Shown piece by piece: positions 1 through 64,000 of a DNA stretch of 64,000 bases. The DNA lies in contig NZ_JABEKS010000001.1 in NCBI RefSeq assembly GCF_012985205.1, positions 930,001 to 994,000 on the forward strand, given 5' to 3'. The stretch is from Planctomonas sp. JC2975 (GTDB lineage: Bacteria; Actinomycetota; Actinomycetes; Actinomycetales; Microbacteriaceae). The notes under the pieces are model-generated. The model worked only from the letters and a program-made list of their open reading frames with translations, was not told the origin of the DNA and searched no databases. Position 1 is the stretch's first letter. Every line of letters starts with the position of its first letter. A program made the position numbers and the translations under genes.

Positions 1-157
1 TCGTACCAGTAGGTCTTCATCTGGCCGATCTGCATCTGCATGAGAATCGCCGTGCCCACGAACGTGAGCGAGATGAAGGTCACGAGAACGACCGAGATCA
101 CCATCGAGAGGTTGCGTCGCAGACCGCTTCCGGCTTCGGAGAGGACGAGTGCGAATC

Positions 158-161
<4 letters not shown>
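1..161 (-). CDS. ftsX: FtsX, cell-division ABC-transporter-like permease (5' part only)
   Basis: Only the first 53 codons lie in the window; the gene continues past position 1. The visible N-terminus has a short cytoplasmic stretch ([11 protein letters not shown]), then a hydrophobic segment of about 20 residues, as FtsX has before its extracellular domain. FtsX pairs with the ATPase FtsE at the division site, where the complex activates peptidoglycan hydrolases. The start ATG overlaps the ftsE stop as ATGA, so the two are translationally coupled. The identification rests on this N-terminus and on the conserved ftsE-ftsX order. Confidence 0.9.
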
Positions 162-1573
<1,412 letters not shown>

Positions 1574-1652
1574 GACCCGCCCAGCCTAAACACACCCCCC
1601 ACGGATGCAACCGAGCGACTCACCCCACCTGGAGTTCACCGGGTTGCAGTCC

Positions 1653-1673
1653 CGAGCAGCGAGACGCTGCTCG
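1653..1673. terminator. Short perfect hairpin between prfB and ftsE
   Basis: A 9-bp perfect stem (1653-1661 with 1665-1673) with a 3-nt loop. It lies after the prfB terminator and 80 bases upstream of ftsE. It has no T-tract and may be a second termination or RNA-stability element. Confidence 0.4.
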
Positions 1674-1687
1674 GCGCTGGCGTCGCG

Positions 1688-1711
1688 GCGAGGGCCAGAA
1701 ATGGCCCTCGC
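1688..1711 (-). terminator. Intrinsic terminator of prfB
   Basis: A 10-bp perfect GC-rich stem (1688-1697 with 1702-1711) closed by a GAAA loop, beginning directly after the prfB stop codon. No long T-tract follows, as is common in actinobacteria. Confidence 0.7.
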
Positions 1712-1712
1712 T

Positions 1713-2822
1713 CTAAGCTCTAGCGCGCTGTTTGCGCCAGCGGATGCCGGCGGCGATGAAACCGTCGAGGTCGCCGTCGAAGACGGCCTGCGGGTTGTTC
1801 ACCTCGTGCTCGGTGCGCAGGTCTTTCACCATCTGGTACGGAGCGAGCACGTAGGACCGCATCTGGTCGCCCCAGCTGGCCGTGATGTTGCCGGCGAGCT
1901 CCTTCTTCGCTGCGGCCTCCGCCTCGCGCTGCAGGAGCAGCAGGCGGGACTGCAGCACGCGCATGGCTGCCGCGCGGTTCTGGATCTGCGACTTCTCGTT
2001 CTGCATCGACACCACGATGCCGGTCGGAAGGTGTGTGATGCGCACGGCGGAGTCCGTCGTGTTGACGGACTGTCCGCCGGGGCCCGACGAGCGGAACACG
2101 TCGACACGGATGTCCGTCTCGGGGATGTCGATGGATTCCGTCTCCTCCATGAGCGGGATCACCTCGACGGCCGCGAACGACGTCTGCCGCTTGCCGGCTG
2201 AATTGAAGGGACTCATCCGAACGAGACGGTGGGTTCCTGCTTCGACGGAGAGCGTGCCGAACGCGTACGGCGCATCCACCTCGAACGTGGCCGACTTGAT
2301 GCCGGCTTCTTCGGCGTAGCTCGTGTCCATGACCTGCACGGAGTGGCCGTGCTGCTCAGCCCACCGCAGGTACATGCGCAACAGCATCTCGGCGAAGTCG
2401 GCGGCATCCACTCCGCCTGCGCCGGCCCGGATCGTGACCACGGCCGGCCGCGCGTCGTACTCGCCGTCGAGCAGCGTCTGCACCTCGAGATCGCCGACGG
2501 TCTTCTGCAGCTCCTGCAGCTCGTTGCGGGCCTCTTCTGCAGACTCGTCGTCGCCCTCGGAGTTCGCCAACTCGACCAGTACCTCGAGGTCATCGATGCG
2601 CTGCTCGATGTTCGTCAGCTTGGCGAGCTCCGACTGACGGTGGCTGAGCGCGCTCGTCACCTTCTGCGCCTTCTCGGGGTCGTCCCAGAGGTCGGGCACG
2701 CCCGCCTCCTCGCTGAGGCGTTCGATGTCGGCGCGCAGACGCTCCACGTCCACGACGGCACGGATGTCGGCGAAAGTCGCGCGCACATCCGCGATCTGCG
2801 AGCTCAAGTCCAGTTCGATCAT
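1713..2822 (-). CDS. prfB: Peptide chain release factor 2
   Basis: RF2 recognises UGA and UAA stop codons and triggers release of the finished peptide. The 369-residue length is normal. The codon-recognition tripeptide SPF is at 204-206 and the catalytic GGQ at 249-251. The reading frame is continuous: the in-frame UGA and +1 frameshift site that autoregulates prfB in many bacteria is absent. It is divergent from the MFS gene, with a TAGGCT hexamer at 2832-2837 (reverse strand) 9 nt before the ATG, and it precedes ftsE-ftsX in the usual actinobacterial order. Confidence 0.97.
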
Positions 2823-2906
2823 GACCGCACAAGCCTAGGCCGTGTTGGCCTGAGGCGGACGCCTCGGTCGGACCACTGTTGGTATACCACCTAGGCTGGA
2901 GAGGAC

Positions 2907-4187
2907 ATGAGCACGAGCGACGCGAACTTCAGCATCCGTGACATCGCGCTCGCCGCTTTCCTGCCGACGGCCCTCTTCTCGATCGGCGAGGGCGCCGTCA
3001 TCCCGATCATCCCGGTGCTCGCGCACAACCTGGGCGCCGGGCTCGCCCTCGCCGGGTTCATCGGCGGCATGATCATGGTCGGCGAGATGGTGGGCGACAT
3101 CCCGAGCGGCTGGATAGTGTCGAGGTTCGGCGAGCGCCGGTCGATGATCGGATCCGCACTGCTCTGCATCATCGGACTCGTCGTGTGCCTCCTCGCGCAG
3201 GGAGATGTGCTGCTCACCGTCGGCGTGTTCTTCATCGGGCTCGCCACCAGCGTGTTCGCCCTCGCACGGCACGCGTTCATGACCGGATACGTGCCGCTGC
3301 GGTATCGAGCCCGTGCGCTGTCGACCCTCGGCGGCGTGTTCCGCGGCGGATGGTTCGTCGGACCGTTCATCAGCGCCGGTGTGATCACCCTGTTCGGCAA
3401 CGCCCACGCCGTGTTCTGGGTGCACATAGTGATGTGCGTGGCGGCCACTGTTGTGCTGATCGTGGTCCCAGACCCGACGGAGACGATCGCGCCGAGCAGC
3501 GCGGCGACGGTCGAGAAGGGGCCGGCGACGACGAAGCCGATCGCCGTTCCCGATGCCGGCCGCGTCGAAGCGAAGGAGCGCACCGAGGGCCTCTTCCGCA
3601 CCATCTGGCTCAATCGCGAGGTGCTGCTGAGAATGGGCACCTGCGCCGCACTCATCTCCGCGCTCAGGTCTTCACGCACCGTGATCCTCCCGCTGGCCGC
3701 TGTCGCGATCGGGCTTCCCGCAACGAACACGGCCCTCATCATCGGCATAGCCGGCGCGGTCGACTTCGCCCTGTTCTACACGTCAGGGCAGATCATGGAC
3801 CGGTTCGGTCGCCTCTGGTCCGCGCTCCCCTCCATGGTGGGGCTGAGCATCACGCACATCGCGCTCGCATTCGTCGTCGACCAGACCTGGTTCACCGTGG
3901 TCGCCATCGCGATGGCCGTGACGAACGGGGTGGGTAGCGGCATCCTGATGACCCTCGGCGCGGACCTCGCGCCGCGCAAGGATCCGGCGCCGTTCCTCGG
4001 CGCGTGGCGTTTCACGAACGATGCGGGACAAGCGGGAGCTCCGCTTCTCGTGTCGGGCATCACGGCGCTGTTCTCGCTGGGAGTGGCATCCGTCTCCATG
4101 GGCGTTCTCGGCCTCATCGGTGCCGGGATGCTGCTCCGTTTCGCCCCGCGCTACATCCCGAAGCGTCGCGTCGTCGTCGGCGACTGA
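2907..4187 (+). CDS. Major facilitator superfamily transporter
   Basis: A 426-residue polytopic membrane protein with about 12 hydrophobic segments and a longer cytoplasmic linker near residues 190-230, the usual MFS 6+6 plan. The loop after the second membrane segment (SRFGERRSMIG) resembles the MFS A-motif region. It is probably a drug or metabolite exporter; the substrate cannot be told from sequence. The ATG has a GGAG ribosome site 5 nt upstream and a TAGGCT hexamer at 2892-2897. Confidence 0.85.
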   Translation: MSTSDANFSIRDIALAAFLPTALFSIGEGAVIPIIPVLAHNLGAGLALAGFIGGMIMVGEMVGDIPSGWIVSRFGERRSMIGSALLCIIGLVVCLLAQGDVLLTVGVFFIGLATSVFALARHAFMTGYVPLRYRARALSTLGGVFRGGWFVGPFISAGVITLFGNAHAVFWVHIVMCVAATVVLIVVPDPTETIAPSSAATVEKGPATTKPIAVPDAGRVEAKERTEGLFRTIWLNREVLLRMGTCAALISALRSSRTVILPLAAVAIGLPATNTALIIGIAGAVDFALFYTSGQIMDRFGRLWSALPSMVGLSITHIALAFVVDQTWFTVVAIAMAVTNGVGSGILMTLGADLAPRKDPAPFLGAWRFTNDAGQAGAPLLVSGITALFSLGVASVSMGVLGLIGAGMLLRFAPRYIPKRRVVVGD

Positions 4188-4306
4188 GGACCCCTCCCCC
4201 ACGCGCCCGTCCGCCGTCCTTCACCGTCGCGCCGGCACTCACCCGACCGTTGTCGAGCCGGGGTACGGAGAGGATGCTGGGATGAAGCGGGCCAGGAGGC
4301 TGACGG

Positions 4307-5659
4307 ATGCGGACATGGCGGTCCGCGCACGGTTGCGCGGTCGGTGCGGCGAGCGGGACGATCGTCGCGCTCTCGCTGATCTTGGCGCCGATGACCGGTG
4401 CATTCGCTGCGTCGCCAGGCACGGTCACCGTGCATCCCGGCGATGACGTGAACGCTGCCATCGCGAGCGCGCGGCCCGGCGACACGGTCTCGCTCGGTCC
4501 CGGGTCGTATCAGGGCCCGATCCGCGTTGACAAGTCGCTCACGCTGGAGTCCCTCCAGGCGACGGTGAGCGCACCCCCACGGGGTGCGGCGGTGACGGTC
4601 TCGGCGGACAACGTCACGATCGACGCCGTCGGCACGACCTGCAACGGCGGGGCCGGCGACACGCTGGGAATCGACGTCACCGCCCAACATGCGCGCATCG
4701 TCGACTCCTCGGCGCTGCAGTGCGCCCGCGGCATTCTGCTGGACGGCGCGCAGGATGCCTACCTCCAGGGCAACGCCCTCCTCGGCGACGGCTCGGCCGA
4801 TGGGCCGTCTGCCGGAGTGTGGGCGACGGGCGCCGACGGGCTCACCATGTTCGGCAACACTTTCCAGGACGACGACTCCGGAGTCGTGATCGAACACACG
4901 GCCGCACCGGTGCTGGATTCCAACTCGTTCGCTCAGGTCGGGACAGCGGTGACACTGCTCTCTTCGACGGACACCGTCATCACCGGCACCTCGGTGACCG
5001 GTCTTACGGGACCGGCCGTGCTGGTCAGCGGAACCAGAGGCGCGGAGATAGCACGACTCGGGACCCAGGACGGCAGAGGAGGATCCGGTCCTGCCGTCGA
5101 ACTGAGTGCGACGGCAGGGCCCTCGTCCGTCGTCAACGTCGAGGATTCCGACCTCTCCCGCTTCGGAATCGGCGTGCAGATCGCATCCGGCGGCATCAGC
5201 GACGCCGTCACGGTGATCGGCACCTCGTTCGATGGCGTGGCGAAGGCCGCGATCGACGTCGCAGCGCAATCCGGTGGCACGGTCAACGCAACCATCGGCG
5301 ACTACTTCGGTGGATGCGGACCACGCGCCCCCGATCACGGCTACGACGGAGGCGGCGCGCTCGTGACGGACCCGGACCGCGTCGTCTCGTACCAGGTGCC
5401 GAACTGTCGTTCGCCGTCTCCCGCCGGATCCAGCACTGCCGCGCCGACCGCGACCGCCTCCGCGGCGCCGAACCCTGGTCCGACCCACTCCGCGCAGCCG
5501 ACGCCGGCAGCCGGATCAGCAGACAACGGCAACGGCGGTGGGCAAGGCATCCCCGCAGCGATCGGCTCTGCGCTGGTCACGGTCGGTGTCGCCGCACTCC
5601 TGGCGGCGTGCGCGGGCGGGGTGCTGTTCGCGATCCGGCGCAGCCGTAACGTGCATTGA
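4307..5659 (+). CDS. Secreted, membrane-anchored parallel beta-helix protein
   Basis: A 450-residue surface protein. It has an N-terminal signal peptide of about 35 residues, cleaved near GAFAA, then repeats of the right-handed beta-helix type (PbH1/NosD-like) with recurring short G-N/D-V/I-x turns up to about residue 355. A Ser/Thr/Pro/Ala-rich linker (360-405), one transmembrane segment (about 416-440) and a basic tail (RRSRNVH) follow. Such helices often bind or cleave polysaccharides, but no catalytic residues are evident. The start has an AGGAGG site 7 nt upstream. It converges on the Tad operon. Confidence 0.75.
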   Translation: MRTWRSAHGCAVGAASGTIVALSLILAPMTGAFAASPGTVTVHPGDDVNAAIASARPGDTVSLGPGSYQGPIRVDKSLTLESLQATVSAPPRGAAVTVSADNVTIDAVGTTCNGGAGDTLGIDVTAQHARIVDSSALQCARGILLDGAQDAYLQGNALLGDGSADGPSAGVWATGADGLTMFGNTFQDDDSGVVIEHTAAPVLDSNSFAQVGTAVTLLSSTDTVITGTSVTGLTGPAVLVSGTRGAEIARLGTQDGRGGSGPAVELSATAGPSSVVNVEDSDLSRFGIGVQIASGGISDAVTVIGTSFDGVAKAAIDVAAQSGGTVNATIGDYFGGCGPRAPDHGYDGGGALVTDPDRVVSYQVPNCRSPSPAGSSTAAPTATASAAPNPGPTHSAQPTPAAGSADNGNGGGQGIPAAIGSALVTVGVAALLAACAGGVLFAIRRSRNVH

Positions 5660-5759
5660 TCGCGGTCACCCGCCTACCTTCCGCCACGACCCAAGTCGGA
5701 AGGCGGCCCGTCGGGCACGAGAACCTTGTCGGACGCGAGGCCCTGATCGGACGAGATTC

Positions 5760-6215
5760 CTATCGGAACACGCTGCGAGCCGTCGAGGTGACGGCGATGC
5801 GGAGTCCGGCGGGCACCAGCACCGAGACGACGGGCGGATGCCACACGGCCGACAGACGCACCGTCGCGCTTCTGCCGTCCTCTGTCGAGGCCCGCTCGAC
5901 GACGAGACCGTCGAATCCACGCGCGGCGGCGGAGCCCAGATAATCGTCCACCGCGTCGCTCACCTCCGTCGACCGGAGCGTCGGGCGCGGATGGCCGTCG
6001 ACCACCGCCGCGTCACCGAGGTCGTAGGACTCGGCACCGGCGAGCGCCGCGCCATCCGCCACGGCGTAGAGCCGCTCACGCTCGAGATACAGCGATGTCG
6101 CCGCGCTCGCCAGCAGCACGACCGTCAGACAGAGGAACGCGAAGAAGATGATCAGCGGCATCGTCGACCCGCGCTCATCACGGAGTACGGCGACCGCCCG
6201 GGCTCGGAGGTTCAT
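5760..6215 (-). CDS. TadG-like pseudopilin (helicase/secretion neighbourhood, Tad locus)
   Basis: A 151-residue protein with the N-terminal DERGSTMPLII motif and one hydrophobic segment of TadE/TadG-type minor pilins, followed by an extracytoplasmic domain. The motif VADGAALAGA is typical of the Putative Flp pilus-assembly TadG-like family. The ATG at 6215 overlaps the preceding stop as ATGA, which fixes the start; a longer reading frame extends upstream but has no such support. Last gene of the operon. It may cap or initiate the pilus. Confidence 0.85.
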   Translation of the reverse strand: MNLRARAVAVLRDERGSTMPLIIFFAFLCLTVVLLASAATSLYLERERLYAVADGAALAGAESYDLGDAAVVDGHPRPTLRSTEVSDAVDDYLGSAAARGFDGLVVERASTEDGRSATVRLSAVWHPPVVSVLVPAGLRIAVTSTARSVFR

Positions 6216-6682
6216 CGAGGGCTCCAGAGACGAGAGACCCGTTGCGTGCTCGCGCCCTGCACCGAGACGGCCGCGTCCCTGCGGAGGTCGAGGACGTCGG
6301 GAACGAGCGGGAGCGCTGCCCGCACGCGCACCGTGACCGTCACCGTTCCGAGGCGGGTCAGGCAGGCGTCGGGGCGGGGCGAGCACACGATGTCGACCCG
6401 GGCCTGGTCGGGAGTGAGGCCGAAGTCGGCGAGCGCGAACGCGACGGCGGAGGATGCGGATGCCGCGGCATCCGTCTCGTCTCCTGCCTGCACGTACACC
6501 CGTGCGGCCTGGCGTGCCGCGCCGGCCGCTGCCAGCTGTGCACCCTGGATGCTCGCAAGAGCGACCACGAGATACACGGTCGGCACGAGAAGCACGAGCC
6601 CCGCCGTGACGAACTCGAGCGAGGCCGATCCGCGCTCCGACAGGAACGCGGTGCGATCAGGGAACCACTTCGACCGGCGCAT
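6212..6682 (-). CDS. TadE-family minor pilin
   Basis: A 156-residue protein with the SERGSASLEFV motif before a single hydrophobic segment, the processing and assembly signature of TadE-like pseudopilins. The conserved Glu is the fifth-position-type residue after the leader. Its 5' end overlaps the upstream TadE-like gene by 26 nt. An alternative start lies at 6703. The next gene starts inside its stop codon, so the three pilins are probably made in fixed ratio. Confidence 0.82.
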   Translation of the reverse strand: MRRSKWFPDRTAFLSERGSASLEFVTAGLVLLVPTVYLVVALASIQGAQLAAAGAARQAARVYVQAGDETDAAASASSAVAFALADFGLTPDQARVDIVCSPRPDACLTRLGTVTVTVRVRAALPLVPDVLDLRRDAAVSVQGASTQRVSRLWSPR

Positions 6683-7043
6683 GCCCTGACACCTCCACAA
6701 CACGGTCCGGCCCGAACAGGCCCGCCAGCGGGAGCGGCGCGCGCACGGTGACGATGACCGCGGGCACGCCGAGGTAGGAGCCGTACGCCGCCGTCACGTC
6801 GCTGGCGTATCCGTCGCCGACGGCCGTCCCGATCAGGGATCGCGTGCGCTCGCGCCCGTCCGCGAGCGTGTTGTCGGCGAGCGCGGCCACGTGCGCGCCC
6901 TCAGCCGCCGCGTCGATGAGCGTGTTGCGCACCAGGAGCGCCAGACCGAGCTGGAGCACGGCGAGGGTGAGCACGGTGAGCAGGGCGGCGACCATCGCGA
7001 ACTCGGCGGGGGCCGACCCGCGCTCATCGTGCCAGCCGGTCAT
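6657..7043 (-). CDS. TadE-family minor pilin
   Basis: A 128-residue pseudopilin with HDERGSAPAEFAMV before its single membrane segment, again including the conserved Glu. The rest is a small extracytoplasmic domain. An ATG 18 nt further upstream (7061) is possible but would overlap the Flp gene. It follows flp with almost no gap and overlaps the next TadE-like gene. Confidence 0.8.
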   Translation of the reverse strand: MTGWHDERGSAPAEFAMVAALLTVLTLAVLQLGLALLVRNTLIDAAAEGAHVAALADNTLADGRERTRSLIGTAVGDGYASDVTAAYGSYLGVPAVIVTVRAPLPLAGLFGPDRVVEVSGHAPVEVVP

Positions 7044-7044
7044 G

Positions 7045-7251
7045 TCAGAACGACGCCACACGATCGATGGCCTGCTGGAACACAGTGCTCAGCGCAGGTC
7101 CCGCCACGCCCCAGAGGATGATGACCAGACCCGCCGTCATGAGCGTGATCAAGACCCAGCCGGGCACATCGCCGCGATCGTCCATCGCCGCGGAGCGGAT
7201 GTCGCCGCCTCCGCGCTGTCCGAGCAGGTGTTTCCATCGTGAATCCGTCAT
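7045..7251 (-). CDS. Flp-type major pilin / small membrane protein
   Basis: A 68-residue protein with a basic-polar N-terminus, one strong membrane segment (WVLITLMTAGLVIILWGV) and a short polar end. Its size and its place between tadC and the TadE genes fit the Flp pilin slot. It lacks a textbook G/XXXXEY processing site, so it could be another small membrane component of the apparatus. The ATG at 7251 follows a GAGGAG ribosome site; the longer upstream frame has none. Confidence 0.7.
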   Translation of the reverse strand: MTDSRWKHLLGQRGGGDIRSAAMDDRGDVPGWVLITLMTAGLVIILWGVAGPALSTVFQQAIDRVASF

Positions 7252-7389
7252 TGCCGCTCTCCTCATCTCTTTCACCCGGTCCTCGTCATCCGCGGCGCGC
7301 CGCCCTGTCGTGCGCACGCTTCCTCCGTGCGCACGACTTCGCCGTGCGGCGCGCCCCGCGGCCCGTCTCCAGTCGGTGCATCCATCCAT

Positions 7390-8319
7390 TCAGAAGCCCG
7401 ACTCCAGCACGACGAGCCCGGGGTAGACGGCGAAGAGCACGGTGACGGGCAAGATGGCGAACACCAACGGAACCAGCATTCCGATCTCCTTCTTGCCCGC
7501 CTGTTCGAGCAGATCGCGCTTGGCGGCCTCGCGCGCATCCGTCGCCTGTGCACGCAGTACCTCGACGACCGGTGAGCCGCGTTCGAGGGCGGATCCGATC
7601 GCATCCACGCACCGGGTGAACTGCGGCAGGCGGATGTCGGCGCTCACCCGGGTGAGCGCCGTCGCCAACGGCACGCCCATTCCGGTCTCCGCGACGACCC
7701 GTCCCAGTTCTCCGGCGAGTTCGCCGCACCCCACGCGCGCGATTCGCCGGAGAGCGTCGAGGATGCCTTCGCCAGCGCTCAGCGAGAGCGTCATGAGTTC
7801 CAGGACCGTCGGGAGTTCCTCCGCCATCCGTGCCAGACGCCGTCGGATGCTTCGCGTCAGGAGCTGATCCGGCACGAGGAATCCGAGGATCGCGAGCACG
7901 ACGGGCATGGCGAGCGCCACAGCAGGCGAGGGCGGCTGCACTGCAGCTCCCAGCGCCGCGAGGCCGATTCCCGTCACGAGGCCGGCGAGCGCCCATGCGA
8001 TCTGCCGGAGTCGGAACTCCTCGACGGTGAGCGGACTCGCCGACTGACGCAACCTCGACGCAACGGCATCCGTGCCGCCGAGGGTTCGCAGAGCGGCGCT
8101 GCGCAGCGCACCGACGAGCGGAGCGAAGACGGAGCCGATGACCGGCAACGGTTGCACGGTGCGTCGTTCGCTGTGGGCGCGCGCAGCCTCCGAGACGTCC
8201 GTAAGGTACGGCGCGACGCGGTCCGCGAGGCGCGGCCTGCTCATCCGCGGGAGCAGGGCGACGAGCGACCACAGGCCGAGCCCGAAGGCGACGCCGCACA
8301 ACACGGCGAGAGCCGTCAC
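7390..8319 (-). CDS. tadC: TadC-like type II secretion F-domain membrane protein
   Basis: A 309-residue integral membrane protein of the GspF/TadC family. The conserved T2SSF core (about 150-280, with LPTVLELMTLSLSAGEG and the later GMLVPLVFAILPVT membrane region) is clear. It forms the inner-membrane platform of the Tad pilus with TadB. The GTG start at 8319 overlaps the tadB stop as GTGA, so it is preferred over an upstream extension. A gap of 138 bases separates it from flp. Confidence 0.87.
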   Translation of the reverse strand: MTALAVLCGVAFGLGLWSLVALLPRMSRPRLADRVAPYLTDVSEAARAHSERRTVQPLPVIGSVFAPLVGALRSAALRTLGGTDAVASRLRQSASPLTVEEFRLRQIAWALAGLVTGIGLAALGAAVQPPSPAVALAMPVVLAILGFLVPDQLLTRSIRRRLARMAEELPTVLELMTLSLSAGEGILDALRRIARVGCGELAGELGRVVAETGMGVPLATALTRVSADIRLPQFTRCVDAIGSALERGSPVVEVLRAQATDAREAAKRDLLEQAGKKEIGMLVPLVFAILPVTVLFAVYPGLVVLESGF

Positions 8320-9179
8320 CGGAACCACCGCCGCTCCTCTGGCAGCCGTCCGATGGACAGCATCATGCGGTACGCGACGAGTGTCACGACGAGGCCGCCC
8401 ACGATGACGACCGCCCCGACCGGGCCGTTGTAGGCGAGCGCGGCCTCCGGACGCGTGGCGAGAAGGCCGAGCACCACCCACGGCGCCGCGACGCCCAGCC
8501 GCGCGGCGGCGACGGTCCAGGATTGTCGCGCCTCGATCTCCGCGCGCGCGGCAGCGTCCTCCCGAAGCGACGCAGCGAGAGATTTCAGCACCGACACGAG
8601 CTCCCCGCCGCCCACCTCACGCGCCATCTTCAGCGTCTCCATGATGCGGTCCGCGACCGGGTCGGCCAGAGCCGCCTTCAGCCGGTCGGCAGCAGGAGCG
8701 AATATGCCTGTGGAGCGGTAGTCCCGTTCGAACGCGGCGAATGCTGCACGCGTGGATTCCGGCGCCGTCCGTGCGAGTTCGGCGACGCCCTCGGGCAGCG
8801 CGAGTCCGGAGCGCACAGCGGAGACGAGGTGATCGACGACATCGGGCCACATCGTCCGATGGGCACGCGTCCGTTGGGCAGCGCGCCAGGAGACAAGACT
8901 CCACGGCAGCCATCCGCCCAGCGCGGCGAGGGCAACGGAGAGCACGAGCATACCGAAGACTGCTTGTGCAATGCAGAAGAAGACGACGGCGACGAGAGCG
9001 CAGATGAGGAGGAATCCTGCCGGCGTCAGTCGAGGCATCCCCGCCAGGATGAGTCTGCGCCGGAGCCGATCGTTCCTGCCGGCAGGCACGCTGCGCGGTC
9101 GCAGCGGCCAGAAGAACGGCGATACGGCAAGCAAGAGGCCGACTCCGAGCGCTCCGCCGAGCGCGATGCCGGCGATCAT
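8316..9179 (-). CDS. tadB: TadB-like type II secretion F-domain membrane protein
   Basis: A 287-residue membrane platform protein with two N-terminal membrane segments, a cytoplasmic T2SSF domain (about 115-225, including LVSAVRSGLALPEG and MAREVGGGELVSVL) and C-terminal membrane segments. It partners TadC and the ATPase TadA. The ATG overlaps the tadA stop as ATGA. The much longer frame upstream of 9179 is antisense noise over tadA. Confidence 0.88.
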   Translation of the reverse strand: MIAGIALGGALGVGLLLAVSPFFWPLRPRSVPAGRNDRLRRRLILAGMPRLTPAGFLLICALVAVVFFCIAQAVFGMLVLSVALAALGGWLPWSLVSWRAAQRTRAHRTMWPDVVDHLVSAVRSGLALPEGVAELARTAPESTRAAFAAFERDYRSTGIFAPAADRLKAALADPVADRIMETLKMAREVGGGELVSVLKSLAASLREDAAARAEIEARQSWTVAAARLGVAAPWVVLGLLATRPEAALAYNGPVGAVVIVGGLVVTLVAYRMMLSIGRLPEERRWFR

Positions 9180-10399
9180 CGGGCCAGCACCAATGCCGGA
9201 TCGAGCCCGGCAGCCTCGAACTTGGCCCGTTTGGCCGGATACCCACCCGTCGCCACGAGCTCGCCACCGCGCATCGCGAACACCGGACTCGCTTCGATGA
9301 CGCCGCCCGTCACGGCGCCGGTGACGGCGAGGATCTCGGTGATCCGTCGGCTGCCGTCCCGTTCGAGCGCGCAGAACACCACGATGTCGACGCAGGTCGC
9401 GACGGTCGGCACGACGAATCCTGCGTCGATGTTCTTGCCGGCGAGCAGAGGGAGCGTCGAGAGCTTCGACAGGGCCTCGCGCGCACTGTTCGCATGGATC
9501 GAACACGCGCCCGGCAGTCCGGAGTTCAGCGCCAACAGCAGATCGAGACTCTCCGCCTCGCGCACCTCGCCCACGACGAGACGATCGGGACGCATCCGCA
9601 GCGCCTCCTTGATCAGACGGCGCAGAGTGATTTCGCCCGTCCCTTCCAAGCTGGGCTGTCTGCACTGCATCGCGACCACGTCCACGGCGGCGAGATCCAG
9701 TTCGAACGTCTCCTCAACGGTGACGATCCGCTCCCCCGGCCGTGCCGATGCGAGGAGCGCCCCGAGAAGCGTGGTCTTGCCGCTCTGGGTGGCGCCGGCC
9801 ACCAGGATGTTCTGGTTCGCGAGGACGCACATCCGCAGGAACTCGGCAGCCTGGCGCGACAGCGACCCGAGCGCGACGAGGCGTCCGAGGTCGCGGATGC
9901 GACGCGAGAACTTGCGGATGTTCACCGCCCAGTGGGCGCGGGTCACGTCGGGGATCACCACGTGCAGCCGTGATCCATCGGGCAGCGAGGCGTCGACGAA
10001 GGGCGAGGAGACGTCGACCCGTCTGCCGGATGCCTGCAGCATCCGCTCGACGAGGTCGCGCACCTGATCGCCGGACAGCGCGAGGTCGACGAGCTCGGAG
10101 CGACCGTTCCTGGCCGCGAAGATCCGGTCGGGCGCGTTGATCCACAGTTCCTCAACGGCCGGATCATCCAGGTACGGCTGCAGCGGGCCGAGCCCCGTGA
10201 GCGAGGCGAGGACGTCTCGTTCTGCGCGCCGCTCGTCGGCGACGAGCGGCATCGATCCGCCGAGCGCGCGTTCGGTGTACCGGCGCACCTCGTCGTGCGT
10301 GTAGGCGGCCGCCCGCGATGCATCACCGGTGAGATCGACGCCGTCCCGCCGCACCCTGTCTCGCACGCGGTCGGCGATGAGGCGCACGGGATCGGTCAT
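9176..10399 (-). CDS. tadA: TadA/CpaF-type pilus assembly ATPase
   Basis: A 407-residue secretion ATPase. The N-terminal domain (1-180) precedes a RecA-like core with Walker A GATQSGKTT at 202-210, an Asp-box-like VTVEETFEL near 228-236 and Walker B RLVVGEVRE near 273-281. TadA powers assembly of Flp pili from the cytoplasm. It is the first gene of the seven-gene operon. The window shows no TadZ or prepilin peptidase, so these must be elsewhere or absent. Confidence 0.93.
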   Translation of the reverse strand: MTDPVRLIADRVRDRVRRDGVDLTGDASRAAAYTHDEVRRYTERALGGSMPLVADERRAERDVLASLTGLGPLQPYLDDPAVEELWINAPDRIFAARNGRSELVDLALSGDQVRDLVERMLQASGRRVDVSSPFVDASLPDGSRLHVVIPDVTRAHWAVNIRKFSRRIRDLGRLVALGSLSRQAAEFLRMCVLANQNILVAGATQSGKTTLLGALLASARPGERIVTVEETFELDLAAVDVVAMQCRQPSLEGTGEITLRRLIKEALRMRPDRLVVGEVREAESLDLLLALNSGLPGACSIHANSAREALSKLSTLPLLAGKNIDAGFVVPTVATCVDIVVFCALERDGSRRITEILAVTGAVTGGVIEASPVFAMRGGELVATGGYPAKRAKFEAAGLDPALVLAR

Positions 10400-10520
10400 G
10401 GCGTCATGATGCAGGGAGCGCCGTGTTCCGCACCGAAGTTATCCACACCGCCCGAGTCCCTCTCCGGCACGGACCACCCCGCCGGCGCTCATGGCGACGA
10501 CTATGCTGATTGCGCCCTCA

Positions 10521-10602
10521 GCGGGAGTGGTGAAACTGGCAGACACGCAGGATTTAGGTTCCTGTGCTTTCGAGCGTGGGGGTTCAAGTCCCCTCTCCCG
10601 CA
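10521..10602 (+). tRNA. tRNA-Leu (anticodon TAG)
   Basis: A class-II tRNA of 82 nt without encoded CCA. The acceptor GCGGGAG pairs with CTCCCGC at 10595-10601; the discriminator base is A. The anticodon loop TTTAGGT lies between CAGGA and TCCTG, giving anticodon TAG (reads CUA). The long variable arm and the T-arm GGTTCAAGTCC are as expected. A TATGCT hexamer at 10502-10507 may be the -10 box. Confidence 0.95.
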
Positions 10603-10795
10603 CTTCCTTATCCGGTTCTTACAGCCGCTCGTTCAGCCTTGGATCGTAGGGTTAACACCCGGGTTCGCGCGACGTCCGCTGGCTAGACTTCACTGCAAAC
10701 GCGTCATCAACGCTGAACCACTGCACACACATTCCTCAGCATTCGCCGCCGACGACCGGCTGCCGCTTCAGGCGGGCGCCGACGACAGGAGAACC

Positions 10796-11590
10796 GTGTT
10801 CCACACCGCACTCATCCCCTGGCTCGACCCCAGCGTCATCATCAACTCCGTTGGCCCGTGGTCGCTGCTCGTCGTCTGCGGCATCATCTTCGCCGAGACC
10901 GGTCTGCTCGTCGGGTTCATCTTCCCCGGAGACACGCTGCTGGTGATCAGCGGCATCCTGACGGCGACCGACCTGGTCTTCGGCTTGCAGATCTGGTGGG
11001 TGTGCATTCTGATCGCCGTCGCTGCATTCCTGGGTGGTGAAGTCGGCTATCTGATCGGTCATAAGGCCGGCCCCGCCATCTTCGAACGCAAGGAGACCGG
11101 ACTCTTCAGCATCGAGAACGTGAAACGCACGAACAAGTTCTTCGAGCGCTTCGGACCGGCGGCCGTCATCCTCGCCCGGTTCGTCCCCGTCGTGCGCACG
11201 TTCGCGCCGGTCGCTGCCGGTGTCGGCCACATGAGCTACCGCCGGTACTCGCTGTACAACGCGATCGGCGCCGTGCTCTGGGGCGCCGGCCTCACGTTCT
11301 TCGCCTACCTGATCGGCTTCATCACGCCGGTTGCGAACTTCGTCGAGAAGTACATCGACCTCATCCTGATCCTCGCGGTGCTGGTCACGGTCGTGCCAGC
11401 GCTGATCCACTACTTTCTCGGGCTCCGCAAGGCTCGTGTTCGTGCCAAGGCAGAGGCATCCGACGCGCAGCTGGCGGCGAACGACGCCGAAGAGGCGAAG
11501 GATGCCGCGGAGCGACTCGCGACCGAGCCCACCGTCTTCGGCGCCTCGCGGCACAGTGCGGACTCCGCCTCCTCGTCCGGCAGCGACTGA
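10796..11590 (+). CDS. DedA-family membrane protein
   Basis: A 264-residue DedA/SNARE-associated family protein, part of a group proposed to flip undecaprenyl phosphate or phospholipids. It has the family segments FIFPGDTLL near residues 41-49, GEVGYLIGHKAG near 81-92 and RFVPVVRTFAPVAAG near 124-138. A charged Ala/Glu-rich cytoplasmic tail of about 60 residues follows. The GTG start is preceded by AGGAG; the longer frame upstream runs through the tRNA and is rejected. Confidence 0.9.
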   Translation: MFHTALIPWLDPSVIINSVGPWSLLVVCGIIFAETGLLVGFIFPGDTLLVISGILTATDLVFGLQIWWVCILIAVAAFLGGEVGYLIGHKAGPAIFERKETGLFSIENVKRTNKFFERFGPAAVILARFVPVVRTFAPVAAGVGHMSYRRYSLYNAIGAVLWGAGLTFFAYLIGFITPVANFVEKYIDLILILAVLVTVVPALIHYFLGLRKARVRAKAEASDAQLAANDAEEAKDAAERLATEPTVFGASRHSADSASSSGSD

Positions 11591-11724
11591 CCCTGCCTTC
11601 GGCCGGCACCGGGCCGTCCGCGAACGCCCGCCACAGCTGCCTGCGGGTTGCGGGGCGCATCACGTGCGACTCGACCGCAACCGGACGCCGTTCCGTCGCC
11701 GGTGCCGTGACGTCGCCGGCTCCG

Positions 11725-12642
11725 CTACCTGTGCGTATCGCCCTCGTGCGCCGCGTGCTCGGCTGGCTCCAGCTGGAAGGTGGAGTGGGCGACGTCGAAA
11801 TGGTGGTTCAGGCATCCGCCCAGTTCGTCGAGCAAGGCCCCGGTGCGCCCTCCGGCGAAGACGTCGGGCGAGACCACAATGTGCGCCGAGAACACCGGCG
11901 CCCCCGACGTGATCGCCCACACATGCACGTCGTGCACGTCCACCACGCCGGCCGTGCCGAGGATATGCCGGCGGATCTCCTTCACATCCGTCGACTCCGG
12001 CGCCGACTCGCTCAGCACACGCACCACATCGCGCAGCAGCGAGAAGGCCCTCGGCACGATGAGCACGGCTATCATGAGCGACGCGATCGCGTCGGCATAG
12101 GCGAAACCGGTGGTGAGAATGACGATCGCGGCCGCGATCGTCGCCAGCGAGCCGAGCGTGTCGCCCAGCACCTCGAGGTAGGCGCCGCGCATGTTGATGG
12201 ATGCCTTCGCCCCGCCGCGCAGGATCAGCAGGCCGGCGACATTGCCGAACAGGCCCACAACGGCGACCACGAGCATCCAGCCGCCCTGAACCTCCGGATG
12301 TCCGCCCGTGAACCGGAACACGGCGCCGATGGCGACCGTCACTGCCACCCCGATCAGGATGAGTGAGTTGACCAGCGCCCCGAAGACTTCGACTCGCTGG
12401 AAGCCGAACGTCTGCCGGTCGGTCGCCGGACGCGCCGCAACCGTCGCCGCCGCCAGCGCCACCAGCAGGCCGACGATGTCGCTCACCAGGTGTCCGGCAT
12501 CGGCGAGCAGTGCGAGGGATCCGCTGAGAACGGCGCCCGCGATCTCCAGGACGAAGACGCCGAGCACGATGCCGATCACGGCGAGCAGGCGTCTCCTGCT
12601 CGCTCCGTGGGCTCCGTGGTCGTGATCGTGGCTGTGGGACAT
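11725..12642 (-). CDS. Cation diffusion facilitator metal exporter (CzcD/ZitB type)
   Basis: A 305-residue CDF transporter with a His-rich N-terminus (MSHSHDHDHGAHG), six membrane segments and a cytoplasmic C-terminal domain (about 205-290). It should export Zn2+ or a related divalent ion by proton antiport. The first half-site H-x3-D (HLVSD) in TM2 is present. In TM5 the usual H-x3-D reads EVLGD, so His is replaced by Glu. A TACCGT hexamer lies 9 nt before the ATG with a GAGGTGA-like site between. Confidence 0.92.
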   Translation of the reverse strand: MSHSHDHDHGAHGASRRRLLAVIGIVLGVFVLEIAGAVLSGSLALLADAGHLVSDIVGLLVALAAATVAARPATDRQTFGFQRVEVFGALVNSLILIGVAVTVAIGAVFRFTGGHPEVQGGWMLVVAVVGLFGNVAGLLILRGGAKASINMRGAYLEVLGDTLGSLATIAAAIVILTTGFAYADAIASLMIAVLIVPRAFSLLRDVVRVLSESAPESTDVKEIRRHILGTAGVVDVHDVHVWAITSGAPVFSAHIVVSPDVFAGGRTGALLDELGGCLNHHFDVAHSTFQLEPAEHAAHEGDTHR

Positions 12643-12722
12643 GTCACCTCAACGGTAGGTCCGAGGACGCGCGACGCGCCATGCCAGGCGGGCGGTTCAC
12701 GAGGGCCGCAATCCGCGAGCCG

Positions 12723-13343
12723 CTACTCGGAGATCAGCGTCTCCAGCACGGGGACCATGGCGCGGAACGCGCGTGCCCGGTGACTGTCGGCGTTCTTGAC
12801 GTCTGGATCGAGCTCCGCCGCCGTCAGCGTGGAGCCGCTCGGCACGAACGCGGGGTCGTATCCGAATCCGTTGCTTCCGCGGGGTGCGCGCGCCAGCGAT
12901 CCCGGCCACTCGCCCTGCACGGTGCGTTCATCCCCTGCGATCCCTGCCGTCGTAGGACGCACGAGTGCGATGGCGCACGTGTACCAGGCGCCACGATGCT
13001 CATCGGGCACGTCGCCGAGCTGTGCGAGGAGCAGTTCGAGGTTGCCGGCGTCGTCGCCGTGCCTGCCGCTCCATCGCGCGGAGAAAACGCCCGGTGCACC
13101 TCCGAGCACCTCGACACCGATGCCGGAGTCGTCGGCGAGAGCGACCAGACCCGTGTGCTCGGCAGCGGCCCTCGCCTTGATGAGCGCGTTCTCGGCGAAG
13201 GTGACACCGTCTTCCACCGGCTCGGGGCCGTCGTATTCGACGAGCTCCACCTGCGGCATCCGGTCGGCGATGATCGCCGCGAACTCCTCGAGCTTGTGGC
13301 GGTTGTGCGTGGCCAGCACCACGCGGACACGATCGTGCGTCAT
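12723..13343 (-). CDS. rdgB: RdgB/HAM1 non-canonical purine NTP pyrophosphatase
   Basis: A 206-residue enzyme that hydrolyses dITP, ITP and XTP to monophosphates and keeps deaminated purines out of nucleic acids. Family motifs are present: the N-terminal [40 protein letters not shown] and [11 protein letters not shown]. The ATG overlaps the rph stop as ATGA, which decides the start. The rph-rdgB pair is a conserved bacterial arrangement. Confidence 0.96.
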
Positions 13344-14095
13344 GAGGCGCTGGCGTCGACGTCCGGGCTGAGCGCCTTGGCCTGGAGGGCGGCGAGGTCG
13401 CGGCATCCGCCCTCCGCGAGGTCGAGCAGTGCGCCCAGTTCGCGGCGGTCGAACGGCGCGCCCTCGGCCGTGCCCTGCACTTCGACGAACAGACCGCGAC
13501 CGGTCATGACGACGTTCATGTCGGTCTCGGCACGCACGTCCTCGACGTATGCCAGATCGAGCATGGGCTCCCCGTCGATGATGCCGACTGACACGGCCGA
13601 CACGCTGTCGATGAGCGGCGTCGCCCGCTGGCCGATGAACTTGTGCTCCTTGCCCCAGCCGAGGGCGTCGGCCAGAGCGACATACGCACCGGTGATCGCG
13701 GCGGTGCGAGTGCCGCCGTCAGCCTGGAGCACGTCGCAGTCGAGCACGATCGTGTTCTCGCCGAGAGCCTTCATGTCGACGACTGCACGCAGGCTCCTGC
13801 CGATGAGTCGGCTGATCTCGTGGGTGCGGCCTCCGATGCGGCCCTTGACCGACTCCCGGTCGGTGCGCTCGTTGGTCGAGCGCGGGAGCATCGAGTACTC
13901 GGCCGTCACCCAGCCCTTGCCCTTGCCCGCCAGCCAGCGCGGAACTCCGTTCGTGAAGGATGCCGTGCACAGCACCCGCGTGCGACCGAACGAGATGAGG
14001 GCGCTCCCCTCCGCCTGCTCGCTCCACCCCCGCTCGATGGTGATCGGTCGCAGCTGGTCGGGTGTTCTGCCGTCGGCACGGATGATCTCGCTCAC
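13340..14095 (-). CDS. rph: Ribonuclease PH
   Basis: A 251-residue phosphorolytic 3'-5' exoribonuclease that trims tRNA 3' ends. Family hallmarks are visible: [21 protein letters not shown]-type region near 70-90 (two stretches), GRSLRAVVD and the acidic active-site segment [19 protein letters not shown] around 123-141. The GTG start lies 6 nt downstream of a TAGGGT hexamer (14102-14107 on this strand), suggesting a leaderless mRNA. It is the first gene of rph-rdgB. Confidence 0.97.
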
Positions 14096-14101
14096 CGCTC
14101 C

Positions 14102-14107
14102 ACCCTA
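14102..14107 (-). promoter_or_regulatory. -10 hexamer TAGGGT, leaderless rph
   Basis: TAGGGT on the minus strand ends 6 nt before the GTG start of rph. That spacing places transcription start at or next to the start codon. There is no Shine-Dalgarno sequence. Confidence 0.55.
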
Positions 14108-14197
14108 TCGAGCAGCAGACGGATCGCCTCGATGGTGAAGGTTCCACGCCGCCCGTGAGCGGTGCTCTCCGCGACGCACCCCTGACGATCGTGAGCT

Positions 14198-15034
14198 CTA
14201 GAGTCGGCGAAGCACGCTCAGGTCGATCGTGCCCGTGCGCACCACGTCCACGGCGGGCACGTCCGCACCGAGCATGCGATGCGCGAGGCGCCGGAATGCC
14301 TCGGTGTCGGCCCCGGTGGTCTCGTACCGGAGGCCGGGCTCGCTTGTCGCCGTCCGCTCGAGCCCCTGAGACACCAGCACGCGATACACGTCGTTGGCTG
14401 TCTCGACATCGCTCGACACCATCGACACGCCCTCCCCCATCACGTACGAGATAGCGCCCTTGAGGAACGGGTAATGCGTGCAGCCGAGCACGAGCGTGTC
14501 GACGCCGGCCTCCTGTAGCGGCCGGAGGTAGTCGGCGGCGACATCGAGCAGTTCTGGGCCGCTGGTCACCCCGCTCTCGACGAACTCGACGAAACGAGGA
14601 CACGCCTGCGTGAACAGCTTCAGGTCGGGTGCCGCGGCGAAGGCATCCTCGTACGCGCGCGAATTGATCGTGCCGACCGTGCCGATCACGCCGACTCGGC
14701 CCGTTCGAGTCGTCGCGACGGCGGTGCGGACTGCCGGCTGGATCACCTCGACGACAGGTACGTCGTACCGCTCGCGCGCGTCGCGCAGCATGGCGGACGA
14801 TGCCGTGTTGCACGCGATGACCAGCATCTTCACGCCCTGCTCCACGAGGAAGTCGAGGGCTTCCAGCGCCAGGCCGCGCACCTGCGCGATCGGCTTCGGG
14901 CCGTACGGGGAATTCGCGGTGTCGCCGACGTACAGGATGGACTCGTTCGGGAGCTGGTCTCGCACGGCTCTGGCCACCGTGAGGCCGCCAACCCCGGAGT
15001 CGAAGATACCGATCGGCGCGTCTGTCACGGTCAT
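14198..15034 (-). CDS. murI: Glutamate racemase
   Basis: A 278-residue enzyme that makes D-glutamate for peptidoglycan. The two catalytic Cys are in VIACNTASS (near residue 74) and LGCTHYPF (near 186); the substrate-binding [11 protein letters not shown] is at the N-terminus. The start is uncertain by two codons: a TAGGCT hexamer at 15037-15042 is 2 nt from the ATG at 15034 but 8 nt from the GTG at 15028, so the leaderless pattern here favours 15028. It is divergent from pncB. Confidence 0.96.
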
Positions 15035-15077
15035 CCAGCCTACGGTGCGACCCCGGCGGTCATCATCGCTCACGCCG

Positions 15078-15083
15078 TAGGCT
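15078..15083 (+). promoter_or_regulatory. -10 hexamer TAGGCT, leaderless pncB
   Basis: TAGGCT ends 7 nt before the GTG start of pncB. No ribosome site is present, so the transcript probably begins at the start codon. Confidence 0.6.
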
Positions 15084-15090
15084 GATCTCC

Positions 15091-16407
15091 GTGACGCCAC
15101 CACGCGAGCGCCCATCATCCGCGCTTCTCACGGACCGCTACGAGCTCACGATGCTCGACGCCGCGATGCTCTCGGGCACGCACGATCGCGAATGCGTCTT
15201 CGAGGTCTTCGCCCGCTCTCTGCCCGGCGGGCGCCGCTACGGCGTCGTCGCCGGCATCGGCCGGCTTCTCGAACTCATCGAGCGGTTCCGGTTCGGCGAT
15301 GCCGAGCTGACGTGGCTGCGGGAGAACCGCGTGGTCCGCGACGAGACCCTGGACTGGCTGGCCGACTTCCGCTTCAACGGCACGATCCGCGGTTACCGGG
15401 AGGGCGAGCTGTACTTCCCCGGCTCCCCGGTGCTCGTCGTGGATGCACCGTTCGGCGAGGGCGTGCTGCTGGAGACCCTCGTCCTCAGCGTCCTGAACCA
15501 CGACTCGGCCATCGCCGGTGCCGCCGCGCGCATGGTCTCTGCGGCGGCAGGACGCCCACTCGCCGAGATGGGATCGCGTCGCGCCCACGAGGAGGCGGCG
15601 ATCGCCGCCGCTCGTTCCGCCTACATCGCCGGCTTCGGCGCCACCTCGAACCTGGAGGCGGGCCGCGCATGGGGCATCCCGACGATGGGCACGGCTGCTC
15701 ACTCGTTCACGCTGCTGCATGACAGCGAAGAGGATGCCTTCCGCGCGCAGGTGCGCTCGCTCGGCCCCGGCACGACCCTCCTGGTCGACACGTACGACGT
15801 GCACAAGGCGATCGAGACGGCTGTGCGCGTCGCCGGCACGGGTCTCGGCGCCGTCCGGCTGGACTCCGGCGACCTGCCGGTGCTCGTCGGATCCGTGCGG
15901 GCTCAACTGGATTCTCTGGGCGCGACCAACACCAGGATCACCGTGACGAACGATCTCGACGAGTTCGCCATCGCCGCCCTGCGTGCCTCTCCCGTCGACT
16001 CGTACGGTGTAGGAACCTCGTTGGTGACCGGATCCGGCGCGCCGACCGCAGGCATGGTCTACAAGCTGGTCGCTCGAAAGGATGCCACTGGAACGTGGAT
16101 CCCGGTCGCGAAGGCATCCGCGGGCAAAGCATCCATCGGCGGCACGAAGGTGCCGGTACGCGCAATCAACACTGTCGGAGTCGCCGTGGCGGAGGAGATC
16201 CACATCGTGCAGGGCCCTGGGACCGTTCCGTCCGGACGCGTACTGCACGTTCCGCTCATGACCGGCGGTGCCGCGATCGCGGCGCACCTCGGTGCCGCAG
16301 GGGTCGAAGCAGCCCGTCGGCACCACGCGATCGTGCGCGAGGAACTTCCGGAGTCGGCGTTCCGCCTCGGCCGCGGAGAGCCCGCCTTGCCGACCGAGTT
16401 CGTCTAG
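15091..16407 (+). CDS. pncB: Nicotinate phosphoribosyltransferase
   Basis: A 438-residue enzyme of the Preiss-Handler NAD salvage route that makes nicotinate mononucleotide from nicotinate and PRPP. Visible hallmarks are the N-terminal [13 protein letters not shown], the His of [11 protein letters not shown] (near 211) that is phosphorylated in this family, and the PRPP/phosphate region [10 protein letters not shown] (near 257). The GTG start is fixed by the TAGGCT hexamer 7 nt upstream. It converges on the DUF3039 gene with a shared hairpin. Confidence 0.95.
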
Positions 16408-16466
16408 CGTCGAATCCGTTCACGGCTTCGCCGACACCGCCCGTCATTCGCCGGACGGCGTGCTCA

Positions 16467-16501
16467 CCGTCGGGCGACCCGGCCGGGGGGTCGCCCGACG
16501 G
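16467..16501. terminator. Bidirectional terminator between pncB and DUF3039 gene
   Basis: A perfect 14-bp GC-rich stem (16467-16480 with 16488-16501) with a 7-nt loop, midway between two converging genes. Confidence 0.8.
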
Positions 16502-16540
16502 GAGGCTGTCTCATCGGTTCAGGCGATGCGTTGGTTCACG

Positions 16541-16834
16541 CTATTCGTCGCTGAGGCCTTCGTAGATCTTCTTGCACTCGGGGCAGACCGGGAACTTCTG
16601 CGGGTCGCGATTCGGTGTCCACTTCTTGCCGCAGAGCGCGATCACCGGCTTGCCGGTGACGGCGGACTCCAGAATCTGCTCCTTGCGCACGTAGTGCGAG
16701 AAGCGCTCGTGATCCCCGGGTTCCATCTGCTCGTTCTGGAGCAGCTCCTCGAGCTCACGATCGAGCGTGGCGACACCGCCGCCATCGGGCGCGGCGCCCG
16801 GTCCGCCCGGTTCTGCGATGCTGTCGTCAACCAT
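16541..16834 (-). CDS. DUF3039 protein, small zinc-ribbon-like actinobacterial protein
   Basis: A 97-residue protein matching the actinobacterial DUF3039 pattern: acidic N-terminus, HYVRKEQILESAVTGKPV, then ALCGKKWTP and FPVCPECKKIY. The C-x(n)-C-x2-C arrangement suggests a bound metal. Its function is unknown. The ATG lies 6 nt downstream of a TACACT hexamer (16841-16846), which rules out the longer frame. Confidence 0.88.
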   Translation of the reverse strand: MVDDSIAEPGGPGAAPDGGGVATLDRELEELLQNEQMEPGDHERFSHYVRKEQILESAVTGKPVIALCGKKWTPNRDPQKFPVCPECKKIYEGLSDE

Positions 16835-16840
16835 CCGTTC

Positions 16841-16846
16841 AGTGTA
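16841..16846 (-). promoter_or_regulatory. -10 hexamer TACACT, leaderless DUF3039 gene
   Basis: TACACT on the minus strand ends 6 nt before the ATG at 16834. Confidence 0.5.
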
Positions 16847-16889
16847 GCCGGGCGGTCCCGGCCGGTCACTGGCTATCGGCATCCGCGGA

Positions 16890-18470
16890 TCAGGCGTTCC
16901 GCAGAGCGAACGCCATGAGCTCCGGCCCACGCCTGTTGAACGTCGCGGCTCCGAGCCAGACGCCCCCGGCGAAGACGATGACGCCGATCCCGAGCCCCGC
17001 CCACAGCGTCCTGTCGAACCATGCGGGATCCACCAGCACGCCCAGGACCATCATCGCGATCGGCACACCCGCGAACACCGCGGTCAGGAGCAGGCTGACG
17101 AACTGCGCGAACGCCGCCCCGCCACCCGTGTGCTGCGGATGCGCGAACGCGCTGTCCCCCGGCCGCGGCGCGGAATACGGCGCCAGGGCGGATGACACGC
17201 TGGAGAGTCCGAGCCCAGTGAGCACCAGGCACACGCTCACTCCGGTGATCGCCGGAAGGACGGCCCAGCTTCCATAGGCGAGCACGGTCAGCACGCTGCC
17301 GACGGCGACGACCGGGATGGCGAGCCCCACCACCGGTGCCAGGCGCCCGAGACGGTCTGCGAGTCCGCCCGTTCCGGAGGCGATGTGCAGCCAGACCGCC
17401 GTGCCGTCGTATGCGACGTCGTTGTGTCCCACCCAGCCGATGAACAGGCAGATGACCGGCAGCGGGATGAGCGCGACGTCATGCGGGGAGACCGCGCCCG
17501 AGATCAACAGCGCTGCCACCATGACGATCGGGAACAGCGGCACGAGCACGAGCTGCACCCAGTACCTCGAGTCGCGACCCCAGTAGGTGAGGCTGCGAGC
17601 GGCGATGGCGCCGACCGGTCGGGCTGGCATCCTGCCGAACCAGCCGAGGCCGACGTACGCCTTCGCCGTCACCAGCCGATCGGGGGTCACCATCATGTGC
17701 GCCGAGAGTCCCCACCAGATGAGTCCGATAACGGCGGCGGTGGCGATCGCAATCAGCAGCTTGGCCACGGCAGTCCCCCAGTGACCGGTCGCCGCATCGC
17801 CGCCGACGGCCCAGACGGCGCCGAGCGGGGTCCAGCTCACCCAGTCGGCCGCGCTGTGCAGGACGCGGAGGCCGTCTCGTCCCCAGTTCAACGTTGCGAG
17901 GAAGAACACGAGCGGCGAGAGCATGACGATCACGAGCACGGCGATGGTCGCGCTGAACTCGCGCGCCCGCCTCGTCGACAAGGCGAAGGAGGCGAGGGAT
18001 GCCGTCAGCCGCGCAGCCAGCACCCACGTCGGCACCGCGACGATCGCGGCGAGCACCGCGAGCACCGCAGCGCCCGGGTGCGCCGACCACGTCACGACGG
18101 TGAACAGGGCGCACACCGCGAGCACCGCAGCAGGCAGGGACAGCAAGGATGCAGCGCCCAAGCCCATCGCCACCTGGCGCGGCTCGACGCCGAGGATGGC
18201 GTACGAGCGCGGGTCGAACGTGCCGTCGTGACGTCCGAAGAGCGGCACCACCAGGAAGCACAAGGCCACGAATCCGCCAGCGATCACCAGGATGTCGCGC
18301 ACGAGCTCCGTGTCACTGGCTGTGCGGGCGGATGCCAGCACCCAGCACACGACGCCCGTCGCCGCGATCGTGTACAGAATCCCCACGACGAGACCGAACC
18401 CGTGCCATCCGCCGCGCCGGAATCCGCTGCCCAGCGATGCGAGCCTCAGTCCGAGAAACTGTGTAACCAT
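16890..18470 (-). CDS. ABC transporter permease, large polytopic membrane protein
   Basis: A 526-residue membrane protein with about 12 hydrophobic segments and no recognisable soluble domain. It overlaps the end of the ABC ATPase gene by 25 nt, so it is the membrane half of that exporter. Such pairs in actinobacteria are ABC-2-like exporters of unknown substrate. Nothing in the sequence names the substrate. Confidence 0.8.
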   Translation of the reverse strand: MVTQFLGLRLASLGSGFRRGGWHGFGLVVGILYTIAATGVVCWVLASARTASDTELVRDILVIAGGFVALCFLVVPLFGRHDGTFDPRSYAILGVEPRQVAMGLGAASLLSLPAAVLAVCALFTVVTWSAHPGAAVLAVLAAIVAVPTWVLAARLTASLASFALSTRRAREFSATIAVLVIVMLSPLVFFLATLNWGRDGLRVLHSAADWVSWTPLGAVWAVGGDAATGHWGTAVAKLLIAIATAAVIGLIWWGLSAHMMVTPDRLVTAKAYVGLGWFGRMPARPVGAIAARSLTYWGRDSRYWVQLVLVPLFPIVMVAALLISGAVSPHDVALIPLPVICLFIGWVGHNDVAYDGTAVWLHIASGTGGLADRLGRLAPVVGLAIPVVAVGSVLTVLAYGSWAVLPAITGVSVCLVLTGLGLSSVSSALAPYSAPRPGDSAFAHPQHTGGGAAFAQFVSLLLTAVFAGVPIAMMVLGVLVDPAWFDRTLWAGLGIGVIVFAGGVWLGAATFNRRGPELMAFALRNA

Positions 18471-20197
18471 TCGAGCCCTTCCACGGCCTTGCGACCGCCC
18501 GCGAGTTCGATGAAGTGGTCTTCGAGCGACTTCTCGCCGCGCACCTGATCGACGGGCCCGGCATCCAGCACGACTCCGCCGACGATGATGGCGACGCTGT
18601 CGCAGACGCGCTGCACGAGATCCATGCTGTGGCTGGACAGCAGCACCGTTCCGCCGGCATCCACGTATCGCTGCAGGATGCCGGTCACCGTCGCGGACGA
18701 CACAGGATCGACCCCCTCGAACGGTTCGTCGAGCACCAGGAGCCGAGGCGAATGGATCATCGCCGCCGCCAGGGAGACCTTCTTCGTCATGCCTGCCGAG
18801 TAGTCGGCGACGAGGCGGCCCATGGCATCCTCGATGCCGAACGCGGCCGCGAGGTCTGCCGAGCGCTTGCGGGTCGTCGAGGCGTCGAGCCCCCGGAGCG
18901 TGCCGGCATAGAAGAGGAGTTGGGCACCGGTGAGCCGGTCGAAGGTGCGCAGGTGGTCCGGCAGCACGCCGATGGCACGTTTGGCATCGCGCGGACGCTT
19001 GCGGGCATCCACGCCGTTCACGATGACTGCGCCGGAATCCGGTCGAAGGAGGCCGGTGACGATCGACAGGGTCGTCGTCTTCCCCGCACCGTTCGGTCCG
19101 ACGATGCCGTACAACGATCCGGCGCGCACGGTCAGGTGCACGCCGTCGACGGCAACCACGTCGCCGTAGCGCTTGTGCAGTCCGTTGACGGCCAACACGA
19201 CGGGCGCGGCGGAGGTCGGTGCCGGTCTGGCAGCGGGGAATACCCGTGTCTCAGCTGCACGACGGGCCCTGGCAGGCGCCGGGGCGGAGTCCGTCTCGTC
19301 GTGCTCCGTGTCGGCTTCGCCCGATTCGCGCGTCAGCGTCGACCGGTCGACCGTCTCTTCCAGGAGCATCGTGTCGGCACCGGCGAGCGCGGCATCCCGC
19401 TCATCCGACTCGTAGACCTGCTCGATCACCCACTCGGGCACGTCGCCTCCCTCGATCGACGGCGGCTGCGTGAGCCTCGGCACTTCGCCGGGCGTCGCAG
19501 CCTCGGCCTCCCGCACCAGGTCGGCCAGTCGCTTCGACCCCTGATCGTCATCCGATGGCGCCTCGAGCGCCACGGCGGATGCCGCGAGCGCCGCCTTGCG
19601 GCGACGGCCGAAGAGCCTGATCCGCTGGCGGGATCCGGTGTTCTCGTCCACCCTGGACGCCGGTCCGGGCAGCGGATCCGTGTCGAGTCCCGACGTTTCG
19701 CTCAGGTCACCGGCGGTCAGTTCCGTCTTGCTCACATCCGCGTCCGTCCGACCTCGCGTGGACTCCTCAGAGCCCACGCCGGCTGATGCCGAAGCCGGTC
19801 CCGCTGTGGAGCCCGGCGCGAGTACGCCCTGAGCCGAAGCGACCGGCCGGGCGGATGTCTTGGCCCAGCCTGTCGGCGCCGCTGCGGACGCGGAGGTCAC
19901 GCCATCCACTCCGCTCGCAACACCGCTCCTGATGCCGGCGCCGGACGTTCCGCCGACCACACCAGTGCCCTTCGACGCCCTGGCACGTGTCGTGCCGCCT
20001 GCGCCGCGGGCACCCGTCGCGGCCACGAGCGGTCCCGACTCGGCGGCTTCTGCATCGGCGACGACCGACGTGTTGGCCGCCGCGCCTGTGACTCGCACCC
20101 GACTGTGTCTACGAATGCCCGCCGTCGTGCCGCGCGGTCGAACCGTCGACTCGTCCGCGTCCGTCGTGACGCCGGTGCGCCCGCTCCCGCTCACCAT
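18446..20197 (-). CDS. ABC exporter ATPase with about 330-residue disordered N-terminal region
   Basis: The C-terminal 251 residues are a complete ABC-2-type ATPase: Walker A GPNGAGKT, a signature reading YSAGMTKK instead of LSGGQ, Walker B LLVLDEP and H-loop SSHSMD. In front lies a long Ala/Gly/Thr/Ser/Glu-rich region with a basic patch (RLFGRRRKAA), presumably disordered and cytoplasmic. The ATG at 20197 has an AAGGGG site 5 nt upstream; a GTG at 20308 has none. The true start could also be further downstream. It is coupled to the permease. Confidence 0.8.
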   Translation of the reverse strand: MVSGSGRTGVTTDADESTVRPRGTTAGIRRHSRVRVTGAAANTSVVADAEAAESGPLVAATGARGAGGTTRARASKGTGVVGGTSGAGIRSGVASGVDGVTSASAAAPTGWAKTSARPVASAQGVLAPGSTAGPASASAGVGSEESTRGRTDADVSKTELTAGDLSETSGLDTDPLPGPASRVDENTGSRQRIRLFGRRRKAALAASAVALEAPSDDDQGSKRLADLVREAEAATPGEVPRLTQPPSIEGGDVPEWVIEQVYESDERDAALAGADTMLLEETVDRSTLTRESGEADTEHDETDSAPAPARARRAAETRVFPAARPAPTSAAPVVLAVNGLHKRYGDVVAVDGVHLTVRAGSLYGIVGPNGAGKTTTLSIVTGLLRPDSGAVIVNGVDARKRPRDAKRAIGVLPDHLRTFDRLTGAQLLFYAGTLRGLDASTTRKRSADLAAAFGIEDAMGRLVADYSAGMTKKVSLAAAMIHSPRLLVLDEPFEGVDPVSSATVTGILQRYVDAGGTVLLSSHSMDLVQRVCDSVAIIVGGVVLDAGPVDQVRGEKSLEDHFIELAGGRKAVEGLEWLHSFSD

Positions 20198-20762
20198 CCG
20201 TGCCCCTTCGGCGACCGATTCCTGCGGGTCATCGTGCACGCGCCATACCCCCGTTACCGGTTCCCTCGAAGCACTCGAGTCACGTGACCGCGGCCCGACC
20301 CGCTTCACCTATGGCATCCAACGGAGACGGATGCTCACGCCTGCGAGAGCCGACGCGGCACCCTCCCCCATCGGAGCCATCGAATTCCTTACGCTAACTT
20401 ACCAACCCGCATCGGCACACCCCTCTACTGGACGACACGTTCTGTGCCGTGATTCCCAGGTACGTTCTGTGCCGTGTTTGCCAGGTGGACACCCTTCGTG
20501 GTCACCTGTCCCGTCGGATAGACGCGCGGGTCGGGCGATACGAGACCCTAAGAGAGCTCCCATAAAACGATCACGAAACGGCAACGTCCCGCATTCGGGG
20601 TTCGTTCTCACCTAAAATCGAAGGCGGCACAACGCGGTGTCTTTGCACATACGCATCAGTGACGCTTCGGTGAACGGAGATCGTCGGCACAGGCAACGGA
20701 ACCTGATCAGCCGTGGATCCAGTCATCCACAAGTCACACAGTTCAACCTCTGGAGGTCGACT
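20198..20762. other. 565-nt divergent intergenic region
   Basis: It separates the ABC ATPase (minus) from the nucleotidyltransferase (plus). No convincing gene was found. It is less GC-rich than its surroundings and holds a 25-nt tandem direct repeat (20437-20486) and a TAAAAT hexamer at 20613-20618 that could be a -10 box for the plus-strand genes. Confidence 0.5.
20437..20486. repeat. Two tandem 25-nt direct repeats upstream of wall-polymer genes
   Basis: Units 20437-20461 and 20462-20486 share ACGTTCTGTGCCGTG, then NTTNCCAGGT-type ends, differing at about three positions. Two adjacent copies in a divergent promoter region suggest a paired regulator site. Confidence 0.65.
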
Positions 20763-21488
20763 ATGCGCACGAATGACAGGAGACGTAACGTGACCAACGC
20801 ACCCCAGGTCGTGATTCTCGCGGCCGGCATGGGTAGCCGCCTCGGACGCTCGCTGCCGAAGCCGCTGACGGAGCTCAGCGACGGCCGCACCATCATGCAG
20901 CAGCAGTTCGACAACATCCACGCGGCGTTCGGCACCAAGGTGAAGGTCACCATCGTCGTCGGCTACAAGCTCGAGCACATCGTCGAGGCGTTCCCCGACG
21001 CATCCTTCGTCTACAACGAGCAGTACGACCAGACGAACACGTCCAAGAGCCTCATGCGCGCCCTGAAGTCGAGCGGCAACGGTGGCGTGCTCTGGATGAA
21101 CGGCGACGTGGTCTTCGATCCGGGCCTGCTGGTACGCGCTGCAGAGGCGATCGCACGCGACCAGTCCTTCGTCACGGTGAACACCGCGAAGGTCTCCGAC
21201 GAGGAGGTCAAGTACACGACGGGCGCAGAGGGATACATCGAGAAGCTCTCCAAGACCGTCAAGGGCGGCCTCGGCGAAGCCGTCGGCATCAACTACGTGT
21301 CGAGTCGCGACAAGGCGGCGCTGCTCTACCACCTGCAGCGCGTCGATGACCAGGAGTACTTCGAGCGCGGCATCGAGCTGGCCATCCAGAACGACGGCAT
21401 GCTCGTCGAGCCGGTCGACATCTCCGACCTCTACGCAGTCGAGATCGACTTCGCGGAAGACCTGGAGCGCGCGAACCTCTTCGTGTGA
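20763..21488 (+). CDS. Nucleotidyltransferase (sugar-phosphate / phosphocholine-type cytidylyltransferase)
   Basis: A 241-residue NTP-transferase-fold protein. The nucleotide-binding loop LAAGMGSRLGRSLPKPLTEL is at about 22-41, and MNGDVVF (near 118) supplies the metal-binding Asp. It should activate a sugar phosphate or alcohol phosphate as an NDP derivative. LicC/HddC-like enzymes are the closest type, but the substrate is inferred from the wall-polymer neighbours. Two starts have good ribosome sites: ATG 20763 (GGAGG) and GTG 20790 (AGGAG). Confidence 0.82.
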   Translation: MRTNDRRRNVTNAPQVVILAAGMGSRLGRSLPKPLTELSDGRTIMQQQFDNIHAAFGTKVKVTIVVGYKLEHIVEAFPDASFVYNEQYDQTNTSKSLMRALKSSGNGGVLWMNGDVVFDPGLLVRAAEAIARDQSFVTVNTAKVSDEEVKYTTGAEGYIEKLSKTVKGGLGEAVGINYVSSRDKAALLYHLQRVDDQEYFERGIELAIQNDGMLVEPVDISDLYAVEIDFAEDLERANLFV

Positions 21489-21504
21489 GACCAGCAACAG
21501 CGTG

Positions 21505-21542
21505 ACGGATGCCGTCGGCCGGGTTCGGTCGGCGGCATCCGT
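21505..21542 (+). terminator. Terminator after nucleotidyltransferase
   Basis: A 10-bp perfect stem (21505-21514 with 21533-21542) with an inner hairpin, 17 nt after the stop codon. Confidence 0.6.
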
Positions 21543-21597
21543 GTCTCTGTGGTTGCGGTGACAGGTGCGAGGAGGCGGACGCTCAGCAGAGCGCCGG

Positions 21598-21603
21598 TAC
21601 GAT
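21598..21603 (+). promoter_or_regulatory. -10 hexamer TACGAT, leaderless exporter permease
   Basis: TACGAT ends 6 nt before the GTG at 21610 and supports that start over the longer frame. Confidence 0.5.
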
Positions 21604-21609
21604 CTACGG

Positions 21610-22422
21610 GTGACCACCTACGCCGACGTGCGCCCGACCCAGCGCACACCGTTTGCGCGCTACCGTCACTCGCTCTGGTTGCTGACGAAGCGCGACCTTC
21701 ATGTGCGGTACACGACGAATGTGCTCGGCTACGTGTGGTCGATCCTGGATCCGCTGCTCATGGCTGGCATCTACTACCTCGTGTTCGTCGTGGTGTTCAA
21801 ACGTGGGAACACGCCGAGCGAGAGTCCATACATCGTGTTCCTTCTCGCGGGACTGCTGCCGTGGACCTGGTTCAACGGCGCTGTCTCGGACTTCACGCGC
21901 GCGTTCAGCCGCGAGGCGAAGCTGATCCGCTCGACGGCCATCCCGCGCACGATCTGGATCAATCGCATCGTGCTCAGCAAGGGGATCGAGTTCGCGCTCT
22001 CGCTGCCGGTGCTCGCGCTCTTCGTCATCTTCAGTGGCGCACACGTGCACTGGCAGATCGTCTTCTATCCGCTCGCGGTCCTCATCACGGCGGTGCTCCT
22101 TGTCGGAATCGGCTTGATCGTCGCGCCCTTGGTGGTGTTCTTCAAAGACCTCGAGCGCGCCGTGAAACTGCTGCTCCGACTCCTCTTCTATGCATCGGCG
22201 GTTCTGTATCCGGTGAACGACGTGCCGAAGGGGAGCCTGTTCCGCTACTTCATCGACGCGAACCCGCTCGTCGGGCTCTTCGGGATGTATCGCTCGGGCT
22301 TCTTCCCCGAGGACCTTCACTGGAGCCTGGTGATCATCTCTGCGCTGGGCAGCCTGATCTTCCTAGTCGTGGGATGGCTCGTCTATTCACGCACGATCCG
22401 CAGCGTGCTGAAGGAGATGTGA
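21610..22422 (+). CDS. TagG-like wall-polymer ABC exporter permease
   Basis: A 270-residue ABC-2 permease of the polysaccharide/teichoic-acid export family. It has the N-terminal TKRDLHVRYTTNVLGYVWSI motif, six membrane segments, and the conserved mid-protein WINRIVLSKGIEF. It forms the membrane channel that moves lipid-linked glycopolymer to the outside. The stop overlaps the ATG of the ATPase by one base (TGATG). The start is set by the TACGAT hexamer. Confidence 0.9.
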   Translation: MTTYADVRPTQRTPFARYRHSLWLLTKRDLHVRYTTNVLGYVWSILDPLLMAGIYYLVFVVVFKRGNTPSESPYIVFLLAGLLPWTWFNGAVSDFTRAFSREAKLIRSTAIPRTIWINRIVLSKGIEFALSLPVLALFVIFSGAHVHWQIVFYPLAVLITAVLLVGIGLIVAPLVVFFKDLERAVKLLLRLLFYASAVLYPVNDVPKGSLFRYFIDANPLVGLFGMYRSGFFPEDLHWSLVIISALGSLIFLVVGWLVYSRTIRSVLKEM

Positions 22423-23174
22423 TGACGGACACCCTGACGACGACCGCGATGATCGAGGTGAAGGATGTCGGCATCCGCTTCAAACGGAATCGCCAGTCCC
22501 GCCGCAGCTTCAAGGATCTGTTCTCCTCACGGCAGCGTCGCAGCAAGCCCGACGAGTTCTGGGCCCTTCGCAACGTCTCGTTCACGGTGACCGCCGGAGA
22601 GGCCATCGGCGTCGTCGGCCGCAACGGCCAGGGCAAGTCGACGTTGCTCAAGCTCGTCGCCGGCGTCATCCTCGCCGACGAGGGAACCGTCGACGTGAAG
22701 GCAGGGACGGCGCCTCTGATCGAGATCACCGGCGGATTCGTCGACGACCTCAGCGTGCGCGACAACGTGTACCTCACCGCCGGTCTGCACGGCATGTCCA
22801 GGCGTCAGATCGACGAGCGGTTCGACGACATCATCGGCTTCGCCGACATCGGCAATTTCCTCGACACCCCGTACAAGCACCTCTCCAGCGGCATGAAGGT
22901 GCGCATCGCGTTCTCCGTGATCACTCAGCTCGACGAGCCGATCCTCATCGTCGACGAGGTGCTGGCCGTCGGCGACAAGGGTTTCCGCGAGAAGTGCTAC
23001 CGGCGCATCGAGGAAATGCTGGCGCAGGGCCGCACCTTGTTCTTCGTCTCGCACAACGAGAAGGACCTGCGCCGGTTCTGCAAGCGCGGACTCTACCTCG
23101 AGGGCGGGGTCCTCGCCCTCGACTCGGACATCTCCTCGGTGCTCGACCGCTACAACACCGAGTACGGGGTCTGA
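22422..23174 (+). CDS. TagH-like wall-polymer ABC exporter ATPase
   Basis: A 250-residue ABC ATPase of the TagH/Wzt/RfbE type. Walker A GRNGQGKST is near 65-73, the signature is LSSGMKVR as in this subfamily, and Walker B ILIVDEVLAVGD is near 168-179. It lacks the C-terminal substrate-recognition domain of longer Wzt proteins, so the polymer is probably recognised elsewhere. It is coupled to the TagG-like permease and near glycerophosphotransferase-like and GT2 genes. Confidence 0.92.
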   Translation: MTDTLTTTAMIEVKDVGIRFKRNRQSRRSFKDLFSSRQRRSKPDEFWALRNVSFTVTAGEAIGVVGRNGQGKSTLLKLVAGVILADEGTVDVKAGTAPLIEITGGFVDDLSVRDNVYLTAGLHGMSRRQIDERFDDIIGFADIGNFLDTPYKHLSSGMKVRIAFSVITQLDEPILIVDEVLAVGDKGFREKCYRRIEEMLAQGRTLFFVSHNEKDLRRFCKRGLYLEGGVLALDSDISSVLDRYNTEYGV

Positions 23175-23228
23175 TCGGCTGTTTCGGCGTTCGGATGAGC
23201 GAGACGCTGCGCCCGTCTTCTCCTGAGG

Positions 23229-23248
23229 CATCCGGTTTTCGCCGGATG
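23229..23248 (+). terminator. Candidate terminator after TagH-like gene
   Basis: A 7-bp stem (23229-23235 with 23242-23248) with a TTTTCG loop, 55 nt past the stop. Short, so of low weight. Confidence 0.35.
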
Positions 23249-23410
23249 TCCGCACGCTCTGCCGGTGATCTGAGCCCTGTCGCGGCGATTGCCCGCGAAA
23301 CGCTGCCGGCGGCGGCCGATCGCGCCGGAACGGACGCGGATCTGTGCGTCCCCAGATCGCGCGGAACTCACGCTGTCCACCGTCCGGCCGAGGGCGTCGG
23401 ATGCTTCGCC

Positions 23411-23416
23411 TACCGT
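23411..23416 (+). promoter_or_regulatory. -10 hexamer TACCGT, leaderless small gene
   Basis: TACCGT ends 6 nt before the ATG at 23423. Confidence 0.5.
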
Positions 23417-23422
23417 TCCTGC

Positions 23423-23728
23423 ATGACCACCACTCGACCCGGCGTCTCCGCTGCAAGCCAACCCATCGCCTACCCGGTGCCGTTCGTCTTCGACCGAAGC
23501 ACACCACCGCGCTACCGTCTGCGGAATGCCAGTCTCGAGACGCTCACCGGCGTGCGATTCTCACTCCTCGGCGCAGGGAGTATGCCCGTGCAGGCGCCGA
23601 TCACGCTCGGGCCGGGCGACACGGCCGAGATCCGCATCCACGGGCAGGACCTCGCGCGCTCGACGGTGCTGGTCGTGCGCTGGCACCGCGCGAACGGCGA
23701 CGAATACCTGTGGCGCGCGAGCTTCTGA
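23423..23728 (+). CDS. Hypothetical 101-residue protein, beta-rich
   Basis: A small protein with no signal peptide or membrane segment. Alternating hydrophobic stretches (PRYRLRNASLETLTGVRF, then ITLGPGDTAEIRI, then STVLVVRWHRANGDEYLW) suggest one immunoglobulin-like beta-sandwich. I do not recognise the family. The ATG is supported by the TACCGT hexamer; there is no ribosome site. It converges on an XRE regulator gene. Confidence 0.65.
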   Translation: MTTTRPGVSAASQPIAYPVPFVFDRSTPPRYRLRNASLETLTGVRFSLLGAGSMPVQAPITLGPGDTAEIRIHGQDLARSTVLVVRWHRANGDEYLWRASF

Positions 23729-23796
23729 CACCGGGCGAACCTCCACGCTGCGCTGGGAACGCGCAGGCTGGGCGTCGTGTCAGAAGTCGGAGCTGC

Positions 23797-24096
23797 TCAG
23801 CGCATCCGCTCGCGTTCGCGAATGAAGTCCTTCGCGGTGTACTGGCGGTGACGGCCGGGGAGATCCGCGATCGTCAGGCCACTGATCAGTTGCCCGGCGT
23901 CCGTGTCCAAAGCCGTCGCGATTCTGATGATCGTGCTGAGGCTGGGGTTGGCGCGACCACGTTCGATCTTGCCGTAGTTGGTCGGGTGCAAGTCGGCGAG
24001 GTGGGCCACCTGCTCCTGGCTGAGGTCGAGCGCGATGCGAATACCGCGCAGCCGCTCCCCGACCACGCCGGCGGCGTGAGAGAAGGGCTCGACCAT
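23797..24096 (-). CDS. XRE-family helix-turn-helix regulator
   Basis: A 99-residue DNA-binding protein. An HTH domain covers about residues 12-68, with LSQEQVAHLADLHPTNYGKIERG matching the Cro/CI pattern (two motif halves: LSQEQVAHLA and YGKIERGRANPS). A short basic tail ends it. Its target is unknown. It stands alone, not beside an evident toxin. Confidence 0.88.
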   Translation of the reverse strand: MVEPFSHAAGVVGERLRGIRIALDLSQEQVAHLADLHPTNYGKIERGRANPSLSTIIRIATALDTDAGQLISGLTIADLPGRHRQYTAKDFIRERERMR

Positions 24097-24190
24097 GCCT
24101 TCTTGTCTATGGTCGGGACAGCGTTCGTATCCAGAGCGTTCGTGCCCTGTTGCCGGTTACGGCGCAGACGCCTCCTGTGTCGAATCGCGG

Positions 24191-24793
24191 CTATTCCGCG
24201 TCGCCACCCCTTGCCGCCGCGTACCGCTCGATGATGATCACCGCGGCGTCGTCCAGCGTGTCCGGGGCCAGGCCGAGCTCGCTGCGCACGCGGGCGCGGC
24301 CGATCAGCATGGATTCGTACTGCGACTCGGATCCGGAGACGTTGCCGCTGTCCATGGCACGGATCCCCATCGAGTACCAGCGTTGGGCGGGCTGCAGCTC
24401 GTCGACGAGTTCGAAGAATCCGGCGAGCACGAGGTACGTGCCGAGGTTGGCGGGGACATCCTTGCGGAGCGCCGTCGCCAGCTCGAGGGCGGAATCGGTC
24501 TGGCCATCCTGGTAGAGCGCTTGCACGATGAGCGCGCGCGGGTCGACGTACGTCGTCCCGCCGTCGTCGCGCGCCGCTTCGTACATGCGCAACGCGTTCG
24601 CATGATCTCCCGCGTAGCCGTAGTTCTCCCCCGCCTCCAGCAGGACCGTCGCACGCGGAAGGTCATCGGAGAGCGTGTATCTGTCGGGATCCATGGCCCA
24701 GGATCGCAACGTCTCCGCGACGGAGAAGTTGTCCCCGCTGCGAGCGCGCTCACGGACGGAATCGAAGTCGGCTGGGGTGATGAGGCGTGGCAC
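24191..24793 (-). CDS. Hypothetical TPR-like protein
   Basis: A 200-residue soluble, acidic, largely alpha-helical protein. Segments such as ATVLLEAGENYGYAGDHANA and LIVQALYQDGQTDSALELA have the spacing of tetratricopeptide helices, suggesting a protein-binding scaffold. I do not recognise the family. The GTG start lies 6 nt downstream of a TAAGCT hexamer (24800-24805), indicating a leaderless transcript. It is divergent from the next gene. Confidence 0.7.
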   Translation of the reverse strand: MPRLITPADFDSVRERARSGDNFSVAETLRSWAMDPDRYTLSDDLPRATVLLEAGENYGYAGDHANALRMYEAARDDGGTTYVDPRALIVQALYQDGQTDSALELATALRKDVPANLGTYLVLAGFFELVDELQPAQRWYSMGIRAMDSGNVSGSESQYESMLIGRARVRSELGLAPDTLDDAAVIIIERYAAARGGDAE

Positions 24794-24799
24794 CCGGCA

Positions 24800-24805
24800 A
24801 GCTTA
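24800..24805 (-). promoter_or_regulatory. -10 hexamer TAAGCT, leaderless TPR-like gene
   Basis: TAAGCT on the minus strand ends 6 nt before the GTG at 24793. Confidence 0.5.
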
Positions 24806-24876
24806 CGAGACCGTGGGCCGCCGCACATCGCCACTCGAGCCGGCGCGCATGCGCTCACCGGAATACGCCGAATCCG

Positions 24877-24882
24877 TAGACT
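24877..24882 (+). promoter_or_regulatory. -10 hexamer TAGACT, leaderless hypothetical gene
   Basis: TAGACT ends 7 nt before the ATG at 24890. Confidence 0.5.
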
Positions 24883-24889
24883 CGTCGGC

Positions 24890-25687
24890 ATGGCGCGCTC
24901 CAGCAAGGTCAGGCCGTTCGTCGGCGTCACGGGCACCAGCACGTCGCACGGCGTGGCCATCCCGAGCCGTATCAACCGCGGTGTCGATCGCTTCCTGTCC
25001 GTGCAGCGCCCGGTGGTGCTCGCACATCTGCGGAGCATCAGGACGCGTCATCCGAATGCCACGCCCGAGGAGGTCGGCTTCCTTGTGGGGCGTCGATACC
25101 TCATGGTGGTCACGGCGAGCGGAGCCGCAGTCGGCGCCACTGCGGTCATTCCGTCCGTCGGCACGGTCGCGACGCTCGCGCTCTCCGCCGTCGAAACTGC
25201 CGCCTTCCTCGAGGCCACAGCGCTCTTCGCCCAGTCCATCTCCGAACTGCATGGACTCCCCGTGACGGATCCGGAACGTGCCCGCGCGCTGGTGCTCGCT
25301 CTCATGCTGGGCAAGGAGGGGTCGACCCTCGTGCGCCAGTGGGGCCTGGAACTGACGGAATCCGAGGCGACGCGCGAGCTGTACTGGCGTCAGGTCGTCT
25401 CGGCGAGCATCCCACGAGTCGTCGTTGCGCCCCTCGTGCAGCGGCTTCAGACCGCCCTCGCGCGACAGGTCGCGACGAAGGGATCGGGCAGCATCCTGGC
25501 GAAGGCGCTGCCGTTCGGCGTGGGCGCTGTCGTCGGTGGCGCTGGGAACCGCATCACGGGGTCGCGTGTGGTGCACACGGCGAACATCGCCTTCGGTGCG
25601 CTTCCGGATGCCTTTCCCGACGCCCTGCTCGGGGCACGCTCCGACTCGGGCGCACCGTCCGGCTCCAGTGAGTCGTCCGCGAGCTGA
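24890..25687 (+). CDS. Conserved hypothetical membrane-associated protein
   Basis: A 265-residue protein with a basic N-terminus, a hydrophobic stretch around 80-110 (MVVTASGAAVGATAVIPSVG) and another near 205-225 that is Gly/Ala-rich. It could insert in or dip into the membrane. An EcsC-like relationship is possible but I cannot confirm it. The longer frame that begins at 24095 runs antisense over two genes and is rejected; the TAGACT hexamer marks the start. Confidence 0.65.
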   Translation: MARSSKVRPFVGVTGTSTSHGVAIPSRINRGVDRFLSVQRPVVLAHLRSIRTRHPNATPEEVGFLVGRRYLMVVTASGAAVGATAVIPSVGTVATLALSAVETAAFLEATALFAQSISELHGLPVTDPERARALVLALMLGKEGSTLVRQWGLELTESEATRELYWRQVVSASIPRVVVAPLVQRLQTALARQVATKGSGSILAKALPFGVGAVVGGAGNRITGSRVVHTANIAFGALPDAFPDALLGARSDSGAPSGSSESSAS

Positions 25688-25704
25688 GCCAGGGCCGTCG
25701 GGAC

Positions 25705-27000
25705 CTACTCCGTGAGGACCGCGTCCGGGTCGTCGACCTCGTTGACGTCGCCACGCTCAAGCCCGACCTCGTCATCGGCGTGGATCGCGGCGGCACGATC
25801 CCATTCGTCCATCAGGTGCTGTACGGCGTCGTGGAAACGCCGGGTGGTCTCGCCGGGCGTGGTGTCGCCGAAGTAGCGCTCGACCCAGTACGTCAAACGG
25901 TCAGCGGCGGCATCGTCGTGCTGCAGGTCGTCGAGGATCGAGACGATGTCTGGCGCCTGGTCGGTCGTGAGCCACTCGCACGCGGACAGATAGCCTCCAC
26001 GGTCGATCTCCGCCTCCTGACTCACTGGGCGCGTGATGAGCAGCGGCTTACCGGCGGCGAGGCGGTCGTAGACCATGGCCGAGATGTCGACGATCGCCAT
26101 GTCGGCCGTCGAAAGCTGCCAACCCAACTCGGGACCGTCGTCATACACGTGATGGCCCGCCGGATCCGTCGCATTCGCCGCATTGAGCATCGCGATGATC
26201 CGCTCATTCGCTGCGCCGTAGTCCTCGTCCACCACTCCGGAGCGCGGGTGAGGGCGGTAGATGACCCGATGCCGTCCCGTGGCAAGGAGCCGCTCCACGA
26301 GCGCGACCCCATGGGATGCGACGGATCCATACGCGGCCGCAGCGCGGTCACCCTCCCACGTCGGCGCGTACAGCACGACCGTGCGGTCGTCCGGCGTGTA
26401 GGGAAGCGAACCCGAATAGTGATCGGCCTGCGGACGCCCGATCTTGATGGCTCGCTTATCGAAGTCGTAGTCCCAGAGCACCTTGCGCAGGCGCGAGATG
26501 GCGGCGTCCCCCGCCACGAACGCGTAGTCGTACGCCTTGAACTGGTTGGTGGTCATGTACATCTTGTCGGATTCGCCGTGGTTGATGAACACGTGCCAGC
26601 GGCGGCCGTACCGCATCATCTGGAAGTTGCGGGTGTTCTGGTTCACGTAGAAGACGACGCGGATGTCCTGCTCAGCGATCGTCTCCTCCAGGTCGACAAC
26701 GGTTCGCACGTATGCGACGGGAAGTGGCGATTCGTCGAGCAAGGCGGCCGCGCCGACGGGCGACCGGGACAGGATGACGACGGGCCAGGTCTTGCTCAGA
26801 TCGACCAGCGGCTTGTACCACTGGCGGATCTGGTACAGGTTGACCTTGCTATCGGCGAAGTACACCGCGATCTTGTATTTCGCGGGCTCCAGGAGCGCCG
26901 AGCGGTCGAGACGCTCGGCGAGCTCCGCGCGAGCGCGGCGCTGCGCGAAGGCGTTCCTGATCAACCGAACGCCCGCTCGGGCGTCATGCGCTAGTCCCAT
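25705..27000 (-). CDS. CDP-glycerol glycerophosphotransferase-like wall-polymer enzyme
   Basis: A 431-residue cytoplasmic enzyme of the TagF/TagB family, which polymerises or primes poly(glycerol-phosphate) chains. Family motifs are NHGESDKMY near 155, YAPTWEGD near 230, YRPHPRSG near 264 and ISAMVYDRLAAGKPLL near 327. It may use another CDP-alcohol. The start at 27000 is preferred over 27030 because a TATTCT hexamer (27007-27012) lies 6 nt upstream of it. The tail from about 400 is acidic. Confidence 0.85.
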   Translation of the reverse strand: MGLAHDARAGVRLIRNAFAQRRARAELAERLDRSALLEPAKYKIAVYFADSKVNLYQIRQWYKPLVDLSKTWPVVILSRSPVGAAALLDESPLPVAYVRTVVDLEETIAEQDIRVVFYVNQNTRNFQMMRYGRRWHVFINHGESDKMYMTTNQFKAYDYAFVAGDAAISRLRKVLWDYDFDKRAIKIGRPQADHYSGSLPYTPDDRTVVLYAPTWEGDRAAAAYGSVASHGVALVERLLATGRHRVIYRPHPRSGVVDEDYGAANERIIAMLNAANATDPAGHHVYDDGPELGWQLSTADMAIVDISAMVYDRLAAGKPLLITRPVSQEAEIDRGGYLSACEWLTTDQAPDIVSILDDLQHDDAAADRLTYWVERYFGDTTPGETTRRFHDAVQHLMDEWDRAAAIHADDEVGLERGDVNEVDDPDAVLTE

Positions 27001-27006
27001 CCGACC

Positions 27007-27012
27007 AGAATA
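27007..27012 (-). promoter_or_regulatory. -10 hexamer TATTCT, leaderless glycerophosphotransferase gene
   Basis: TATTCT on the minus strand ends 6 nt before the ATG at 27000, inside a locally AT-rich patch. It favours this start over the in-frame ATG 30 nt upstream. Confidence 0.5.
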
Positions 27013-27122
27013 TTGGAGGATTCTTAGCATCCGCTTCGCGCCGGCGCCACCAGTGGTTCACCTGGAAGCACCAGGGCTCACGCCCATGCCGATGGTCCGG
27101 ATGGCGCCGGCGTCGGAACCCG

Positions 27123-28067
27123 TCAGATCACAGGCGGGCGACCGGCGAGCGTCATCCGCCACACGGTGCGCCAGCTCATCGGACGGCGCTCTCCGGGATC
27201 GTCGCGCCAGCCGGCGGCCCAGCCAGCGAACCACGGGCGCAGCGTGCCCGGGGAGCGTGCGCCACGCAGCAGCTGTACGCCAGTCCAGGTCGCGACGTAC
27301 ACCGGGATGAGGATCGCCGGAAGGTTGCGCCTGGCGACCCACACGCGGTTCCTGGCGTTGCGCCAGTAGAAGTCCGAGTGCCGTGTGGTCGGGACATTCG
27401 GATGCCGCGCCTCCAGGTCGCCCGCGTACCACGCGCGTCTCCCCTGATCCCAGACCCGCCACGCAAGCTCGATGCCCTCGTGGGCGTAGAAGAAGGGATC
27501 CGCCCATCCGCGGGCCGCCTCGAACACGGAGCGGGGCATGACGATCGCCCCCTCGAGGAGAGAGAAGACCGCGCTGGGGCGTGCCGGATCCCCCTTGCGC
27601 AGGCGCGGAACCCAGCGCCGCGGTGCAGGCGAGTCATCGATGGTGCGGACGCGCGGCTGCAGCACGCCCAGCGAAGGGTCTGTGCGGAAGCGGTCGATGG
27701 CATCCGCGAGAAAGGCGTCCGATTCGAGGTATTCGTCGTCGTCGAGGAAGAACAGGAACTCGCCGGCGACCTCGGGGACACCTGCGTTGCGTCCCGCCGG
27801 GATACCCATGTTCTCGGGCAGGCCGAGGCCCCTGACCCCCTCGGGCAGCCCTGTCGGGTCCCATCCGTTGCCGACGCAGACGATGTCGACGGCGACGCCG
27901 CGCTGCGCGGTGACGGATGCCAGCGCGCGCGCCAGCTCCGCCGGTCGCGTCCCCTGCGTCAAGACCACGACGCCGACGGTCGGCGCATCGGATCCGGCCG
28001 GTCCAGGCCCGCCCGATCCGGATCCCTCGAATCCGGATCCGCGCGTCTCACCGCCGAAGCCGCTCAC
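27123..28067 (-). CDS. Family 2 glycosyltransferase
   Basis: A 314-residue GT-A glycosyltransferase. After a Gly-rich N-terminus, VGVVVLTQGTRPAELARAL starts the nucleotide-sugar domain and FFLDDDEYLE (near 110) is the metal-binding DxD segment. A C-terminal hydrophobic helix (NLPAILIPVYVATW) may anchor it to the membrane. It probably adds a sugar to the wall polymer. The GTG overlaps the previous stop as GTGA. Confidence 0.9.
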   Translation of the reverse strand: MSGFGGETRGSGFEGSGSGGPGPAGSDAPTVGVVVLTQGTRPAELARALASVTAQRGVAVDIVCVGNGWDPTGLPEGVRGLGLPENMGIPAGRNAGVPEVAGEFLFFLDDDEYLESDAFLADAIDRFRTDPSLGVLQPRVRTIDDSPAPRRWVPRLRKGDPARPSAVFSLLEGAIVMPRSVFEAARGWADPFFYAHEGIELAWRVWDQGRRAWYAGDLEARHPNVPTTRHSDFYWRNARNRVWVARRNLPAILIPVYVATWTGVQLLRGARSPGTLRPWFAGWAAGWRDDPGERRPMSWRTVWRMTLAGRPPVI

Positions 28068-28873
28068 GACCGCAGTCGCCTCGAGCTGATGATCGCGACG
28101 AAATGACCGATCAGCCCCAGGATCGCGAACGCCATGAGAACGACGAGGTAGACACGTTCCGTTGCCGGCGTTCCGGTGAACAAGGCGAGGACCGCGACGA
28201 CGAACGTGACGAGCGTGAGTTCGACCGAGTGGAACATCCGGTGGAACGGGAAGAACTTGACCGCGCGTCTGGCCAGCGCAATGAGGCGGTGCTGCGGTGC
28301 GGCATCCGCCTCTTCGTTGCCAAGGCGCGGAAGCCCTGCATATGCGCGGGCGACGCGCGTGAGGTCGTTCAGCGCCTTGTTGAGCACCAGCACGAGCGCG
28401 AGCGCGAAGCCGAGCGTCGTCCACAGGTAGTCGGAGGGGGCATCGAACGGCCAGGACGCAGCGCGGAGTCCGAGGACGATCGCGATGAACGTCTCGGTCG
28501 TGTAGTGCCCGACGGCGTCGAGGAAGTGGCCGGCCGGCGACGAGCTGTGCCGCCAGCGGGCGACCTCGCCGTCGCAGCAGTCGAACAGCATCTGCACCTG
28601 GCCGAACACCACGGCGAGCGCGGCGCCGCCGATGCCCGGGATGAGCAGGGAGGCAGCGGCCAGCCATCCGGACAGGATCATGAACGCCGTCACGCCGTTC
28701 GCGCTGATGCGGGTCTTGAGCAGCGCCCACGTCAGATACGGCGAGATGCGGCGCAGGTAGAGGTGCGCCGTCCAGTGCTCGGCGTTGCGGCGCTGACGCA
28801 CCTCCGGCGGCTGGGTCACCTCGCGCAGCTGAGCGATCGACTCTGGCCGGCGATACGAATCCGGAGCCGACAC
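28064..28873 (-). CDS. CDP-alcohol phosphatidyltransferase-family membrane enzyme
   Basis: A 269-residue membrane enzyme with the CDP-AP signature D-x2-DG-x2-AR-x8-G-x3-D at DCCDGEVAR to GHFLD (about 97-118). The fourth Asp of the family, normally 4 residues on and thought to be the catalytic base, is His here (AVGHY). About six membrane segments are visible. The family joins a CDP-alcohol to an acceptor alcohol; sitting between two GT2 genes, this one may make the lipid primer or link of the wall polymer. GGGAGG precedes the GTG start. Confidence 0.85.
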   Translation of the reverse strand: MSAPDSYRRPESIAQLREVTQPPEVRQRRNAEHWTAHLYLRRISPYLTWALLKTRISANGVTAFMILSGWLAAASLLIPGIGGAALAVVFGQVQMLFDCCDGEVARWRHSSSPAGHFLDAVGHYTTETFIAIVLGLRAASWPFDAPSDYLWTTLGFALALVLVLNKALNDLTRVARAYAGLPRLGNEEADAAPQHRLIALARRAVKFFPFHRMFHSVELTLVTFVVAVLALFTGTPATERVYLVVLMAFAILGLIGHFVAIISSRRLRS

Positions 28874-28874
28874 A

Positions 28875-29933
28875 CTACCTCCCTGAACGACTGTGCAGAT
28901 CGTGCGACAGCTCGAAGAATCCGCCGATGAATCCGACGCCCCAGCTCACGTGGATGGTCGGCACGACGACGATGAACCGCAGCATAGCGGCGAACCCGTC
29001 CCTGCTCGCGATCGCCGCTGCGGCGGCCACGACGAACAGCACGTAGAGGACGGGGACGGCGAATGCCAGTGCGAGCCACCCGATCGGCGCGCCGACGATC
29101 AGGCCTGCGAGCCCGACGAGACCCACGATGACGGACGCCGCAAGCAGCAGGACGAGCACGGGCGGGGCGAAGTATCTCGCGGAGTTCGCGGACGCGAACC
29201 GTCGCACGAGCTCGCCGCGCCACATCCCGGTGGCGAAGAACTGGTGCACGAGCGAGCGGATGCTCGACCGCGGCTGGTACGTCACCACGAGTCGCGGTGT
29301 GAACCAGACCGTTCCGCCTGCGGCGCGCAGGCGACGGTTGAGCTCCCAGTCCTGACCTCGACGGACACCCTCGTCGAAGAGTCCGACGGCTTCGAGGCGA
29401 TCGCGACGGAAGGATCCGAGATACGCCGTCTGCGCCGGCCCTTCCTTGCCGCCGACGTGATGTTGCGTTCCGCCGAGACCGATGCGCGACTTGTAGGCGC
29501 GAGCGACCGCTTTCTCGAAGGGAGTGGTGCCGCGGGCATCCATCAGGCCGCCGACATTGTCGGCGCCGGTGCGCCGCAGCGTCTCCACGGCGATGCGCGT
29601 GTAGTCGGAGGGAAGCAACGAGTGGGCGTCGACGCGGATCACGACGGGATACGCGGATGCCCGGATCGCCTGGTTCAGACCCGCGGAGGTCGAAGCGGCG
29701 GGATTCGGCACGACGCGTACGTTCGGATGCTCACGAGCAAGCTCGGCGAGCACCACCTCCGTCCCGTCATTGCTGGGACCCACGGCCAGTGTGATGTCGT
29801 ACGGACCCTCGTAGTCCTGCGCGAGGAGACGCTCGACGGCGGCTCGCACGTACGGTGCTTCATTGAGGACCGGCATCACGTACGACACGCCGGGGAGCGC
29901 ACCCGTGGCGCCTGTACTGCTGGATTCGCCCAT
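28875..29933 (-). CDS. Family 2 glycosyltransferase, ExoA-like, membrane-anchored
   Basis: A 352-residue enzyme with a GT-A domain (YVMPVLNEAPYV at the start, VIRVDAHSLL as the DxD-like segment, RGQDWELNRRLRAAGG for the acceptor site) and three C-terminal membrane segments (about 245-340). This is the succinoglycan ExoA-like plan. It may start at GTG 29936. It heads a four-gene minus-strand block with the CDP-alcohol transferase, a second GT2 and the glycerophosphotransferase-like gene. Confidence 0.9.
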   Translation of the reverse strand: MGESSSTGATGALPGVSYVMPVLNEAPYVRAAVERLLAQDYEGPYDITLAVGPSNDGTEVVLAELAREHPNVRVVPNPAASTSAGLNQAIRASAYPVVIRVDAHSLLPSDYTRIAVETLRRTGADNVGGLMDARGTTPFEKAVARAYKSRIGLGGTQHHVGGKEGPAQTAYLGSFRRDRLEAVGLFDEGVRRGQDWELNRRLRAAGGTVWFTPRLVVTYQPRSSIRSLVHQFFATGMWRGELVRRFASANSARYFAPPVLVLLLAASVIVGLVGLAGLIVGAPIGWLALAFAVPVLYVLFVVAAAAAIASRDGFAAMLRFIVVVPTIHVSWGVGFIGGFFELSHDLHSRSGR

Positions 29934-30118
29934 CACATCCGCTCGTCGAACCGGAGGCCAAGCCTATCAGCGCACCGAGCAGGGGATCGAAGCGGCAGGG
30001 AGCGAGGCAGGAGGGAGCGAAAACCGGCGCACTCCGAGACCCGACGTGCGCGGACATCGGATGCCGATCCGCTCCGCGTGTCATCCGCCCCGGGGCCGGC
30101 ATGGCCATGGCGGAACGC

Positions 30119-30157
30119 ACTCGACGGCCCGGAAGCATGTGCTCCGGGCCGTCGAGT
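30119..30157 (-). terminator. Terminator of the HtrA-like protease gene
   Basis: A perfect 15-bp stem (30119-30133 with 30143-30157) with a 9-nt loop, 23 nt past the stop codon of the protease gene. Confidence 0.8.
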
Positions 30158-30180
30158 TCGTTGCCGTGAAGGAGTTGCGG

Positions 30181-31989
30181 TCAGCTGGACAGCGTGCCCA
30201 GCGTCACGTCGCTCTGCTTGGTCTGGCCGTTGCGCTGGTACTCGATCGTGGCCTTGCTTCCGCCCGCCAGCGCCCGGACTTGAGCGGTGAGGTCGGTGGC
30301 GTTCGTGATCGGCTTGCCGTTGAAGTTGGTCACGATGTCGCCTGCCTGCAGACCGGCACCAGCCGCTGCACCGCCGGACGTCACGGACTTGATCAGCGCA
30401 CCGACCGTCGTGGCGTTGGAGTCGGAGGTCGAGTCGGCGACCGTCGCACCGAGCAGACCGCTCGTCGCCTTGCCGTTCTTGATGATCTCGTCGCCGACGC
30501 GCTGCGCCACATTCGACGGGATGGCGAATCCGACGCCGATGCTGCCCGTCTGATCGGTGGAGGAGCTGGACGAGCCCGCACTCGCGATCGCGACGTTGAT
30601 GCCCGTGACCTGACCCTTGGCATTGAGCAGCGGACCGCCCGAGTTGCCGGGGTTGATGGCGGCATCCGTCTGGATCACCGGGAGCGAGATGGTGCTCTGG
30701 GTCGACGACTGACCGCTGCTTCCGCCGTTCTGGTCGAAGTTCCAGAAGTTGAACGGGCTGTTGTCGCCATTCCCGCTGCCGTTGCCGTTGTCCTGCTGAT
30801 CCTGCGAGGGCGCAGCGGACGAGGCGATCTGGATGCTCCTGTTCAGCGCGCTCACGATGCCGTCGGTGACGGTGCCGGAGAGACCGAGCGGGGCGCCGAT
30901 CGCGATCGTCTGGTCGCCGACGTTGACCTTGTCCGAATCGGCGAACGTGGCGGGGGTGAGGCCGCTCACGTTCTGAATCTGGATCACGGCCAGGTCGAGC
31001 ACCGGGTCGGTACCGACGACCTTCGCCTTGTAGATCTTGCCGTCATTGGTCGTCACGGTGATGCTGGCGCTGCCGGTCTCGCCGTCGAGGGTGACCACGT
31101 GCGTGTTGGTGAGGACGTATCCGTCGGAGCTGAGGACGACACCGGATCCGGTGCCTGCCTCCTGAGAGCCCGTCACGTTGATCGTGACGACGCTGGGGCT
31201 GACTTTGGACGCGACAGCCGTCACATCCGTCGCGGTCTGCGGATCGTTCACGGTCACGCTCGTGGCGCCGGTGGACGTCACCGCCTTCGAGTTGCCGGAG
31301 TTCGCAGCGTAGATGCCGACGACCCCTGCTCCGACGCCGCCGCCGAGCAGGCCGGCGAGCACGAACCCGGTGATGAGAAGGCCGGCGCGGTTGCCCTTGC
31401 CGTCCTTCTGCTTCGCAGGCTTCTGCGGCTGACCCGGTTGGCCGGGCGCATAAGGCGGCTGGCCGGCGTACGTCGGCTGACCGAAAGCGCCCTGCTGCGC
31501 GCCGTACTGATAGTTGCCCTGCTGCGCGTACTGCTGCCCGTAGTGGTAGCCGCCCTGCTGAGCTGCATAGGGGTTCTGAGCCCCCTGGCCCTGAGGGCCC
31601 TGGGCATCCGGCTGAGTCGGAATCGCCTGCGACGCCGCGGCTGCGGCGACTGCCTGCGGCGGCAGCGGCTCGGTGGGCTGCGTCTGGTTCGCGGCAGCGC
31701 CGGCCGCCGGCTGCTGGGCAGTGGGCTGCTCTGCTGTGGGCTGCTGGTCGGTCTGACCGTGCGTCGCAGCGGATGCCTCGCCCTGGTCTGCGGCAGAGTG
31801 AGCGTCGGCGGACTGGGTCGGGGCGGAAGTCTGGGTGTCGTGATCCCTGCGGATCGCGTCGAATTCGGCTCGCGGAAGTGTGGCGTCGTGCTCGTCGGTC
31901 CGAGGCGTGTCGGCAACCGAGTCCTGCGACCCCTGCTCCTGCGGGGTGGGCTCCGGCGTCTCCGCGGGGTCCTTCGGTGTGTCGGTCAT
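30181..31989 (-). CDS. HtrA/DegP-like trypsin-type serine protease with PDZ domain
   Basis: A 602-residue membrane-anchored quality-control protease. A cytoplasmic tail of about 200 residues, rich in Gln, Pro, Ala, Gly and Tyr, precedes one membrane helix (203-228). The extracytoplasmic protease has His297 (NTHVV), Asp332 (LDLAV) and Ser450 (GNSGGPL). An inserted Asn/Gly/Ser-rich loop spans about 395-430. A PDZ domain fills 505-600 (GLQAGDIVTNFNGKPI). The ATG has AAGGAG about 9 nt upstream; a longer upstream frame lacks this. Confidence 0.95.
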   Translation of the reverse strand: MTDTPKDPAETPEPTPQEQGSQDSVADTPRTDEHDATLPRAEFDAIRRDHDTQTSAPTQSADAHSAADQGEASAATHGQTDQQPTAEQPTAQQPAAGAAANQTQPTEPLPPQAVAAAAASQAIPTQPDAQGPQGQGAQNPYAAQQGGYHYGQQYAQQGNYQYGAQQGAFGQPTYAGQPPYAPGQPGQPQKPAKQKDGKGNRAGLLITGFVLAGLLGGGVGAGVVGIYAANSGNSKAVTSTGATSVTVNDPQTATDVTAVASKVSPSVVTINVTGSQEAGTGSGVVLSSDGYVLTNTHVVTLDGETGSASITVTTNDGKIYKAKVVGTDPVLDLAVIQIQNVSGLTPATFADSDKVNVGDQTIAIGAPLGLSGTVTDGIVSALNRSIQIASSAAPSQDQQDNGNGSGNGDNSPFNFWNFDQNGGSSGQSSTQSTISLPVIQTDAAINPGNSGGPLLNAKGQVTGINVAIASAGSSSSSTDQTGSIGVGFAIPSNVAQRVGDEIIKNGKATSGLLGATVADSTSDSNATTVGALIKSVTSGGAAAGAGLQAGDIVTNFNGKPITNATDLTAQVRALAGGSKATIEYQRNGQTKQSDVTLGTLSS

Positions 31990-32165
31990 GTGTCGTGCTC
32001 CTTCCAAGCACCTCAAGCATCCGCTTTCATGCTGGGCGTGGTTTATGGGCAATCTGTGAACGCTCTAGAACAATTCCATGAGTTACGGATGCCTGGTACG
32101 GTACGGCGGACCACCGAGGTTCCGGGTGGGCGTCGCATCCATCACTGGATCGGCCGCGATGCCGC

Positions 32166-32990
32166 TCAGCAGCCCGGACCCGTTGGGTCGGCCTGACAGG
32201 TGCCCTGGACCAAGACGGTTTTCGCGTCGCCCGCGACGACGGTGAATGTCGGCGCTGACAGGCTCAGGCTACCGGGCACGCCGCTCCACGGACCGTCGCC
32301 GAGGCGATACGTCGCGGTGTACGAGACGGTCAGTCTCACCGTGTAGCTGCCCGCGGTGCCGTAGACGTGACTCGTCGCCGTCGGCGAGAACTCCGGCACG
32401 CCAAGGTCTTTCCAGGTCGCTCCCCCGTCAGCACCTGCCGCACCGGCTCCGTCGCCGTAGTCCCACGCGAAGCGCACTGGCGTGAAACGCACGCTCGCCG
32501 GCTGTCCGAGCAGTACTCCGGATGCCACGTGCTCGGGAGCCTGCGATACGAAGTTGGCGTCCAGCCCGATGATCGCCCACCCGTTCGGCTCGCCGAACAC
32601 GGTCGGCGCCTGCGGATAGAACGAGGCGAGATCGGACATCGAGACGCCGACCCCTGGGGCCGTCGGCGCAGGACCGCCAGGACTGGAGTGACCGAGCGGG
32701 CACAGATCGGGACGGTCGCACACGAGCGGACTCGGTTCGACGTACGGACCGGGATCGGCGTCGCCGATGCCCTCGTCCGTGCCGGACGACGTGGACTGGT
32801 GGTGGCCGCCGCTGCCGGTCGTCGCGCCCACGTCGACGTGGTCACCGGCGATGGTGCCGGTGGAGCAGCCGCCTGCGTATTGACCCCATCGATCGCATCC
32901 GTCATCCACATGTATCGCAACAGGAAGGAGGCTCATCAAAATTGAGACAACTACTCCGACTATTGCCTGCAAAAGTCTTCTCCGGTCCAT
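32166..32990 (-). CDS. Secreted protein with PKD-like domain
   Basis: A 274-residue exported protein. A signal peptide or anchor (MDRRRLLQAIVGVVVSILMS) begins it, followed by a Ser/Thr/Gly/Asp-rich linker and a PKD-like beta-sandwich at about 170-260: FAWDYGDGAG, SHVYGTAGSYTVRLTVSY. Such domains mediate surface or carbohydrate contacts. It overlaps the preceding lipoprotein gene by 31 nt, so the two are likely co-made. Codon use at its 5' end is visibly less GC-rich than neighbours. Confidence 0.78.
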   Translation of the reverse strand: MDRRRLLQAIVGVVVSILMSLLPVAIHVDDGCDRWGQYAGGCSTGTIAGDHVDVGATTGSGGHHQSTSSGTDEGIGDADPGPYVEPSPLVCDRPDLCPLGHSSPGGPAPTAPGVGVSMSDLASFYPQAPTVFGEPNGWAIIGLDANFVSQAPEHVASGVLLGQPASVRFTPVRFAWDYGDGAGAAGADGGATWKDLGVPEFSPTATSHVYGTAGSYTVRLTVSYTATYRLGDGPWSGVPGSLSLSAPTFTVVAGDAKTVLVQGTCQADPTGPGC

Positions 32991-33520
32991 AGGGTCCGGC
33001 TCGACACAAGCAACACTCGCGATCCGCCGGTGCTGGCGAAGTCGACTTGCCAAGGTGAGCGGGTTTTTCGATCGGCCGAAACGAGCGAGTTGCCAGCAGA
33101 GTCGACAACGTCAACGCCACTAACGTCATCGCAGACATAAATCTCGACCGGAACGGCCGCGGTTGGCCTGTAGAACGAAATCCGAGCTGAGTCGAATGTC
33201 GACTGCCCGGACGTGTGTGCGCCTCGATCCGCAAAATCGCCAGCATCGGCTTCAGCGTCGTGTAAGGCGCTGTTCACCGCGACCGCTTGATAGCTCCGTA
33301 CATTCTGCCCGCCGTCGTGAAGGACCTCATCTGTGACTTTCAGGTACGCCGCATACGCATCCGTGGCGGCCTTCAGCGCCTCCTCGTCCGAGGAGAACAG
33401 CGGTGTGGCGGCCGCGGACGGCGACTTCGTGGGGGCCGATTGCCCAGGGCTGCAGGCGGCGAGCGCGAAGACGAGGAGCACGGCGGAGGCCGTGGCGAGC
33501 ATCCGTCGGCGCACGAGCAT
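32960..33520 (-). CDS. Predicted lipoprotein of unknown function
   Basis: A 186-residue protein with a lipoprotein signal (VLLVFALAAC, lipid-modified Cys at 22) and a mature domain of unknown family. DEEALKAATDAYAAYLKVTDEVL resembles the N-terminus of many secreted actinobacterial proteins of no known role. The C-terminal half is encoded by DNA of clearly lower GC. The ATG lies 6 nt downstream of a TACGTT hexamer. It overlaps the PKD protein gene. Confidence 0.75.
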   Translation of the reverse strand: MLVRRRMLATASAVLLVFALAACSPGQSAPTKSPSAAATPLFSSDEEALKAATDAYAAYLKVTDEVLHDGGQNVRSYQAVAVNSALHDAEADAGDFADRGAHTSGQSTFDSARISFYRPTAAVPVEIYVCDDVSGVDVVDSAGNSLVSADRKTRSPWQVDFASTGGSRVLLVSSRTLWTGEDFCRQ

Positions 33521-33526
33521 GCGTCA

Positions 33527-33532
33527 AACGTA
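33527..33532 (-). promoter_or_regulatory. -10 hexamer TACGTT, leaderless lipoprotein gene
   Basis: TACGTT on the minus strand ends 6 nt before the ATG at 33520. Confidence 0.45.
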
Positions 33533-33657
33533 GGTCAAGCCGGATGATCACGTCGGAGTTGTCCACAGGCTCGAGTACCCCGCAGATCGCCTCTGCCCGC
33601 ACCCACGCGGCGGACCTCGGCATTAGCGTGAAGCCATCGGAGCACGATGGAGGCGAG

Positions 33658-34857
33658 ATGACGGAGTTGGTCCCCGGTCCCTGGCAGCGCGCGGCGCACG
33701 GCGCCGGACTTCTCAGCGACGACGGCGTCGTGAGGGCGACGATCTTCGCCGAGATGAGCGCACTCGCTGCCCGCACAGGAGCCATCAATCTCGGGCAGGG
33801 CTTTCCCGATGAGGACGGCCCCGCCGAAGTGCTCGATGCTGCGGTGCGGAGTATCCGGGACGGGGTGAATCAATATCCGCCCGGCATCGGCATGCCCGTG
33901 CTGCGCGAGGCCATCGCCGAGCACCAGCATCGCTTCTACGGGCTCACCGTCGATCCCGACCGTGAGGTCCTCGTCACGGCGGGCGCCACGGAAGCCCTCG
34001 CCGCCACCCTGCTGGCGCTCGTCAGCGACGGAGACGAGGTCGTCACCTTCGAACCGTTCTACGACGCGTACGGGGCGACCATTGCGCTGGCCGGCGGCGT
34101 CCATCGCACGGTCGCGCTCCGTGCGCCGGAGTTCCGGCCGGATCTCGACGAGCTGCGGGCCGCGGTGAGCGATCGCACCAGGGTGATCCTGGTGAACGAT
34201 CCGCACAATCCGACTGGCGCGGTCTTCGATCGCGACGTGCTCGAGACGATCATCGAGCTGGCGCACGAGCACGACGCGATCATCGTGACCGACGAGGTGT
34301 ACGAGCACCTCACATTCGACCGGCCGCACATCCCGATCGCGACCCTCCCCGGTGGCCGGGATCGCACGGTGACCATCTCGTCGGGCGGCAAGACTTTCAA
34401 CGCCACGGGTTGGAAGATCGGCTGGGCCATCGCTCCCCCGCAGCTGATCACGGCGATCACAGCCGTGAAGCAGTTCCTCACGTATGTGAACGGCGCTCCG
34501 TTCCAGCCGGCGATCGCAGCCGGTCTGCGGATGCCCGATTCCTTCTTCTCCAATGCCGCCGCGACTCTCCGTGCCAAGCGCGACCTGCTCTCGTCGGGCC
34601 TCGAGCTGGCCGGCTTCGACGTGTACGCCTCACACGGCTCGTACTTCGTCGTCGCGGATGCCGCACCCCTCGGCTACTCCGATGCCGTGGCCTTCTGCCG
34701 CGAGCTCCCTTCGCTCGCTGGGGTCGTCGCGGTGCCGATCACGGCGTTCTGCGGGCCACTGCTGCGGGCGGAATCCGCCTCGCTCGTGCGCTTCGCGTTC
34801 TGCAAACGCGTCGACGTGCTCGAGCGCGCCGCGGCTCAGTTGGCACGTCTGAGGTGA
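33658..34857 (+). CDS. Class I/II PLP aminotransferase (DapC / glutamine- or methionine-transaminase type)
   Basis: A 399-residue fold-type-I aminotransferase. PLP-binding residues are seen in NDPHNPTGAVF (Asn), VTDEVYEHL (Asp and Tyr) and SSGGKTFNATGWKIGW, whose first Lys forms the internal aldimine. The N-terminal INLGQGFPDEDGP matches the group containing YbdL, kynurenine-glutamine transaminases and actinobacterial DapC. It converges on a nitrilase-family amidase, a pairing known for glutamine transaminase and omega-amidase, so that role is plausible. The start has GGAGG about 4 nt upstream. Confidence 0.88.
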   Translation: MTELVPGPWQRAAHGAGLLSDDGVVRATIFAEMSALAARTGAINLGQGFPDEDGPAEVLDAAVRSIRDGVNQYPPGIGMPVLREAIAEHQHRFYGLTVDPDREVLVTAGATEALAATLLALVSDGDEVVTFEPFYDAYGATIALAGGVHRTVALRAPEFRPDLDELRAAVSDRTRVILVNDPHNPTGAVFDRDVLETIIELAHEHDAIIVTDEVYEHLTFDRPHIPIATLPGGRDRTVTISSGGKTFNATGWKIGWAIAPPQLITAITAVKQFLTYVNGAPFQPAIAAGLRMPDSFFSNAAATLRAKRDLLSSGLELAGFDVYASHGSYFVVADAAPLGYSDAVAFCRELPSLAGVVAVPITAFCGPLLRAESASLVRFAFCKRVDVLERAAAQLARLR

Positions 34858-34960
34858 CCGCTTCGCCCGATCGCCGGACATGCGATCGGCTACGCACGTG
34901 GTCAGACCACCAACGTCATCGTCGTCATGCGCAGGACCGAGCACCGAACGGATTTCTCGC

Positions 34961-35794
34961 TCATGGCTTCGGGACCACGTCATATCTACGCAGCGCTAGA
35001 GCAGGATTCTGCTGACGCACGGCGGCGAGGCGTTCACGGTCCAACCACGCCAGCGCGATGCCGGTCCGCTCACCGGCATCCGCCATGACGACACCCATCG
35101 GATCGACGACGATGCTCGCTCCGACCCCGATCGGGGCGACGTGGTCTGCCGCTGCGACGAAGACCGTGTTCTCGATCGCCCTTGCGGTGATGAGCGTGCG
35201 CCAGTGGTGCTCCTTGAGGGGTCCGCGTACCCATTCACTCGGGACCACCACGAGATCTGCCCCGGCGTCGACGATCGTGCGCGTCACCTCGGGGAATCGG
35301 AGGTCGTAACACGTCTGGAGGCCGACGGAGAGACCGTCGACGGTGAACAGCTGAGGTGGATCGAGAGGACCCGGGACGACGACATCCGACTCACGCGAGC
35401 CGAACGCATCGTAGAGGTGCTGCTTGCGGTAGACGGCGCGGATGCCTGCTCGTGGAGCGACAGCGGCCAGCGTGTTGGAGAAGTGACCAGGGACATCCGT
35501 CAGCTCTGCGAAGCCCGCCACGATCGTGACGTCGAGCGCTTCGGACAGCTCGGCGACGGCTTTGGTGAACGGACCGTCGAGGGGTTCGGCATGATCCACG
35601 AAGCGCATGTCGACCGGATCGACGAAGTACGACGAATACTCCGGAAAGACGACCAGTCGGGCGCCGCGGGCGACGGACGTGGAGGCGAGCTCTGCCATCC
35701 GCTCCAGGTTCTCCTGAGCGTCGGAGCCAGGCGCGAATTGTGCGACCGCGACGGCGACCGTAGGAGACGCTGCTGCCTGGTCGATGCTCGTCAT
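34961..35794 (-). CDS. Carbon-nitrogen hydrolase, nitrilase superfamily
   Basis: A 277-residue amidase. The Glu-Lys-Cys triad is complete: VVFPEYSS (Glu near 51), RKQHLYDAF (Lys near 124) and QTCYDLRFPE (Cys near 161). The pattern fits the Nit/omega-amidase branch, which hydrolyses deaminated glutathione or alpha-ketoglutaramate. It converges with an aminotransferase that could supply such a product. The ATG is 7 nt downstream of a TAGGCT hexamer, indicating a leaderless transcript. Confidence 0.92.
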   Translation of the reverse strand: MTSIDQAAASPTVAVAVAQFAPGSDAQENLERMAELASTSVARGARLVVFPEYSSYFVDPVDMRFVDHAEPLDGPFTKAVAELSEALDVTIVAGFAELTDVPGHFSNTLAAVAPRAGIRAVYRKQHLYDAFGSRESDVVVPGPLDPPQLFTVDGLSVGLQTCYDLRFPEVTRTIVDAGADLVVVPSEWVRGPLKEHHWRTLITARAIENTVFVAAADHVAPIGVGASIVVDPMGVVMADAGERTGIALAWLDRERLAAVRQQNPALALRRYDVVPKP

Positions 35795-35801
35795 GCCGCT
35801 C

Positions 35802-35807
35802 AGCCTA
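35802..35807 (-). promoter_or_regulatory. -10 hexamer TAGGCT, leaderless nitrilase gene
   Basis: TAGGCT on the minus strand ends 7 nt before the ATG at 35794. Confidence 0.6.
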
Positions 35808-35945
35808 TGGCGAGGGCCACGGGGTGACGAAGGTCGGAGGACTCGGACACTGCAGGGTGACGTTCCCCGGACACGCCCGGGCGCTCGCCGACGTCACCTC
35901 GATTTCACCTCGCCGCGGACGCCATGCTAGGCTCACTAATCGTGC

Positions 35946-36019
35946 CGCGGGGTGGAGCAGCTCGGTAGCTCGCTGGGCTCATAACCCAGAGGTCGCAGGT
36001 TCAAATCCTGTCCCCGCAA
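35946..36019 (+). tRNA. Initiator tRNA-fMet (anticodon CAT)
   Basis: A 74-nt tRNA without encoded CCA. Two initiator hallmarks are present: an unpaired C1-A72 at the top of the acceptor stem (CGCGGGG against CCCCGCA) and three G-C pairs next to the anticodon loop (GGG-CTCATAA-CCC). A TAGGCT hexamer at 35928-35933 with TTCACC 18 nt further upstream is a likely promoter. A strong terminator follows at once. Confidence 0.96.
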
Positions 36020-36024
36020 CAAAA

Positions 36025-36066
36025 GAACGGCTCCTGATCAGGGATTTCCTTGATCAGGAGCCGTTC
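36025..36066 (+). terminator. Strong intrinsic terminator of tRNA-fMet
   Basis: A perfect 16-bp stem (36025-36040 with 36051-36066), 10-nt loop, then GCTTTTT, 6 nt after the tRNA end. One of the few here with a T-tract. Confidence 0.92.
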
Positions 36067-36177
36067 GCTTTTTGCTACCCCGAAACGCCCGGAGAGGCTC
36101 GTTGCGGTGCTGGATCGGCCGCCCCGACCCGTGGCGAGCTCGACGAGAACGCGATGAGTTCCTTCCGAGCGCGGGCC

Positions 36178-36352
36178 CACTCTGGTCGCAACACGTGTGC
36201 CCACTCTCGTTGCAACACGCGCGCTCACTCGGGTAGCAACACCCGCGCCAGCTCTCGCCGCAACATCGCGCTCACTCTGGTCGCAACACGTGTGTCCACT
36301 CTCGTTGCTACGCCCGCGCTCACTCTCGGTGCACACGCGCACCCACTCTGAC
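36178..36352. repeat. Degenerate 24-nt tandem repeat array upstream of the lyase gene
   Basis: Seven units and a partial eighth, of 24 nt with two shorter ones (23 and 22 nt): starts at 36178, 36202, 36226, 36250, 36273, 36297, 36321. The consensus is CACTCTCG followed by TTGCAACACGCGCGCT. Units 1 and 5 differ at one position, and units 2 and 6 are also alike, so a block of four units (95 nt) was probably duplicated. No spacers are present. Reading frames through it cross the tRNA or its terminator and are not credible genes. Confidence 0.9.
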
Positions 36353-36433
36353 GATCACGAAGGTGCAGGTCCGGAGATCCAACGCGCACTCCAGCGGACG
36401 CCGGCGACACACCAACGACTCCGGTGCAAACGT

Positions 36434-36460
36434 TGACCCCCGCGCAGGGGTGGCCATAGT
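36434..36460 (+). promoter_or_regulatory. Candidate promoter of the lyase gene
   Basis: TTGACC at 36434-36439 and CATAGT at 36455-36460, 15 nt apart (short). The palindrome at 36467 lies where transcription would begin. Confidence 0.45.
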
Positions 36461-36466
36461 GTGCGA

Positions 36467-36479
36467 GGAAGCGCTTTCC
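36467..36479 (+). promoter_or_regulatory. LacI-family-type operator palindrome
   Basis: GGAAGCGCTTTCC, centred on a CG step with the AGCGCT core typical of LacI/GalR-family sites that control sugar-degradation genes. It sits just after the candidate -10 box, where a bound repressor would block transcription. Confidence 0.6.
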
Positions 36480-36534
36480 GACATCCGCCGACAACGGGCA
36501 GCGCAGGCAACGAAGCCACAAGGAGGAGACACTC

Positions 36535-38541
36535 ATGGCACTTCCCATCACGCGTCGCACAGCACTCGGGCTCATCGGCGGAGCAGCGGGTGCGGCGCTG
36601 CTGCCCACCCTTCCCGCCGGGGCGGGGGCCGCCCATGCGGACGTTCCGCTCGGCACCGGACCCGACGTCACAGTCGTCGACAACGGCAGCACCGTGACGC
36701 TCGGCAACGGAATCGTTCAGTTCGACGTGGTCAAGTCCACTGCGGAGATCAAGAACCTCCACCTGGTGGGCAGCACGCTCGGCAACGAGGATGTCAACCT
36801 GCTCGGCGGATCCGCCGGGCACGGGTACACGACGTTCAACTACAACAACGTGTCAGCAGCCGGATCCGCGAAGAACGCCGTCTACAGCGTGATTTCGCAG
36901 ACGGCCGACCGGACCGAGATCTCGCTGCTCATCGACAATCCGGCCGTACTGCGGTTCTACCTGGACATCCGCATCGCGCTGGAGCGCGGAGCATCGGGAC
37001 TGCACTCGTACTGGATCGTCAAGTACACCGACGACATGCCGGACGGACTCGACTTCGCGCAGCTGCGCTACGCGTTCTCCGCGGACACCCCCGACTTCCA
37101 CTGGTTCGTCGTCGACGACGAGCGGGGCGTGCAGCAGCGGCCGCCGATCTCTGACCTGTCCCACTCCGTCACCCTGCAGGACACGACGTACGCACTGCCG
37201 GACGGATCCATCTGGTCGAAATACCAGAACGTCTCGAACCAGGAGGGCGACAACCACGTCTTCATGATCTCGAACGGCAGGGTCGGGCTGTCGCTGATCC
37301 AGGCCAGCAAGGAATCCTTCGGCGGCCCGACGCGTCAGGAACTCACCTGCCACGACTACTACGACGGGATGATCCTGCTCTGGCATCCGTTCACGTCGCA
37401 CTACGGAGAGGCGGACCTCGCACCGGACCGCGGCTGGGAGAAGGTCTACGGGCCGTTCTTCCTGCACGTGGGCGAGGCATCCGCTGCCGACGAGGAGTCG
37501 ACGGTCGCCGCGCTGTGGCGGGGCGCCAAGTCTGCTGCGGCGCAGCAGCGGGCGCAGTGGCCGTATGCCTGGATCGAGGACCCGGCGTATGCCGCCCACC
37601 AGCGATCCACGGTGAGCGGGAAGTTCACGGTGGCCGGCCTCGGAGCCGTGGACAACGGATGGGCCGTGCTCTACAAGGCGGAGCCGGACCGCGCCTACCA
37701 AGGCATCACGCTCGACGGATCCGACTGGCAGTATCTGGCGAAGGACTACATCTACTCGGCGAAGATCAGCGCTGGCGGGGTCTTCGAGATCCCGGCCGTG
37801 CGCCCAGGGACGTACACGCTGGCGGCGTTCACCAAGGGCGCGATGGGCGAATACCGGCGATCGAACATCACGGTCCCGGCATCCGGACACGTCGACATCG
37901 GCAACAACGTGTGGCATCCGGACCGCTTCGGGCCGACCCTGTGGCAGATCGGCACGGCCGATCGCTCGGCCGAGGAGTTCTACGTGCACGGAGGCAAGGA
38001 CGGATTCCGTCGCACACTGACGTGGCTCGAGTATCCGTACGAGTTCCCGAACGATGTCGACTTCACGGTGGGCGTGGACGATCCGGCGACGAAGTGGAAC
38101 TACTTCCATCCGATGCTGAAGACGCCAGGGACCCCCGCCCAGCTCGCGTGGCGCGGGACGACGGCCTCGACGGAGCTCACGGAGTGGAAAATCCGCTTCG
38201 ATGCGCATCGCTATCAGAGGGGAACGGCCTACCTGGACATCGCCCTCTCCGGCGACGCCTTCGGCGGGCTGAACCTCGCGCTGAACGGCGCGCCGATCGG
38301 GACGATCGATCCCGCACCCGGCGCACCGGGCGACAACTCGTCGTACCGCCTCACGATCAGGGCGATGTATCGGCGGGTGCCCACTATCACGTTCCCGGCC
38401 ACCCTCATCAAGGCCGGCGAGAATGTGCTCACCCTGACCACGGCGCACGCGCCGCAGGCGCCGACATCGGACAACTGGATGGCTCCCATCGGCGGTGTGA
38501 TGTACGACACCATCCGGCTCCAGGTCAACGAAGGCGCGTGA
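36535..38541 (+). CDS. TAT-exported polysaccharide lyase, family-4-like (rhamnogalacturonan lyase type)
   Basis: A 668-residue secreted protein. ITRRTALGLIGG at the N-terminus is a twin-arginine-type signal, followed by AHA-type cleavage near 36. The plan matches PL4 enzymes: a large beta-sandwich catalytic region (about 40-340), a carboxypeptidase-like/FnIII domain (about 370-450, VRPGTYTLAAFTKG) and a C-terminal CBM-like jelly roll (about 460-665). PL4 enzymes cleave rhamnogalacturonan I by beta-elimination. AAGGAGGAG precedes the ATG. A LacI-type operator suggests induction by plant cell-wall sugars. Confidence 0.85.
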   Translation: MALPITRRTALGLIGGAAGAALLPTLPAGAGAAHADVPLGTGPDVTVVDNGSTVTLGNGIVQFDVVKSTAEIKNLHLVGSTLGNEDVNLLGGSAGHGYTTFNYNNVSAAGSAKNAVYSVISQTADRTEISLLIDNPAVLRFYLDIRIALERGASGLHSYWIVKYTDDMPDGLDFAQLRYAFSADTPDFHWFVVDDERGVQQRPPISDLSHSVTLQDTTYALPDGSIWSKYQNVSNQEGDNHVFMISNGRVGLSLIQASKESFGGPTRQELTCHDYYDGMILLWHPFTSHYGEADLAPDRGWEKVYGPFFLHVGEASAADEESTVAALWRGAKSAAAQQRAQWPYAWIEDPAYAAHQRSTVSGKFTVAGLGAVDNGWAVLYKAEPDRAYQGITLDGSDWQYLAKDYIYSAKISAGGVFEIPAVRPGTYTLAAFTKGAMGEYRRSNITVPASGHVDIGNNVWHPDRFGPTLWQIGTADRSAEEFYVHGGKDGFRRTLTWLEYPYEFPNDVDFTVGVDDPATKWNYFHPMLKTPGTPAQLAWRGTTASTELTEWKIRFDAHRYQRGTAYLDIALSGDAFGGLNLALNGAPIGTIDPAPGAPGDNSSYRLTIRAMYRRVPTITFPATLIKAGENVLTLTTAHAPQAPTSDNWMAPIGGVMYDTIRLQVNEGA

Positions 38542-38578
38542 GCGCGTAGCTCAGCCCGGTCACGGGAAACGCACCTCT

Positions 38579-38623
38579 GACGATGTGCCGTGAGGACCTC
38601 AAATATCCTCACGGCACATCGTC
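38579..38623 (+). terminator. Terminator of the lyase gene
   Basis: A perfect 18-bp stem (38579-38596 with 38606-38623), 9-nt AT-rich loop, 37 nt after the stop. No T-tract. Confidence 0.75.
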
Positions 38624-38652
38624 GAATCGCCGGGCCGGAGTCGCCGAGAAGC

Positions 38653-38848
38653 AGGCATCCTCGCTCCAAGGAGCGGGCACCGCCGCGGAGCAATGGGCAA
38701 CCTCGCACGAAGGAACGGGCACCCTCGGGCGGGGAGATGGGCACCCTCAAGCGCAGAAACGGGCACCCTCGGGCGAAGAAACGGGCACCCTCGAGCGGAG
38801 GAACGGGCACCCTCGGGGGGAGGAACGGGCACCCTCGGGGGAAGGGAT
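38653..38848. repeat. 22-nt tandem repeat array downstream of the lyase gene
   Basis: Seven regular 22-nt units at 38695-38848 (starts every 22 nt: 38695, 38717, 38739, 38761, 38783, 38805, 38827), preceded by two diverged units from 38653. The consensus is GGGCACCCTCGGGCGRAGRAAC. There are no spacers between units. The period is not a multiple of three, so all frames stay open and spurious reading frames appear on both strands. The array ends 10 nt before the stop of the ZIP transporter gene. Confidence 0.93.
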
Positions 38849-38858
38849 GGGACTGGCG

Positions 38859-39650
38859 CTAGGCGCCTGCGGCGGCGACCACGGCATCCGTCGCGAAACC
38901 GGCGATGAGGCCGGCGAAGATGCACCACGTCACGAGGACCTTGAGGTTCGCGCGTCTGGCGACCGCGAGCAACTCGATGATGACGTAGAGGATCGATCCG
39001 GCGGCCAGGCCGAGGAACGCGATCGAGAGCACGGCACTGGCGAAGAACTGCCCGACGACCGTTCCGACGAACGTAGGACCGCCGCCGATGACGCCGAGGA
39101 GCACCAGATAGGACCAGGACGGCCGGGTTCCGGTGAGCGGGGCGACGATGCCGAAGCCCTCCGTGGCGTTGTGCAGGCCGAATCCGATGATGAGCAGCAC
39201 GGCGAACGCCAGCTGACCGGTCGCCGCCGCCGTGCCGATCGCGAGGCCCTCCGCGAAGTTGTGCAGGCCGATACCGACGGCGATGGTCATCGCGAGGCGC
39301 CGTGATGCCGCGGCAGGATCCGCTGTCCCCTCCGCCGATGCCGCTTCGATGCTGCGGCGCGAGCGTCGGTCGACGTAGACCAGACCGAGCAGCCCGATGC
39401 CGATGCAGCCGGCCATGAGCAACCCTTGCAGGATCGCCGGCCAGAGTTGATGCGAGGAGAGCGCCGCGTCGACCGGTTCCCACGCCTGGGAGAGCACGTC
39501 CCACAGCAGGAACAGCAGGATGCCGACAGCCACCGCATTGAGCGCGGTCTTCAGCCGCACGGCGTCGGCGCGCAACATGCCGAGCGGGAGGCCCAGGAAG
39601 ATCGTCAGGCCGGCGACGGCGCCGAGAGCGGCGACACCCAGTGGGGACAA
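38859..39650 (-). CDS. ZIP-family metal transporter
   Basis: A 263-residue membrane protein with about eight membrane segments. The ZIP metal path motifs GLHNFAEGLAIG (TM4) and GLHNATEGFGI (TM5) are present. It should import Zn2+, Fe2+ or Mn2+. The start appears to be TTG at 39650 with a GGAAAGAGA stretch upstream. A DtxR/IdeR-like box lies 120 nt upstream, so iron or manganese control is likely. Confidence 0.9.
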   Translation of the reverse strand: MSPLGVAALGAVAGLTIFLGLPLGMLRADAVRLKTALNAVAVGILLFLLWDVLSQAWEPVDAALSSHQLWPAILQGLLMAGCIGIGLLGLVYVDRRSRRSIEAASAEGTADPAAASRRLAMTIAVGIGLHNFAEGLAIGTAAATGQLAFAVLLIIGFGLHNATEGFGIVAPLTGTRPSWSYLVLLGVIGGGPTFVGTVVGQFFASAVLSIAFLGLAAGSILYVIIELLAVARRANLKVLVTWCIFAGLIAGFATDAVVAAAGA

Positions 39651-39770
39651 TCGTGTCTCTTTCCGATGAGGGGACGGGAGGCGCGCGGAGCCGCTGCGAA
39701 CGGACGCGCGAGACGAACCGGCGGTCGAGGCGGCAGCACGAGTCGACGAGCGAACTGCGCCAGCCGGAGC

Positions 39771-39789
39771 AAAGCTTAGCCTTACCTCA
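39771..39789 (-). promoter_or_regulatory. DtxR/IdeR-like iron box upstream of ZIP gene
   Basis: Minus-strand TGAGGTAAGGCTAAGCTTT agrees at 14 of 19 positions with the DtxR/IdeR consensus as I recall it (TTAGGTTAGSCTAACCTAA). It lies between the ZIP gene and the divergent glycopolymer gene and could act on either; the ZIP gene is the natural target. Confidence 0.6.
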
Positions 39790-39960
39790 TCCGGTGTCGT
39801 CCAGTGCGGGTTTCGCGATCACCGAAGGGTCGTAACGGCGCGGCCGTCGCGCGACGTACCGTATGAGCAGACGCGCTGCGAGGCATCCATTCGGTCCGGG
39901 GGGACGTGTGATCCTTAGTGGATTCTTGGCGCGGCTCGAACAGACTCTCGGGCCTAGGTC

Positions 39961-39992
39961 GTGTCCGATGATTGCCAGCAGTCATCGGACAC
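39961..39992 (+). repeat. 11-bp inverted repeat upstream of the fused transferase gene
   Basis: GTGTCCGATGA (39961-39971) pairs perfectly with 39982-39992 across a 10-nt loop. It would cover the first codons if translation began at GTG 39961, which argues for the downstream start. Part of the sequence recurs at 44768. Confidence 0.6.
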
Positions 39993-40020
39993 TGCTACGA
40001 GCATCGCTCAGGAGTCGCCT

Positions 40021-42534
40021 GTGAAGTCACCCATCGCCCGCATCCGCCGACAAGCCAGAAAGGTGCGTCGTGCCGCGCAATACGACTGGCACGCGTTCTG
40101 GCGCAAGCAGCCCATCCGCCTCGGCACCGTCGTGTACGAGTCGTTCTCGGGCAACGGCGCGCTGTGCAATCCGGAGGCGATCTTCCGCGGGCTGGTGGCC
40201 GATCCGGAGTTCGCGGAGTTCGAGCACCTCTGGGTGATCGCGGATGCCCACTCCGCCCCCGAACTGCAGCGTGAGTTCGCCGGGGATTCGCGTGTGCACT
40301 TCCTTCGGTATCGGAGCCGGGCCTATTACCGAGCCCTGGCCACCAGCCAGTACCTGGTCAACAACGCGACGTTCCCGTCCGAGTTCAGCAAGCGAAGCGG
40401 ACAGGTCTACCTCAACACGTGGCACGGAACACCGCTCAAGCACATGGGCTTCGACATGCCGGAGGGCGCGCTCGACTCCGCGAACACACTGCGCAACTTC
40501 CTCGCAGCGGACTACCTGCTCGCCGCCAACGACTTCATGGCCGAGGGCATGTACGAGAGCGCCTACCGGCTCGCCAACATCTACTCCGGTCGGATCATCA
40601 CAGAGGGATACCCCAGGATCGACCGGCAGCGCCTGGATGCCGCAGCCATCGACCGGGCGCGGGCGGCGCTTCGCACTGCCGGCCTGGAGATGGAGGGCCG
40701 GGGAGTCGTGCTGTACGCGCCGACCTGGCACGGCGACTCGTTCAGCGATCCGGAAGACGACGTCGATCAGCTCATCGAGGACGTGCACAGCCTGCAAGCG
40801 GCGATCGGATCCGAGTACGCGGTGCTGCTGAAGACGCACCAGATCGTGCACGGCTTCGCGGCGTCGCGGCCGGAGCTGCGGCGCATCCTCGTTCCCAATT
40901 CACTGCCGACGAACGTGATCCTCGGCGTCTCGGACGGCCTGATCACGGACTACTCGTCGATCTTCTTCGACTACCTCGCCACTGGACGGCCGATCGTGTT
41001 CTACACGCCGGACGCCGGCGACTACTCCGAGACCAGGGGCACGTACTTCCCGCCCGAGGAGCTGCCCGGCCCTGTGGCCGAGAATGCCGCTTCCGCCGGA
41101 CGCAGCATGGCGGGCCTGCTGAGCTGCGGCTGCCAGGCGGAACGCTACGCGGAGTGGCAGGAACGCTTCACCCCGTACGACGACGGCACAGCGACGCGTC
41201 GCGTGATCGACATCGTCTTCAAGGGCCTGACGGAGGGGCGCAATGTGCGCGCTGCCCGCCGCGACGGACGCAAACGTCTCCTCTTGTTCATCGGAGGCAT
41301 GCGCTCGAACGGCATCACCACGGCGGCGATGAACCTCCTCGCCGGGATCGACCACGATCGCTACGACGTGACTGCGCTGATCCCGTACTCCCGACGAGGC
41401 TGGCACCGGGCCAACCAGGCGCTCATCCCGCCCGAGGTGCGTCAGATCTTCCGCATCGGCGGCATGAACGGCAGCAAGCTCGTGCACGCGCGTCGCAAGT
41501 GGGAGGAGCGGCGCGGAGACGTCGACCTGCACAACGACCCGCAGGGATACAAGTCGCTGTGGGACGACGAATGGGCCCGCGTCTTCGGGGGCGCGCGCTT
41601 CGACTGGGTGGCGGATTTCAGCGGCTACAGCCCGTTCTGGGCCACTCTGCTGCTGCACTCGCCGCAGGCCCCGCGAGCGATGTGGCTGCACAACGAGATG
41701 GCGGCGGACCGCAACCGGGAGGTGAACGGCAAACGGCGCATGCTGCGCAGCCTCGGCCGGGTGTTCGCCCTGTACGGGTCGTACGACGAGCTCGTGTCGG
41801 TATCCCCTCGGCTCACTGAGCTCAACAGCCGGGAGCTCGCCGAGTTCGCGCCCGCCGAGCGCTTCGTGACGGTGCGGAACCTGCCCAATGTGGACCGCGT
41901 GCTGGAGGGGATGCGTCAGCCGCTGACCGAGTTGGACGGGCATCCGCTCGATCCGGAGACCGAAGAGGTGCTGATGCCCGAGTGGGTGGACCGGCTCAAC
42001 GAGCACCGCGGCAGCTGGTTCGTCACCGTCGGACGTCTGTCGCCGGAGAAGAATCACGCCCGATTGATCGAAGCGTTCGCTCAGGTGCACGCAAAGCGGC
42101 CGGACACCAGCTTGCTGATCGTCGGCACCGGTCCCCTCCGCGATGCGCTGCAGGATCAGATCGACGGCCTCGGTCTCCAGGATGCCGTGACGCTTACCGG
42201 TGCTTACCAGAACCCGTTCGCGATCATGGCCGCGGCCGACTGCTTCGTGCTGTCCAGCGTCTACGAGGGTCAGCCCATGGTGCTGCTCGAGGCTGCGGTC
42301 TGCCGGCTTCCGATCGTGTCGACTGCGTTCTCGTCCGTACACGATGCGCTGCCGTCCGGGTCCATCCACGTCGTCGGCCAGAGCGATGAGGCGCTCGCCG
42401 ATGGCCTGCGCGCCTATCTGGACGGCGCCGTGCCGCCCAGCGCCCTTGACGCCGACGCGTACAGGGCCGAGGTGGCAAGGGAGTTCGCCGCTGTCGCGGA
42501 TGCAGGGGCGGGTGTTGCACCTGGCACGAGGTGA
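40021..42534 (+). CDS. Fused glycerophosphotransferase / GT4 glycosyltransferase for wall glycopolymer
   Basis: An 837-residue two-domain cytoplasmic enzyme. The N-terminal half is TagF/TagB-like: NTWHGTPLKHMG, YAPTWHGDSF, LLKTHQIVHG and ITDYSSIFFDY mark the CDP-glycerol transferase fold (about 30-410). The C-terminal half is a GT-B glycosyltransferase of family 4: GRLSPEKNHARLIEAF and SSVYEGQPMVLLEA (about 420-825). One protein could thus add an alcohol-phosphate and a sugar alternately. The GTG at 40021 has AGGAG 6 nt upstream; the GTG at 39961 has a hairpin over it. Confidence 0.88.
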   Translation: MKSPIARIRRQARKVRRAAQYDWHAFWRKQPIRLGTVVYESFSGNGALCNPEAIFRGLVADPEFAEFEHLWVIADAHSAPELQREFAGDSRVHFLRYRSRAYYRALATSQYLVNNATFPSEFSKRSGQVYLNTWHGTPLKHMGFDMPEGALDSANTLRNFLAADYLLAANDFMAEGMYESAYRLANIYSGRIITEGYPRIDRQRLDAAAIDRARAALRTAGLEMEGRGVVLYAPTWHGDSFSDPEDDVDQLIEDVHSLQAAIGSEYAVLLKTHQIVHGFAASRPELRRILVPNSLPTNVILGVSDGLITDYSSIFFDYLATGRPIVFYTPDAGDYSETRGTYFPPEELPGPVAENAASAGRSMAGLLSCGCQAERYAEWQERFTPYDDGTATRRVIDIVFKGLTEGRNVRAARRDGRKRLLLFIGGMRSNGITTAAMNLLAGIDHDRYDVTALIPYSRRGWHRANQALIPPEVRQIFRIGGMNGSKLVHARRKWEERRGDVDLHNDPQGYKSLWDDEWARVFGGARFDWVADFSGYSPFWATLLLHSPQAPRAMWLHNEMAADRNREVNGKRRMLRSLGRVFALYGSYDELVSVSPRLTELNSRELAEFAPAERFVTVRNLPNVDRVLEGMRQPLTELDGHPLDPETEEVLMPEWVDRLNEHRGSWFVTVGRLSPEKNHARLIEAFAQVHAKRPDTSLLIVGTGPLRDALQDQIDGLGLQDAVTLTGAYQNPFAIMAAADCFVLSSVYEGQPMVLLEAAVCRLPIVSTAFSSVHDALPSGSIHVVGQSDEALADGLRAYLDGAVPPSALDADAYRAEVAREFAAVADAGAGVAPGTR

Positions 42535-42540
42535 GGCACG

Positions 42541-42780
42541 ATGCGCGAGCTCCGGCATCGCATGCCGATCGCCCTTGCCGGAGCGGTACTCGTCGCTCTG
42601 GCTGCATGGTCGCGCGTGCATCCGGGGGTGCATTTCCCGACCGATGTCGCGGCATCCGTGCTTCTGACAGGCTCCGTGGCGTGCATCGTGATACCTCTGA
42701 TCGTGAACGTCGCGCTACCGCAGTCGCGCAGCGCGAGACGAGCCCAGGCAGAAGGTGCGACAGATGACGGCGGCGACTAA
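42541..42780 (+). pseudogene. PAP2-phosphatase C-terminal remnant, still an open and coupled frame
   Basis: A 79-residue frame. SRVHPGVHFPTD fits motif 3 of PAP2 phosphatases (SR-x5-H-x3-D), followed by a membrane segment (VLLTGSVACIVIPLIVNV). Motifs 1 and 2 and the first four or so membrane segments are missing, so it cannot be an active PAP2 enzyme. Yet it has a GAGGTGAGG site, begins 6 nt after the upstream stop and overlaps the response-regulator gene by 17 nt. It may be a decayed gene kept for coupling or a recruited small membrane protein. Confidence 0.65.
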
Positions 42781-43450
42781 CGACAGCACGGAACCCCGCC
42801 AGTTCCTGCTCCTCGTCGAGGACGACCTCAAGCTGGGTCCACTCATGGCGAAGGTTCTGCAGGCATCGTTCGACGTCGAGCTGATCGCCGACGGCGGCAA
42901 GGCCTACGAACGCGCGCTCAGCGGCGACCACGACGTGCTCGTGGTCGATCGCCGACTGCCGACGCTCGACGGTCTCAGCATCGTGCGCAAGCTGCGGCAG
43001 GCGCGCGTGGTGACGCCCATCCTCATGCTCACGGCGCTCGGCACGACCGCCGACAAGGTCGACGGTCTCGACGCCGGCGCGAACGACTACCTCGTCAAGC
43101 CGTTCGAGTACGACGAGCTGCTCGCGCGCCTGAGGGCGCTCACCCGGCGCTTCGATCCGCAGGGCACAGGCCTCCCGGTCGGCGAGTGGACCTTCTTCCC
43201 CGACGACGCCTGCATCTACTCGCCGCACATCGGTCGCATCCTGCTGACGCCCCGCGAGTCGGCACTGCTGCGCCTGTTCGCCGAGAACCCGGAGCGCACG
43301 TACACGCGTGAGCAGATCCTCCGCACCGTCTTCAGCGCCGAAGACCAGCCGGGCACCGTCGACACGTACGTGCACTACCTGCGACGCAAGACCGACAAGG
43401 ACGTCGTGCTCACCGTTCGACGCAAGGGCTACCGGCTGGGCCAACTATGA
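42764..43450 (+). CDS. OmpR-family response regulator
   Basis: A 228-residue two-component regulator. The receiver domain has the acidic pair ED at 19-21, phospho-acceptor Asp62 (VVDRRLP), the switch Thr in LTALGT and Lys in VKPFEY. The C-terminal winged helix (about 135-228, ending RRKGYRLGQL) binds DNA. It overlaps both the PAP2 remnant upstream and the kinase downstream (ATGA), so all are one operon. Confidence 0.95.
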   Translation: MTAATNDSTEPRQFLLLVEDDLKLGPLMAKVLQASFDVELIADGGKAYERALSGDHDVLVVDRRLPTLDGLSIVRKLRQARVVTPILMLTALGTTADKVDGLDAGANDYLVKPFEYDELLARLRALTRRFDPQGTGLPVGEWTFFPDDACIYSPHIGRILLTPRESALLRLFAENPERTYTREQILRTVFSAEDQPGTVDTYVHYLRRKTDKDVVLTVRRKGYRLGQL

Positions 43451-44445
43451 GAGCACGACGGGCCCGTGACCACGGAGCGGATGCCGCGGCCATCGCCCGC
43501 GCATCCCGTGCGGTCACGGCGCAGATCACCATCGCGGCGGCCGCGATCGTCGTGCTCGTGGTCGTGCTGTCCGTCGCCTTCATCTTCGACCAGTCGCAGC
43601 CCAGCGAGCTGCTGGAGAAGCCGGCACCAGGCGAGACGAAGATCTATGTCGACGCGGACGACATGCTCATCGCCCTCATCGTCGTCGGCATCATCGCCAT
43701 CTTCCTCGCCGGACTGCTGAGCTGGGTGATCGCACGTCGCGCCGTTCGGCCCCTCGGCGAGGCGCTGCGGATGCAGCGGACCTTCGTCGCGGATGCCAGC
43801 CATGAGTTGCGCACGCCCGTCGCCGTGGTCGCCGCGCGGGTCGAATTGCTGCGGCAGGAGCTCGACGCCGGGGACGATCCGACCCAGAACCTCACCGAGC
43901 TGCGCCAGGACGTGAGCCTCCTCAGCGACGTGATCACGGATCTGCTGATCGCCGCCACTCCCCCTGCCGACGCGGAGAAGCGGACTCCGACGGACGTGGT
44001 CGCCATCGCCGAGTCCACCATCGCGGATCTGCAGGTGATCGCGACCGGCCGGAACGTCGCGGTACGCCTGGATGCCGCTCCCGGCATCACCACTCCGGTT
44101 CCGCCCACCACCCTGCGGCGCTGCATCGTCGCCCTCGTCGACAACGCGGTCGGGCACTCGCCTGCAGGCGGAACGGTCCGCGTGGCCGTCGCGCCGGCCA
44201 GGGATCGCGCATCCTTCGCCGTATCGGTGCGGGACGAAGGATCGGGCATCATCGGGATCGACAGCCGTCGCCTGTTCGACAGGTTCGCACGAGGCGCCGA
44301 CGCGACGTCCGGCGGCGAGCGCAGCGGCTTCGGCATCGGACTCGCGCTCGTGCGCGACATCGCCGATCGCTATGACGGACGCATCGAGGTGACGGACACG
44401 TCGTCTGCCGGGACCACGTTCACCCTGACCCTCCCGCGCCTCTGA
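43447..44445 (+). CDS. Sensor histidine kinase
   Basis: A 332-residue membrane kinase. Two membrane segments (about 22-44 and 72-94) flank a short extracytoplasmic loop of about 27 residues. The H-box is VADASHELRTPVA (His near 119), the N-box LVDNAVGHS, and the G boxes DEGSGI and GFGIGLALV. There is almost no sensor domain, so it probably senses the membrane itself or a partner. Phosphorylates the adjacent OmpR-type regulator. Confidence 0.95.
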   Translation: MRARRARDHGADAAAIARASRAVTAQITIAAAAIVVLVVVLSVAFIFDQSQPSELLEKPAPGETKIYVDADDMLIALIVVGIIAIFLAGLLSWVIARRAVRPLGEALRMQRTFVADASHELRTPVAVVAARVELLRQELDAGDDPTQNLTELRQDVSLLSDVITDLLIAATPPADAEKRTPTDVVAIAESTIADLQVIATGRNVAVRLDAAPGITTPVPPTTLRRCIVALVDNAVGHSPAGGTVRVAVAPARDRASFAVSVRDEGSGIIGIDSRRLFDRFARGADATSGGERSGFGIGLALVRDIADRYDGRIEVTDTSSAGTTFTLTLPRL

Positions 44446-44621
44446 GGACCTCTCCGCAGCCACGTGCGGTCGAAATCGCATCCGTCACGGGTGAGAACTC
44501 GAGACGACGACCCCACTGCACCCTCGCGCGTCTGAGACTGCAGACAGGGACCGGCGTTCTGGGACGAATCTGGGAGCCCGGCGCCGACCGTTGACTGCAA
44601 GAACGCGGATTGGAGCCGGCT

Positions 44622-44771
44622 ATGCAGGCGAAATGGGCCACCGGTGTCGGAGTGGTGAGCGCATCCGTCCTCGCCACCGCACTCTTCTGCGGACTCGCTC
44701 TGCTCGGCAACGAGGCGAGGCTGCGCAACGACGAGTGGTCGCCAGACGAACCGGACGGCGCCGACGACTAG
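44622..44771 (+). CDS. Small single-span membrane protein (49 aa)
   Basis: ATG with GGAG 7 nt upstream. MQAKWATGVGV leads into one membrane segment (SVLATALFCGLALLG) and an acidic tail (SPDEPDGADD). It follows the kinase gene by 176 nt and converges with the PAP2 gene. Function unknown; a regulator of the kinase is one possibility. Confidence 0.55.
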   Translation: MQAKWATGVGVVSASVLATALFCGLALLGNEARLRNDEWSPDEPDGADD

Positions 44772-44788
44772 GTCGTGTCCGACCGGAC

Positions 44789-45556
44789 TTACGCGGATCC
44801 GCGCGTGCGTCGCACCCTGCCGCGGATGGCCGGCAGCACGACATTGAGCGCGAGCGGGTAATAGATCGCGGCGACGGCGATGGCGACGACCACGCCTGCG
44901 ACGGCATCCGACGGATACCCGACCGCAAGACGCAGCCGCGACCAGATGAGCACGGCCAGTGATGCCGTCGCGATTCCGGTGACCCCCCACCGCCATGGCC
45001 CGCGGCGGGCGACCACGACGAAGCCGATGATCATGGCGGCGCCGAACACCGTCGGGGTGCTCGGGAAGCTGAGCGGGCCCGACCCGGCGAGCGGATGCGC
45101 CGCGTCCAGATCGAGCAGCGGTCGGTCGACGAGGTGCGCGAGTCCGACGGAGACGGCCCAGCTCACTCCGACGAAGCCGAGGAAGACCGCTGCGGTGACG
45201 GAATCCGCGAGGAGATAGATCATGAGCCCGGCGATCGACAGCAGCACGAGCGCTGCGACGGTGCTCACCATCATGTCGAACACCAGTGCTGTGACATCCA
45301 CGAGGGCGAACGAGTGCGCGTCGAGCATCCGATCGAGTGCGAACTCGGCGCGGGACCACGCCGGGTGGGCCGTCAGAAGCAACCCCGCGACGACGACGGC
45401 CGCGAGGACGAGGACGCCGGTGACGATCCACACGGCGGGGTGACCGATCGCCGTCAGGGCACGCTCGGCCCGACGCGACTCGTCGTCGGCGTCGCGCTGC
45501 GCCAACGGCCGATCGATTGCTTCCAGGTCCACGGCGCCATGCTTTCGCCGGCGCAC
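44789..45556 (-). CDS. PAP2-family phosphatase-like membrane protein
   Basis: A 255-residue membrane protein with five or six membrane segments. PAP2-type motifs are weak but ordered: SFPSTPTVFGA stands where motif 2 (PSGH) belongs, with Thr for the usual His, and SRLRLAVGYPSDAVAG fits motif 3 with Tyr where His is expected. Two catalytic His are therefore replaced, so activity is doubtful. It starts at GTG 45556 (TTAGAC hexamer 8 nt upstream). Confidence 0.75.
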   Translation of the reverse strand: MRRRKHGAVDLEAIDRPLAQRDADDESRRAERALTAIGHPAVWIVTGVLVLAAVVVAGLLLTAHPAWSRAEFALDRMLDAHSFALVDVTALVFDMMVSTVAALVLLSIAGLMIYLLADSVTAAVFLGFVGVSWAVSVGLAHLVDRPLLDLDAAHPLAGSGPLSFPSTPTVFGAAMIIGFVVVARRGPWRWGVTGIATASLAVLIWSRLRLAVGYPSDAVAGVVVAIAVAAIYYPLALNVVLPAIRGRVRRTRGSA

Positions 45557-45679
45557 CCATGCGCGTCTAAGAATCGATCGCCGCCCCGGTCAGAGGGGGT
45601 CCTGGGAATGCTGACAGGCTGGGCTTCGGGACACCCCGTCTTAGCCGGTTCTGGGAGTCTCGCGCCTTGACTGCGAAAC

Positions 45680-47206
45680 ATGCTCGAGTACGCCACGACA
45701 CCGCTTGCACCCGCCGTGCAGGTGACGCCGAAGCGCCACCTCGGAGTCGTGGCGATCGCCACGGGGGCGTTCGCGATGGCCGTCAGTCTGCTCGGGTCAT
45801 GGGTGCCCTCGCTATGGGGCGACGAGGCCGCGAGCCTGCTCTCCGCGAAGCGTCCGCTCGACAGCCTCTTCGCGATGCTCACCCACGTGGACGCCGTGCA
45901 TGGCAGCTACTACGTGATGCTGCACTTCTGGGTGCAGCTGGCGGGCACGAGTCCCCTCGCGATCCGCTTGCCGAGTGCTGTCGCGGTCGGTGTGGCCGCC
46001 GCCGCCGTTGCCTGGCTGTGCGGACGGATGCGCTCGACCCGCCTCGCGGTCCTTGCGGGTCTCATCGTCGCGGTGCTCCCCCGGCTCACGGATGTCGGCG
46101 AAGAGGCCCGCCCGTACGCCTTCGACGCAGCAGTCTGCGCCGTGCTGTGCGTCGTCGTCGCCGAGGCGGTGCTGCGCGGCGGACGCGCGACACGGCTCTG
46201 GATCGCCTACGGCGCGCTGCTCGCGGTCGGCACCTACCTGTTCCTGTACGACTTCCTGATGGCGGTCGCCGTCGGCGCGTTCCTCGCGTTCACCCCGACG
46301 GAGAGGCGGCATCTTCGTGCTTGGGTGATAGCGACGGGATCCGCGGTCCTCGCCGCGTCTCCGGTGATCGTCTTCGCCTTCCTGGAACGCAATCAGGTGT
46401 CGTACCTCGAGAACCGCACACAGGTGACGCCCTCGACGGTGTTCGTGCAGATGTGGTTCGGCGAGACGGCGATCGCCATCGTGGCGTGGCTGCTCATCCT
46501 CGTCGCCCTCGGCGACCTGGTGTACCGCGTCGTGCAGCAACGCCGGATCAGCGGCTCAGCGGTGACGGCTTCCCGCCCGGACGTGGTCGTGTTCGCCGCG
46601 TGCTGGCTGTTCCTTCCGGCGGGTCTGCTCATCGCCTCGAATACCGTGATGGCGGATTACACGGCGCGCTACGGAGCGTTCGCCGCACCTGCGGCGGCCG
46701 TGCTCATGGCGGCCGGCATCGATCGGCTCGCGCGCCGCACGTGGATCGCGGTCGGACTCGCCGCCGTCGTCCTCGTGGCCGCCGCTCCGGTGTGGATCTC
46801 GCAGCGCACGGCCTATGCCATGAACAACTCGGACTGGAACGAGATCGCGGCGACGGTACAGGCGCAGGCGCATCCCGGCGACGGGATCGTGTTCGACGGG
46901 AGCGTGCGCCCGTCGCGCCGCACCCGCCTCGCTCTGGACACCGATCCGGCGGCGTTCGCCAACGTGAAGGACCTCACGCTGAACGTGCCGTATGCCCAGA
47001 ACAGGACCTGGTACGACTCCACCTACTCCGTCCCCCATGCCGCTGCGCTCGGCAGGTTCACCGGAGTCGATCGCGTGTGGGTGGTCGAGTACGCCGTCCC
47101 CGGACACACTGACGCGTGGGGCATCGCCTCACTCGAGCAGTTGGGCTTCCACAAGACCGCCCACTACTCCTCCAATCGCAGCGTGACGTATCTGTTCACG
47201 CGGTGA
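45680..47206 (+). CDS. Polytopic glycosyltransferase (GT39/ArnT-like, GT-C fold)
   Basis: A 508-residue membrane protein with about 11 membrane segments and a C-terminal extracytoplasmic domain of about 130 residues. The first loop has WGDEAAS (near 47), the acidic D-E site of GT-C enzymes such as mannosyltransferases. It likely transfers a sugar from a polyprenyl-phosphate carrier to a wall polymer or protein. It begins at ATG 45680 and is divergent from the PAP2-like gene. Confidence 0.85.
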   Translation: MLEYATTPLAPAVQVTPKRHLGVVAIATGAFAMAVSLLGSWVPSLWGDEAASLLSAKRPLDSLFAMLTHVDAVHGSYYVMLHFWVQLAGTSPLAIRLPSAVAVGVAAAAVAWLCGRMRSTRLAVLAGLIVAVLPRLTDVGEEARPYAFDAAVCAVLCVVVAEAVLRGGRATRLWIAYGALLAVGTYLFLYDFLMAVAVGAFLAFTPTERRHLRAWVIATGSAVLAASPVIVFAFLERNQVSYLENRTQVTPSTVFVQMWFGETAIAIVAWLLILVALGDLVYRVVQQRRISGSAVTASRPDVVVFAACWLFLPAGLLIASNTVMADYTARYGAFAAPAAAVLMAAGIDRLARRTWIAVGLAAVVLVAAAPVWISQRTAYAMNNSDWNEIAATVQAQAHPGDGIVFDGSVRPSRRTRLALDTDPAAFANVKDLTLNVPYAQNRTWYDSTYSVPHAAALGRFTGVDRVWVVEYAVPGHTDAWGIASLEQLGFHKTAHYSSNRSVTYLFTR

Positions 47207-47273
47207 CGCCGGCCGCATCCCTCTTTCCGTCCGTACACCGACCGCGCGGTATCCGCCGTTGCAGAGAGCCCCG

Positions 47274-48056
47274 ATGACACGAACAGCCACAGCCGCGGTG
47301 CGCACCAGAGCGCAGCGGGTACCCGATCCCACTCCCCTCTTCTGGATCACCAAAGCCGTCTCGACCGCGATGGGCGAGGCCGTTTCCGACTTCTCGATCC
47401 ACGTGCTGCCGCCCGTGGTCGCCGTGCTCTGCGGATTCGCCCTGTTCGTGATCGCGCTGCTCATCCAGCTGACTCGCCGTCGATACATCCCGTGGGCGTA
47501 TTGGACCGCCGTCGGCATGGTCGGCGTGTTCGGAACCATGGCCGCCGACGTGATGCACGTCGCGCTCGGCGTGCCGTACGCCGTCAGCTCGGCGTTCTAC
47601 GCCGTCGTGCTCGCCCTGGTCTTCCTCGTCTGGTGGCGCCTCGAGCGCACCCTCTCGGTGCACGACATCACGACCACGCGACGCGAACTGCTCTACTGGG
47701 CAGCCGTCGTCGCCACCTTCGCGATGGGCACCGCGCTCGGCGACCTCGCCGCGGTAGGACTCGGGCTCGGCTACCTCGCCTCCATCGTGGTCTTCGCCGT
47801 CGTGATCCTCATCCCGGCGCTCGGATACCGCTTCGCGCACTGGAACTCCGTGTTCTGCTTCTGGTTCGCGTACGTCGTGACCAGACCGCTCGGGGCATCC
47901 GTTGCGGACTGGTTCGGCAAGGAGCGCGTCGACGGCGGTCTCGGGTTCGGCGAGGGATGGGTGTCCCTCGTGCTCGTGCTGCTGATGGTGGTGCTGGTCT
48001 GCGCCATGTACCTGCGCTCGCCGAGACGGACGCAGGCGATCGACGTGCAGTCCTAA
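47274..48056 (+). CDS. Conserved membrane protein, COG4705-like
   Basis: A 260-residue protein with seven or eight membrane segments. The repeated half-unit TKAVSTAMGEAVSDF and FAMGTALGDLAAV shows an internal duplication of the kind seen in the COG4705 group of bacterial membrane proteins, sometimes linked to manganese or stress genes. The substrate is unknown. An ATG at 47274 is preferred to an upstream TTG because of the GAGAG stretch near it. Confidence 0.7.
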   Translation: MTRTATAAVRTRAQRVPDPTPLFWITKAVSTAMGEAVSDFSIHVLPPVVAVLCGFALFVIALLIQLTRRRYIPWAYWTAVGMVGVFGTMAADVMHVALGVPYAVSSAFYAVVLALVFLVWWRLERTLSVHDITTTRRELLYWAAVVATFAMGTALGDLAAVGLGLGYLASIVVFAVVILIPALGYRFAHWNSVFCFWFAYVVTRPLGASVADWFGKERVDGGLGFGEGWVSLVLVLLMVVLVCAMYLRSPRRTQAIDVQS

Positions 48057-48136
48057 GGGTGCTGAGGCCGTGACTCCGTCCCTGACCGGGAGCGGGCGAT
48101 CGTGAGCCGCTGCGGGCGCTGGGACACGGGCATCCG

Positions 48137-48142
48137 TAGGCT
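48137..48142 (+). promoter_or_regulatory. -10 hexamer TAGGCT, leaderless UPF0014 gene
   Basis: TAGGCT ends 6 nt before the ATG at 48149. Confidence 0.6.
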
Positions 48143-48148
48143 CCTGCC

Positions 48149-48892
48149 ATGACCACTGTGCTGCTCGACAGCCTCATCGGCGTGGGCGTGCTGATCGTGC
48201 TGACCACGGCGGTTCTCTGGTTCTACGGCGCACCCAAGCGCTGGGCGCCGGCTCTGGCCGTCTTGCGCGGCATGCTGCAGCTGGCGGTCGTGAGCGTCAT
48301 CCTGGCCGGCGTCATCACGAGCGGATACTGGGTGGCCGTCGCGCTCCTGGTGATGTTCGGCGTGGCGAGCTTCACGGCCATCCGGCGCATCGGCTGGAGC
48401 AGGGACCACGCCTTCATGATCCTCACGGCGATGGCCACCGGCATCGCCGTCACGCTCACGGTGGTCTTCGTGACGGGCACGATCGAGTTCTCAGCGCGCT
48501 ACGTGCTCGCGATCGGCGGCATCGTGATCGGCAACTCCATGACGATCGCCACGCTGGCGGGGCGTCGCTTCGTCGAGTTGGTGCGGGATCGCTGGGACCA
48601 GGTGGAGGCGTGGATGTCGCTGGGCGCCACCCCGCGCCAGTCCACGCACGACCTGGCCCGTGACGCCGTCTATGCCGCGCTGATCCCTTCGACGGATCAG
48701 ACCAAGACGACGGGGCTCGTCACGCTTCCTGGTGCCTTCGTCGGAGCCATCTTCGGTGGCGTTTCACCGCTGGAGGCCGGACGATTCCAGATCGTCGTGC
48801 TCGCGTCCATCATGGCTGCGGGGGCCATCACCGCGGTGATCGTCGCGACCTGGATGTCACCGGTGCGCGTGAAGCCGGAGCCGGTGAAATGA
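48149..48892 (+). CDS. UPF0014 / FetB-like membrane protein
   Basis: A 247-residue membrane protein of the UPF0014 family, whose E. coli member FetB is the permease of an iron exporter. The family segments GNSMTIATLAGRRFVE and SLGATPRQS are present, with about seven membrane segments. No FetA-type ATPase is nearby, so the partner is elsewhere or it acts alone. The last bases overlap the alpha-galactosidase start (ATGA). Confidence 0.85.
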   Translation: MTTVLLDSLIGVGVLIVLTTAVLWFYGAPKRWAPALAVLRGMLQLAVVSVILAGVITSGYWVAVALLVMFGVASFTAIRRIGWSRDHAFMILTAMATGIAVTLTVVFVTGTIEFSARYVLAIGGIVIGNSMTIATLAGRRFVELVRDRWDQVEAWMSLGATPRQSTHDLARDAVYAALIPSTDQTKTTGLVTLPGAFVGAIFGGVSPLEAGRFQIVVLASIMAAGAITAVIVATWMSPVRVKPEPVK

Positions 48893-50118
48893 ACGGGCGG
48901 CGGGCATCCGTCCTCCTGGCTTCTCTGGCCACGACCGTCTGCCTTCTCCTGGCCGGATGCACAGCTGTGCCATCGGTCGCTGGCCGCGCCGAGGTCGGCG
49001 CCGAGGTCACGACGCCGCCGATGGGCTGGAACAGCTGGAACCATTTCGGATGCTCGGTCACCGAGGCCGACGTGCGGGCGGCCGCCGACGCCATCGCTGC
49101 GGACGGGCTGCGTGCTGCCGGCTACACGTTCGTCAACGTGGACGACTGCTGGCAGGATCCGACCCGTGACTCGAGCGGACGGCTCCGCGCGAACCGGGAG
49201 CGCTTCCCGCACGGCATAGCCGCCCTCGCCGCCTATGTGCACTCGAAGGGCCTGCACTTCGGTCTCTACGCTGCGCCGGGCCGGCAGACGTGCGCCGAGC
49301 GCTACCAGGGATATCCGGGCAGCGTCGGCAGCTTCGGACACGTCGAGCAAGATGCCAGGATCTTCGCCGCGTGGGGCGTCGACTACCTGAAGTACGACTG
49401 GTGCGCGGCGGATCGCGACGGCGTCGGTCACGAACAGGCTTTCGCGCAGATGCGAGCGGCGCTCGACGCGACGGGCAGGCGGATCGTGTTCAGCATCCAC
49501 GACAAGCCGGAACAGCCAGCGCCGGCCTGGCGGCACTGGGTGGCCGATCTGTCTCGCACCACGCCCGACATCCAGGATTCCTGGTCGTCCGTCGTGTCCA
49601 TCGTGCGCAGCACGCTCGCGAGCGGCACCACGCATGTCTCCGGCTACTGGAACGATCCGGACATGCTCGAGGTGGGCAACAGCGGCATGTCCGATACCGA
49701 GCAGCGCAGCCACTTCGCACTGTGGGCCGAGCTCTCTGCGCCGCTCCTGATGGGCAACGACCTCTCGAAGGCCTCGCGCGCCACGCGCGACATCCTCGGC
49801 AACACGAGAATCATCGCTGTCGACCAGGATGTGCTCGGCGCGCATCCTGTCACGGTCGCGGCTTCCTCCGACCACGCGCTCGTGCTCGCCAAGCCGCTCG
49901 CGGACGGCGGGATCGCGGTGACGATCACCGCGCTGGACGCGACCACGTCCAGCATCTCGGTGTCGAGCCGAGCGCTGGGCTTGGGCGGTGCGTCATCCGG
50001 CGACGATCTGGAGACCGGCGAGCGCGTGACATTCGGGTCGACGATCACCGTCAACCTCGACGGTCACGCCACAGCGATGTACACGCTACTGCCGCACACC
50101 TCTGTCCCGTCTTCTTGA
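48889..50118 (+). CDS. GH27 alpha-galactosidase, lipoprotein
   Basis: A 409-residue glycoside hydrolase. A lipoprotein signal ends in LLLAGC (Cys24). The family start TPPMGWNSWNHFGC, nucleophile Asp in YLKYDWC (near 167) and acid/base Asp in YWNDPDML (near 225) are all intact. A C-terminal beta domain follows. It should remove alpha-galactosyl ends from plant oligo- or polysaccharides at the cell surface. It is translationally coupled to the UPF0014 gene, an unexpected partner. Confidence 0.93.
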   Translation: MNGRRASVLLASLATTVCLLLAGCTAVPSVAGRAEVGAEVTTPPMGWNSWNHFGCSVTEADVRAAADAIAADGLRAAGYTFVNVDDCWQDPTRDSSGRLRANRERFPHGIAALAAYVHSKGLHFGLYAAPGRQTCAERYQGYPGSVGSFGHVEQDARIFAAWGVDYLKYDWCAADRDGVGHEQAFAQMRAALDATGRRIVFSIHDKPEQPAPAWRHWVADLSRTTPDIQDSWSSVVSIVRSTLASGTTHVSGYWNDPDMLEVGNSGMSDTEQRSHFALWAELSAPLLMGNDLSKASRATRDILGNTRIIAVDQDVLGAHPVTVAASSDHALVLAKPLADGGIAVTITALDATTSSISVSSRALGLGGASSGDDLETGERVTFGSTITVNLDGHATAMYTLLPHTSVPSS

Positions 50119-50147
50119 GCGTCCGGCGCCGAGCGGCTCGACCCGGC

Positions 50148-50285
50148 TCAGTCGCTGAGCTCGTCGACGGCGAGTTCGCGGTGAGCGCTGTGCTCGTCGG
50201 CCGAACCGACGACCGCCACGGTGTAGAGCGCGCCGAGCCCCACGGCGGCCACGACGAAACCGACCGTCACCAGCGTCCAGATCAT
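50148..50285 (-). CDS. Small single-span membrane protein (45 aa)
   Basis: MIWTLVTVGFVVAAVGLGAL begins with one membrane segment; the tail is acidic with His residues. GGAAGGGGAG lies directly upstream of the ATG. It is similar in plan to the 49-residue protein at 44622. Function unknown. Confidence 0.55.
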   Translation of the reverse strand: MIWTLVTVGFVVAAVGLGALYTVAVVGSADEHSAHRELAVDELSD

Positions 50286-50424
50286 GTCGCTCCCCTTCCT
50301 CGGATCGTCAGCTTCGCGCGGCTGTTCACAGAAACCGCCCATCTGGGCGACGGCGACGCGGCCGGAGAGCGGATGACGTTCCGCCTCCGCCGGTCCGGTC
50401 ACCGAACGCATAGCCGCCGTCGCG

Positions 50425-50430
50425 TAAGAC
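50425..50430 (+). promoter_or_regulatory. -10 hexamer TAAGAC, leaderless acyltransferase gene
   Basis: TAAGAC, followed by T, ends 6 nt before the GTG at 50437. It lacks the usual final T. Confidence 0.35.
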
Positions 50431-50436
50431 TGGGGT

Positions 50437-51546
50437 GTGGACTCACCGGAAACCGTGAAGCGCCCGACCAGACGGCGCAAGCTCTACGAGTTGGAGGTCG
50501 TGCGCGTCCTCACGTTCGCGTGCGTCATCGGGGTGCACGTGGTGAGCCACACGGCACAGGGCAGCGCGCCGATCGTGGGAAGCCTGATCCTGCTGCACTT
50601 CACCCGCGAGGTGTTCTTCGCACTGACCGGGTTCGTGCTCACCCTCAGCTACCTTCGCAAGCCGAAACCGATGCGCGAATTCTGGCCGCGGCGGTTCCTG
50701 CTCGTCGGTGTTCCCTACCTGGTGTGGTCGCTGATCTACTGCATCATCAGCGCCATCGGCAAGCCGTTCGACCTCTGGCAGTTCCTGCAGCACTACTTCT
50801 GGGCCTCGCTCACCGGCACGGCGTACTACCACATGTATTTCCTGCTGGTCACGATGCAGATCTACCTGTTGTTCCCGCTGCTCGTCTGGCTGGTGAAGGC
50901 CACCCGCCGCTGGCACTGGTTGCTCGTTTCGCTGTCGTTCGCGCTGCAGCTGACCATCAGCGCCTTCGACCAGTACAAGCCGGGGTCGATGCACTGGATC
51001 AACCTGTTCAGCAACGTCATCAACTACCAGGCGTTCATCATCGCGGGAGCCGTCGGCGCGTACCACTCGACCGCCGTGCTGCAGTGGGTTCGGGTGCACC
51101 GCCGTCTCATCGCCGTCATCACGCCGATCGCCGCCGCCCTCACCATCGGGGCGTACCTGCTGCAGCTCTCCTGGGGGTACAGCGTGTACGCGGCGTCCAC
51201 CGCGTACCAGCCGGCCGTTCTCGTGTGGTCGGCCGTGGTCGCCGTGGCGCTTCTCGCGATCGGGGCGTGGTGGGTCGACCGTCGGCCGGAGGATCCGCAC
51301 CGCACCCTCGACTACCTCTCGGACCGTTCGTTCGGCGTCTTCCTGGCGCATCCGCTCGTGCTCTGGCTGCTGCTCCTGGTGGCCGGCGGGCTGCTGAACT
51401 CGTGGCCGCCGTTGGTCTCGACGATCGTGGCGTACCCGATCGTGGCGCTCGGAGCGCTCGGAATCGCGGATGTCGCGCGGCGGAGCATCCTGAGCCTCCC
51501 CTTGGCCGGGCGGCCGCGTTCCACCCGCCGCAAGAACATCCCCTGA
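50437..51546 (+). CDS. Acyltransferase-3 family membrane protein
   Basis: A 369-residue protein with about 10 membrane segments. ELEVVRVLTFACVIGVHVV carries the R-x(n)-H motif of the first helix, and FFALTGFVLTL and FWPRRFLLVGVPYLVWS are family segments. Such enzymes O-acylate sugars or peptidoglycan at the outer membrane face. It probably decorates a surface polymer. The GTG start is leaderless-type. Confidence 0.87.
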   Translation: MDSPETVKRPTRRRKLYELEVVRVLTFACVIGVHVVSHTAQGSAPIVGSLILLHFTREVFFALTGFVLTLSYLRKPKPMREFWPRRFLLVGVPYLVWSLIYCIISAIGKPFDLWQFLQHYFWASLTGTAYYHMYFLLVTMQIYLLFPLLVWLVKATRRWHWLLVSLSFALQLTISAFDQYKPGSMHWINLFSNVINYQAFIIAGAVGAYHSTAVLQWVRVHRRLIAVITPIAAALTIGAYLLQLSWGYSVYAASTAYQPAVLVWSAVVAVALLAIGAWWVDRRPEDPHRTLDYLSDRSFGVFLAHPLVLWLLLLVAGGLLNSWPPLVSTIVAYPIVALGALGIADVARRSILSLPLAGRPRSTRRKNIP

Positions 51547-51696
51547 GGCGGTGGTCGAGCTTCACCCTCGCGGATGCTCGTCTCGGTCGTTCCGCCAACC
51601 TGGCCGCCTGCCTCGAACCCTATGGATCGTCCCCGAGGTCTCTGAGCGGAGCGGATTCTTGCATCTTCCTCATAATCGCGTGAGCAGCATCGAACC

Positions 51697-53139
51697 ATGA
51701 CCACCTTCGGACAGGAGCGGGCGTCGCTGACGCCGGATGCGCCGGTGACGCACGCCTCCTGGACCGCAGCGGACGTCGAGCGCCGGCCGCCGACGGACTG
51801 GTGGCGTCTGGGCGCCGTCGCCGTTGTCTGGCTGACCAGCCTGTTCGTCGTCGCGCTGTGGGTGTCCGGCGGCGGCCTCGAGGATCTCGTGCGGTTCGAC
51901 GCCGACACGCTCAACACCCTCGGACGCATCACGGGTCTCGTCGCCGCGAACCTGCTGCTGTACCAGGTGCTGCTCATGGCGCGAATCCCGCTGTTCGAGC
52001 GCGGATTCGGTCGCGACGGCATGACGCGCATGCACCGCCTCGTCGGCTTCTGGTCGTTCTGGCTGATGCTCGCGCATATCGTGCTCATCACCATCGGATA
52101 CGCGGCGGAGAGCGGTACGAATGTCATCGTGCAGGCCTGGCAGTTCGTCTGGGACTACCCGGGGATGCTCCTCGCCACGGCGGGGACGCTCCTGCTGATC
52201 CTGGTCGTCATCACGTCGATGCGGCGAGCGCGCAAGCGCCTTCGCTACGAGTCGTGGCACCTGCTCCATCTGTACGCGTATGTCGGGGTCGGCCTGTCCA
52301 TTCCGCACATGCTGTGGACGGGCGCCGACTTCCTGACCTCTCTGCCCGCGACCGTGTACTGGTGGGCCCTCTGGGTGGTCTCCGCGGTGAGCCTTGTGAT
52401 GTTCAGGGTGCTCGTGCCCGTCATCCGCTCGCTCAGGCACAGCGTGCGCGTCGCCTCGGTCGAGCCGGACGGCGGCCGCGGCGTCGTCGTGCGCATGCGC
52501 GGTCGCGCGCTGGAGCGGCTCCGAGCCGAGTCCGGACAGTTCTTCCTGTGGCGCTTCCTGGACGGGCCGGGATGGATGCGCGGGCATCCGTTCTCGCTCG
52601 CGGCCGCTCCGCAGGGCGACGAGCTCGTCATCTCCGCCAGGGTGCTCGGTGACGGCACGCAGAGGTTGCTCGGCCTGCGCTCAGGGACGCGCGTGGCGTT
52701 CGAGGGTCCGTTCGGAAGGCTGACGGGCCGCGAGCGCCGCGGCCGCAAGCTGCTCATGATCGGCGCGGGCGCGGGCGTCACGCCGCTCGTCTCGCTGCTG
52801 GAGTCGGAGGAGTATGCCGACGGCGAGGCGGCACTCATCGTGCGGGACCACGAAGCACGCGATGCACTCCGAAGCGAGGCGATCGGCGATCTGGTGCAGA
52901 ACCGGGGTGTGCGCTACGCGAGGCTCGACGGGCATCGCTCGCACGGCGCATCGCCGTGGCTGCCGCAGACACACGCGGAGTGGGCGGGCGATGACCTGAT
53001 CCGCTACGTCGCGCCCGACCTCGAGCTCTACGACGCGTACGTCTGCGGACCCGAGCCGTGGATGGACAGCGTGACCAAGGATCTGCGCGCCGCCGGGCTG
53101 AGCCCATCCCGCATCCACACCGAGCGATTCTCGATCTGA
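51697..53139 (+). CDS. Ferric-reductase-like transmembrane flavocytochrome
   Basis: A 480-residue protein. About six membrane segments hold heme-ligand His pairs (MHRLVGFW / LAHIVL and SWHLLHLYA / SIPHML). The cytoplasmic half is ferredoxin-reductase-like: FAD site RGHPFSLAA, nucleotide site MIGAGAGVTPLVSLL and VCGPEPWM at the end. It should pass electrons from NAD(P)H across the membrane. It is followed by an FMN-binding protein and ApbE, the expected acceptor and its maturation enzyme. Confidence 0.9.
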   Translation: MTTFGQERASLTPDAPVTHASWTAADVERRPPTDWWRLGAVAVVWLTSLFVVALWVSGGGLEDLVRFDADTLNTLGRITGLVAANLLLYQVLLMARIPLFERGFGRDGMTRMHRLVGFWSFWLMLAHIVLITIGYAAESGTNVIVQAWQFVWDYPGMLLATAGTLLLILVVITSMRRARKRLRYESWHLLHLYAYVGVGLSIPHMLWTGADFLTSLPATVYWWALWVVSAVSLVMFRVLVPVIRSLRHSVRVASVEPDGGRGVVVRMRGRALERLRAESGQFFLWRFLDGPGWMRGHPFSLAAAPQGDELVISARVLGDGTQRLLGLRSGTRVAFEGPFGRLTGRERRGRKLLMIGAGAGVTPLVSLLESEEYADGEAALIVRDHEARDALRSEAIGDLVQNRGVRYARLDGHRSHGASPWLPQTHAEWAGDDLIRYVAPDLELYDAYVCGPEPWMDSVTKDLRAAGLSPSRIHTERFSI

Positions 53140-53160
53140 CGACAGCTGCAGAAGGCACCC

Positions 53161-53718
53161 ATGAAGAAGATCATCTACGGACTGCTGGCGACGATCACCG
53201 GCATCGTGCTGCTGTTCAGTTATCGAACGTCGCTCGACGCGGTGAGTCCGACCGCCTCGACTTCCGGCACCGGTGGTGCCACCAATGGAACGGGCTCGAC
53301 CGGATCGTCCAACTCGACCGGATCGGATACGACGGGTTCGGGTTCGTCCTCGGGCTCCAGCTCGAGTGGGTCGTCGTCGACAGGCTCGTCCGCGTCCGCT
53401 TCGCCTTCGGCTTCCGCATCCGCTTCATCCAACGGCCTGAAGGACGGCACGTTCACGGGCGCGTCCGCCGACACGCGTTACGGACCGGTGCAGGTTGCCG
53501 TCACCGTCTCCGGCGGCAAGATCACCAAGGTCGACGTTCCGGTATATCCGACGGAGAGCTTCCGCGACGAGGAGATCAACCGTCAGGCGGTGCCCGAGCT
53601 CGTCTCAGAGACGCTCAACGCTCAGAGCTCGAACATCGACATGGTCTCCGGCGCCACGTTCACCAGCGAGGGATACCTCAAGTCGCTGCAGAGCGCACTC
53701 GACGAGGCGCACGCGTGA
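53161..53718 (+). CDS. Extracytoplasmic FMN-binding-domain protein
   Basis: A 185-residue exported protein. A hydrophobic N-terminal anchor (IIYGLLATITGIVLLFS) and a Ser/Thr/Gly linker of about 70 residues precede an FMN-binding domain. SGATFTSEGY (about 163-172) is the flavinylation motif; the Thr in S-G-A-T is the one ApbE modifies. It likely takes electrons from the upstream flavocytochrome. AGAAGG precedes the ATG; the stop overlaps the apbE start (TGATG). Confidence 0.93.
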   Translation: MKKIIYGLLATITGIVLLFSYRTSLDAVSPTASTSGTGGATNGTGSTGSSNSTGSDTTGSGSSSGSSSSGSSSTGSSASASPSASASASSNGLKDGTFTGASADTRYGPVQVAVTVSGGKITKVDVPVYPTESFRDEEINRQAVPELVSETLNAQSSNIDMVSGATFTSEGYLKSLQSALDEAHA

Positions 53719-54587
53719 TGGAGCCTTCTGGGTCTGATCGCACCGGGCCGGATAGATCGGTGCGGGATCGCGCAAGGCTCGTCCGCACGGCGCCCATCAT
53801 GGGAACCGTTGCGAGCATCCACGTTCTCGGGGACGCAGGAGGCGGCCCGGTCGACGAGCGCGAGGTGCAGCCGGCGATCGATGCCTGCTTCCAGGAGCTC
53901 GCCGACCTCGAGCGGATCTTCTCTCCATTCCGCGCCGACTCCGACATCTCCCGGATTCGTGCCGGCGTCCTCGCTCCGGCCGATGCGGATTGCCGTGTGG
54001 CGGTCGTCCGCGGCGAATGCGAGGAGGCGAAGCGTCTCACGCACGGCCTCTTCGACGCCTGGCATCAGGGTTGGTTCGACCCGACCGGATACGTCAAAGG
54101 CTGGGCGACCGAGACGGCCGCCCGCCACCGTCTCGAGCCGCTGCTGGAGATGGACGGCGTGGATGCGGTGGGCATCGGTGTGGGCGGCGACGTGCAGCTC
54201 TTCACTGCTCAGGGATCCGACTGGCGCTGGCACGTCGGCATCGCGGATCCGGCCGCTCCCGGCAGCGTCGCCGCCACGATCGAGGTTCGCACCGGCGCGG
54301 TGGCGACCTCGGGCATCGCTGAACGCGGATCCCACATCATCGATCCGCGGACCGGATCCCCGGCGACCACGGTCGCCAGCGCGACCGTCGTGGCCGACGG
54401 CCTCGCCACCGCGGACCTCTGGGCGACGACCGCGGTGATCGCCGGCTTCGACGACCTCTCGTGGACCGGTGCCGAGGGTGTGAGATCCGGAATCCTCATC
54501 TCACCCTCGGGCGAGATCAGGCGCTGGGCGGGCAGCATCGAGCTCGCCCGTTGGCAGGACCCGGCTCTCACCCGGCCGTCGCGTTGA
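53718..54587 (+). CDS. apbE: ApbE-family FAD:protein FMN transferase
   Basis: A 289-residue enzyme that attaches FMN covalently to Thr of FMN-binding domains. APIMGTVASI begins the domain; GYVKGWATE, GIGVGGDVQL, GSVAATI-type strand and the metal/active segment SGIAERGSHIIDPRTG are present. No clear signal peptide is seen, so it probably acts inside before export of its target. It shares a base with the upstream stop codon. Its 3' end overlaps the convergent VIT1-like gene by 20 nt. Confidence 0.93.
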   Translation: MEPSGSDRTGPDRSVRDRARLVRTAPIMGTVASIHVLGDAGGGPVDEREVQPAIDACFQELADLERIFSPFRADSDISRIRAGVLAPADADCRVAVVRGECEEAKRLTHGLFDAWHQGWFDPTGYVKGWATETAARHRLEPLLEMDGVDAVGIGVGGDVQLFTAQGSDWRWHVGIADPAAPGSVAATIEVRTGAVATSGIAERGSHIIDPRTGSPATTVASATVVADGLATADLWATTAVIAGFDDLSWTGAEGVRSGILISPSGEIRRWAGSIELARWQDPALTRPSR

Positions 54588-55296
54588 ACAGACGACCGAT
54601 CAGGAATGTCGCGGCGAGCGCGATCGCGCCGCCGATCACGACGCGCAGCGCGGCTTTGCCGCGGGAGCTTCCGCCGATGGCCGCCGCGACGTAGCCGGTC
54701 ACGGCGAGCGCCACGATCACGGCCACGAAGGTCACGGGCACTCGCCACGCAGACGGCAGCAGGATGGTCAGCATCGGAAGAGCGCCGCCGATGAGGAACG
54801 ACAGCGCCGACGCGAGCGCGGCGTGCCACGGGCTCACGACGTCGTCGGGATCGATGTCCAGCTCGGCGGAGAGGTGTGCCCGCAGCGCGTCGTGGGCGGT
54901 GAGCTCTTCTGCCACCTTGTAGGCGGTCGCCTCAGAGAGGCCCTTCGCCCGGTAGAGCCCGGCGAGCTCCTCGAACTCCTCCTCCGGCATGGTGGCGAGC
55001 TCTTCGGTCTCCTTCGCGATGAGTGCCCGCTCGCTGTCGCGCTGACTGCTCACGGAGACGTACTCCCCGAGCGCCATCGACACCGCGCCGCCGACCAGGG
55101 CGGCCAGCCCTGCGACGACGATCGCGTCAACACTCGACGTCGCTCCCGCGACGCCGACCACGATGGCCGCCACCGAGACGATGCCGTCGTTGGCGCCCAG
55201 AACTCCGGCGCGCAGCCAGTTCAGGCGCTGCGCGAGTCCCGCACGATGCGGCTCATCCGGATGCTGGCCCGGCGCGGGCTCCGATTCCTCAGACAT
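54568..55296 (-). CDS. VIT1/CCC1-family metal transporter
   Basis: A 242-residue membrane protein of the vacuolar iron transporter family. LRAGVLGANDGIVSVAAI (near 28) and SMALGEYVSVSSQ (near 75) are family-specific. A cytoplasmic charged loop (about 85-145) rich in Glu may bind metal, and three membrane segments follow. It likely exports Fe2+ or Mn2+ from the cytoplasm. It overlaps the apbE end from the opposite strand. Confidence 0.9.
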   Translation of the reverse strand: MSEESEPAPGQHPDEPHRAGLAQRLNWLRAGVLGANDGIVSVAAIVVGVAGATSSVDAIVVAGLAALVGGAVSMALGEYVSVSSQRDSERALIAKETEELATMPEEEFEELAGLYRAKGLSEATAYKVAEELTAHDALRAHLSAELDIDPDDVVSPWHAALASALSFLIGGALPMLTILLPSAWRVPVTFVAVIVALAVTGYVAAAIGGSSRGKAALRVVIGGAIALAATFLIGRLFNATAG

Positions 55297-55370
55297 ACCA
55301 GAAGCACACCACACGAGCCCCTGGCGGTCGAGGAAGGTGAGGCGTCCCTCAGCCGGCGGCGCGGCAACGG

Positions 55371-55748
55371 TCAGAGCACCGAGCCGAGCCAGAGGCCGCC
55401 GAATCCGACGGCGACCGTTGCGACGAGCACGAGGATGCCGTTGCTGAAGGCCATCACCCACTCGCGTTCCTGAATCAGCCGCACCGTCTCGATGCTCGCC
55501 GTGCTGAACGTCGTGTAGCCGCCCATCAGGCCAGTGCCGAGCACAAGCACCCATTGCGGCGTCAGCAGCGCGCTCGCAGCGAGTCCGGTGAGGAACCCGA
55601 GGATGAACGAGCCGGACACGTTGATCACGGCGGTCCCCCAGGGGAACGGTGAGCGCACCCGCGAGCGCACCAGCCCGTCCACCACGAACCTCATCGCTGC
55701 GCCGACTCCGCCGGCGAGGCAGAGCGCGACGAAGACTCCCGGACTCAC
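55371..55748 (-). CDS. crcB: CrcB/Fluc fluoride channel subunit 2
   Basis: A 125-residue four-span membrane protein. The fluoride-path residues AVINVSGSF (Asn near 42) and GLMGGYTTFST (near 73) are conserved. Two different crcB genes in tandem normally form a heterodimeric fluoride channel. The GTG start overlaps the stop of the first crcB gene (GTGA). Confidence 0.95.
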   Translation of the reverse strand: MSPGVFVALCLAGGVGAAMRFVVDGLVRSRVRSPFPWGTAVINVSGSFILGFLTGLAASALLTPQWVLVLGTGLMGGYTTFSTASIETVRLIQEREWVMAFSNGILVLVATVAVGFGGLWLGSVL

Positions 55749-56359
55749 CCGTCCCGCCTTCCCGCACCAGGCTTCGGCCCGGAGCTCCTCAGCTTGGCCG
55801 CACGCGTCAGCCGGGCACCGACCAGGATGCCCGCGACGGATGCCGCGGCGCCGGCCACCACACTCGCCAGGCCGTACCCGATGCCCACCAGCTCCTGGCC
55901 GCTGCCGAAGGTCACGGCGATCCCGACGGCCAGGGTGCTGTAGGTCGTGTAGCCGCCCATGAAGCCGGTGCCTACCAGCAGTCGCAGGGCGCGGCGTCGA
56001 CCTTCGTCCGGTCCGAGTCGCAGCAGGAACTCCAGCACGACGCCGAGGGCGAAGGCACCGGTGAGGTTGATCATGAAGATCGCGGTCGGGAAAGCGCCCG
56101 CCGCCGGGATGACGAGGCTCAGCGCCTCGCGGGTTCCCGTGCCGATCGCCCCGCCGAGCGCGACCAGACCGACGAACCGCCACGTGAGGTGCACAGGACG
56201 CGGACGCGCGGGAGGGCGGGCATCGGCGACCTCGATGTCGCTGTCGACGGGGAGCGACTCGAATGCGGCGCGCGAACCGGCGTGCTGCACCTCGGCGGCG
56301 GCTTCCGCTGATCCGGGCGGCGTGCGGGGCGCGTCCTGGTCGGGGGACGTGCTGGGCAT
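55745..56359 (-). CDS. crcB: CrcB/Fluc fluoride channel subunit 1
   Basis: A 204-residue version with the usual four membrane spans after a 60-residue acidic N-terminal extension not typical of the family. FMINLTGAF (Asn) and GFMGGYTTYST are conserved. It exports fluoride together with the second subunit. A fluoride riboswitch covers its leader. Confidence 0.95.
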   Translation of the reverse strand: MPSTSPDQDAPRTPPGSAEAAAEVQHAGSRAAFESLPVDSDIEVADARPPARPRPVHLTWRFVGLVALGGAIGTGTREALSLVIPAAGAFPTAIFMINLTGAFALGVVLEFLLRLGPDEGRRRALRLLVGTGFMGGYTTYSTLAVGIAVTFGSGQELVGIGYGLASVVAGAAASVAGILVGARLTRAAKLRSSGPKPGAGRRDG

Positions 56360-56385
56360 GGTTCACCTACCTTGCTCTCGATGAG

Positions 56386-56467
56386 TGCGGTAGGAGTCAT
56401 CAGCCGTCGTGGCGGTTCGGGCGCGGCCTTCACGTGCGCCGTCCCGGGTGGATACCCCATCACCCAG
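56386..56467 (-). promoter_or_regulatory. Fluoride riboswitch (crcB motif)
   Basis: On the minus strand the leader reads GGGTGATGGGGTATCCACCC, then AACCGCC and GGCTGATGACTCCTAC, in the order of the crcB RNA. The first stem, the pseudoknot strand and the conserved TGATG-CTCCTA end are all visible. It sits 27 nt before the crcB start and should switch on the exporter when fluoride is bound. Confidence 0.92.
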
Positions 56468-56530
56468 GGTTAGAGGATACCGGGGCCCTCGCATCCTGGG
56501 CAAAGTCGGAGCATCCTGGTGGAGGGGGCG

Positions 56531-57049
56531 ATGACGATGTCGGACACCGGCGAGCACGGGAACTGCCTGGTCGTCGGAGTCGCCCCGTCGCAGGCAGCCG
56601 AGGTGATCCACGAGGCCGCACGGTTCGCCAGCATGCTCGGCGCCTCCCTCGTGCTCGCCGCTGTTGACCCCACCAGATACACGACCGGACGCAACCAGGA
56701 CGGGACGGTCACCGCGTTCTCCGTCGATCCTGATGCGAGCGACGTCATCACGGAGCACGTCGATCCTGAACTCGAGGAGCGGCTGCGCTCGATGCTGGCT
56801 CCGACCCGCGTGCCGTGGTCGCTGCGCGCGATGGCCGGCGATCCGGCTCAGGAACTCGCGCTGCTGGCCGACGAGCTCGATGCGATCGCGATCGTCGTCG
56901 GCACACGCAAGCCGGGGCTGCGCACCACGGCGCACGAGTTCTTCAGCGGCTCCGTCGCCGTGCACCTCGCCCATCGCCAACGCCGACCGGTGATCGTCGT
57001 TCCGATCGCGCCCGTCTCGCACGGTCAGCGCCTGCCGTGGGAGATCTGA
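56531..57049 (+). CDS. Universal stress protein family protein
   Basis: A 172-residue single-domain UspA-like protein. The N-terminal strand CLVVGVAPSQAA and the C-terminal GTRKPGLRTTAHEFFSGSVA to VIVVPIAP match the family's nucleotide-binding ends, although the G-x2-G-x9-G(S/T) pattern is imperfect. The ATG at 56531 follows GGAGGGGG; a GTG at 56519 is less likely. Probable role is stress survival. A 9-bp hairpin at 57059-57082 may terminate it. Confidence 0.85.
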   Translation: MTMSDTGEHGNCLVVGVAPSQAAEVIHEAARFASMLGASLVLAAVDPTRYTTGRNQDGTVTAFSVDPDASDVITEHVDPELEERLRSMLAPTRVPWSLRAMAGDPAQELALLADELDAIAIVVGTRKPGLRTTAHEFFSGSVAVHLAHRQRRPVIVVPIAPVSHGQRLPWEI

Positions 57050-57058
57050 GTCTCACGT

Positions 57059-57082
57059 GGGACGTCTGACCGGAGACGTTCC
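57059..57082 (+). terminator. Candidate terminator of the stress-protein gene
   Basis: A 9-bp stem (57059-57067 with 57074-57082, one G-T pair), 6-nt loop, 10 nt past the stop. Confidence 0.45.
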
Positions 57083-57147
57083 GTCCCTCTCGCTGCGTAC
57101 TGTTACGGCCGACTCACCCCTCACGGCAGCGGCCGACAGCGGTGCGC

Positions 57148-57153
57148 TACCGT
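57148..57153 (+). promoter_or_regulatory. -10 hexamer TACCGT, leaderless cytochrome-b-like gene
   Basis: TACCGT ends 7 nt before ATG 57161 and supports it over a GTG at 57152. Confidence 0.5.
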
Positions 57154-57160
57154 GAAGCCG

Positions 57161-58108
57161 ATGTCGATTCAGGAGCAGGCCGCCACTCCCCCGGCGAGCA
57201 GGTGGCGTCCGTTGGCGTGGATCGTCCCCGTCGTGGTGGTCGGAGCCGCGATCATTGTGCTCGTCACCCGCTGGTTCATCGCGCTCCCCGCGGTCGCGGA
57301 CTTCATCCGCACGTACCCGGGCACCAGCGCGCTCCCGGTATGGGCGCCCGTCGGTTTCCCCCTGTGGCTCGCGATCCTGCACTTCCTGAGCGGTGCCTTC
57401 CTCTTCTTCATCGTGTTCTCCGGCTGGTCCGTTCGGCGCACCAGGCGAGGAGGCGTTCGGCCGCGAGAGTTCTGGATCCGGGACAACGACCGTCTCGTGC
57501 GCACGAAGAATCCGCCGGTGCGGATCACCCTCACCTCGTGGTGGCATCTCACCCTCGACGCACTCTGGGTGCTCACCGGAGTTCTCTTCGTGGTGCTCCT
57601 GTTCAGCACGGGCCAGTGGGTGCGGATCGTCCCCACCAGCTGGGACGTGATTCCGAATGCCGTCTCGGCGGCTCTGCAGTACGCGTCGTTGGACTGGCCC
57701 GTCACCAACGGCTGGGTCGACTACAACGCGCTGCAACTCCTGACCTACTTCGCCACCGTGTTCCTCGCGGCTCCGCTCGCGGTCCTCACGGGCATCCGCC
57801 TCGCACCAGGGCTGTCAGTGCGGCTGCGCAGGTTCGACAAGGCGTTCCCGCTGCCGAGAGTGCGGGTCGTTCACTACGTCGTGATGATCTGGTTCGTCGC
57901 CTTCACCATCGTGCACGTGGCGCTCGTGCTGCTCACCGGTCCGCTGCGCAACCTCAACCACATGTACGGGCTGAGGGATGACTCCAGCTGGGTCGGGCTC
58001 ATCGTGTGGGTCGCCTCGCTCGTCGTCATCGCGATCGCCGCGGCGCTCCTGCGGCCGCCGCGCCTCGATGCCCTGGCCGAGCTCACCGGCAGCGTCAAGC
58101 GCCGCTGA
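57161..58108 (+). CDS. Cytochrome b561 / formate-dehydrogenase-gamma-like membrane protein
   Basis: A 315-residue protein with five or six membrane segments. His residues in ILHFLSG, SWWHLTLDALW and VVHYVVMIWF / IVHVALVL are spaced like the b-heme ligands of membrane cytochrome b subunits. It probably carries electrons between the quinone pool and a periplasmic-side oxidoreductase, but no molybdopterin partner is adjacent. The start follows the TACCGT hexamer. Confidence 0.75.
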   Translation: MSIQEQAATPPASRWRPLAWIVPVVVVGAAIIVLVTRWFIALPAVADFIRTYPGTSALPVWAPVGFPLWLAILHFLSGAFLFFIVFSGWSVRRTRRGGVRPREFWIRDNDRLVRTKNPPVRITLTSWWHLTLDALWVLTGVLFVVLLFSTGQWVRIVPTSWDVIPNAVSAALQYASLDWPVTNGWVDYNALQLLTYFATVFLAAPLAVLTGIRLAPGLSVRLRRFDKAFPLPRVRVVHYVVMIWFVAFTIVHVALVLLTGPLRNLNHMYGLRDDSSWVGLIVWVASLVVIAIAAALLRPPRLDALAELTGSVKRR

Positions 58109-58146
58109 GCATCTTCGGGCTGAACGTCCTCGGGCTCGCGCTTCTT

Positions 58147-58152
58147 TAGGCT
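58147..58152 (+). promoter_or_regulatory. -10 hexamer TAGGCT, leaderless SAHH-like operon
   Basis: TAGGCT ends 6 nt before GTG 58159, the first codon of the three-gene operon. Confidence 0.6.
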
Positions 58153-58158
58153 TGAGGG

Positions 58159-59736
58159 GTGTCCGCCGACCTCGCCTTCGCACGCATCGCGTTGCGCCGT
58201 TTCGCGCGCGCGACGAATCTGCTCGTGCCAGGGCGATCGTTCACCGTGCTCGGCGACGAGGGACGAGCGGATGCTCTCCGCGGGCTCCTGAGATCGTGCG
58301 GCGGCCGGGAGTCGGTCGCCTCGCCCGACTACCTGTTCGCCACGACGGAGACGTCGTGGCAGCGCGCGGCGGGGTTCGGGTCTCCGATCGTCGTCGACGT
58401 GGCGGGATCGCTGACCGCGGAGATCTCCGGCCGCGCCGCCCCTTCCACCAGGGACGGCATCCTCCGTCTCGACGGGATCGACGTCGTGCCCGCGTTCCCG
58501 TCGCTTCCCGCCCAGGCTCCGCTCCCGGCGGCACCCGGCCGGATCGCCTGGGCGGGCGCACACATGCCGCTCACCGCGTCCTTCGCGGCGGATCTGAAGC
58601 GCGACGAGCTGCTCAACGGGCGGCGGATCGCGGTCTCCATGGTGCTGGAGCCGAAGACGGCCGTCCTGGCGCTCGCGCTGCGCGACGCCGGCGCCGACGT
58701 GCACGTCTTCTCGCATCGCTACGAGACGGACGAACCCGTTGCCGCCCACCTGGGTGAACTGGGCATCCCGGTGTTCGCGGATGCGCGCGGTGACGCCGCA
58801 ACGGACCGCACCCTCGCACTTCGACTGCTCGACACGGATCCCGACGTGCTCATCGACGACGGCGCGCACGTCATCCGGCTCGCGCACAAGGCCCGGCCGG
58901 AACTCGTCACCCGCATGATCGGTGCAGCGGAGGAGACGACCAGCGGGGTGCGCGCGATCCGCGCGCTCGGCGACGGACTCCGCATGCCCGTCGTCGCGGT
59001 GAACGACGCCGTCACCAAGACCCGCTTCGACAACCGTTACGGAACAGGGCAGTCCTGCGTGTTCGCGCTCGCCGACACCCTCGAATCCGTTGCGGGTCTC
59101 GTTCCTGCGACGGACTCGTTCGACGACGCCGTGGTGGCGGTGCTCGGCTTCGGACCCGTCGGGCAGGGCGTCGCGCAATTCGCGAGGGCGCTGGGCGCAC
59201 GGGTGCGTGTGGCCGACGTGGACCCCCGCGCGGAACTCGAGGCTCGGTACGCGGGATATTCGACGGGTGCGGCAGCGGAGATCCTGCCCGGCGCCGACAT
59301 CGTCTTCTCCGCGACGGGGGTCGCCCGCACGATCACGGCCGAGCTCGTGCGGCTGCTGGACGAGGCCGTCCTGGCCGTCGCCGGAGGCGTGGATGACGAG
59401 ATCGAGGTGGACCGCCTTCGCCGGTCGGCGCACACGGCGCGAGCCGGGGATCACGTCGAGACCTTCACGTTCGACGACGGGCGCGTCGTGACCGTCGTCG
59501 ACGATGGCGAGTGCGTGAACATCACGGCAGGCGAAGGCAACCCGATCGAGATCATGGATCTTTCGTTCGCCGCGCAGTTGCAGGCGCTGCGCACACTGCT
59601 CACGGGCCGTGACCTGCCGCCGGAGCTGATGCCGCTCCCGGTCGAAGCCGACCGCGAGATCGCGCGGCGTGCCCTGCCGCACCGGCGCGCCGGTCAGCTG
59701 CCCGCCGGTCCGTGCGGTGAAGGAGCGGCCTCGTGA
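58159..59736 (+). CDS. Divergent S-adenosylhomocysteine-hydrolase-like protein
   Basis: A 525-residue protein. After about 130 residues of unknown domain it follows the SAHH plan: WAGAHMPLTASF, DDGAHV, EETTSGV, AVNDAVTKTRFDNRYG, the NAD loop VLGFGPVGQGVAQ and VNITAGEGNPIEIMDLSFA. The substrate His-x-Thr of canonical enzymes is replaced (SMVLEPKTAV), the base/ligand His of the NIGHFDVEID segment is replaced (VAGGVDDEIEVD), and the C-terminal KPxHYRY tail is missing. So it should bind NAD but act on another substrate. It is coupled (GTGA) to a deaminase-like gene. Confidence 0.85.
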   Translation: MSADLAFARIALRRFARATNLLVPGRSFTVLGDEGRADALRGLLRSCGGRESVASPDYLFATTETSWQRAAGFGSPIVVDVAGSLTAEISGRAAPSTRDGILRLDGIDVVPAFPSLPAQAPLPAAPGRIAWAGAHMPLTASFAADLKRDELLNGRRIAVSMVLEPKTAVLALALRDAGADVHVFSHRYETDEPVAAHLGELGIPVFADARGDAATDRTLALRLLDTDPDVLIDDGAHVIRLAHKARPELVTRMIGAAEETTSGVRAIRALGDGLRMPVVAVNDAVTKTRFDNRYGTGQSCVFALADTLESVAGLVPATDSFDDAVVAVLGFGPVGQGVAQFARALGARVRVADVDPRAELEARYAGYSTGAAAEILPGADIVFSATGVARTITAELVRLLDEAVLAVAGGVDDEIEVDRLRRSAHTARAGDHVETFTFDDGRVVTVVDDGECVNITAGEGNPIEIMDLSFAAQLQALRTLLTGRDLPPELMPLPVEADREIARRALPHRRAGQLPAGPCGEGAAS

Positions 59737-61070
59737 GCAGCATCCACGTCTTCTCGGCATCCCTGGTGCTGCCGGTGACCGCCCCGCCCATCCTGGACGG
59801 CGCGATTGCGGTGCGCGACGGGCGCATCCTGCACGTCGGCGATCGACCATGGGTGCTCGGCGCACTGAGGGAACGCGGCGAGGAGTTCCGCGAGACGCAC
59901 GCGGACGGCATCCTCGCGCCCGGCCTGGTCAATGCGCACACCCACCTGCAGTACACCGGCATGGCCGACGTCGGCCAGGGCAGGTATCGCGGCTTCGAGG
60001 ACTGGGCCCGCGCATTCGACGCGCTCTACGAGCATCCGCACGACTGGCGGGCGGATGCTGTGGCCGGCGCGGGCCGCCTCCTCGCCTCCGGCGTCACCGC
60101 CGCCGCCGACGTGGTCACCGACCTCGAAGCCGCCGCCGTGCTCCACGACACTGGCCTGCACGGCATCGCGTACTGGGAGGTGATGAGCTGGGAGGACCAG
60201 CAGTGGCGCGACTACGGACGCGACCAGGTGCAGGCCGAGCTCGACCGGATCCCCACGACGCCTGGATCCGGACTCTCGCCGCACGCACCGTACTCGCTCG
60301 ACACCGTTCCGCTGCACGAGATCCCCGACATCGTTCGCGAGCGCGGGCTGCGACTGCACATCCATCTCGGGGAATCGCAGTTCGAGGGCGAGCGGATCGC
60401 CGACGACGACGGTGAGCGTCACGAGAACTGGCGCTTCGCCGGCGTGCAGAGCTTCCGTGCCCTCCGCGAGCTCGGGTTCGGCACGAGTGCGACCGAGTTC
60501 GTCGACCAGCTCGGCGTGCTCGGGCCGGACTGCCATATCGCGCACGGCGTTTACATGACCGAACAGGATCGCCGCCTCCTGCGCCTGCGCGGTACGAGCG
60601 TCGCTCTGTGCCCTCGGTCGAACGACGTCATCGGGCTGGAGCCGCCACCCGTCGCCGACTACCTCGCCGAGGGCAACGCCATCGCCGTCGGAACGGACTC
60701 GCTCTCGTCGAGTCCTTCGCTCGATCTCATGGCCGACGTCGCCGCGTTGCACCGGCTGGCCAGGGCGCAGGGCTACCGTGGCGACGACCTGCACGCCCGG
60801 CTGCTGGGTGCGGCGACGTTGGGCGGTGCCCGCGCGCTCGGCCTCGACGTCGGCCCCCGCCGCCTCGGACAGTTCGGCGTCGGCGCCGTGGCCGACCTCG
60901 CGTTCTTCGACGTGCCCGTCACGACCGTTCCGGATGCCACGGCCGAGCTCATCGAGGCCGGCACCGGGCGTTGCGCGGCCACCTACGTCGACGGACGCCA
61001 TCGATGGTCCAGGCCGGAGCTGCACGAGGCGCCCGCCGATGAGGATTCCGACGAAGTGAGGCGACGATGA
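59733..61070 (+). CDS. Amidohydrolase, SAH/MTA-deaminase-like (TRZ/ATZ family)
   Basis: A 445-residue metal-dependent hydrolase. The metal ligands are NAHTHLQ (His-x-His near 68), HIHLGESQ (His and Glu near 209), IAHGVY (His near 271) and GTDSLSSSPS (Asp near 324). HLGE with GTDSLSS is the deaminase form that acts on adenosyl or guanine-type rings (MtaD, aminodeoxyfutalosine deaminase, guanine deaminase). Beside an SAHH-like protein, deamination of an adenosyl thioether is plausible. GTG start overlaps the upstream stop. Confidence 0.88.
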   Translation: MSSIHVFSASLVLPVTAPPILDGAIAVRDGRILHVGDRPWVLGALRERGEEFRETHADGILAPGLVNAHTHLQYTGMADVGQGRYRGFEDWARAFDALYEHPHDWRADAVAGAGRLLASGVTAAADVVTDLEAAAVLHDTGLHGIAYWEVMSWEDQQWRDYGRDQVQAELDRIPTTPGSGLSPHAPYSLDTVPLHEIPDIVRERGLRLHIHLGESQFEGERIADDDGERHENWRFAGVQSFRALRELGFGTSATEFVDQLGVLGPDCHIAHGVYMTEQDRRLLRLRGTSVALCPRSNDVIGLEPPPVADYLAEGNAIAVGTDSLSSSPSLDLMADVAALHRLARAQGYRGDDLHARLLGAATLGGARALGLDVGPRRLGQFGVGAVADLAFFDVPVTTVPDATAELIEAGTGRCAATYVDGRHRWSRPELHEAPADEDSDEVRRR

Positions 61071-61537
61071 GCAGTTCCGACGTTCAGAGGTCCGTATCCG
61101 AAGACCGGATCCGGCCGGCACTCGCGGAGCGGCTCGACCTCGAGCGGCACCCCGAGGGCGGATGGTTCCGCCGCACCTGGACATCGCCCGTCTCGGTCGA
61201 GCTGCCGAGAGGCGAGCGGGCTGCGGCATCCCTCATCCACTACCTGCTCGAGGACGGCGAGTCGTCGGCGTGGCACGTTGTGCAGTCCGACGAGATCTGG
61301 CTCTGGCACGGGCCGGGCAGGCTCGGCCTCCGGCTCGGCGGAACCGGTGATGCGCCGGTCGAAGGCACGACCTCGATGCTCGGCCCCGACATCCTCGCCG
61401 GCGACCGGGCGCAGGCCGTCGTCCCGGCCGGGGTGTGGCAGCGAACGCTGCCCGCGGCGGGCGAGACTCTCGTCAGCTGCCTGGTCTCGCCCGAGTTCAG
61501 CTTCGACGACTGGAAGCTGAGTTCGACCGCTGGTTGA
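61067..61537 (+). CDS. DUF985 cupin-family protein
   Basis: A 156-residue small cupin. LDLERHPEGGWFRRTW, LIHYLLEDGESSAWHVVQSDEIW and VVPAGVWQRT are the segments of the Cupin_5/DUF985 family, a beta-barrel with a possible metal or sugar-nucleotide site (His in AWHVV, Glu in SDEIW). Function unknown. ATGA overlap with the amidohydrolase makes it the third member of the operon. Confidence 0.9.
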   Translation: MSSSDVQRSVSEDRIRPALAERLDLERHPEGGWFRRTWTSPVSVELPRGERAAASLIHYLLEDGESSAWHVVQSDEIWLWHGPGRLGLRLGGTGDAPVEGTTSMLGPDILAGDRAQAVVPAGVWQRTLPAAGETLVSCLVSPEFSFDDWKLSSTAG

Positions 61538-61642
61538 GTCGGTCGGAACGAACCCGCGCACCCCGGCCTCCGTCGGCCCGGCTTCACCCGGCGTAACCGA
61601 TTCCCGGTCTCCCAGGTGACTCTCGTAAAATCGCCGTGCATC

Positions 61643-61675
61643 AGAGAGGAGCGCGACAGCACGCGGCCCCTCTCT
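61643..61675 (+). promoter_or_regulatory. Hairpin in leader of the amino-acid importer, attenuator-like
   Basis: AGAGAGG (61643-61649) pairs with 61669-61675, followed by TCTCCTTTTCC. A TAAAAT hexamer lies just upstream at 61626-61631. A GTG-initiated short frame overlaps it. It might be a transcriptional attenuator; this is weak. Confidence 0.3.
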
Positions 61676-61699
61676 TCTCCTTTTCCCGGAAGGCCACCC

Positions 61700-62548
61700 G
61701 TGTCCCGCACCCCTCGTTCCCCGCGCGCTCCGCGCCGCATCGTCCTCGGCGCGGTCGTCGCCGCGGCAGCGCTCGTCGCACTGAGCGCCTGCAGCTCGGC
61801 CACCACCACGACCACGCACGGCCTGGAAACCATCACTGCGGGCAAGCTCACGGTCGCGACCGGCCAGCCCGCGTACTCCCCGTGGGTCATCGACAACAAG
61901 CCGCAGTCGGGTCAAGGCTTCGAATCGGCGGTCGCGTACGCGGTGGCGAAGAAGCTCGGCTTCTCGAAGGACGAGGTCACCTGGACGCGCACCGGTTTCG
62001 ATCAGGCGGTCGCCCCTGGCCCGAAGGACTTCGACTTCAACCTGCAGCAGTTCAGCATCACCGACCAGCGCAAGAAGGCCGTTGACTTCTCCTCGCCGTA
62101 CTACACGACGACGCAGGCGGTCGTTGCGTACAAGGGCACCCCGGTGGCGTCAGCGACCAGCGCCGCCGACCTCAAGCCGTACAAGATCGGCGTGCCTGCC
62201 GGAACCACCAGCTACGACGTGCTCATCAAGGAGGTTGGCGGATCACCCGCCGTGTTCAACTCCGAAGATGACGCCGTTCAGGCGCTCAAGAGCAAGCAGA
62301 TCGACGCGATCGCCGTCGACCTGCCTGCCGCGTTCTACATCACGAGCGCCCAGCTGAAGAACGCCACGATCGTCGGACAGTTCTCCGACACCGACGGCGG
62401 TGACGACTACGGCCTCGTGCTGGCGAAGAACTCGCCGATCACGAAGAAGGTCACCGCCGCGGTCGACGCGCTGCGCGAGGACGGCACCCTGGCCGCGCTC
62501 GAAAAGAAGTGGCTGTCCGACTCCGTGAACGTGCCCACGTTCAAGTAG
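61700..62548 (+). CDS. Amino-acid ABC importer substrate-binding lipoprotein
   Basis: A 282-residue exported binding protein of the polar-amino-acid family (SBP_bac_3). The lipoprotein signal ends in VALSAC (Cys about 32). TAGKLTVATGQPAYSPW starts the domain and GFDQAVAPGPKDFDFNLQQFSIT and FSSPYYTTTQAVVAYK are typical. It captures the amino acid for the permease and ATPase that follow. The GTG has GGAAGG 6 nt upstream, so the longer upstream frame is rejected. Confidence 0.92.
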   Translation: MSRTPRSPRAPRRIVLGAVVAAAALVALSACSSATTTTTHGLETITAGKLTVATGQPAYSPWVIDNKPQSGQGFESAVAYAVAKKLGFSKDEVTWTRTGFDQAVAPGPKDFDFNLQQFSITDQRKKAVDFSSPYYTTTQAVVAYKGTPVASATSAADLKPYKIGVPAGTTSYDVLIKEVGGSPAVFNSEDDAVQALKSKQIDAIAVDLPAAFYITSAQLKNATIVGQFSDTDGGDDYGLVLAKNSPITKKVTAAVDALREDGTLAALEKKWLSDSVNVPTFK

Positions 62549-62565
62549 GCGATACCGTCCCAGCT

Positions 62566-63501
62566 GTGCCTGCTTCGCCATCTGCACCCGATCCATCGAC
62601 GATGAATCCCACGTCGGTGTCCGATGCGACCCTCGGCGGGGACGGATCGGCCACGGTCGCGCATGCGCCGAGCGCCGTCGCGCTCGACCGCTCGAGGTTC
62701 CGCAAACGGCAGTCGACCCGATCCGTGGTCATCGCCCTGGTGAGCACCGTGGCGTTCGCGGTCGTCGTCTGGTTCGCCGTGGTCAACACGCCCGGCTGGG
62801 CGCTCGTGCAACAGTCCTTCTTCGATCCGAAGACGGCGTGGCAGGCGCTGCCGAGCGTGTTGCTGGGTCTGTGGACGAACATCCAGGTGCTGTTCTTCGC
62901 CGCGATCGGCGTGGCGATCTTCGCAACGCTGCTCGCTGCCATCCGCTCGCTGCGTGCGCCGGTCTGGTTCCCACTCCGGTTCCTCGCAACGGCGTACACC
63001 GACCTGTTCCGTGGGCTTCCGGTCCTCATCGTGCTGTACCTCGTGGGATTCGGGATCCCTGCGCTTGGGGTGTTCCCGCGAGTGCCGGCGGAGGTGTGGG
63101 GCACGATCGCGCTGGTGCTGTGCTACTCCGCGTATGTGGCAGAGGTGCTCCGCGCAGGCATGGAGGCAGTGCATCCGTCTCAGCGCTTCGCGGCGCGCTC
63201 GCTCGGGCTCACGCACACGCAGACGCTGCGGCTCGTGGTGTTCCCGCAGGGCATCCGCAAGGTGACGCCTGCGCTCATGAACGACTTCGTGTCGATGCAG
63301 AAGGACGTAGGCCTCATCTCCGTACTGGGCGCCGTGGATGCCGTGCGCGCGGCGCAGATCAACGTCGCCGAGACCTACAACTTCACCGCGTACGTCGTGG
63401 CAGGCCTTCTCTTCGTGTTGATCAGCTGGCCCATGATCCGTCTCACGGACTGGTACACGGCACGAGCGCAGAGGCGCGAGCAGACGGGCGGTGTGGTGTG
63501 A
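62566..63501 (+). CDS. Amino-acid ABC importer permease
   Basis: A 311-residue permease. A 45-residue polar N-terminus precedes about five or six membrane segments. The HisM/GlnP motif segments WTNIQVLFFAAIG, FRGLPVLIVLYL and the EAA loop EVLRAGMEAVHPSQRFAARS are clear. GTG 62566 is taken as the start, but ATG 62602 is equally possible; neither has a good ribosome site. GTGA overlap with the ATPase gene. Confidence 0.9.
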   Translation: MPASPSAPDPSTMNPTSVSDATLGGDGSATVAHAPSAVALDRSRFRKRQSTRSVVIALVSTVAFAVVVWFAVVNTPGWALVQQSFFDPKTAWQALPSVLLGLWTNIQVLFFAAIGVAIFATLLAAIRSLRAPVWFPLRFLATAYTDLFRGLPVLIVLYLVGFGIPALGVFPRVPAEVWGTIALVLCYSAYVAEVLRAGMEAVHPSQRFAARSLGLTHTQTLRLVVFPQGIRKVTPALMNDFVSMQKDVGLISVLGAVDAVRAAQINVAETYNFTAYVVAGLLFVLISWPMIRLTDWYTARAQRREQTGGVV

Positions 63502-64000
63502 GCGAGCGGATGACGACTCCCTCAGCGAGCTTCGCGGACGACGCATCCGCTGCCTCGGTGCTCAGCATGCGTCGCGTGTACAAGGCGTTCGGTGAGAACG
63601 TCGTGCTGCGCGGCATCGACCTCGACGTGAACAGGCACGAGGTGGTGGTGCTCATCGGTGCGAGCGGATCCGGCAAATCCACGCTGCTGAAGACCGCGAA
63701 CCTCCTGGAGCAGATCGACGACGGCCAGATCTTCCTGCACGGTGAGGACATCAGCGATCCACGTGTCGACGTGGACAAGACGCGCGCGCGCATCGGCGTC
63801 GTCTTCCAGCAGTTCAACCTCTTTCCGCATCTCACCGTTCTCGACAACGTGACCCTGGCGAATCGCAAGGTGCACAAGATGGCGAAGGACCAGGCGGAGC
63901 AGGTCGCCGTCGAGCTCCTCGGTCGCATCGGTCTCGGCGACAAGCTCAAGGCCTATCCTGACCGGCTCTCCGGTGGGCAGCAGCAGCGGGTCGCCATCGT
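63498..64000 (+). CDS. Amino-acid ABC importer ATPase (3' end missing)
   Basis: The first 167 codons of a GlnQ-type ATPase. Walker [11 protein letters not shown]-loop VFQQFNLFPHLTV and signature LSGGQQQR are present; the window ends just before Walker B. A 20-residue N-terminal extension precedes the ATPase. It completes the importer with the binding protein and permease. Confidence 0.93.
   Translation, partial: MSERMTTPSASFADDASAASVLSMRRVYKAFGENVVLRGIDLDVNRHEVVVLIGASGSGKSTLLKTANLLEQIDDGQIFLHGEDISDPRVDVDKTRARIGVVFQQFNLFPHLTVLDNVTLANRKVHKMAKDQAEQVAVELLGRIGLGDKLKAYPDRLSGGQQQRVAI

Follow-up and report, generated by a model that had tools for sequence, protein, structure and literature searches.

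A SAH hydrolase-like protein lacking catalytic and gate histidines is encoded with a predicted nucleoside deaminase and an ABC importer in Planctomonas sp. JC2975

At the end of the 64,000-nucleotide stretch of Planctomonas sp. JC2975 DNA that was analyzed (the window), a gene for a SAH hydrolase-like protein (SAHHL) overlaps an amidohydrolase gene (AMID), which in turn overlaps a cupin gene (CUP). SAHHL is without histidines found in SAH hydrolases (SAHHs), and this raises the question of which compound the locus handles and whether SAHHL could act as an enzyme in it. A sequence-only reading had suggested a two-step route in which SAH or another nucleoside thioether is deaminated and then cleaved. 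The features concerned are the following.

58147-58152, forward strand: -10-like box TAGGCT, leaderless type, 6 nt upstream of the SAHHL GTG.
58159-59736, forward strand: SAHHL ORF, 525 aa, GTG start; SAH hydrolase-like, catalytic and gate histidines absent.
58159-58530, forward strand: SAHHL N-terminal extension, residues ~1-124, a degenerate second SAHH cofactor (Rossmann) domain, TNLLVPGRSFTVLG.
58531-59733, forward strand: SAHH-like body of SAHHL, substrate and cofactor domains.
59733-61070, forward strand: AMID ORF, 445 aa, GTG start; COG0402 amidohydrolase, predicted 5'-thioether adenosine nucleoside deaminase.
61067-61537, forward strand: CUP ORF, 156 aa, ATG start; DUF985/Cupin_5 protein, optional member.
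61700-62548, forward strand: SBP, family-3 (polar amino acid) substrate-binding lipoprotein; longest ORF from 61616.
62602-63501, forward strand: PERM, polar amino acid ABC permease; longest ORF from 62509.
63510-64000, forward strand: ATP, ABC ATPase of the same importer, extending beyond the window to ~64289 (L074 9011-9790).

The ORF coordinates bear out the proposed three-gene overlapping operon, each junction being a 4-nt overlap. The SAHHL-AMID overlap is exactly 4 nt in 67 of 79 loci, and in two genomes of one genus the two genes are a single fused ORF. The leaderless-type promoter was likewise upheld, with TAnnnT found at the equivalent place in relatives. It lies upstream of 55 of the 79 called SAHHL starts, with 1.6 expected from shuffling, a count to be read with the relatedness of the loci and some wrongly called starts in mind (64/99 when repeats of the same loci are included). 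The trio had been taken as the unit, with the caveat that it might not be conserved. It is conserved in other genomes, but the unit comprises at least six genes, including the ABC importer (61700-64289); the three genes are the front half of a larger conserved locus ending in a polar-amino-acid ABC importer. No Rfam match at gathering score was obtained in seven loci (L045, L053, L060, L127, L147, L153 and L155), which thus contain no SAM or SAH riboswitch by this test. The only such match in window positions 50000-64000 is a fluoride riboswitch, located upstream of other genes.

The association of AMID with SAHHL was followed in 150 genomes of the family. Each protein has orthologues in 26 genomes and 25 genomes have both, so that they co-occur in 25 of the 27 genomes with either (Fisher p 3e-26, relatedness uncorrected). 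The importer over 80 loci is of the polar-amino-acid type in 71, ECF in three and CUT1 in two, with none seen in four (L103, L114, L116 and L125). In the SBPs, the amino-acid Arg, presumably the carboxylate ligand, is retained in 84/84 distinct sequences, and the Asp, which we take to bind the amine, in 82/84; in the distant genome G395 this Asp is replaced by Ala. One genome with AMID and no SAHHL (G093) carries AMID next to MetQ/MetN/MetI-like genes and an NtaA/DmoA-family monooxygenase gene. CUP is a Cupin_5/DUF985 protein (PF06172, 131.1 bits, cut-off 25) present in 71/80 loci, and hence usual yet optional. The match with the DUF985 cupins 1znp, 1yud and 3loi is near full-length; these are named only hypothetical or uncharacterized in the PDB table, whereas CUP is linked to nucleoside thioether genes.

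SAHHL contains the Pfam domains AdoHcyase_NAD and AdoHcyase, with PF00670 scoring 79.7 bits. It scores below the cut-off of the TIGR00936 equivalog (259.4 vs. 497.6 bits) and above that of NF004005 (315 vs. 275). The latter model names it an adenosylhomocysteinase, so routine annotation probably overstates SAHHL. Overlay of the AlphaFold2 model (pLDDT 92.0, pTM 0.91) on known structures revealed the two-Rossmann-domain SAHH fold, with 7r3a_A as the best match (Z 41.5, rmsd 2.0, 385 residues aligned); the fold matches (Foldseek, VIA) cover mainly model residues 123-525. The possibility that the first gene is simply an ordinary SAHH was not borne out by alignment. Moreover, the SAHHLs form one clade with 100/100 support in a 47-row tree, separate from every sampled SAHH, and make up a monophyletic family that is sister to the SAH hydrolases. 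The genome also encodes a normal SAHH elsewhere (G000:C2:241226, 587.6 bits, over cut-off).

The residue states of the family were counted over 94 distinct SAHHLs, with L058-L060 and L151 left out. The window copy carries VLEPK at 162-166, K287, D291, N292, GxGxxG at 330-335, GGV at 409-411 and GNP at 460-462. The NAD loop GxGxxG, noted earlier in the window copy, is retained in 94/94 together with D233/D234 and the 3'-oxidation set (K287, D291, N292, N282 and E259). The substrate His and Thr had been described as lacking. The histidine of the HxExK (HxE/TxK/Q) motif is indeed lost (0/94; V in the window copy), but the "missing" Thr is a Glu, which is normal for the HxExK subgroup, and E164 and K166 are present in 94/94. 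Loss of the NIGHFDVEID histidine is also real: the GHF gate reads GGV in the window, and its second position is G in 93/94, M in 1/94 and His in none. The histidine of GHP is N in 94/94. H237 is a lineage residue found in most members. The C-terminus is short, as reported, but this is no sign of decay, since archaeal-type SAHHs are usually short at this end as well.

These archaeal-type enzymes (Thermotoga maritima 5tov, Methanococcus maripaludis 7r3a and Pyrococcus furiosus 7r37) align with SAHHL at Z 38-42 over 384-392 residues, with 33-35% identity in the structural alignments. They share with it the short C-terminus, the NAD loop, the K/D/N/E oxidation set and ExK, and differ in that SAHHL has the HxExK His, the His-Phe gate and the GHP His replaced and an N-terminal domain added. 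PMC10978960 describes HxExK enzymes as favouring S-inosylhomocysteine (SIH) and the Lys of the motif as touching O6 of inosine. In lupin SAHH, H62, whose column was assigned in SAHHL by motif, is reported in PMC13406329 as protonating homocysteine on departure. Because the protonating and gate histidines are absent in 94/94, ordinary SAH hydrolysis by SAHHL is not assured.

Outside the counts, L058 and L060 have the motif state of the SAHHL family, and L059, from the sole SAHHL-only genome among the 150 (G024), is a decayed copy with no AMID nearby, in which the motif E is D among other breaks. The proteins with LP[IV]EAKTA and NAGGVDVE in family-f18 genomes were rejected as SAHHLs, since the tree places them among the SIH-type SAHHs; they have lost both histidines independently of SAHHL. 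A phylum search returned 86/346 genomes at E 1e-55 or better, a figure that includes ordinary SAHHs and hence gives no SAHHL count.

About 130 residues had been noted in front of SAHHL as an addition. An extension of ~124 residues exists, and its origin is identifiable, as it is homologous to the SAHH cofactor domain (hhalign E 4.6e-9; model pLDDT mostly 92-97). Chance Rossmann similarity was rejected on the basis of 128 control comparisons (two profiles by 64 protein families of the loci), in which only two families, both SAHHs, exceeded 25% probability and the best other family reached 22%. Relatives encode the counterpart of the extension as a complete tandem SAHH gene or a separate small gene. 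The separate-gene form occurs in five loci, two of them matched by TIGR00936 (model positions 189-270), and the GxG loop is retained in some such forms, so we propose loss of nucleotide binding solely for the N-terminal domain encoded in the window. Compared with SAHHL bodies, the fused extension gave 6% probability and the separate-gene form 95%, which makes the partner SAHH a likelier ancestor than SAHHL itself, without proving it. The domain is probably a remnant of this partner, and would fill its place in the oligomer core.

AMID (Amidohydro_1, PF01979, 112.6 bits) possesses the HxH, H, E, H, D metal and catalytic set of COG0402/Amidohydro_1 deaminases. Among 24 AMID sequences H71, H211, E214, H271 and D322 are invariant and H69 is conserved in at least 90%; we take these six residues to have the corresponding catalytic roles. 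The model (pLDDT 89.8) has 4f0r, 3lnp, 4dzh and 4gbd as top folds, mostly adenosine/MTA-type deaminases, indicating a COG0402 deaminase with an adenosine/MTA-type fold. AMID shares fold and metal-site residues with 4f0r, 4dzh and 4gbd but only 23-26% identity, and it falls far under every NCBIfam cut-off among the matches listed, including the SAH/MTA deaminase equivalog NF012037 (43.1 bits, cut-off 779). It is therefore probably a separate subfamily, and its substrate class is deduced from fold and context.

With the gene set, conservation, homologies, co-occurrence, fusion and motif states established, we regard it as narrowly probable that the locus imports and salvages an amino-acid-bearing adenosine thioether, most likely SAH or a closely related S-adenosyl amino acid, with deamination first and NAD-dependent cleavage second. 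The substrate, step order and products that we infer are these. The ABC importer would carry the compound into the cell, where AMID would convert adenine to hypoxanthine, i.e., SAH to SIH. SAHHL would grip the hypoxanthine by E164/K166, and its bound NAD would oxidise the 3'-OH (K287, N292, N282 and E259). D233/D234 could then abstract the C4' proton, with the 5' thiol expelled through beta-elimination; addition of water and reduction would then yield inosine and homocysteine. With no proton-donor His, the thiol may depart lacking an acid, H237 may substitute, or the true leaving group may need none. The two-step idea is partly supported: E164/K166, the deaminase folds, the co-occurrence, the fusion and the importer of G093 argue for an inosine-type thioether, but the substrate is a predicted one. 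Other points fit less well. Besides the missing histidines, the absence of a riboswitch match in the seven loci, the Ala in the SBP of G395 and the low NCBIfam scores of AMID, the importer types vary (polar amino acid, ECF, CUT1 sugar and MetNIQ) and only two of them suggest an amino-acid part, a complete SIH-type SAHH adjoins SAHHL in four loci (L053, L153, L155 and L175), and the scheme assigns no role to the cupin.

A deaminate-first route of this kind is the one of Methanocaldococcus jannaschii, whose genes we take to be MJ1541/MJ1388 and whose deaminase DadD presumably belongs to COG0402. There, according to PMC10978960, DadD acts before S-inosylhomocysteine hydrolase, deamination preceding cleavage. 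Common to both are a DadD-kind deaminase, a protein of the SAHH family that has the Glu and Lys of HxExK, and the order of steps. Unlike that route, the present locus has a dedicated importer, a SAHH in which motif and gate histidines are missing, a second cofactor domain and a cupin, plus a separate AhcY or LuxS in 22/25 genomes.

The lost histidines can be read in other ways. If the sulfur left as a sulfonium (SAM giving S-inosylmethionine) or in oxidised form (a sulfoxide), a better leaving group than a thiolate, no acid would be needed, and SAHHL would be a new 3'-oxidation/elimination enzyme releasing methionine or a sulfenate. This would account for loss of the proton-donor and gate histidines with the oxidation and C4'-proton residues invariant (94/94), and for the amino-acid-like SBP. 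We nevertheless find it rather unlikely, as no sequence feature indicates a sulfonium, acid-free beta-elimination of a thiolate is also possible, and SAM is unstable outside cells. A non-catalytic SAHHL, serving as binding or regulatory partner with AMID and a separate SAHH as the catalysts, would resemble AHCYL1 and AHCYL2, which are SAHH-like partners of AHCY; the likeness extends to the N-terminal extension and, in some genomes, to the catalytic paralogue alongside, as in the four loci with a complete SIH-type SAHH. However, SAHHL keeps the catalytic oxidation residues and the NAD loop in 94/94, its extension is SAHH-derived, its operon context is catabolic, and no complete partner is seen beside it in most loci, which makes such a role improbable despite the missing histidines.

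The substrate might also carry no amino acid, in which case MTA, 5'-deoxyadenosine or some other 5'-modified adenosine would be deaminated by AMID and oxidised or cleaved by SAHHL. The best AMID folds include 4gbd with methylthio-coformycin, and its NCBIfam matches include 5'-deoxyadenosine and aminofutalosine deaminases, all below cut-off. The conserved amino-acid-type Arg/Asp of the SBP, the MetNIQ-type importer adjoining AMID in G093 and the absence of a 5' leaving group from 5'-deoxyadenosine speak against this, and we judge it unlikely. Finally, the locus could be a housekeeping route for the cell's own SAH. Over the 25 SAHHL genomes covered (G024 left out), AhcY is over cut-off in 16 and LuxS is present in six of the remaining nine, so SAHHL is probably not the housekeeping enzyme, and housekeeping replacement of AhcY was rejected. 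MTAN is over cut-off in only 5/25, among them three of the six LuxS genomes (G045, G087 and G116), which are the only ones where the LuxS route looks complete; G005, G047 and G082 have neither AhcY over cut-off nor LuxS. Even with these cases, the importer belongs to the locus, and a housekeeping role seems very improbable.

Within salvage of an S-adenosyl amino acid, we put forward a more specific and tentative proposal, possible but still doubtful. SAHHL would be a new SAHH-superfamily enzyme that kept 3'-oxidation and C4'-proton abstraction and dropped acid-assisted thiol release, with SIH, S-inosylmethionine or an oxidised form as its substrate, each a deaminated S-adenosyl amino acid of external origin. 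It would have evolved as one half of a tandem SAHH pair; the other half would be worn to a cofactor-domain scaffold, standing as its own gene where the importer is ECF and fused N-terminally where it is of the polar-amino-acid type.

SAH is a methylation waste product released by many cells, and no description of a bacterial SAH uptake-and-use route was found in our searches of open-access full text. If the salvage reading is true, the locus supplies a bacterial pathway eating secreted S-adenosyl compounds, and the archaeal deaminate-first route extends to Actinomycetota and some Proteobacteria. A natural SAHH without the acid and gate histidines would make the roles of those residues testable beyond mutants, and the N-terminal domain would be an example of an enzyme-pair member eroding to a scaffold domain.

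The sequence-only reading had proposed a three-gene operon with 4-nt overlaps. The trio was borne out, with successive ORFs for a SAH-hydrolase-like protein (SAHHL), a COG0402 amidohydrolase (AMID) and a DUF985 cupin (CUP) overlapping by 4 nt each. Its extent had to be revised, as a polar-amino-acid ABC importer follows in the locus:

58159-59736, SAHHL ORF, with an AdoHcyase_NAD/AdoHcyase match
59733-61070, AMID ORF, with an Amidohydro_1 match
61067-61537, CUP ORF, with a Cupin_5/DUF985 match
61700-62548, substrate-binding protein (SBP) of the importer
62602-63501, importer permease
from 63510 to beyond the window end, importer ATPase

An ordinary SAH hydrolase (AhcY; 587.6 bits, above the cut-off) was found on a different contig of the same 4.36-Mb genome. 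The window also holds a minus-strand fluoride riboswitch (56384-56473; 40.7 bits, gathering 34), located upstream of minus-strand ORFs (about 55371-56366) that we take, from their sequence, to be crcB-like.

We have used 13 aligned SAHHLs to scan one genome per species (84,980 species); of the 284 matching stretches, 267 encode relatives. Among the matches listed, two Humibacter records and an Actinomycetales MAG were closest to the window SAHHL. By their record titles, the best 80 loci of the 267 came from Microbacteriaceae genera, Demequina, Actinomyces, Schaalia, Acidipropionibacterium, Mycobacterium/Mycolicibacterium, a Rhizobiales and a Pseudomonadales record, and others. By gene calls, the trio recurs there, with SAHHL in 79/80 (the call was missed in locus L151), AMID in 80/80 and CUP in 71/80, the cupin being a regular yet optional member. 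The importer was of the polar-amino-acid type in 71 loci, ECF in three and CUT1 (sugar-type) in two, with none seen in four. SAHHL and AMID overlapped by exactly 4 nt in 67/79 loci, and formed a single open frame in L055 and L056, which are two genomes from the same genus.

Among 150 genomes of the family, orthologues of SAHHL (>200 bits) and of AMID (E 1e-40 or better) each occurred in 26, with 25 common to both (Fisher p 3e-26, relatedness ignored). The unpaired genomes were G024, with a decayed SAHHL, and G093, the only one with AMID and no SAHHL. Across 346 genomes of the phylum, AMID matches above 400 bits were confined to the window's own genome and G395, where SAHHL adjoins AMID. The decayed SAHHL-like ORF of G024 (locus L059) has changes in several motifs, and the 19.5-kb stretch taken there contained no match to AMID. 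It is not one of the 94 distinct SAHHLs compared below and departs from their residue pattern.

These 94 invariably keep the residues that serve 3'-oxidation and the next step, namely K287, D291, N292, N282, E259, D233/D234 and the GxGxxG loop (numbered as in the window's SAHHL), the NAD loop being retained as first read. The two histidines reported as missing are indeed lost: the column of the homocysteine-protonating His holds V (68), F (18), T (7) or I (1), and that of the gate His (GHF) holds G (93) or M (1). The GHP His column is N in all 94. In lupin SAHH, a Lys is reported to act as base on the 3'-OH, an Asp to remove the proton from C4', and a His to donate a proton to departing homocysteine (PMC13406329). 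All 94 have E164 and K166 of the HxExK motif; HxExK enzymes are reported to prefer S-inosylhomocysteine (SIH) and HxTxE(Q) enzymes SAH, the HxExK Lys contacting O6 of inosine (PMC10978960). On its residues, therefore, SAHHL, which has kept the oxidation machinery and lost the usual acid and gate, looks suited to a hypoxanthine nucleoside. Position 237 is His in 81/94, being missing from the ECF, CUT1 and G395 forms plus four others; since it lies within the DDG loop, one may speculate that H237 stands in for the lost acid.

The best structural alignments of the AlphaFold2 model of SAHHL (pLDDT 92.0) were to SAHHs (7r3a_A, Z 41.5, rmsd 2.0 over 385 residues), with 3x2f as Foldseek rank 1. In a 47-row tree, the SAHHLs formed one clade (100/100) apart from every SAHH sampled. 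Two further SAHH groups were observed. A second SAHH-like family of about 391 aa (L061-L072, mostly about 9200-10700) has HLEPKTA in most members, GEN or NEN replacing FDN, and in most loci an adjoining gene that is presumably IclR-like; many of these loci have adenosine deaminase, thymidine phosphorylase and PTS IIA/IIB domains nearby. In another actinobacterial family (L176-L180, L182, L183), the SAHH lost the same two histidines independently (LP[IV]EAKTA, NAGGVDVE); in L176-L179 it adjoins an ECF importer, whose S component in L177 matches QueT.

The added residues in front of the SAHH-like part are present (about 124) and contain TNLLVPGRSFTVLG, resembling the start of the SAHH cofactor domain. 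When 60 SAHHL extensions were combined in a profile, it matched SAHHs with 96% probability (E 4.6e-9), and a separate-gene form of the extension did so with 97.7% (E 2.4e-12); among 64 families compared, only the two SAHH families exceeded 25%. The AhcY model TIGR00936 also matched two separate genes over model positions 189-270 (E 3e-5 and 5e-4). Gene order suggests the history of this domain. A complete SIH-type SAHH with all three histidines (HLEAKTA, NAGHH, GHP) immediately precedes SAHHL in L053, L153, L155 and L175, a 184-263 aa gene directly precedes it in five ECF-type loci (L045, L049, L127, L145, L147), and the domain is fused to SAHHL in polar-amino-acid-type loci. Because L175 has the complete pair together with an importer of the polar-amino-acid type, the change of importer and the loss of the domain probably happened separately. 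Some separate genes keep the GxG loop; GxGxxG is missing from the window's extension, and the fused domain would have a structural role.

The reading of AMID as deaminase-like was supported. It conserves the COG0402 residues (HxH, H, E, H, D), and its model (pLDDT 89.8) best matched 4f0r, 3lnp, 4dzh and 4gbd (21-25% identity), three of them titled adenosine deaminase or homologue. All 23 NCBIfam hits fell below cut-off.

Three lines of evidence point to a sulfur amino-acid nucleoside as the locus substrate: SBP residues, the G093 context and the presence of AhcY or LuxS. Among 84 distinct importer SBPs, an Arg is kept in 84 and an Asp in 82, presumably binding the amino acid's carboxylate and amine, respectively; Gln and Trp occupy two more positions in all 84. 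In G093, AMID adjoins MetQ-, MetN- and MetI-like genes, which score under their NCBIfam cut-offs, and an NtaA/DmoA-family FMN monooxygenase (463.2 bits, cut-off 279.7), with an adenosine deaminase further along. DmoA oxidizes dimethyl sulfide. The G093-type locus is:

7872-13228 of L193, AMID, MetQ/MetN/MetI-like genes and NtaA/DmoA-family monooxygenase, no SAHHL

Because AhcY above cut-off or LuxS occurs in 22/25 SAHHL genomes (with MTAN above cut-off in 3/6 LuxS genomes), SAHHL probably has another purpose; its substrate, to judge by the importer, may come from outside the cell. Against this, the ECF and CUT1 importers lack the amino-acid signature, and none of the seven loci tested showed a riboswitch.

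Residues and context would fit the order import, AMID, SAHHL. The locus importer would bring in the substrate and AMID would deaminate it; SAHHL would then carry out 3'-oxidation and elimination, most likely on SIH, with hydration and reduction yielding homocysteine and inosine. Lack of the acid is both the weakness of this mechanism and its point of interest: the thiolate may depart unaided, H237 may assist, or the leaving group may be a better one, such as a sulfonium. We would guess that CUP handles keto-sugar by-products. Searches of open-access papers gave no description of the importer, the histidine-free SAHH, the scaffold domain or the spread in Actinomycetota. Of known systems, the archaeal DadD/SIHH route comes closest; relative to it, the importer, the histidine-free SAHH and the scaffold domain are the SAHHL locus's own.
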